Virus record (IMG/VR): IMGVR_UViG_3300025102_000274
Location: 1 to 24,704 of that record
DNA from: a virus
DNA length: 24,704 bases
Direction: 5' to 3' (one strand)
This document shows, piece after piece, positions 1-24,704 of the stretch. The translations under genes and the position numbers were made by a program. The notes below the pieces were generated by a model. The model searched no databases, was not told the DNA's origin, and saw only the letters and a program-made list of their open reading frames with translations. Numbering within the stretch: position 1 is the first letter of the stretch; every line of letters begins with the position of its first letter.

Positions 1-1
1 G

Positions 2-55
2 AAAAGAGCTAAAGAAAATTTAACTGGTGAACGTAATATAAATGATACTTTCTAA
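2..55 (+). CDS. 3' end of an unknown gene (partial)
   Basis: An open frame enters from the left edge and ends at TAA 53-55, giving 17 C-terminal residues ending NINDTF. It stops 2 nt before the next ATG, the tight spacing seen throughout this window, which is why I take it as a real gene end. The family cannot be told from so little. Its position before a ParB-like gene would fit another DNA-modification or packaging gene, but that is inference. Confidence 0.45.
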   Translation, partial: KRAKENLTGERNINDTF

Positions 56-57
56 AT

Positions 58-777
58 ATGAAAGAACAAATTAAAATATATAAAATAAAAGGCAATCCAC
101 GTAATCCTCGTATTATTAAAAATGATAAGTTTAAAAAATTAGTAAAGTCTATAAAAGATTTTCCTGAAATGCTAAAGCTACGACCTATAGTAGTAGATGA
201 AAATTTAATGATATTAGGCGGTAATATGCGATGGAAGGCAAGTAAAGATGCTGGATTAAAAGAAGTATGGATAGAAATAGCTGAAGGATTAACTGAAGAA
301 CAAAAAGAAGAATTTATAGTAAAAGACAATGTAGGTTTCGGTGAATGGGATTTTGATATATTAGCAAATGAATGGGATATAAATAAGTTAGATGAATGGG
401 GCGTAAATGTGCCGACTATAAAAAATACAGAAGCTCTTTCTGATTTATCTTATGATCCGTTATATTATGAGCCTAAAGAAATACCTAATATAAACTTATA
501 CGACTGTATTAATTTAGATAAGTATAATGAAAAAATAAAAGCTTTAGATGAATATGATTTAACTGATAAGCAAAAAGAAGTATTAAAAATATTTGCTTAT
601 AGATTTATTAAGATAGATTTTGAAAGTGTCGCTAATTATTATGAATATAATGCTACTGATGAAGAAAAAAAAGCCATTGAAAGATTAAGACTAGTATTAG
701 TAGATAATGGAGTTAATGGTTTTATAGAAGATGATTTAATTAAATTATTAGGATTTACACACGAAGATTTTATATGA
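58..777 (+). CDS. ParB/sulfiredoxin-fold domain protein (phage type)
   Basis: 239 aa. The first 115 residues or so match the N-terminal domain of ParB/Srx proteins as found in phages: NPRNPR at 13-18, RPIVVDE at 42-48, and GGNMRWKA at 54-61 in place of the nucleotide-binding GERR-type box. The C-terminal 110 residues are a separate acidic helical domain often fused to this ParB type beside phage methylases and terminases. No helix-turn-helix partition domain is evident, so plasmid partitioning is unlikely. Its stop overlaps the next start as ATGA (774-777), implying translational coupling to the glycosyltransferase-like gene. Family knowledge: such ParB-fold proteins may be nucleases or nucleotide-dependent enzymes in phage base-modification clusters. 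The exact activity is unknown. Confidence 0.72.
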   Translation: MKEQIKIYKIKGNPRNPRIIKNDKFKKLVKSIKDFPEMLKLRPIVVDENLMILGGNMRWKASKDAGLKEVWIEIAEGLTEEQKEEFIVKDNVGFGEWDFDILANEWDINKLDEWGVNVPTIKNTEALSDLSYDPLYYEPKEIPNINLYDCINLDKYNEKIKALDEYDLTDKQKEVLKIFAYRFIKIDFESVANYYEYNATDEEKKAIERLRLVLVDNGVNGFIEDDLIKLLGFTHEDFI

Positions 778-1694
778 TAGATATATTTATACCAAGTTAT
801 CATAGGGCTAATAATATAAAGACTATTAAATATTTTTTAAAGCATAATTATAATCCTAAAAAGCTTCACGTATTTATAGATGATGATACTGATGATATAG
901 GTGAATATCAAGAACAAGCTAGTAAGTTAGAATTTAATCTACATATATTTAATATGGAAGAAGCTCGTAATAGATTTGATTATGTACACCGTGCTAGTAA
1001 ATCTAGAAGAAGTGCTGGACAAGCAAGAAATATGTTTTATGAATTTGCCAAAGAATTAAATATAGATTTTTATTTAGTTATTGATGATGATACAAGCCAT
1101 TATCAAGTACGACCTTTTGGAGTTTATACACGTATGGCTAATATAGATGATTTAACTTTAGTATTTAATGGAGTTAAAGAATTTATGATAAGACAAAATA
1201 TAGGTGTATTTGGATTAAGTCAAACTGGTGATATGTTTGAAAGAATTAATAAAAAGATAATGAGAAAAAAAGTAATGAACACTACGTTTTATAATACTAG
1301 ATATATTTATAGAGGTGAAAGAGGTGTACAAGATAATGATACAAGCCAATTCGTTGGTATAATGAATGAAGGTTATTTTACTGGTAGTTTAGCAAGTGGT
1401 TTAGTATTAAATCAAGTAGCTAGTGCTACAGCTAAAGGTGGATTAACTGATTTATATAATGAATGTAAATTATTAAATAAGTCTTTAATTATACCTATAC
1501 AATTTCCAAGTTTATGTCACGCTGAAAAGCAAAAGAAAAATGGCGGTAGATTACATCATAGAATAAATCATAGATATTTATCACCTAAATTAATAAAAGG
1601 TGATAGAAGTAATATAGCGTGGAATACGTATAAAGAAGATGTACCTTTTACTAATGAGCCTAAAAGATTAAAAAATGGAAAACGAACAAAATAG
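774..1694 (+). CDS. GT-A glycosyltransferase-like protein, possibly TET-associated type
   Basis: 306 aa. The N-terminus IFIPSYHRA (4-12) followed by a hydrophobic strand and DDD at 36-38 is the nucleotide-sugar end of a GT-A Rossmann fold. RSAGQARN (79-86) and LVIDDDT (101-107) give the expected Arg/Asn helix and a DxD metal motif. No signal peptide or membrane segment is seen, so it should act in the cytoplasm. Its position between a ParB-fold gene and terminase, and the motif order, resemble TET-associated glycosyltransferases that decorate hydroxymethylated bases in phage DNA. That assignment is inference. It could instead modify a protein or a host glycan. It overlaps the previous gene by 4 nt and the next by 20 nt. 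Confidence 0.6.
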   Translation: MIDIFIPSYHRANNIKTIKYFLKHNYNPKKLHVFIDDDTDDIGEYQEQASKLEFNLHIFNMEEARNRFDYVHRASKSRRSAGQARNMFYEFAKELNIDFYLVIDDDTSHYQVRPFGVYTRMANIDDLTLVFNGVKEFMIRQNIGVFGLSQTGDMFERINKKIMRKKVMNTTFYNTRYIYRGERGVQDNDTSQFVGIMNEGYFTGSLASGLVLNQVASATAKGGLTDLYNECKLLNKSLIIPIQFPSLCHAEKQKKNGGRLHHRINHRYLSPKLIKGDRSNIAWNTYKEDVPFTNEPKRLKNGKRTK

Positions 1695-2019
1695 AACACA
1701 AATCAACAAAGAAAGAATACTAAAAGCTTTAGAAAGTAGCTTAGGCGTAATAACTACAGCTTTAAAAGCAACTAATCTAAGTAGAACAAACTTTTATAAG
1801 TGGCTAAAAGAAGATGAAGAATTTAAAGCTAAAGTAGAAGAAATAGAGAATATACAAAAAGATTTTATAAAATCTAAATATTATGAATGTGTTAAAGATA
1901 AAGTACCATCTGTAGTAATACACGCAGCTAAAACAAGACTAGGCTGGAATGAAACTAATAAGCTAGATATTACTTCTGATGAACAAAGAATTAAAATTAA
2001 TATAGATCTAAGTGAATGA
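1675..2019 (+). CDS. terS: terminase small subunit-like HTH protein
   Basis: 114 aa. Residues about 12-46 form a helix-turn-helix of the kind that starts small terminases and other phage DNA-recognition proteins: alternating helices around GVITTALKATNLSRTNFYKWL. A helical region follows with a conserved-looking end (HAAKTRLGWNE) common in Bacteroidetes phage small terminases. It overlaps the start of the large terminase gene by 8 nt, which is the strongest evidence for its role: recognising viral DNA and delivering it to the motor. Length suits the family. The ATG at 1675 lies inside the preceding gene; no better downstream ATG exists before the HTH. Confidence 0.75.
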   Translation: MENEQNRTQINKERILKALESSLGVITTALKATNLSRTNFYKWLKEDEEFKAKVEEIENIQKDFIKSKYYECVKDKVPSVVIHAAKTRLGWNETNKLDITSDEQRIKINIDLSE

Positions 2020-3334
2020 AGAAATAATACTAAAGCCTGAATTTACTGTAACGCAAAAGAAGTGCTTAAAATATTTATTTGATGATAAGACTAAAGAAGT
2101 GCTTTTCGGTGGTGCTGCGGGTGGTGGTAAATCTTGGATAGGTGTCAGCTTTCTAATCTTAATGGCTTTAGAATATCCTAAGACACGTTACTTAATGGGG
2201 CGAAGCAAACTTGATGCGTTAAAAAAGACTACACTAAATACTTTCTTTGAAGTTTGTACATCTTGGAATTTAAAAGCTGTACGTGATTATACTTTTAATG
2301 GCTCTAGTAATATTATTACTTTTTATAATGGTAGTGAAATAATACTAAAAGATTTATTTTTATATCCTTCTGATAGAAACTTCGATAGCTTAGGAAGTTT
2401 AGAAATAACTGGAGCTTTTATAGATGAAGCAAATCAAATAACTGAAAAAGCAAAAAATATAGTAGCTTCTAGATTAAGGTATAAGTTAGATGAAAATGGA
2501 TTAATACCTAAATTACTAATGACTTGCAATCCAGCTAAAAACTGGGTTTACACTACTTATTATAGACCAGCACAAGAAGGTAAATTAAAAGCTCATAAAC
2601 AGTTTATACAATCCTTAGTAGGTGATAATGAGTATATCTCAAAACATTATGAAAAGCAATTATTCGAATTAGATGAATTAACTAAACAAAGATTATTATA
2701 CGGTAACTGGGAATACGATGCAACGCAAGATAGCTTAATAGATTATAATAGTATTATAGGCTTATTTGATAATAAAGGAATAGATGGTGAAAAATACATA
2801 ACTTGCGATGTAGCACGTTTTGGTAGCGATAGAACAGTTATAATGCTTTGGAAGGGGTTACATATTACTTTTATTAAAACGTTGCTTAAATCGGCTATAA
2901 ATGATGTTGTAAGCGAAATAAAGACGTTACAGCAAGAGAATCAAGTAGTGCTAAGAAATATAATAGTCGATGAAGATGGAGTAGGTGGTGGTGTAAAAGA
3001 TTATTTAAGATGTCAAGGATTTGTAAATAATTCTAAAGCTATAAAAGGTGAAAATTATCAAAACTTAAAAACACAATGTTATTATAAATTAGCTGATTTA
3101 ATTAATAAAGGACAAGTTGGCATTACTTGTAATAATATAAATGCTAAGAATGATATAATCGAAGAGCTGGAGCAAGTGCGTACTAAAGATGCTGATAAAG
3201 ATAATAAGCTACAAATACTTTCTAAAGATACAGTTAAAGCTATTATTGGTCGTTCTCCTGATTATGCTGATGCTATAGCTATGCGTTGTTACTATGAAAT
3301 AGATAGTAATTATGGCAAGTATTTTGTACAGTAA
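2012..3334 (+). CDS. terL: terminase large subunit (packaging ATPase and nuclease)
   Basis: 440 aa, normal for the family. Walker A is GGAAGGGKS at 33-41, Walker B lies at about 134-139 (GAFIDE) and the coupling motif is TCNP at 171-174. The C-terminal RNase H-like nuclease has its acidic residues at D266 (in ITCDVARFG), D320/D322 (VDEDGVGGG) and D417/D420 (SPDYADA). It pumps DNA into the prohead through the portal and cuts the concatemer. The gene overlaps terS by 8 nt. Unusually, portal and capsid genes do not follow; they lie over 10 kb downstream. After the stop comes a 30-nt gap holding one copy of the TCTATTATAT element. Confidence 0.97.
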   Translation: MNEEIILKPEFTVTQKKCLKYLFDDKTKEVLFGGAAGGGKSWIGVSFLILMALEYPKTRYLMGRSKLDALKKTTLNTFFEVCTSWNLKAVRDYTFNGSSNIITFYNGSEIILKDLFLYPSDRNFDSLGSLEITGAFIDEANQITEKAKNIVASRLRYKLDENGLIPKLLMTCNPAKNWVYTTYYRPAQEGKLKAHKQFIQSLVGDNEYISKHYEKQLFELDELTKQRLLYGNWEYDATQDSLIDYNSIIGLFDNKGIDGEKYITCDVARFGSDRTVIMLWKGLHITFIKTLLKSAINDVVSEIKTLQQENQVVLRNIIVDEDGVGGGVKDYLRCQGFVNNSKAIKGENYQNLKTQCYYKLADLINKGQVGITCNNINAKNDIIEELEQVRTKDADKDNKLQILSKDTVKAIIGRSPDYADAIAMRCYYEIDSNYGKYFVQ

Positions 3335-3335
3335 A

Positions 3336-3364
3336 CTAAATTAACAATTTTTCTATTATATATT
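3336..3364 (+). repeat. intergenic AT-rich element, copy A
   Basis: A TTAAC box is followed by a T-rich spacer and TCTATTATAT at 3352-3361, three bases before the ATG at 3365. Copies with the same core occur before 12931, 14109 and 16546. It could be a phage promoter with a very short or absent leader, or an initiation signal replacing a Shine-Dalgarno site. Confidence 0.6.
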
Positions 3365-4009
3365 ATGCAAATTGAAGTTAAAAAAGAAGGTAAGGTAAAA
3401 ACTTATAGATTTATAAAAAGCTGGAATGATGTAACGTTAGAAAAGTGGATTAAGCTTATTGATCTTAGAAATAAAACTAAAACTAAAGAAGCTGAAGAAA
3501 CTATAAGAATATTATCTGATATACCTAAAAAATTAATTAAGGAATTAAAGTTAAAAGATATTGCTGCAATTATGCATAAGGTTACTGAAATGCAAGAAGT
3601 TAAAGGTAAGCTAAGAAAGATTATTACCTTAAATAATGTAGAATATGGAATGCATCCAAATTTAGAAGATATGACGTTAGGTGAATGGGCGGATATAGAG
3701 CATTTTATAAAAGAAGGTTTTTATAAATATATGCCTGAAATAATGGCTGTATTATTTAGACCAGTATTAGAAAAAAAGAATAAAGCTTATACTATACCCG
3801 CGTATGATGGTAATATAAATATACGAGCTGAAGAATTTAAGAAGATGAAGGCTATAGATGTACAAAGCTCAATGGTTTTTTTTTATCATTTAGGCAAGAA
3901 ATTATCAAACGTTTTGCCGTTGTATTTGGTGAAGCAAGCGAGCAACCTGAAGAAGAAAATGGAGTTGAGCAAGTCGACTTCGCAAATAAATGGGGTTACT
4001 TCGGCTTAA
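3365..4009 (+). CDS. tail assembly chaperone, short (0-frame) form
   Basis: 214 aa in the 0 frame. The protein is basic and mostly helical with no catalytic motif. It has the shape of Bacteroidetes phage tail assembly chaperones (gpG analogues): WNDVTLEKWIKLI near the N-terminus and TLGEWADIEHFIK in the middle. These proteins hold the tape measure while the tube polymerises. A run of nine T at 3876-3884 allows a -1 shift into a frame that stays open to 4146. After the run the 0 frame uses TTG, CCG, GTG, GCG and CTG codons that are rare elsewhere in the window, so its last 40 residues may be under little selection. It is preceded by repeat copy A and followed by a tail terminator-like gene. 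Confidence 0.72.
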   Translation: MQIEVKKEGKVKTYRFIKSWNDVTLEKWIKLIDLRNKTKTKEAEETIRILSDIPKKLIKELKLKDIAAIMHKVTEMQEVKGKLRKIITLNNVEYGMHPNLEDMTLGEWADIEHFIKEGFYKYMPEIMAVLFRPVLEKKNKAYTIPAYDGNINIRAEEFKKMKAIDVQSSMVFFYHLGKKLSNVLPLYLVKQASNLKKKMELSKSTSQINGVTSA

Positions 4010-4146
4010 TGTATAGATTATGCGGTGGTGAAATAAAAAACTTAGAAGCTATTACTAGGCTAAATATATTAGAAGCTTTTACGTGGTTAAGTTATGAAAC
4101 AGATTTAAAAAGTTTAAAACAAGTAAATATAAATGGCTATAAATAA
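3365..4146 (+). CDS. tail assembly chaperone, long form by -1 frameshift (gpG-T analogue)
   Basis: Predicted 260-aa fusion. Codons 1-173 are read in frame 0 to TTT 3881-3883; after a -1 slip, reading resumes at TTA 3883-3885 and runs to TAA 4144-4146. The added 87 residues contain an acidic linker (EASEQPEEENG), then NKWGYFGLMYRLCGGEI and LNILEAFTWLSYE. That Trp/Gly-rich helical pattern is usual at the C-terminus of phage tail chaperones and is read in no other way here. It overlaps the next gene by 14 nt. A single missing T in the assembly (nine instead of ten) would give the identical protein without frameshifting, so the mechanism is inferred; that the -1 frame is coding is well supported. 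Confidence 0.7.
3877..3883 (+). promoter_or_regulatory. candidate -1 ribosomal slippery site
   Basis: The heptamer T TTT TTT follows GTT in the 0 frame inside a nine-T run, so both tRNA-Phe anticodons re-pair perfectly after a one-base backward slip. The -1 frame is open from 3784 to 4143. I could not identify a firm downstream pseudoknot by eye. A T-run length error is the main alternative. Confidence 0.6.
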
Positions 4147-4627
4147 TAAAACATATAATAATGTAATAGATACGCTTAAAAATTTAGGAGCTAATCATAA
4201 TCAAATAAAAACTACAACTGTAGGTGATATATATGATATAGATTTAGCCAAACGTACTTTATATCCTTTAATGCACTTAGTACCGGTAAATGTTACTACT
4301 ACAAGAAGTGAATTGATATATAATTTTCAAGTATTTGTAATGGATTTAGTCGAGCCTGATAATGCTAATGAGCAAGATGTTTATAGTAGTGTTTTACAAA
4401 CTTGCGTTGATATTATTGGAATAATGAGTAATAGTAAATGGCAAGCTCAATTACAATTAGATATAAATGCTCCAGTATATTTTGCTGAAGGTAATTTTAC
4501 TTTAGAGCCGTTTAAAGAAAGATTTGACCAAGATGTTACTGGCTGGGTTTTTAATTTAGGTATAACTGTAGAAAATAGTTTTCAAACTTGTGATATACCT
4601 ATGGAAGATACTTATATAGGTAAATGA
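4133..4627 (+). CDS. tail terminator / neck-like protein
   Basis: 164 aa, alpha/beta and acidic. The pattern is TVGDIYDIDL, YPLMHLVPVNVT, a YNFQVFVMDLVEPD strand, a central helix, and a C-terminal ERFDQDVTGWVFNLGI strand. It matches a conserved Bacteroidetes phage virion protein with the layout of tail terminators (minor tail proteins of the gpU/neck type) that cap the tube and join it to the head. It starts inside the frameshifted chaperone frame, a standard tail-module neighbour. No enzyme motif is seen. Structural identity is likely; the exact joint it occupies is inference. Confidence 0.6.
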   Translation: MAINNKTYNNVIDTLKNLGANHNQIKTTTVGDIYDIDLAKRTLYPLMHLVPVNVTTTRSELIYNFQVFVMDLVEPDNANEQDVYSSVLQTCVDIIGIMSNSKWQAQLQLDINAPVYFAEGNFTLEPFKERFDQDVTGWVFNLGITVENSFQTCDIPMEDTYIGK

Positions 4628-4640
4628 TAAAATTTAAAAT

Positions 4641-5045
4641 ATGGAAAATAACGATACAACTAATACCACCAAAAATAACTCTAAAGCTATGAGTTATGAA
4701 GATGTATTAGAAAAGCTAGAAGCTATTAGTATTAAATTAGAAACTTATAATGATTATCCTAAAGGCGCTAGTAATAATGCTAAAAGAGCAATAAAATGGA
4801 AAGAAGAAAATGGTACTAGCTGTGGTACTAGGGTAGGCTGGACAAGAGCTGGACAATTAGCTAGAAGGGAAAATATAAGTCGTGAAACTATTGCTAGAAT
4901 GGCAAGTTTTAAAAGACATCAAAAAAATAAAGACGTGCCTTATAGTGAAGGCTGTGGCGGATTAATGTGGGACGCGTGGGGCGGATCTAGCGGTGTAAAC
5001 TGGGCAATAAATAAATTAAAACAAATAGATAAAAACAAAAAATAA
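4641..5045 (+). CDS. virion-associated protein with Cys/Trp 'WDAWGG' domain
   Basis: 134 aa. A 35-residue low-complexity Asn/Thr leader and short helix precede a compact domain at 37-130: YPKGASNNAKRAIKWKEENG, CGTRVGWTRAGQLA, a helix SRETIARMASFKRH, then CGGLMWDAWGG (105-115) and a closing helix. I recognise this domain as one usually attached to phage head proteases, portals or capsid proteins; its function is unknown. Here it stands alone in the tail module. Cys61 and Cys105 are the conserved cysteines. The basic helix could bind DNA, but that is speculation. Confidence 0.6.
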   Translation: MENNDTTNTTKNNSKAMSYEDVLEKLEAISIKLETYNDYPKGASNNAKRAIKWKEENGTSCGTRVGWTRAGQLARRENISRETIARMASFKRHQKNKDVPYSEGCGGLMWDAWGGSSGVNWAINKLKQIDKNKK

Positions 5046-5047
5046 TT

Positions 5048-5497
5048 ATGGCAGATTTAATTACAACAATTACTGAAAGTTTGACTTTAAACGGTGCTGC
5101 GAGAGGCACTACAAATACTTTAACTACTACTGGAATAGTAGATGTATATGAAAGAATATTAACGTGTGCACACTCTAATACAACGACTGTATGTACTTTC
5201 GCTACTACACCACATACTAGTGCTGGTGCTTTAGATGTAGAAAATACTAAGTATGTACGAGTAACTAATTTAAGCACTACTGAAGATATGAAAGTAGCTT
5301 TTATTACTACTAATACTAATTATCAAGTAACCGTTAGAGCTGGTGCTTCACACGTTTTATTTCAAGCAGAAGAAGGTGCAATAGGTGAAACAGACACATC
5401 TCCAGCTTTTGGTACTTTGGAAGATATTACTAGTATTCAAGTAAGACCGTCAGGAAGTGCTGATGTACAAGTAGAAGTCTTTGTAGGGCTTGTATAA
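5048..5497 (+). CDS. small all-beta virion protein, unknown role
   Basis: 149 aa, rich in Thr, Val and Ala, with short hydrophobic strands alternating with Thr-rich turns. The pattern is all-beta and fits a capsid decoration or tail-tube accessory protein. No motif identifies it. It lies 2 nt after the previous gene and its stop overlaps the next start by one base, so it belongs to the same transcript and is probably made at virion-protein levels. It resembles in style, but not clearly in sequence, the 90-aa beta protein at 17730. Confidence 0.5.
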   Translation: MADLITTITESLTLNGAARGTTNTLTTTGIVDVYERILTCAHSNTTTVCTFATTPHTSAGALDVENTKYVRVTNLSTTEDMKVAFITTNTNYQVTVRAGASHVLFQAEEGAIGETDTSPAFGTLEDITSIQVRPSGSADVQVEVFVGLV

Positions 5498-6081
5498 TGG
5501 CTACTAGTAATATAGAAAGATATTTAGAAAGTTATGCTAAGCAAGTAGTAAAAGATGCTAAGAGTAATTTGGCTAATAAAAAAGGTGATACTGATTTAGC
5601 TAAAAGTATAAAGTTTAAAATGATAAAAAGCACACAAGGTATTAAAATACAATTCTTAATGTCTGAATATGGTGATTATGTAGATAAAGGAGTTAAAGGA
5701 AAAGGTGGTGTAATTAAATCAGGTACTACTAAAGGTAATTATGGTGGACGTAGATGGTATACAACTTGGCAAGGTAAAAGAAAAGATAGTCCGTTTCAAT
5801 TTGGTACTGGTACTGGTGCTAAAGGTGGATTAACTAAAGGTTTATTTAAGTGGATAAAAAAGAAAGGAATTAAAGGACGTGATAAAAAAGGTAGATTTAT
5901 ATCTCATAAAAGCTTATCAATAGCTATGGCTAGAAGTATATATATTAGAGGAATACACGGTATTAGTTTTTTTCAAAAATCTTTTGGTAAAAATTATAAA
6001 TTCTTTTCTATTGATTTTTTAAAAAGTTTAAATGATGATATTATAGAAAGTATAACAGTTAATAAAAATATATATGGCTAA
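5497..6081 (+). CDS. HK97 gp10-like head-tail completion protein
   Basis: 194 aa, strongly basic. An N-terminal helix and the block SEYGDYVDKGVKGKGG (about residues 55-70) correspond to the hallmark Y-x-x-Y-V-x-x-G segment of gp10-like neck/tail completion proteins. An unusually Lys/Gly-rich loop follows (about 80-130), then a helix with IAMARSIYIRGIHG and a C-terminal region with paired aromatic residues (FFQKSFG). Proteins of this family sit at the tail-head joint. It overlaps the next gene by 8 nt. Family assignment is moderate, because the basic insert makes it longer than typical members. Confidence 0.6.
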   Translation: MATSNIERYLESYAKQVVKDAKSNLANKKGDTDLAKSIKFKMIKSTQGIKIQFLMSEYGDYVDKGVKGKGGVIKSGTTKGNYGGRRWYTTWQGKRKDSPFQFGTGTGAKGGLTKGLFKWIKKKGIKGRDKKGRFISHKSLSIAMARSIYIRGIHGISFFQKSFGKNYKFFSIDFLKSLNDDIIESITVNKNIYG

Positions 6082-7567
6082 TTTACAACTAGAACAGCAA
6101 CCTAAGTTCGACCCGTTTCCAGCGGCTCAACCTACTATATTTACAGTAAGTGATAGTACTGTAGTAATAAATCAATCACAAGTTAAATTTATAGCTAATG
6201 TATATGTACATAATGATATATCTTCAATAGCTTCTTATAAAGTGGCTACTTTAAAAACTACGCCTAATAATGCTGGAGTAGGTATGTTCGATTTAAGAAG
6301 CGTTATAGAAAGTTTTGTAAATACTGATAATTTAGCTAGTGGTAATACTTCTTCTACTGCACCAGTATGGTCAACTGCACCTACTTATAAAGGAGCTTCT
6401 TATAGTACTGAAAAGCCATTTCCAATACATTTAATAGATAAATACTCTTTTAATGATAAAACTATTAGATGGCTAACAATAAAATTTGAAATAGAATATT
6501 TAAATGGTGGTGGCGACCCGAATAAAGTAGAAACTGATGGTGATACTTTATGGACACCGAACTATTTGTTTTATAATGGTTATTTAGCTCATACTGATTC
6601 TTTACGTGGATCTACTTTATCTAACAATTTTGGCTGGGATTTAGAAAAAGCTGGTACTGATATAGTAGGTAATGAATATAATTTTATACAAAATTCTAGC
6701 ACTTCTTGTTATCTTTCTACTATGCCTACTACATTATATGCTAGATCTGAAGATTATGGCACTCTAGCTACGTTTAATGGTTTAACAAATGCTAGTTTTG
6801 AAACAGGTAATACTAACGACCCAGCTAAAAGATATTTTTTTACTCGTATAATTATGTATAATAGTAGTGGTATACAAATAGCTACTTTTACTATAGATAA
6901 TACTGTAGCGAATGGTGGTAGTGCAAGTAATATAACTGATAATTCTAATGCTAAAATATTATTTAATGGTATATATCCAGCTAATTTAATTAATGGTAGT
7001 ACAACGTTTTCAAGTAACTTTGCTAATACTAGTTATTATACTTTTCAAGGATTTGATAATGCAAGTAGTGCTATTACTAAATTATATACTGTAAATATTA
7101 TATGCGATAATGATTTTGGCTATGAAGGTATTAGATTAGCGTGGCTTAATAAATTTGGTGCTTTTGACTATTATACTTTTAATACTAAATCTGTACGTTC
7201 TGTAAGTACTAAAAAAACTCAATATACTCAGCTAGAAGGTAGCTGGAATAACTTAACATATTTACCGCAAGGATATAAAGGTGGTGTAAAGAATTTTAGA
7301 GTTAATGCTAAAGAAAAAATTAAGCTTAGTACTGATTTTTTAAGTGATTTAGAAAGTGTATGGATAGAAGGCTTATTAAATAGTCCTGAAGTATATATAA
7401 TAAATAAATCTACAGCTAATGATGATGGTGGTATAATTAATAAATACGTTGAGCCAGTAATAGTAACTACTAGTAGCTTTACTCGTAAGACGGTAGCTAA
7501 TGATAAAATTATAAGTTATACTATAGATATAGAAAAAAATAAAGATTTAAGGACGCAAGCCGTATAA
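6074..7567 (+). CDS. tail/baseplate structural protein (Bacteroidetes phage type)
   Basis: 497 aa, beta-rich, no signal peptide. The N-terminal segment VKFIANVYVHND, followed by a GVGMFDLRSVIESFV block near 70-85, is the pattern of a conserved Bacteroidetes phage tail protein usually found just before the tail hub. The middle is Asn/Ser/Thr-rich with sugar-binding style strands. The C-terminus (about 400-497) is a charged beta domain. It starts inside the previous gene and ends 1 nt before the hub gene. A distal tail or baseplate wedge role is inferred from gene order only. Confidence 0.55.
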   Translation: MANLQLEQQPKFDPFPAAQPTIFTVSDSTVVINQSQVKFIANVYVHNDISSIASYKVATLKTTPNNAGVGMFDLRSVIESFVNTDNLASGNTSSTAPVWSTAPTYKGASYSTEKPFPIHLIDKYSFNDKTIRWLTIKFEIEYLNGGGDPNKVETDGDTLWTPNYLFYNGYLAHTDSLRGSTLSNNFGWDLEKAGTDIVGNEYNFIQNSSTSCYLSTMPTTLYARSEDYGTLATFNGLTNASFETGNTNDPAKRYFFTRIIMYNSSGIQIATFTIDNTVANGGSASNITDNSNAKILFNGIYPANLINGSTTFSSNFANTSYYTFQGFDNASSAITKLYTVNIICDNDFGYEGIRLAWLNKFGAFDYYTFNTKSVRSVSTKKTQYTQLEGSWNNLTYLPQGYKGGVKNFRVNAKEKIKLSTDFLSDLESVWIEGLLNSPEVYIINKSTANDDGGIINKYVEPVIVTTSSFTRKTVANDKIISYTIDIEKNKDLRTQAV

Positions 7568-7568
7568 T

Positions 7569-10424
7569 ATGAGTACACAATTAATAGTATATCCACAAGA
7601 TTATGCTGGTTATTCTTATAATTCAGTATCGGTATTTACTGAATATGTAAGCAATCCTGAATTCGTTAATACAATATTAGGTTATGCTGATATTAATGGA
7701 CCGGTTAATACACCTCAAACTACTTATGCTTTAACTGTAGCATCTTCACCAATATTTAATGCTGGTGGCTGGTTTGGATTTTCTAGTTTTACTAGTGGTT
7801 ATTTAAATACTGTAGCTTATCCATTATGGGCGAATGGTCAAATAACTTTAGAATCTTCTGCTACACCTAATGCTAGTCGTAATTCTGTCGCTGGAGTTGC
7901 TCAAATGGTAAATGGCTTAACTGTAGGTAATATATATAGATTAACAATAGACCATACTGGATATACTACTTTGCCGGGTATATTTGTAATAGGTGGTACT
8001 GGAAATGGTAGTGAAGATTTTATAGGCAATCAGGGTACTCCTACACCTTATGCAATGTCGCCTAATAGTAGTGGAATATCTTTTCAAGATTTTATAGCTA
8101 CCGCATCTAGTATGCCGTTAGTAATAGCTTATATAGATAATGTAAATAGAACATTCGTAGTTAATAGTATTTCTTTGCAAGAAGCTCCAACGTCTGCACC
8201 TATTTCTTATGTAGATTTAAATGATGGTCAAGTTATATGTGATTTATACCAAGAACAAGATATACCATTAACTTTAAGTATTGATGATTTTAAAAATGTA
8301 GCAGAAAAGCAACAATCTTATTCTAAAGATTTTGATTTACCAGCTACTAAAAGAAATAATAGAATATTTACGCATATTTTCGAAATAACTAAATCTATAA
8401 ATAGTGCTTTTGACTTTAATCCTTATGCTCGTACTAAGGCTGTTTTAAAAACTGATGGATTAGTAGTATTTGAAGGCTCTTTAAGGCTTATAGAAATAAA
8501 AAATCAAAAAGGTGAAATAAGTTATAATGTTAATTTATATAGTGAAGCTGTAGCTTTAAAACAAATACTAGAAACGAAAACATTTGCTGATATAGATTTA
8601 AGTGAATTAAATCATAATTATAATATAAATAATATACAAAATAGTGTTGAAGGTGAATTAGAATTATTAAATAATTTAGCATCTGATAGCTTCGCTTTAG
8701 AGCCTACTTTAGCAACTAATGAAACTAATGTATTAAAATATCCTTTTTGCGACTGGACGGGTAATATAAATTGTATAAATGATAAGCCTGAATTAAGTTC
8801 TTTAGAAGATGCTTTTAGGCCGTGGATAAGAATTAAATATTTAATACAAAATATATTTAGAAATGCTGGTTATGAATATACGAGTACATTTATAGATAGT
8901 GCTGATTTTAAAAAGCTCTATATGGATTTTAACTGGGGTAAAGATAATGGACCGAATGACTTTACTCATACTGGTAGTGCTAATTATCGTGATGGCGACC
9001 CAGATTACTTTGCTGGTACTACTAGTACTATCGGTAGTGGTACTGTATGGCAATTTTTACACGAGCCTACAGATACTTTTGATAGTGATACGGGCTGGGA
9101 TTTAGCTTCTAGTAAATTTACTTGTCAGCAAGATAATACTTTTTATAGCTTAGAATTTCAATTAATAGGGTTTTGGGTAAATACTTCAGCTAAATGGCAA
9201 GCTAGGGTAATAAGAAAAAATAATAGTGGTGTATTAGGTGCTGTAGGATCTACTACTGTACTAGCAACTTCAGCTTTATTTCCAGCTTCTAGTACTAATG
9301 AATTATGGTATCAACCTTCAATTACTGATGTGCCTTTGCATAAAAATGGAACTGGTAGCGATGAATTATATGTAGAATGGTATAGCGATACAGCTAGTGC
9401 TTGTAAGCAAAGAAATTATGTAGGTGGTCAAGCTTCGTGGGTACGTGGTACTGTATATAATAATGCAGAAATAGTAGAAGCGTCAATGTTACAAGCTAAT
9501 AGAGGTGAACAAAATCAGTGGGAATTTCTAAAAGGTATAATGACTATGTTTAATTTAATAACTATACCCGACCCAAAAAATCCTAATAATATAATTATAG
9601 AAACTTATGATGATATTTTCGGTTTATCTACATCTAGTGGTACTACGTTAGCTTCTAGAAATATAGAATACGACTGGACGGATAAAGTAGATCTAGAAAA
9701 AATGACTATTAAGCCGATGGATTTAAAAAGAATGGTACATTTTAGATATGAAGAAGATGAAGATGATTATCCGTTTAGCGTTTATAAATTAGCTACTGGT
9801 GGTAAATTGTATGGAGAAAAAAAATTAGATACTACTGCTTTAACATTAATGACTGGTCAAATAAGTAATTTAGCTGAAAGTGAAGAAATAATAGCAACAC
9901 CTTTTGCCAGTACTATTATAAAGCCTATTCACGATAATTTTCCGCAGTTTTATATACCAGTTATTTATGGTAGCGAGAATGGCTGGGAATTTGAAGGTAT
10001 AGATAATTTACCAAGAATACTTTATGATAATTATAGAAATATAGGAAGTGTATATGAATATGATGTGCCAGGGCAAAATGGCGTTGCTGGTGGTGTAAAG
10101 GATAAATACTTATTATTTTCTCATACGAGTGATACACCGGCTGCAAATACTGATTACGATTATAATTTTGGCTGGAATAGTATGATAGGTATAACTAATT
10201 CTACGGTACTTAATTTATATAATCTATATCACGCACCTTATTATAATGAATTGTATAATATAGATACTAAAGTTATTACTGCTCAAGTATATTTAACTGC
10301 AGCTGATATTAATACTTTCGATTTCAGAAAACAAGTTATGATAAAAAATAGAGCTTATAGAGTAAATAAAATCGATTATAAGCCTAATAGTTTATCTAAT
10401 GTAGAATTTATATTAATACCGTAA
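7569..10424 (+). CDS. large tail hub / Tal-like protein with extra beta domains
   Basis: 951 aa, the largest gene here. Residues 30-205 look like a jelly-roll carbohydrate-binding domain: an N-terminal NPEFVNT strand, a repeated Trp/Gly pattern, and closing YIDNVNRTFVVNSISL. Residues 215-340 match the conserved N-terminal hub domain of Bacteroidetes phage tail proteins (QEQDIPLTLSIDDFKNVAEK, then YSKDFDLPATKRNNRIF). The body continues with a second beta insert at about 490-625, then a hub region with FLKGIMTMFNLITIPDP and IIIETYDDIF. No lysozyme or protease motif was noticed. It shares one base with the next start (TAATG). It probably forms the tail tip and contacts the host; hub identity is good, carbohydrate binding is inference. 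Confidence 0.65.
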   Translation: MSTQLIVYPQDYAGYSYNSVSVFTEYVSNPEFVNTILGYADINGPVNTPQTTYALTVASSPIFNAGGWFGFSSFTSGYLNTVAYPLWANGQITLESSATPNASRNSVAGVAQMVNGLTVGNIYRLTIDHTGYTTLPGIFVIGGTGNGSEDFIGNQGTPTPYAMSPNSSGISFQDFIATASSMPLVIAYIDNVNRTFVVNSISLQEAPTSAPISYVDLNDGQVICDLYQEQDIPLTLSIDDFKNVAEKQQSYSKDFDLPATKRNNRIFTHIFEITKSINSAFDFNPYARTKAVLKTDGLVVFEGSLRLIEIKNQKGEISYNVNLYSEAVALKQILETKTFADIDLSELNHNYNINNIQNSVEGELELLNNLASDSFALEPTLATNETNVLKYPFCDWTGNINCINDKPELSSLEDAFRPWIRIKYLIQNIFRNAGYEYTSTFIDSADFKKLYMDFNWGKDNGPNDFTHTGSANYRDGDPDYFAGTTSTIGSGTVWQFLHEPTDTFDSDTGWDLASSKFTCQQDNTFYSLEFQLIGFWVNTSAKWQARVIRKNNSGVLGAVGSTTVLATSALFPASSTNELWYQPSITDVPLHKNGTGSDELYVEWYSDTASACKQRNYVGGQASWVRGTVYNNAEIVEASMLQANRGEQNQWEFLKGIMTMFNLITIPDPKNPNNIIIETYDDIFGLSTSSGTTLASRNIEYDWTDKVDLEKMTIKPMDLKRMVHFRYEEDEDDYPFSVYKLATGGKLYGEKKLDTTALTLMTGQISNLAESEEIIATPFASTIIKPIHDNFPQFYIPVIYGSENGWEFEGIDNLPRILYDNYRNIGSVYEYDVPGQNGVAGGVKDKYLLFSHTSDTPAANTDYDYNFGWNSMIGITNSTVLNLYNLYHAPYYNELYNIDTKVITAQVYLTAADINTFDFRKQVMIKNRAYRVNKIDYKPNSLSNVEFILIP

Positions 10425-11314
10425 TGAGTAAATTTGAAGTAAAATATAAAAATGGATTATCTATAAAGCCTGATGCAGTTAGCGAAACTGGTGTTGTTAC
10501 TTTTACTGATGGTACTACTACTGGTTTATTAGCTAGTCAGGTAGTATGTGAAGCTTATGGATATAGATATGATAAAACAAGTGGTACTTGTCAAGCTGGT
10601 ACTTTAATACCTACTGCTAGAAAAAAATTCGCTAATAGGAAAAATAAAGAAACTGGTGTAAATAATACTATAAGAAACTATGCACAAAATAGCTTTATAG
10701 TAGGTGAAAATAATATTAATAATGGTGGTAATGCTAATACGTTTATATTAGGTAATAATCACGAAGTAGAAAATACTTTTAATAATTCATCTATATTAGG
10801 TGGTGAAAGAGCTATAATAAGCCGTGAAGCTGAAGTTAGTATAGGTGGTGGTGTTCAAACTGTAACAGATAGCACTAGTGCTGTGTCTTTTAATAGTAGA
10901 AGGCAAACATCTACTTTAGAATTAAGCTGTGTTACTATAGATAATACCGCAACTAATATGACTATACAAGGTGATGGCTCTAGCTTTATAAATGTAAAAA
11001 ATAATTCTATTATAGGTTTTGATATATATGTTACTAGACTTGAATTAGGTGGTACACGTGGAGTAGCTGGTAATTACTCTTATAGGAATATTAGAGGTGC
11101 TGTAAAAATAGATAATAGTTATAATATGTCTTTCGTTATTGGTTTTGAAAGAAATATAGCAAAAATAGGTGTTAATGGTACGTGTAATATGGTAGATAGT
11201 ACTACTGGTGGAGTACCTTCAATAACAGTACAATGCACAGATAGAAATACAGTAAATAATTTATGGAGTGCTTCGGTAACTTTACACGAAGTAATTTCAG
11301 AAACAACTTTTTAA
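10424..11314 (+). CDS. tail fibre / adhesin with head-type beta repeats
   Basis: 296 aa. An N-terminal domain ends in a Cys pair, CEAYGYRYDKTSGTC (about 42-56), a loop common in fibres of Bacteroidetes phages. Residues 85-145 contain short repeats alternating Asn-rich turns with hydrophobic triplets (NSFIVGENN, NTFILGNNH, NSSILGGER, EVSIGGG), the signature of a left-handed or YadA-like beta roll trimer. The C-terminal 130 residues form a beta sandwich resembling caps seen on such fibres. Placed directly after the hub gene, it is most likely a receptor-binding or tail-tip fibre. Which surface molecule it binds cannot be seen. Confidence 0.65.
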   Translation: MSKFEVKYKNGLSIKPDAVSETGVVTFTDGTTTGLLASQVVCEAYGYRYDKTSGTCQAGTLIPTARKKFANRKNKETGVNNTIRNYAQNSFIVGENNINNGGNANTFILGNNHEVENTFNNSSILGGERAIISREAEVSIGGGVQTVTDSTSAVSFNSRRQTSTLELSCVTIDNTATNMTIQGDGSSFINVKNNSIIGFDIYVTRLELGGTRGVAGNYSYRNIRGAVKIDNSYNMSFVIGFERNIAKIGVNGTCNMVDSTTGGVPSITVQCTDRNTVNNLWSASVTLHEVISETTF

Positions 11315-11317
11315 GAT

Positions 11318-12895
11318 ATGAGTAAAGAAATAATAAAAGCTGAAATAGATAGTAATATAGGTGATTTTGCGAAAGATACTGAAAAAGCTGCAAAAGCAAC
11401 TGGTGATTTAGATAAAGGTGCAAAAAAAGCTAAAAGTGGTATAGATAAATTAAGCTTAGGATTTAAAAGTTTAGTAAAAGCTAGTGGAATTGTATTTTTA
11501 ATTACTGAAGCTTTTAATGTATTTAAGCAAGTATTAAGTGAAAATCAAAAAGTAATGGATATATTTAAAACAGCTACTACAGCTTTATCTATTGCTTTTA
11601 ATGACTTTTTCGGTTTTATAAGTAATAATATAGGTACAGTAGTAAATTATTTTAAAGCACTTTTTGAAGATCCTAAAGCAAGTATGGATAAATTTGTTCA
11701 AGCACTTAAAGATAATCTGATGGAAAGATTAAATAGTGTAATGGACACATTAGGGCATTTAGGTCAAGCATTTAAAAAAGTATTTGAAGGAGATTTTACT
11801 GGTGCATTAGATAGTTTAAAAGAAGCTGGTAAAGAAACAGTAGATATATTTACTGGGGTTGATAATAGTGTAGATAAAGTAACTAAAGTTGTAAAAAAAG
11901 CAATACCAGCAATAACTGAATATGTAGTTAGTACTGTAAAACAAGCTGATGCTATCACACAAACTGAAAAAGCAGCAAATAGAGCTGCAGTAGAATTTGC
12001 AAAATTAAATGCACAATATTTAAAAGAAGCTGAAGAACAAAGGCAAATACGTGATGATGTAAATGCGTCTTTTGAAGATAGAATAAAAGCTAATACCAAG
12101 CTAAATGATATTCTTTTAAAACAACAAGAATTACAAAAAGCACAAATACAAAAACAAATAGATGCGGCTCAAGTCCAATATGATATAAATGCTAGTGAAG
12201 AAAATTATATAGCTTTACAAGAGCAAAAAGTAACTTTATTAGAATTAGAAGAAACTATTACTGGACAATTGTCTGAACAAAAGACTAATCAAGTAGCTTT
12301 AGAAAATGAATTATTAGCAGCACAAAACGAGATTAGAGCCGAAGGAATGAGTGGAATGGAAAGAGAATTAGCTGATTTAGAAAATGCTTATAAAGAAAAA
12401 GTAAAGTTAGCAAATCAAGCTGGTATGGACACTACTGCTATAGATGAAAAATATGCTAAGGATAGAAAGAAAATAGTAATGGCTAATGTAAACGACCAAC
12501 TGGGTGCTTATGGTAATTTAGCTAGTTCGTTAAGTGCTTTAGCTGGTGATAATAAAGAATTAGCAGCTGCGAGTGCAATTATTGATACTTTTGTAGGAGC
12601 AAATAAAGCTTTTGCACAAGGTGGTGTAGCTGGTTTTGTAACTGGTGCTGCGGTAATTGCTTCAGGTTTATCTAATGTACAAAAAATATATTCTACTGAT
12701 GTAGGTAGTGGTAGTGGTGGTGGTGGTGGTGTAAGTGCAGCTACTCCAGCACCGGTTATGTCTAGTGGTGCTTTTACTTTAGAAGGTGGTGCTGATATAG
12801 GTGGTATAGAGCCAGTACAAGCCTTCGTAGTAACAGATGATATGACTAACAGTCAAGATAAACTTGCAACTATTAGACGTAGAGCTACTATCTAA
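11318..12895 (+). CDS. tail tape measure protein
   Basis: 525 aa, mostly helical. It is Lys/Ala/Glu-rich with long heptad-like stretches (about residues 195-345 and 345-395). Two hydrophobic segments stand out: about 50-65 (LVKASGIVFLITEAF) and about 413-455, where AIIDTFVGANKAFAQGGVAG leads into a Gly/Ala-rich membrane-like region. That second block is a frequent ending of Bacteroidetes tape measures. A poly-Gly linker (SGSGGGGG) then leads to a C-terminal tail. Tape measures set tube length and enter the host envelope during DNA ejection. By the usual rule of about 0.15 nm per residue the tail would be near 80 nm; this is an estimate. It lies unusually far downstream of its chaperone, after the hub and fibre. 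Confidence 0.75.
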   Translation: MSKEIIKAEIDSNIGDFAKDTEKAAKATGDLDKGAKKAKSGIDKLSLGFKSLVKASGIVFLITEAFNVFKQVLSENQKVMDIFKTATTALSIAFNDFFGFISNNIGTVVNYFKALFEDPKASMDKFVQALKDNLMERLNSVMDTLGHLGQAFKKVFEGDFTGALDSLKEAGKETVDIFTGVDNSVDKVTKVVKKAIPAITEYVVSTVKQADAITQTEKAANRAAVEFAKLNAQYLKEAEEQRQIRDDVNASFEDRIKANTKLNDILLKQQELQKAQIQKQIDAAQVQYDINASEENYIALQEQKVTLLELEETITGQLSEQKTNQVALENELLAAQNEIRAEGMSGMERELADLENAYKEKVKLANQAGMDTTAIDEKYAKDRKKIVMANVNDQLGAYGNLASSLSALAGDNKELAAASAIIDTFVGANKAFAQGGVAGFVTGAAVIASGLSNVQKIYSTDVGSGSGGGGGVSAATPAPVMSSGAFTLEGGADIGGIEPVQAFVVTDDMTNSQDKLATIRRRATI

Positions 12896-12930
12896 AATCA
12901 AATAAATATTAATTTAATCTATTATATAAT
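12896..12930 (+). repeat. intergenic AT-rich element, copy B
   Basis: AATCAAATAAATAT and an 8-nt AT spacer lead to TCTATTATAT at 12918-12927, three bases before ATG 12931. The upstream box AAATAAATAT and the core are identical to copy C at 14046-14079. Confidence 0.6.
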
Positions 12931-13446
12931 ATGCCGTGTAAAAAATGCAAAGATGGAAAATATAAGTATGGTAATACTGGAGAATGTAAATACGATACAA
13001 AAGAAGAATGTGAAAAAGCTAATCCTAAAAAATATAATAAAATGAAACAAGAGCCAAGTCCGTTAGGTAAAAAAACGTATGCTGAATATGAAAAAGAAGT
13101 AAAAAATTATAAACAGTTAGAAGAATTAAAATTAAGTAAAGTACATAAGGTAAAACTTTCTAGAATAGATGATATTGAAGAAGTAATTTTTAGAGGTTTA
13201 GGTTTATTAGAATTCGTAGAAGAAGATTTAGACCAAGCTTTCGAAAAGTTCATAAGAGCTAAAGACACTGTAAGATTTGATATGAACGATGCTTATACTG
13301 AAGGTGAAAGTATGTTAGAAGAATTTAAAGATGAAATTAAAGAATTAGGTTTAGATATACCAGCTAGTGTTAAAGATCTAGAAAAAGATTTAGCAAGATT
13401 ATCTGATGAAATAGATGAAGCTGAACAAAGAATAAAAGATTTTTAG
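12931..13446 (+). CDS. Cys-rich N-terminus plus coiled-coil protein
   Basis: 171 aa. Four cysteines at 3, 6, 17 and 27 (CKKC, GECKYDTKEEC) within 30 residues look like a small zinc-binding knuckle that I have seen attached to various Bacteroidetes phage virion proteins. The rest is highly charged, with a long helical or coiled-coil region (about 95-171, rich in Glu, Leu and Asp). It lies 1 nt before the XkdF protease gene and shares its transcript, so a head-assembly or scaffold-associated role is plausible. No enzyme motif is seen. It opens a transcription unit preceded by repeat copy B. Confidence 0.55.
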   Translation: MPCKKCKDGKYKYGNTGECKYDTKEECEKANPKKYNKMKQEPSPLGKKTYAEYEKEVKNYKQLEELKLSKVHKVKLSRIDDIEEVIFRGLGLLEFVEEDLDQAFEKFIRAKDTVRFDMNDAYTEGESMLEEFKDEIKELGLDIPASVKDLEKDLARLSDEIDEAEQRIKDF

Positions 13447-13447
13447 A

Positions 13448-14056
13448 ATGAAAAAAAAGCCTACTAGAATAGTCGAATTAATAATAGAAGAAGGTAATAA
13501 AGAATTAGCTATAGATGCAATAAGCTTAGTATCTGCGCCAGCCATCGAACAAGACTTTGTTTTTTTTGGTAAAGAAAAGCACAATTTAACTTTTGCTAAA
13601 GTTGACGAAGAAAAAAGAATGTTAGTGTCGCCCGCTTTAATACCTAATAAGCAAATTTTTAGATATGATCCGCAAACAGATAGTGAATATTATGTTTATT
13701 TTAGTCAAGATACCGTTAGACAAGCGTCTGAATTATACTTAAAACACAATAACCACCATAAAGCTACTTATGAACATCAAGAAAGAGTAAGTGGTGTATT
13801 TACTGTTGAAAGTTGGATAAAGGAAGGCGACCAAGATAAATCTAAATTGTACGGCTACGATTTACCCAACGGTACTTGGTTTGTTAAGATGCGTATCGAT
13901 AACGATGAGCTATGGAATAAGATTAAAGAAGGTGAATTACGCGGATTAAGTATCGAAGGATATTTTGTCGACAAAATGCAAAAGATGTCTGAAAAGCAAC
14001 CTACTAATGAAGAAATACTTAGTGCGTTAAATGAAATAATAAGGAAAATCAAATAA
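13448..14056 (+). CDS. XkdF-type prohead serine protease
   Basis: 202 aa. The N-terminus IVELIIEEGNKELAIDAISL and SAPAIEQDFVFF (29-40), the block MLVSPALIPNKQIFRYD (58-74), TYEHQ with His110, VESW (120-123), GTWFVKMRI (142-150) and GLSIEG (166-171) reproduce the order seen in XkdF-like phage proteases. His104/His110 and Ser168 are the best catalytic candidates, though I cannot confirm the triad. Such proteases trim scaffold and capsid proteins during head maturation. It sits just before a scaffold-like gene and the major capsid gene. Codons at about 13800-13975 are richer in C/G endings than the surrounding genes. Confidence 0.85.
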   Translation: MKKKPTRIVELIIEEGNKELAIDAISLVSAPAIEQDFVFFGKEKHNLTFAKVDEEKRMLVSPALIPNKQIFRYDPQTDSEYYVYFSQDTVRQASELYLKHNNHHKATYEHQERVSGVFTVESWIKEGDQDKSKLYGYDLPNGTWFVKMRIDNDELWNKIKEGELRGLSIEGYFVDKMQKMSEKQPTNEEILSALNEIIRKIK

Positions 14057-14079
14057 ATATAATAATATTCTATTATATA
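14046..14079 (+). repeat. intergenic AT-rich element, copy C
   Basis: The copy overlaps the end of the protease gene and reaches the core TCTATTATAT at 14069-14078. At the spacing where copies A, B and D have ATG, this copy has ATA (14082-14084), and the gene begins only at 14109. That gives a 30-nt stretch between core and start, useful for distinguishing promoter from initiation-signal roles. Confidence 0.55.
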
Positions 14080-14108
14080 GTATAAACTTAAATTTAAGAT
14101 AAAAAATT

Positions 14109-14819
14109 ATGGATTTAAAAAAACAAATAAGAGTAGCGTTAGGTTTAGATACTGAAGAAGATTTACAATTAGCTTTTCAGGCAAAGACCGAAGATGGTAC
14201 TATAATCGTTTCTACGGCCGAGGAACTCGAAAACGGTGTTGACGTATCTGTATTAACAGAAGATGGCACAACGATTAAATTACCGGCCGGTACGTATAAA
14301 TTAGATACTGGTGTAAGCTTTCGTGTAGAAGAAGAAGGTATAGTTGCGGAAGTTATGGAAAGTGAAACAGAAGAAGAAATAGAAGCTGAAGATGATAAAG
14401 AAGAAATGACTGAAGAAAAAGATAGTTATGAAGATGAAGAAGCCGATGTAGCAGACTGGCAAGGTATGGAAAAACGTATCAAAAATTTAGAAGATGCTAT
14501 AGCTGATATTAAAAAGCAAATAGGTGAAAGTGGTGATGTAGAAGAAATGGCTGAAGAAACTCCTGAAGAAAATACAGTACCTTCTAAAAATCCAAGAACA
14601 AAAACTACTAAAACTACAGAAGTAGTAGAATTTAATGCTGAAGAAGAAATAGAAAAATTAAAAGCTGAAAATGAAAAGCTTAAAACTGAATTAAGTAAAA
14701 CTCCAGCTGATGATCCTATTAATACTAATAAATTTAGTAGTGAAAAAACTGAATTGAGTAAAAAAGATTACAATAAACTTTCTAGACAAGAAAAGTTTTT
14801 ATATAACCTTAATAAATAA
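14109..14819 (+). CDS. head scaffolding-like protein
   Basis: 236 aa, very acidic, with long Glu/Asp runs at about 75-115 and a coiled coil at 120-145 and 178-200 (EEEIEKLKAENEKLKTEL). It lacks any enzyme motif. The composition, length and position between an XkdF protease and the major capsid gene are those of phage scaffolds, which direct capsid assembly and are then degraded or released. The first 75 residues are a small beta domain (EDGTTIKLPAGTYKL) with C/G-richer codons than the repetitive remainder, and may bind capsid or protease. A Lys-rich C-terminus (KKDYNKLSRQEKFL) fits a capsid-binding tail. Confidence 0.7.
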   Translation: MDLKKQIRVALGLDTEEDLQLAFQAKTEDGTIIVSTAEELENGVDVSVLTEDGTTIKLPAGTYKLDTGVSFRVEEEGIVAEVMESETEEEIEAEDDKEEMTEEKDSYEDEEADVADWQGMEKRIKNLEDAIADIKKQIGESGDVEEMAEETPEENTVPSKNPRTKTTKTTEVVEFNAEEEIEKLKAENEKLKTELSKTPADDPINTNKFSSEKTELSKKDYNKLSRQEKFLYNLNK

Positions 14820-14846
14820 TAATAAATAATTAAAAAAAATTAAAAA

Positions 14847-15773
14847 ATGGCGGGATTTACAACAACAAGTAATTTTAGTGGTAAAGCAGCTGGATTTTAC
14901 ATCAGCGCTGCACTAAAAGAAGCTAAATCGTTAGACTATTTAACGATGATAGAAAACATAAAATTTAAAAGCAACATACAGAGAATGGCTGGTGCATCAC
15001 TAGTACAAGATGCTGCGTGTGATTTTAATGATTCAGGTGATCTAGATTTAACCGAAAAAGTATTAACGCCTAAGAATTTGATGATTAACATTGATCTTTG
15101 TAAGCAAACTTTATTAGATAGCTGGGAGGCGTTACAAATGAGAGCTGGTGCTGGAGCACCTCCGCCTCCTTCTTTTGAAGATTATGTTATTTCGTACTTA
15201 GGTGAAATTATAGCTGATGGAGTAGAAAATAATATTTGGAGTGGTACTGGTGCAGCTGCGTCGGGTACTTTCTTAGGATTAATGACTGCTACTAGTGGTT
15301 TATTATTACCAGCACAAGATGCAACTGTAGTACAATCTTCTGCAAGTGGTGCATTTGATGTAAACAATATTATTGCTAATCTACAAACTGCTACTACTGA
15401 TTTAGCAACTAATATTTCTACAATATTGAGAAAAGAAGATTTACATATTTATATGTCACCAAAGACTTATAGCTTATATATATCTGCAGTATCTACTTTA
15501 GGATATGTTAATGCGTATAATATGAATGCTGATTACGAGCCAGTATTTGAAGGTTACAAAATTGCCGTATGTCCCGGAATGAGAGAGAACGGTTTAGTAA
15601 TCGCACAAAAATCTAATTTATACTTCGGTACCGACCTTCTAAGCGACCAAACTCGTATCGCTATGATGGATATGGCTAAGCTCGATGGATCGGACAATAT
15701 GCGTGTTGTAGCGAGATATAGTGGTGGTGTACAATCAGGAGTAGGTGCTGATATTTTAAGAATGCAACACTAA
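14847..15773 (+). CDS. major capsid protein
   Basis: 308 aa. It follows the scaffold after a 27-nt AT-rich gap, and its composition is balanced and virion-like. The layout suggests an HK97-type fold: an N-terminal arm with FSGKAAGFYISAALKEAKSL, a long central helix region (EDYVISYLGEIIADGVENNIW, in two parts around residues 112-132), then a beta/alpha A-domain with LHIYMSPKTYSLYI and a C-terminal block (VVARYSGGVQSGVGADIL). I recognise it chiefly by order after protease and scaffold plus this pattern, typical of Bacteroidetes phage capsid proteins. Codons at about 15590-15720 are C/G-richer than elsewhere. A hairpin follows the stop. Confidence 0.8.
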   Translation: MAGFTTTSNFSGKAAGFYISAALKEAKSLDYLTMIENIKFKSNIQRMAGASLVQDAACDFNDSGDLDLTEKVLTPKNLMINIDLCKQTLLDSWEALQMRAGAGAPPPPSFEDYVISYLGEIIADGVENNIWSGTGAAASGTFLGLMTATSGLLLPAQDATVVQSSASGAFDVNNIIANLQTATTDLATNISTILRKEDLHIYMSPKTYSLYISAVSTLGYVNAYNMNADYEPVFEGYKIAVCPGMRENGLVIAQKSNLYFGTDLLSDQTRIAMMDMAKLDGSDNMRVVARYSGGVQSGVGADILRMQH

Positions 15774-15790
15774 TAATAGACTAGAATAAC

Positions 15791-15814
15791 GGAAGTAGTG
15801 TAAAAGCTACTTCC
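15791..15814 (+). terminator. hairpin between capsid and tail tube genes
   Basis: GGAAGTAG (15791-15798) pairs perfectly with CTACTTCC (15807-15814) around an 8-nt loop. The following TTAACTTT is only moderately T-rich, so it may be a weak terminator or processing site that separates expression of capsid and tube genes rather than a full stop. Confidence 0.5.
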
Positions 15815-15834
15815 TTAACTTTAAAATTTAACAA

Positions 15835-16437
15835 ATGGGCTGTACTGCACTAACAAAAGGACGAGGATTAATCTGCGATAGAATCGCTGGTGGTATAAAA
15901 TACGTTTATTTTGGAGTTTATGATGAATTTACAAAAGATGCTACAACTGGTGAAGTATTTGGTACTGGTATCGTTACTAGCACTGGTGCTATAACCGATA
16001 TTAATATGCTATCTGCAAAAGCTTTATATCGTTATACTGTGCCTAGAGGTGAAAGTAGCTTGACCGAAACTATTACGGGTAGTACTGAAAACGGTACTAT
16101 ATTCTATGCACCACAAATTACTTTAAAGCTTAATCAATTATCTACTGCAGACCAAAATCAATTAAGACTATTAGCTTTGTCTAAAGTAGTTGTTTTTGCT
16201 GCGTTAAATCAATTGAATGATGCTGGACACCACGTTATAGTTGGAATGGGTTTAAGAAACGGTATGCGTTTAAATAGTGGTACTAATTTAAGTGGTGCTG
16301 GATTTGGCGACCACAATGGTTACAGTTGGACACTAGATGGCACGGAAGAAACTCCGATGCAAATAGTAGCTGATTATACTACTGATCCGTTCGATAATAC
16401 TGCGTTTGATATACCGGGTGGTATTGTAATTGCATAA
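15835..16437 (+). CDS. tail tube (major tail) protein
   Basis: 200 aa. The start MGCTALTKGRGLICDRIAGG, then IKYVYFGVYDEF, a central RYTVPRGESSLTETI, GSTENGTIFYAPQITLKL, and the closing segment SGAGFGDHNGYSWTLDGTEETPM follow the pattern of Bacteroidetes phage tube proteins. They polymerise as hexamer rings into the tail tube guided by the tape measure. Its place after the major capsid gene, far from the tape measure and chaperone genes, is notable. It is followed by two hairpins ending in a clear Rho-independent terminator, so it ends the capsid-tube transcript. Confidence 0.75.
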   Translation: MGCTALTKGRGLICDRIAGGIKYVYFGVYDEFTKDATTGEVFGTGIVTSTGAITDINMLSAKALYRYTVPRGESSLTETITGSTENGTIFYAPQITLKLNQLSTADQNQLRLLALSKVVVFAALNQLNDAGHHVIVGMGLRNGMRLNSGTNLSGAGFGDHNGYSWTLDGTEETPMQIVADYTTDPFDNTAFDIPGGIVIA

Positions 16438-16443
16438 ATTCTA

Positions 16444-16470
16444 AACACTAAAAGTGTTATTATATATTTT
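16444..16470 (+). terminator. upstream hairpin of a tandem terminator
   Basis: AACACT (16444-16449) pairs with AGTGTT (16453-16458) over a 3-nt AAA loop, and is followed by an AT-rich stretch ending in TTTT. It is weaker than the hairpin 20 nt downstream and probably acts together with it. Confidence 0.4.
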
Positions 16471-16477
16471 CTTAGAT

Positions 16478-16507
16478 AAAGAGGGCATTTAGTCCTCTTT
16501 TTCTTTT
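16478..16507 (+). terminator. Rho-independent terminator
   Basis: AAAGAGGGC (16478-16486) pairs with GTCCTCTTT (16492-16500), including one G-T wobble, around the 5-nt loop ATTTA. It is followed at once by TTCTTTT. It lies after the tail tube stop and just before repeat copy D, so it separates two transcription units. Confidence 0.85.
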
Positions 16508-16511
16508 ACAA

Positions 16512-16545
16512 TACAAATAAATTAACTGTTTTTCTATTATATTAT
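16512..16545 (+). repeat. intergenic AT-rich element, copy D
   Basis: CAAATAAATTAAC, a T-rich spacer and TCTATTATAT at 16533-16542 stand three bases before ATG 16546. Coming directly after a strong terminator, this copy is the best argument that the element is a promoter. Confidence 0.65.
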
Positions 16546-17712
16546 ATGATACACTTAACTTTAAGTAGTCCTGAAGCTGAAAATATAGTTTATATATCTA
16601 CTGAAGATAATAGAATAGATACTGGTGCTTTAGATAGTCAAATACGTTATTTATTTGAAATAACAAATGATATGGGTACTACTTATAGTAAGCCTTATAT
16701 ATCACCTACTGAATATGTACAAGAACAATATACTTATCCTATTAAATATACTATAGCTGATAGATATAATTCTTTTACCTTAACAGCTGTAAACGGTGTA
16801 AGTACTAGTAATATTTTTGCTGGTAAAGTTGGCTCTATACCTTTAGGTTATTATTATTATAAAGTTTATGAATGCACTACTACATCTACTAATACTTTAG
16901 CTTATAATTCTACTACTATGCCTATAGACGCTACTGGAAGAATAGGTAAAGCTACAATTAGGTCAGGTAGTGCTACTGGTACTGTATTAGCTACTACTAT
17001 TTTAACTAATGCTAATAAAGTATCTAATTTAAAAATAAGTGATCTAGCTACTGGTACTTATTATTTAAGATTACAAAGCTCAGCTGGTACTTATATTAAT
17101 AGTGCATTAACAGCTCTAGGAATAACACAAGTACAAGCACAAAGTGATAATAAAAGATGGCTAGAAATAACTGATGTAGCTGAACATTCTACTGGAATGA
17201 CTATTACCATTAAGAGTGAATGTCCGACTGGATATTCTTATGAATTTGATAATGGAAGTGGTGCTTATCAAAGTTTAGTAGAAATAACTAGTAAGCCACA
17301 AACTAATACTATTACGTTAGCTTATGCTACTGATAGCTCCCCGACTTTAAGATTATACGATAGCTCTAATGGACATTCAGGTAGTGGCTCGCAAGTATGG
17401 GGTGCTAGTAATGGACGTGAATTTTTAGTACCTAATCCTACTTTTCCGTATGGCTCTATGACTTATACAGCGTGGAATCCTGAAATGATTAATAGTGGTG
17501 GTACTGTAGTTAGTAAAGGCTCTTTTTATTATGATGTAAGATATGGTAGTACGGCTAATGATAGTACACAAGAATTTTATTTAGTACAAGGTGAAGTAGC
17601 TCAAGGAAAATTATATATAACACAAGGTACTGAAGATATGAAAGAAATTAGATATAAAGAATACGAAGAAACGCAAACACAAGACTACGTTTATAATAGT
17701 AGTTATGATTAA
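16546..17712 (+). CDS. virion protein with an inserted beta domain
   Basis: 388 aa, beta-rich. Residues about 1-125 (IRYLFEITNDMGTTY, YTIADRYNSFTLT, LGYYYYKVYEC) and the last 45 residues or so (QGEVAQGKLYITQGTEDM, then a Tyr/Glu-rich end) together look like a small conserved Bacteroidetes phage protein of about 130 aa, usually found near portal or tail genes. Between them sits about 200 residues of Ser/Thr/Gly-rich sequence. These include ATIRSGSATGTVLATTI, LKISDLATGTYYLRL, and a NPTFPYGSMTYTAW strand. The insert could be a surface adhesin or decoration domain. The split-protein reading is from pattern memory, not alignment. First gene of a new transcript (repeat copy D). Confidence 0.5.
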   Translation: MIHLTLSSPEAENIVYISTEDNRIDTGALDSQIRYLFEITNDMGTTYSKPYISPTEYVQEQYTYPIKYTIADRYNSFTLTAVNGVSTSNIFAGKVGSIPLGYYYYKVYECTTTSTNTLAYNSTTMPIDATGRIGKATIRSGSATGTVLATTILTNANKVSNLKISDLATGTYYLRLQSSAGTYINSALTALGITQVQAQSDNKRWLEITDVAEHSTGMTITIKSECPTGYSYEFDNGSGAYQSLVEITSKPQTNTITLAYATDSSPTLRLYDSSNGHSGSGSQVWGASNGREFLVPNPTFPYGSMTYTAWNPEMINSGGTVVSKGSFYYDVRYGSTANDSTQEFYLVQGEVAQGKLYITQGTEDMKEIRYKEYEETQTQDYVYNSSYD

Positions 17713-17729
17713 TTTTTAAAAATAAAAAA

Positions 17730-18002
17730 ATGATAGAAAACGTACAACAATTATTAAAAGAACAATTAGGTAAAAATGGTAGTACAGAAATATTTACTAC
17801 TGCAGCTCAAACTAGTAAAGACTGGTATTGCGTTTATTTTCCAGTAACTTCTGTAGTAAGTGCAATTACTGTAGCTGATGCTAGTGGTGAAAGTGCACTG
17901 CAAACTACTTTACCAGCCGGAACAACTTTATTTATGAACGTAACCGCAATAACTTTAGCTAGTGGTATTGGTATAGGTTATTATGAAGGTACTACAACAT
18001 AA
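17730..18002 (+). CDS. small beta-sheet virion protein (decoration-like)
   Basis: 90 aa. A short N-terminal helix precedes an all-beta body: WYCVYFPVTSVVSAITVAD, then TTLPAGTTLFMNVTAITLAS and GIGIGYYEGT. No enzyme motif is seen. Size, composition and neighbours (virion genes before the portal) fit a capsid decoration or head fibre-base protein. It lies 3 nt before the LamG gene, so the two may form one surface structure with the smaller protein as the anchor; this is inference. Confidence 0.5.
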   Translation: MIENVQQLLKEQLGKNGSTEIFTTAAQTSKDWYCVYFPVTSVVSAITVADASGESALQTTLPAGTTLFMNVTAITLASGIGIGYYEGTTT

Positions 18003-18005
18003 GAT

Positions 18006-18710
18006 ATGTTAGGATTAAAATTAGGTAATAGTTTAAATACTAGTAAAACTGGATATAATATTTATTCAGTAGATTTTAATGGTACTGATGAATATATAGA
18101 TATAGGTGAAAGTAAAGGGTTAATTACTGGTCAACGTGGCTCTTGTAGTGTATGGTTTACTATAGATAGCACTAGTACAAGTAGTACTATATGGCAAGCT
18201 AGAGTGGATAGTAATAATTACGTTAATGTATTTTATCATAATGGTAGTACTGAATTAAGAATAGCTTATAGATTAGGCGGTAGTACTAAATTAGCTTCGC
18301 ATACTGTAGATTTTGAAGGTGATGGTAATTTCCACCACGTTTTAGCTACTTGGAGTACTACTAGAATACAAATATTTGTAGATGGTACTTTACAAGATAC
18401 TAATACTTTTACTGGTACTTTTACTGGTACTTTTGCTAATTCTATGATAGGTCAAAATACTTTAGATGGTAATTATTTACACGGAAAAGTAGCACACTTA
18501 GGATTATTTTCAAGAGAAATGACTATAGCTGATGTATATGTAGCTGGTCAAGAGCCTAAAGACTTAACTAATGTAGAATATCTTGAAGCCTATTATAAAT
18601 TAGATGCTGGAAGTGGTGTTGTAGCATTTGATGGTAGTGGTAATGATAATAATGGTACTTTAGAGAATACACCAACGTGGAGTAGTGACGTACCTTTTAA
18701 AGCTGATTAA
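18006..18710 (+). CDS. LamG / concanavalin A-like lectin domain protein
   Basis: 234 aa, no signal peptide. A LamG-type jelly roll spans about residues 18-185: VDFNGTDEYIDIGE, SVWFTIDS, HHVLATWSTTRIQIFVDGTL, and YLHGKVAHLGLFSREMT. The C-terminal segment (EAYYKLDAGSGVVAFDGSGNDNNGTLEN) repeats the Asp/Gly turn pattern of such domains. In phages these domains bind surface glycans, either on the host or on environmental polysaccharide. Its position between decoration-like and portal genes, away from the tail module, points to display on the capsid. Proximity alone supports that. A 12-bp tandem duplication encodes its TFTGTFTG loop. Confidence 0.75.
   Translation: MLGLKLGNSLNTSKTGYNIYSVDFNGTDEYIDIGESKGLITGQRGSCSVWFTIDSTSTSSTIWQARVDSNNYVNVFYHNGSTELRIAYRLGGSTKLASHTVDFEGDGNFHHVLATWSTTRIQIFVDGTLQDTNTFTGTFTGTFANSMIGQNTLDGNYLHGKVAHLGLFSREMTIADVYVAGQEPKDLTNVEYLEAYYKLDAGSGVVAFDGSGNDNNGTLENTPTWSSDVPFKAD
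18405..18428 (+). repeat. 12-bp tandem duplication in the LamG gene
   Basis: ACTTTTACTGGT occurs twice head to tail, followed by a third partial unit. It encodes a duplicated TFTG turn in a predicted loop and keeps the frame, so copy-number change could vary this loop. Confidence 0.6.
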
Positions 18711-18932
18711 ATGAATTATACAATATTAAATACTGAAGAATTAAATACGGTTAATTTTAGTGAAGTAAATGAAACTTCTGAAGATACTTTACGCTATAAT
18801 AATGCCGGTACAGAATTTTTGCTTAAATTTGAAGGTGATACACCTACTTTTTTAGAGGGTAAAACATTATATGATTATGATGGTATAATGGCAATATTAA
18901 ATAGTCCAGAATGGACGCAACTAACAGATTAA
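18711..18932 (+). CDS. small conserved-type protein before portal, unknown
   Basis: 73 aa, acidic, no Cys, no membrane segment. The sequence alternates short strands (EFLLKFEGDTPTFLEG) with a C-terminal helix containing ILNSPEWTQL. It begins directly after the LamG stop and ends 1 nt before the portal start. That tight packing and ordinary codon use support a real gene. I do not recognise its family. A small head accessory or portal-assembly factor is possible from position only. Confidence 0.55.
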   Translation: MNYTILNTEELNTVNFSEVNETSEDTLRYNNAGTEFLLKFEGDTPTFLEGKTLYDYDGIMAILNSPEWTQLTD

Positions 18933-18933
18933 T

Positions 18934-21138
18934 ATGAAAGAAATAATTAACATTGATTTAGGTGTACAAACTTCACCACAAGTACAAGAAGTACGTGGAA
19001 AAGATTATATAGAATACGGTGATAGTAGTGGCGATTGGCGTAACCTATATCCACAATTTTTGATAGACTTGTATTATAACAGTTCTACAAATGCAGCGAT
19101 TATTAATGCTACTAGTGAAATGATAGCTGGTGAAGATATAGTAATAGATGATGAAAATGAACGTGATTTAGATGCTGTAGTTAAGCTAAAGCAATTTATG
19201 GCTAATGCTAATTCTAATGAAACTTTACACGAATTAATTAAAAAAGTAGCTTTTGACTTTAAGCTTCAGGGTGCTTTTGCGTTAAATGTTGTATGGTCAA
19301 AGGACCGTACTCAAATCGCTGAAATTTACCACGTTCCGGTAGAAAAAATACGAGTAGAAAAGCCTGATGTAATGGGTAAAGTAAAAGGTTATTATATTAG
19401 TAGCGACTGGACTAACACTAGAATGAATAAGCCGTATAGAGTACCAGCCTTTAATGTTAATGATAGAACAAGTGCTAATCAAATCTTATATAGTGGTTTA
19501 TATTCTCCTAATATGAATTGCTATTTTACACCTGATTATTTAGCTGGTAATAACTGGAGTTTAATCGATCAAAAGGTGTCGGAATATCATCTTGCGAATA
19601 TCTCGAACGGCTTTAGTGGATCTTATTTTATATCCTTCGCGAACGGAATTCCGACGCAAGAAGAAAGATTACAAATAGAAAATAGTTTAGCTGAAAAATT
19701 TACTGGTGAAAAATCAGCTGGACGTTTCGTTTTAACTTTTAGTGAAGATAGAAATAGAGTACCTGAAATAACACCTATATCTGTAAGTAATGCCGATAAG
19801 CAATATTTAGCTTTACAAGAGCTTCTAGTACAAAATATTTTAACTGCACATCGTGTAACCAGCCCGATGCTGATGGGTATAAAGAATGATACTGGATTAG
19901 GCTCAAATGTAGACGAGCTTAATGCAGCCGGAAATTACTATCTTAACACAGTCTGTATGCCGTACCAGTTGCATATACTGAAGGTGCTTAGAAAGTTATT
20001 TAGGGTAAACAATATGGATATGCCTATAAGCTTTGTACAACTGAAGCCTATTACTTTAGACTTTACTAGTGAAGATTTAAAAGATGTAATGGAAACAGAT
20101 GAAATACGTGAAGAATTAGGTTTACCACCTTTAAATGAAGAAGTAGAATTAAAAAGTAATTTTTCTAAAGTAGGTAGTATGGTAACAGATGGAAAAGAAG
20201 GCAAAATAGATTTACCGTTATATGATACTAAAGAAGAAGCTATAGAAAAAGCTAAAGAGTTAGGTTGCAGCGGTTTTCACGAACATTCGTTAGATGGTAA
20301 TACTGTTTATATGCCGTGTGAAAATCACGAGCAAATAACGAGCCTGAACGACTGTAATTGTAAAGAAGAATTTATTACACCTAATCCGTGTCAGAAAGGT
20401 TATGAAGCTATAGGTACTAAAATTAAAGATGGACGTGAAGTGCCTAATTGCGTACCAATTAAAGCTGAAGAAGTAAAAAGATTTTCTAATAAAACAGCTT
20501 TAGAAGAATTTATACAAGATTTTGGTGAAGATTTAAGTGAATATGAATTAGTAGATGAAGAAGTAGTAGATGGTGAACATACTGATTTTGATTTCGAAAA
20601 AGTTATAAATGAAGTAGCTAATGAAAAAATAGAATTAGCTAAGCCTATAAAAGCTAAGCCTAATATTATTACTAAAGATAAAAAAGCTAAAGATGATGAA
20701 GGTACTTTTATAGACCAAGATGGTGTAAATAAATCTTATAATAATTATTATAAAGTTAGATATGTTTACGCTACTGATAATTTTTTAACTAATAAATCAG
20801 GTACTAGCCGTGATTTTTGTCGTTTAATGGTAGATAGTAAAAAAGTATATAGAAAAGCTGATATATTAAATGCTAATAGCTTAGAATTAAATCCAGGTTT
20901 TGGTCACTATGGAAAAGAACGATATAATTTGTTTTTGTATAAGGGCGGGCCACAATGTCGGCATTTTTGGTTAAGGCGCATCTACAAGACTTCTTTAAGA
21001 AATGCTAAACAGCCTATAGATGATAGTCAGATAGTAAGTGTTACTAAAGCTAGAAGTGAAGGTTTTACTGTAAAAAGAAATGATAAGCTGGTAGCTATTG
21101 CACCACAAAGAATGAAGAATAATGGATATTATAATTAA
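18934..21138 (+). CDS. portal protein with long Cys-containing C-terminal extension
   Basis: 734 aa against roughly 400-450 for a plain portal of this type. Residues 1-410 carry portal features: an N-terminal YPQFLIDLYYNSSTNAAII clamp helix, then EIYHVPVEKIRVEKPD, FANGIPTQEERLQIENSLA, VSNADKQYLALQE and HRVTSPMLMGI, before LPPLNEE. From about 430 come Cys modules: DTKEEAIEKAKELGCSGFHEH, NPCQKGYEAIGTKI (from 484), then an acidic linker. A final domain (about 602-734) holds RDFCRLMV, NPGFGHYGKERYNLFLYKGG and QCRHFWLRRIY. These modules recur on Bacteroidetes phage head proteins; their role is unknown. The portal forms the DNA gate in the capsid vertex. Codons around 19560-19660 are strikingly C/G-rich. 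Confidence 0.85.
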   Translation: MKEIINIDLGVQTSPQVQEVRGKDYIEYGDSSGDWRNLYPQFLIDLYYNSSTNAAIINATSEMIAGEDIVIDDENERDLDAVVKLKQFMANANSNETLHELIKKVAFDFKLQGAFALNVVWSKDRTQIAEIYHVPVEKIRVEKPDVMGKVKGYYISSDWTNTRMNKPYRVPAFNVNDRTSANQILYSGLYSPNMNCYFTPDYLAGNNWSLIDQKVSEYHLANISNGFSGSYFISFANGIPTQEERLQIENSLAEKFTGEKSAGRFVLTFSEDRNRVPEITPISVSNADKQYLALQELLVQNILTAHRVTSPMLMGIKNDTGLGSNVDELNAAGNYYLNTVCMPYQLHILKVLRKLFRVNNMDMPISFVQLKPITLDFTSEDLKDVMETDEIREELGLPPLNEEVELKSNFSKVGSMVTDGKEGKIDLPLYDTKEEAIEKAKELGCSGFHEHSLDGNTVYMPCENHEQITSLNDCNCKEEFITPNPCQKGYEAIGTKIKDGREVPNCVPIKAEEVKRFSNKTALEEFIQDFGEDLSEYELVDEEVVDGEHTDFDFEKVINEVANEKIELAKPIKAKPNIITKDKKAKDDEGTFIDQDGVNKSYNNYYKVRYVYATDNFLTNKSGTSRDFCRLMVDSKKVYRKADILNANSLELNPGFGHYGKERYNLFLYKGGPQCRHFWLRRIYKTSLRNAKQPIDDSQIVSVTKARSEGFTVKRNDKLVAIAPQRMKNNGYYN

Positions 21139-21144
21139 TAAGAT

Positions 21145-21714
21145 ATGACACAATACGTACTCCTAATAAGTGAAAACGTGCTGAAGCAATCGACTGCAAT
21201 CAATATGAATGTCGATGTAGATTTTTTACTTCCGTATGTTAGACAAGCTCAAAAGCTTTATGTCGAGCCAAAGCTCGGTACTGATCTATACGATAAATTA
21301 CTAGCTGATGTATTAGCTGTAAATTTAACAGCTGATTATAAAAAATTAATAGATGATTATATAGCACCTATGCTTTCTAACTGGGCGTTTTATCACTGCG
21401 TACCTTTTCTCAGATTTAAAGTAGAAAATGGCAATATATATAGTAAAACTAGCGAAACTGGTACAGCTTTAAGTACTGAAGAAGCTCAACATTTACGTGA
21501 AGAAATAAGAAATACAGCTGAATATTATACTGAACGATTAATAGAGTATTTAAGATATAATACTTCTAAATATCCTGAATACGGTACTGCAACTGATGAT
21601 GATATACCAGCTGATAAAAATGCGTATTATGCTGGTATGAATTTAGAAAAGCCAAGACAAAAAGGTACTGATATAACATTAAGAAATTTTTTAACTCCTG
21701 ATATATCTTATTAA
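21145..21714 (+). CDS. DUF6712-like head-tail connector
   Basis: 189 aa, helical. QYVLLISENVLKQSTAINMNVDVDFLLPYVRQAQKLYVEPKLGTDLYDKLL (in pieces, residues 3-52) is the N-terminal pattern of the DUF6712 family of Bacteroidetes phages, followed by a long helix (ADYKKLIDDYIAPMLSNW) and LREEIRNTAEYYTERLIEYL. This family resembles gp6-type connector proteins that dock under the portal, and here it directly follows the portal gene. Its stop shares a base with the next start. The first 140 nt again use C/G-rich codons. Confidence 0.75.
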   Translation: MTQYVLLISENVLKQSTAINMNVDVDFLLPYVRQAQKLYVEPKLGTDLYDKLLADVLAVNLTADYKKLIDDYIAPMLSNWAFYHCVPFLRFKVENGNIYSKTSETGTALSTEEAQHLREEIRNTAEYYTERLIEYLRYNTSKYPEYGTATDDDIPADKNAYYAGMNLEKPRQKGTDITLRNFLTPDISY

Positions 21715-21833
21715 TGAAAAAACATTATAAAGTAAAAAAAGCTAATAAAATAAAATTAAAATCTTATTTAGATAAGAATAACAATAAGAAGAATGAAAGA
21801 AATACAAGACACTGCTCAAGTAGCAATCGCTAA
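21714..21833 (+). CDS. small basic protein, unknown
   Basis: 39 aa, extremely Lys/Asn-rich (KKHYKVKKANKIKLK at the start). It starts on the last base of the connector stop (TAATG) and overlaps the holin-like gene by 41 nt. Short basic genes of this sort occur just before lysis genes in phages, but I see no motif. The start overlap and position support it being translated; the overlap with a better candidate means it could be spurious. Confidence 0.35.
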   Translation: MKKHYKVKKANKIKLKSYLDKNNNKKNERNTRHCSSSNR

Positions 21834-21957
21834 TGGTACGGCTATAGGTATATCGTTAGTAGAAGTTAATGAAATACTAACTTTTATCTCATTGAGTTTA
21901 GCAATAGTTTTTTCTGTTTATAAGTTTATAATGTATGAAAAAAAGAAAATTAAATAG
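21793..21957 (+). CDS. holin-like single-membrane-segment protein
   Basis: 54 aa. The N-terminal TAQVAIANGTAIGISLVEVNE is followed by one hydrophobic segment at about 29-47 (ILTFISLSLAIVFSVYKFI) and a basic end (EKKKIK). The Ala/Gly-rich N-terminus plus one membrane helix and charged C-terminus is a recurring pattern in flavobacterial phages next to lysis genes. It probably sits in the inner membrane and may form the hole for endolysin release. It overlaps its neighbours by 41 and 23 nt. Confidence 0.6.
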   Translation: MKEIQDTAQVAIANGTAIGISLVEVNEILTFISLSLAIVFSVYKFIMYEKKKIK

Positions 21958-22069
21958 TAAAAATCCACGTTATAAAAAAGATAGTGGTGATAAAAAAATT
22001 GATGTAGTAAAAAAATTTATACACGAAGTTAAGGGTGTAAAAGTTTATACTGTAAATTATTTAACATAA
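21935..22069 (+). CDS. small basic protein, unknown
   Basis: 44 aa, very Lys-rich (KKRKLNSKNPRYKKDS), with a C-terminal half that could form a short beta-alpha unit (DVVKKFIHEVKGVKVYTVNY). It overlaps the holin-like gene by 23 nt in another frame and uses the same A-ending codons as its neighbours. Known small relatives are not recognised. Its overlap arrangement and position upstream of endolysin suggest a lysis-region accessory gene. Confidence 0.45.
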   Translation: MKKRKLNSKNPRYKKDSGDKKIDVVKKFIHEVKGVKVYTVNYLT

Positions 22070-22097
22070 AAAAATAATTTGAAACAAATTTTTTTCT

Positions 22098-22152
22098 GTA
22101 CTCTAGTAAATCGATGCAAAATATTTTTTAATACTAATATACTAGAACGTAC
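22098..22152 (+). promoter_or_regulatory. inverted repeat in the leader of the endolysin gene
   Basis: TCTAGTA (22102-22108) is the exact reverse complement of TACTAGA (22140-22146). An outer GTAC (22098-22101) matches GTAC (22149-22152) across a 2-nt bulge. The 108-nt gap between genes is unusually long for this window. It could be an RNA stem with a large AT-rich loop or a protein-binding site. Confidence 0.45.
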
Positions 22153-22177
22153 AGATAACGTCTTAAAACGACTTAAA

Positions 22178-22552
22178 ATGGCTAATACACTTAATTTAAA
22201 ACACTTTAAAATAGAAGAATTTGCTAGTCCTGATGAAGCTGGAAGTGGTGCTAAAATGGATAAAAAATTTTTAGAAAAGTTAGATTATGCTCGTGGTAAC
22301 GCTGGCATACCTTTTAAAATTAATAGCGGTTATAGATCTGAAAATTATAATGATAATGTATTAGGTGCTCGTGTTGGAAGTAGCCATAAAAAAGGTTTAG
22401 CTGCAGATATTAGCTGTATAGGAAGTCGTGATAGAGCTTTAATAATTAAGTCTTTATTAGACGTAGGAATTAACCGTATAGGTATTGGTAAAAGTTTTGT
22501 ACATTGCGATGTCGATAAGTCAAAAGATGCTGATGTTTTTTGGCTCTATTAG
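22178..22552 (+). CDS. M15-family peptidase (endolysin candidate)
   Basis: 124 aa from the ATG at 22178, the normal size of the M15_3 group. KHFKIEEFASPD (8-19) opens the domain, then INSGYRSENYN (48-58). The zinc ligands are His70 and Asp77 in SSHKKGLAADI, and His109 in FVHCD. Such enzymes cut peptide bonds in peptidoglycan. There is no signal peptide, so it needs a holin. The frame is also open upstream to a TTG at 22079, but that extension uses rare CGA codons and covers the inverted repeat, so I prefer 22178. It lies between two small membrane-protein genes. Confidence 0.88.
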   Translation: MANTLNLKHFKIEEFASPDEAGSGAKMDKKFLEKLDYARGNAGIPFKINSGYRSENYNDNVLGARVGSSHKKGLAADISCIGSRDRALIIKSLLDVGINRIGIGKSFVHCDVDKSKDADVFWLY

Positions 22553-22587
22553 GCATTAACTTTATATATTAATTAAAATAAAAACAA

Positions 22588-22782
22588 ATGAATGAATTAT
22601 TAAAAAATTTTTTAATCGGTAAAATTTTAAAATCTCGTAAAGTATGGTACACTTTAGCTGGAATATTAGTACAGCTACTTCACGAACAATTTGGTTTGAA
22701 TCCTGAAGAAACACAAGCTATTCTTTACAGTATTATTGCATTAGTAATAGGTCAAGGTATTGCAGACAGTGCAAAAAAATAA
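22588..22782 (+). CDS. small two-segment membrane protein, holin-like
   Basis: 64 aa. KSRKVWYTLAGILVQLL (16-32) forms one hydrophobic segment after a basic stretch; ILYSIIALVIGQGIADSAKK (45-64) forms the second and ends in the GQGIAD motif common in small membrane proteins of phages near endolysins. It overlaps the metallophosphoesterase start by 23 nt. A class II-like holin or antiholin role is plausible. With another holin-like gene at 21793, the pair may be holin and antiholin. Confidence 0.6.
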   Translation: MNELLKNFLIGKILKSRKVWYTLAGILVQLLHEQFGLNPEETQAILYSIIALVIGQGIADSAKK

Positions 22783-23497
22783 TAGATTTAGATTAAAGCC
22801 ACACGAGATACTCGCTTTAAATAAAATGCGCGGTGTAGATGTTAGAAATGTTTTAATCATTGGCGATTTACATTGTCCGTTTGATTTAGACGAGTATCTT
22901 GACTGGGTTTATGAACAATATGAAACGTATAACTGTAATCAAACAATATTTATAGGCGACATAATCGATAACCACTACAGCTCTTATCACGAAACTTCAG
23001 CTGATGGTTTAGGTGGTGCTGACGAATTAGAAATGGCTATAGAACGTTTATCTAGATACTATAAAAAATTTCATAAAAAAGGTACTAAAGTAATTATTGG
23101 TAATCACGATAGAATGATTATGCGTAAAAGTCAAACTAGTGCTATACCGTCTAAATGGATCAAGTCTTATAAAGATGTATTAGAAGTGCCGAACTGGGAA
23201 TTTGTAGAAAGATATGAACAAGATGGTGTACAATATATTCACGGTGAAGGTGGTACTGCTCGTAGTAAATGTCGTGCTGATATGATGAACACTGTACAAG
23301 GACATTTACATACTCAATGTTATACTGAACACTATGTAGGTAAGAATTTTCGTATATTCGGTACTCAGGTAGGTACTGGTATAGATTTTACGCAATATTC
23401 GTTTGCCTACGCTAAAGCTGGTAAGAAGCCAGCGATCGGCTGTGCTGTTGTTTTAAACAATGGTACGTTGCCTATCAATCTTCTTATGCCTTTATGA
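22760..23497 (+). CDS. calcineurin-like metallophosphoesterase
   Basis: 245 aa from a TTG start. All five metal motifs are present: GDLH (35-38), GDIID (66-70), GNHD (114-117), His161 in HGEGG, and GHLH (181-184). The family hydrolyses phosphodiesters or phosphoesters; phage members may act on nucleotides or nucleic acid ends, but the substrate cannot be seen. The ATG at 22826 is an alternative start giving 223 aa, but FRLKPHE before it looks like the conserved N-terminal helix of relatives, so I favour the longer form. No signal peptide. It is odd beside lysis genes. Confidence 0.8.
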   Translation: MQTVQKNNRFRLKPHEILALNKMRGVDVRNVLIIGDLHCPFDLDEYLDWVYEQYETYNCNQTIFIGDIIDNHYSSYHETSADGLGGADELEMAIERLSRYYKKFHKKGTKVIIGNHDRMIMRKSQTSAIPSKWIKSYKDVLEVPNWEFVERYEQDGVQYIHGEGGTARSKCRADMMNTVQGHLHTQCYTEHYVGKNFRIFGTQVGTGIDFTQYSFAYAKAGKKPAIGCAVVLNNGTLPINLLMPL

Positions 23498-23568
23498 AGC
23501 CTAAGCATCAACTTCCTTTGATGATAATATGGGCGTTTGTCTTAATTATATTAGCTTCTTTTATATAA
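23494..23568 (+). CDS. 24-residue membrane peptide
   Basis: It starts within the metallophosphoesterase stop (ATGA at 23494-23497). It has a short basic head (MKPKHQ) and one hydrophobic stretch (LPLMIIWAFVLIILASF) ending at TAA 23566-23568. The coupled start and clean membrane segment argue for translation. A small lysis regulator or spanin-like component is possible; it is too short to place. Confidence 0.45.
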   Translation: MKPKHQLPLMIIWAFVLIILASFI

Positions 23569-23587
23569 CCTTTTTAACATATATATT

Positions 23588-23604
23588 GTTAATAACTTAT
23601 TAAC
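23588..23604. promoter_or_regulatory. perfect 17-bp palindrome, operator-like
   Basis: GTTAATAA-C-TTATTAAC is a perfect palindrome ending 4 bp before the -33 element of the promoter below. A third half-site, TTAAC, lies 14 bp upstream at 23574-23578, part of the inverted repeat TTAACA/TGTTAA (23574-23592). The arrangement fits a repressor or activator site controlling the downstream genes. Confidence 0.6.
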
Positions 23605-23608
23605 TTTT

Positions 23609-23640
23609 TTTGTTGATATATATATTTTTTTATATCTTTG
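23609..23640 (+). promoter_or_regulatory. Bacteroidetes-type sigma promoter
   Basis: TTTG at 23609-23612 and TATCTTTG at 23633-23640 match the Bacteroidetes housekeeping consensus (TTTG, 19-21 bp, TAnnTTTG) with a 20-bp spacer. Transcription should start near 23647 and leave about 23 nt before ATG 23670. Confidence 0.8.
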
Positions 23641-23669
23641 CTGTATTAATAATAAAAAAGAATATAAAA

Positions 23670-23966
23670 ATGGAAAAAATAATTAGTGGTATAAAGTTTA
23701 CACCTTCGCAACAAAAATTGATTAATAGATTTAAAAGAGGTGATAAATTATGTTTAGTAAATGCACATTATATGAATGGTGGAGAGCTTAGATGGAAGTG
23801 TGAAGGTAGTGATTATTTAGATTATGCTGGTAGGGTTTATAGAGCGTACTGTAATTTACTATGGAAAATTAAAAAAGCTAAAGGTGAAAAAGCTTATAAA
23901 AAGTTTAATGATTATGTTAGAATTAGTAATAGTAGAAGTGCTGTAGAATATGTACCTTTTAATTAA
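23670..23966 (+). CDS. small non-structural protein, unknown
   Basis: 98 aa from ATG 23670. An upstream in-frame ATG at 23610 lies inside the promoter and would add a hydrophobic leader, so it is rejected. The protein is basic, with MEKIISGIKFTPSQQ at the start, KCEGSDYLDYAGRVYRAYCNLLWKI in the middle (given in pieces, residues about 43-67), and a charged end. No known domain is recognised. As first gene behind a consensus promoter and operator-like palindrome, it is likely early-expressed. Confidence 0.65.
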   Translation: MEKIISGIKFTPSQQKLINRFKRGDKLCLVNAHYMNGGELRWKCEGSDYLDYAGRVYRAYCNLLWKIKKAKGEKAYKKFNDYVRISNSRSAVEYVPFN

Positions 23967-23982
23967 TAAAAAAAAAAGAAAA

Positions 23983-24234
23983 ATGAAAAAAAATTATTTT
24001 AAAGTTATCAATAGAGTAACTAAAGAAGAAAGAATATTTAATTCTGAAGAATTAGATACTTTCTTTAAAGCTGAATATTGTAAAGAAACAAATAAAATTA
24101 ATTATAAAAATAGATTTATAGACTATGCTATAAGTAGTTTAGATGATTATGATTTTTTATATAAAATTTTATTTGCTGTAGTAACTGTAGCTTTTGTAGT
24201 ATTAACTTCTAAACTTATTATGATATGGATATAA
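23983..24234 (+). CDS. small protein with C-terminal membrane segment
   Basis: 83 aa from ATG 23983, which sits 16 nt after the preceding stop in an A-rich run; an in-frame ATG at 23950 lies inside the previous gene and would add 11 residues. The N-terminal 55 residues are charged and soluble (VTKEERIFNSEELDTFFK), and the last 25 form one membrane helix (YKILFAVVTVAFVVLTSKL). Tail-anchored topology facing the cytoplasm is inferred. Function unknown; small early phage membrane proteins sometimes block host functions or superinfection. Confidence 0.6.
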   Translation: MKKNYFKVINRVTKEERIFNSEELDTFFKAEYCKETNKINYKNRFIDYAISSLDDYDFLYKILFAVVTVAFVVLTSKLIMIWI

Positions 24235-24575
24235 AATGCGAACACTTTACTTTTTATAATGATGGTGCTATTTATATTAATAAGCAAAGAACGACTGGAC
24301 GTAAACAATATGAAGATGTACCTGAATTAGCTGAATTATCTATTACTGTAGTAGGTACTAAAGAACAAATAGATAAAGCTTTAGATGATTATACTAAAAA
24401 GCACGATTTATGTCTAGATGAATCTTATGATATTAAAGTAGAGCCTGAATTTTTTGAAGATGGTAGAATGAATTATCATTATTTCGGTGAAGAAGTAAAT
24501 GAAAAAACTAGAATAAAACTAGAAAAATATAAGAAAATGTATATAGAAAATAACTGTAAAACTTTATATTTATAA
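24225..24575 (+). CDS. small acidic protein, unknown
   Basis: 116 aa, overlapping the previous gene by 10 nt. It is an alpha/beta pattern with CEHFTFYNDGAIYINKQR at the start, LSITVVGTKEQIDKALDDYTK (two pieces, about 38-58) resembling a small ferredoxin-like beta-alpha unit, and an acidic end rich in Glu and Tyr. There are no catalytic motifs or Cys clusters. It shares the presumed early transcript. A host-takeover role is possible only by location. Confidence 0.6.
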   Translation: MDIKCEHFTFYNDGAIYINKQRTTGRKQYEDVPELAELSITVVGTKEQIDKALDDYTKKHDLCLDESYDIKVEPEFFEDGRMNYHYFGEEVNEKTRIKLEKYKKMYIENNCKTLYL

Positions 24576-24577
24576 TT

Positions 24578-24704
24578 ATGAAAAAAAATATGTTTGTAAT
24601 ATCAAAAAGAATGAACGACATTAATACTTTTCAATGCTGTGATGGTGAAGTATATTTAAGAGGTACTGATGAAGAAGGTAAAGATTTTATGATCTGCTAT
24701 GATG
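24578..24704 (+). CDS. 5' end of an unknown gene (partial)
   Basis: It opens with ATG 24578, 2 nt after the previous stop, and stays open to the right edge (42 codons). The start reads MKKNMFVISKRMND, followed by FQCCDGEVYLRG. It follows the same small-gene pattern as its neighbours. No family can be named. Confidence 0.5.
   Translation, partial: MKKNMFVISKRMNDINTFQCCDGEVYLRGTDEEGKDFMICYD

Follow-up and report, generated by a model that had tools for sequence, protein, structure and literature searches.

Putative late promoters for a phage-encoded ECF-like sigma factor in a common group of ocean phages

The T4 gp55 late promoters consist of a -10 element only, TATAAATA, and require the sliding clamp together with gp33. 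Phages phiEco32 and 7-11 encode a sigma factor; host-sigma promoters serve their early genes, and the late operons are preceded by phage promoters that are few and well conserved (PMC4331800). Promoters of the sigma-A type in Flavobacteria have the form TTG ... TAnnTTTG, and only 5.5% of the host mRNAs are leaderless (PMC9723704).

Here, we describe an element that was noticed in a 24,704-nt stretch of viral DNA (the window), a fragment from which ~4 kb is missing. An earlier note had reported four intergenic copies with an invariant core. Our search found the exact core, TCTATTATAT, at 3352, 12918, 14069 and 16533, all on the + strand and all intergenic, and no exact copy on the - strand of the window. 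When the window was shuffled 500 times with dinucleotides preserved, the exact core occurred 0.62 times per shuffle on average, and four or more copies were present in a single shuffle. In each of the four copies, an upstream box, (C/A)AA(A/C)TAAAT, has its first base exactly 19 nt ahead of the core, and the combined motif AA[AC]TAAAT-N10-TCTATTATAT, which is found four times in the window, was absent from all 500 shuffles. The note had been right about the presence of a box, although the TAAATTAAC variant that it gave was out of register. A conserved A occupies core position 13 in the four window copies. As had been claimed, exactly 3 nt lie between core and ATG at 3365, 12931 and 16546, where this A is the A of ATG, while at the fourth copy ATA stands there instead and the gene begins 27 nt further on; copy D does follow a terminator-like hairpin. 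The relevant features of the window are as follows.

2012 to 3334, + strand: large terminase gene, ending upstream of copy A.
3333 to 3365, + strand: copy A (P2), with box AAACTAAAT at 3333-3341 and core TCTATTATAT at 3352-3361 (PWM score 34.2 bits); predicted start at the A at 3365, with which the ATG of the gene 3365-4009 begins, immediately 3' of the large terminase gene.
12899 to 12931, + strand: copy B (P3), with box CAAATAAAT at 12899-12907 and core at 12918-12927 (PWM score 34.5); predicted start at the A at 12931, the A of ATG of the gene 12931-13446.
13448 to 14056, + strand: head maturation protease-like gene (PHROG 3017/15223), between copies B and C.
14050 to 14082, + strand: copy C (P4), with box CAAATAAAT at 14050-14058 and core at 14069-14078 (PWM score 35.4); predicted start at the A at 14082, with a leader of ~27 nt to the ATG at 14109.
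From 14109, after copy C: scaffold-like gene, followed by the probable capsid gene.
16478 to 16510, + strand: intrinsic-terminator-like hairpin AAAGAGG..CCTCTTT with a T-rich tail, after the capsid operon and before copy D.
16514 to 16546, + strand: copy D (P5), with box CAAATAAAT at 16514-16522 and core at 16533-16542 (PWM score 33.5); predicted start at the A at 16546, the A of ATG of the gene 16546-17712.
18934 to 21138, + strand: portal protein gene (PF04860, 7.9e-12; PHROG 33693), part of the unit that follows copy D.
23610 to 23640, + strand: promoter of the host type (Flavobacteria sigma-A), TTG-N20-TAtcTTTG, heading the early operon.

We compared the window with 19 near-complete relatives (28-32 kb). 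A PWM scan of these 20 genomes yielded 93 sites, every one of them on the + (gene) strand, with no hit on the - strand. Almost all stand at five operon heads that are homologous between the genomes; the sites that the exact search had missed were mostly TCTATATATAT-type variants in the same places. The copy A site was found in 19/19 relatives (in two as a sequence variant), as was the copy D site, again in the same place and twice as a TCTATATATAT variant. The copy B site was present at the same boundary, exact or variant, in 18 of the 19, with no recognisable copy at that boundary in relative G015. Copy C was accompanied by a leader in every relative, with 13-32 nt from core to ATG in the 19. 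IMG/VR contigs bearing AAATAAAT-N10-TCTATTATAT carried homologues of window genes in 111 of 120 cases, and three more carried the sigma gene described below. A motif scan of genome contigs returned mostly chance matches and phage contigs misbinned into MAGs. A similar block was also seen as an isolated fragment in a few host chromosomes.

Across the relatives and the window, the core lies from 3 to ~33 bases from the ATG, whereas the box-core distance is fixed. Similarly, among 280 distinct core contexts, taken from loci that had not been retrieved via the motif, the box was located at exactly 19 nt in 226 while the core-ATG distance varied. This pattern points to a transcription signal rather than a ribosome signal. 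The note had also offered the latter reading, in which the element substitutes for Shine-Dalgarno sites as a translation start signal; it can appeal to the three copies that lie 3 nt from ATG and to Bacteroidetes mRNAs, which are without such sites (PMC6847099). However, before the homologues of the gene at 14109, at the head of the capsid operon, each relative has 13-33 nt between element and ATG although the spacing inside the element is unchanged, only four of the ~31 window genes carry the element, and Flavobacteria tune translation initiation by A at -3/-6 (PMC6847099). We regard a translation signal as very improbable. In addition, core position 13 was A in 96% of the 46 sites with leaders of at least 9 nt, which argues that this A belongs to the promoter and not to the ATG.

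Multi-copy intergenic phage repeats can be operators, and with the isolated block in host chromosomes also in view, the element might be an operator for a repressor, or else a repeat used in recombination or packaging. Against this, neither box nor core is palindromic, the orientation always follows that of the genes, and the element-bearing operon heads showed no other promoter candidate. This possibility appears to us even more remote than a translation signal. Matches in a sigma-70 consensus scan were no commoner than in shuffles. By contrast, the suggestion of a phage-specific promoter is supported by the fixed two-box anatomy, the strict strand preference and the placement at operon heads in relatives, and also by the sigma gene and the cultured counterpart considered next.

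An ECF-like sigma gene was present in all 19 near-complete relatives, in a region that the window lacks because its ends cut off that part of the genome. Where a sigma locus included 5 kb of downstream sequence, an element site occurred within those 5 kb in 28/29 cases. The protein has 178-198 aa, a near-invariant VQEL in region 2.2, a sigma-like helix layout and a flexible linker, and the structure model has a sigma2-linker-sigma4 layout with the canonical VQEL. It thus displays what defines ECF (group 4) factors: regions 2 and 4 only, a length of ~160-200 aa, a region 2.2 motif and a region 4 HTH. All 57 members matched TIGR02937 (sigma70-ECF; best 2.4e-12) over almost the whole protein, although most scored below its curated cut-off of 42.9 bits (46.8 bits for L019, which is above it, and 31-39 bits for the other members shown). 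Among the Foldseek matches listed against the PDB, nearly all were sigma factors, with a VIA Z of ~10 to E. coli sigma-E and likewise to M. tuberculosis SigL; global TM-scores were low because a poorly predicted linker joins the two domains of the model.

It is also conceivable, though unlikely, that the promoter is read by host sigma-A, or a host alternative sigma, helped or remodelled by a phage activator, the sigma-like protein being a RinA/ArpU/Q-like activator or a region-4-only factor. The gene lies just ahead of the packaging genes, a frequent place of late activators, PHROG_36 ('transcriptional regulator') matches 52/57 members and a few match the Q-like PHROG_79, and the core TAttATAT looks like a -10 box. 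However, the near full-length TIGR02937 matches and the modelled two-domain layout favour a sigma factor. Moreover, none of the four copies has the TAnnTTTG -7 box of Flavobacteria sigma-A with TTG ~19-21 nt upstream: the core is without TTTG, and there is no TTG at -33. A host-type box does occur elsewhere in the same genomes, as the note had correctly contrasted for the TAnnTTTG at 23633. This site recurs at the early-operon head in most relatives: the phosphoesterase gene was located in 16 of them, and in 12 of these TTG-N-TAnnTTTG lies no more than 260 nt beyond that gene.

The note had advised looking for a phage sigma factor or RNA polymerase gene elsewhere; a sigma-like gene was found in the relatives, while no single-subunit RNA polymerase was recognised in these genomes of only 28-32 kb, and we rejected a promoter of that type. 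The few proteins long enough for such an enzyme are homologues of tail/portal-region proteins of the window, and as the tail-sized ones have no Pfam match, their exclusion as polymerase rests on synteny.

A tblastn search with the sigma protein against 50,697 annotated phage records gave no match, and a cultured counterpart was therefore reached via capsid and portal proteins. The terminase relatives 11b and phi10:1 had no clear sigma match and no motif. In the Nonlabens (Persicivirga) phages P12024S/L (NC_018271, NC_018272), gp33 is an ECF-like sigma gene with sigma region 2 that precedes the terminase. AAACAAA-N13-CGTTAATATA-N2-ATG stands at six or seven operon heads of P12024S and is kept in its relatives. 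P12024S/L resemble the window group in their related portal and capsid-like proteins, in the place of the sigma gene and in having an element at operon heads. They differ in the -10-like core (CGTTAATATA vs TCTATTATAT), in a box-core distance that is ~2-3 nt longer, and in sigma proteins that are only distantly similar. An hhalign comparison of the two sigma groups gave a probability of 30% (E 5e-4) in region 2 only, and this weak similarity leaves the shared AAAYAAA box without visibly shared recognition residues as an explanation. Read from its genome, the P12024S layout shows an independent parallel, with a predicted ECF-like sigma gene and element-headed, putatively late operons.

With a probability that we put at roughly 80%, the four copies serve as late promoters for an ECF-like sigma factor encoded by the phage. 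Judged from sequence, the element is almost certainly the switch for late (particle-building) genes in a common ocean phage family, and it is probably read by the phage's own sigma factor. We infer a start site at the conserved A, late timing and leaderless translation, the last because the A at core position 13 is kept even when it lies outside ATG. In such a programme, host sigma-A holoenzyme would first read the early operon from the TTG-N-TAnnTTTG promoter (window 23610), and this operon would continue past the window end to a protein of ~185 residues with sigma regions 2 and 4. The phage sigma would then associate with the host's core RNA polymerase and guide it to AA[A/C]TAAA-N11-TCTATTATAT sites at five operon heads, so that genes for packaging, head, tail and lysis would be switched on. 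Transcription would start at, or a base or two from, the conserved A; where this is the A of ATG the mRNA would be leaderless, and the capsid operon would receive a leader of ~27 nt. Most late mRNAs would thus be leaderless or nearly so, with 5' ends at the first codon or a few bases from it.

A wider proposal is more tentative, and we put it at somewhat less than even odds. In a widespread group of marine flavobacterial phages, most late operons may be leaderless, with the start codon built onto the initiating A of a phage-sigma promoter, so that both the host promoter code and leader-based translation start would be bypassed; some streamlined marine Flavobacteriales have what would be the same promoter fused to a short chromosomal reading frame, and host or satellite genes might thus respond to the phage sigma.

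The literature searched gave no account of the motif as a phage promoter (full-text matches to TCTATTATAT were unrelated), and no sigma or late-promoter study was found for Bacteroidetes phages, the P12024S genome paper lying outside this search. The mechanism is of a known kind, that of phiEco32 and 7-11; for marine flavobacterial phages, a late programme of this leaderless type appears to be undescribed. The proposal gives a very common uncultured ocean phage group a concrete transcription programme, made up of a host promoter, a phage sigma and five late promoters, for which a cultured relative exists in which it is testable. If the reading is true, the phages would provide a new sigma/promoter pair working with Bacteroidetes RNA polymerase. 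Should most of their late mRNAs prove leaderless, they would also be a large-scale case of leaderless translation, which the hosts in this phylum employ for only ~5% of genes.

Similar to phiEco32 and 7-11, the window group encodes a sigma-70-family protein and has few, highly conserved, co-oriented copies of its element at the heads of putative late operons. In contrast to the single ~9-bp tAATGTAtA box of phiEco32 (PMC4331800), the element has two boxes at a fixed distance and a different sequence, its transcripts are predicted usually to be without a 5' leader, and the phages and hosts are unrelated. Phages of the phiEco32 type also encode an anti-sigma protein, for which several small early proteins are candidates in the window group. 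The element shares with Flavobacteria sigma-A promoters the two-box form and the place of the downstream box, from about -12 to -5, but it has neither TTTG nor TTG, and if our reading is right, leaderless mRNAs would account for most late phage operons as against 5.5% of host mRNAs. The T4 gp55 system is similar in its divergent small phage sigma and AT-rich late promoters, whereas the window group has, in addition, a conserved upstream box.

The earlier note described four intergenic copies of an invariant core, TCTATTATAT, and we confirmed this description. All four copies lie on the plus strand, and a weight-matrix comparison placed the upstream box, (C/A)AA(A/C)TAAA(T), in the identical register in each of them.

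Promoter-like elements in the window
Box start 3333, core 3352, plus strand: copy A, short gap before gene 3365
Box start 12899, core 12918, plus strand: copy B, short gap before gene 12931
Box start 14050, core 14069, plus strand: copy C, short gap before gene 14109
Box start 16514, core 16533, plus strand: copy D, short gap before gene 16546
23610-23640: host-type TTG-N-TAnnTTTG site, head of the early operon

The exact core occurred on average 0.62 times per dinucleotide shuffle and reached the window's count of four in 1 of 500 shuffles. AA[AC]TAAAT exactly 10 nt ahead of the core, found four times in the window, was seen in none of 500 shuffles. The leader before the scaffold-like gene (14083-14108) holds a palindrome, CTTAAATTTAAG. 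A strong hairpin with a poor T tail, GGAAGTAG..CTACTTCC (15791-15814), separates the probable capsid gene from its downstream neighbour and may limit read-through.

With the window's large terminase as query, more than 400 loci were found in IMG/VR, and 19 near-complete records (27.8-31.6 kb) were each read as two overlapping pieces. Two of these repeat the same 127 bp at both ends, as circular assemblies would; this, together with contigs cut at differing places, puts the genome at about 28.5-29.5 kb, so that the window, a 24.7-kb virus fragment, is short by about 4 kb. Most of the 19 relatives carry five exact cores. The motif search proposed earlier, run by weight matrix on these genomes and the window, gave 93 matches on the plus strand and none on the minus strand, situated at five homologous boundaries.

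Boundaries carrying weight-matrix matches, plus strand
1: before ParB-like or small terminase genes
2: after the large terminase
3: before the homologue of gene 12931
4: before the scaffold-like gene
5: before the 16546 homologue

Of the five sites, the one before gene 58 falls outside the window, whose left end lies 57 bases ahead of that gene. Where three relatives (G005, G011 and G015) seemed to lack a site, most of the expected positions turned out to hold a variant core (TCTATATATAT or the like) together with the usual box; at the 12931/13448 boundary of G015, no element was recognised, variants included. In another relative, G007 (L214-L215), the ParB-like-gene promoter region occurs twice, with a partial second sigma match at the ends, probably through assembly end overlap. 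Among the matches listed, 111 of 120 IMG/VR contigs with AAATAAAT-N10-TCTATTATAT were relatives by window proteins, and three of the other nine had the sigma gene described below. Contigs of this phage group also occur in Euryarchaeota- and Pseudooceanicola-labelled MAGs (L329, L333, L340), evidently by misbinning. Gene 774-1694, present in just two of the 19 relatives, is related to phage beta-glucosyl-HMC-alpha-glucosyltransferase (PHROG 842, 1.9e-24), and a role in DNA modification is possible.

The consensus of 90 sites comprises the box at -19 to -11, about 10 loosely A/T-rich bases, TCTATTATAT and A-N-T-A. The box stands at exactly 19 in 226 of 280 distinct cores, a set that leaves out loci fetched by the motif itself. 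The ATG follows the core by 3 or 5 at most sites, and the gap widens to 13-33 in the scaffold operon. Of 46 sites with the ATG at least 9 nt away, 96% have an A at core position 13, a figure that, given the kinship among these sites, does not come from 46 independent observations; in copies A, B and D, this position is the A of the ATG. In the convention for Flavobacteria promoters, TAnnTTTG spans -12 to -5 (PMC9723704). Setting TAttATAT at these positions places core position 13 at -1, so that the predicted transcription start is this A itself or lies within two bases of it.

The earlier note advised looking elsewhere for a phage sigma factor or RNA polymerase gene. All 19 relatives encode a sigma-like protein of 178-198 aa towards the end of the early operon; the window lacks the gene because this region is cut away from it. 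In loci fetched by sigma, the first element lies 1.0-2.7 kb downstream of its gene. TIGR02937 (sigma70-ECF) matched 57 of 57 members (best 2.4e-12), Sigma70_r4 weakly matched 40-42, and PHROG sigma factors also matched. The AlphaFold2 model (pLDDT 80) has two helical domains and a disordered linker (89-120); its PDB matches, among those listed, were almost exclusively sigma factors, and the match to E. coli sigma-E, within a transcription complex, scored Z 10.3. Global TM-scores were low (about 0.3) because the two domains are freely placed.

Nonlabens phage P12024S, which by its portal and capsid-like proteins is the nearest phage in culture, provides an independent parallel. Its gp33, shortly upstream of the large terminase, is annotated as a Sigma-70 region 2 protein (TIGR02983 5.7e-8, TIGR02937 5.1e-7). 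Its sigma group and that of the window's relatives show weak direct similarity. On the plus strand of its 35.7 kb, CGTTA[AC]TA is followed in six of six cases, 4-5 bases on, by the ATG of an annotated gene, as against none of three on the minus strand. A seventh, variant element precedes gp35, and most cores are preceded, at a distance of about 13 nt, by an AAACAAA box. Relatives L320-L326 have the element too, one copy lying directly downstream of the sigma gene. Two terminase relatives, Flavobacterium phage 11b and Cellulophaga phage phi10:1, showed no weight-matrix matches and no clear match to either sigma profile. Co-occurrence and the P12024S case together suggest that the sigma reads this motif.

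A block of about 47-60 nt (AAATAAA-like box, GCATATTTTCTATTATATAATATGCC, ATG, MPFKKGTSG...) was also seen at differing chromosomal places in small marine Flavobacteriales MAGs of 1.0-1.7 Mb (L328/L358, L336/L359, L337/L360, L341/L355, L354). Its core lies within an inverted repeat, GCATATT/AATATGC, and it opens a 92-aa small-terminase-like frame in two cases, the frame being broken after 13-34 codons in three. No member of the phage sigma family described above was found in four of these MAGs. Possible readings of the block are an attachment site, the remains of a phage, or a host gene that answers to a phage sigma.

The contrast drawn earlier with a host-type promoter held: at the early-operon head, no more than 260 nt past the end of the phosphoesterase gene, TTG-N-TAnnTTTG occurs in the window (23610-23640) and in 12 of the 16 relatives in which that gene was located. 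The host code would thus belong to the early genes and the phage code to the late ones. We infer the host assignment from P12024S and promoter type.

In the proposed programme, host sigma-A would transcribe the early operon, the phage sigma would direct host core polymerase to five late promoters, and most late mRNAs would start at or beside the AUG. Leaderless mRNAs represent about 5.5% of genes in Flavobacteria (PMC9723704). A search of the open-access library turned up no paper on the motif, although such a paper may still exist. A programme of like kind is that of phiEco32/7-11 (PMC4331800), although the sequences differ and, in the phages studied here, a leaderless start is predicted to be built in.
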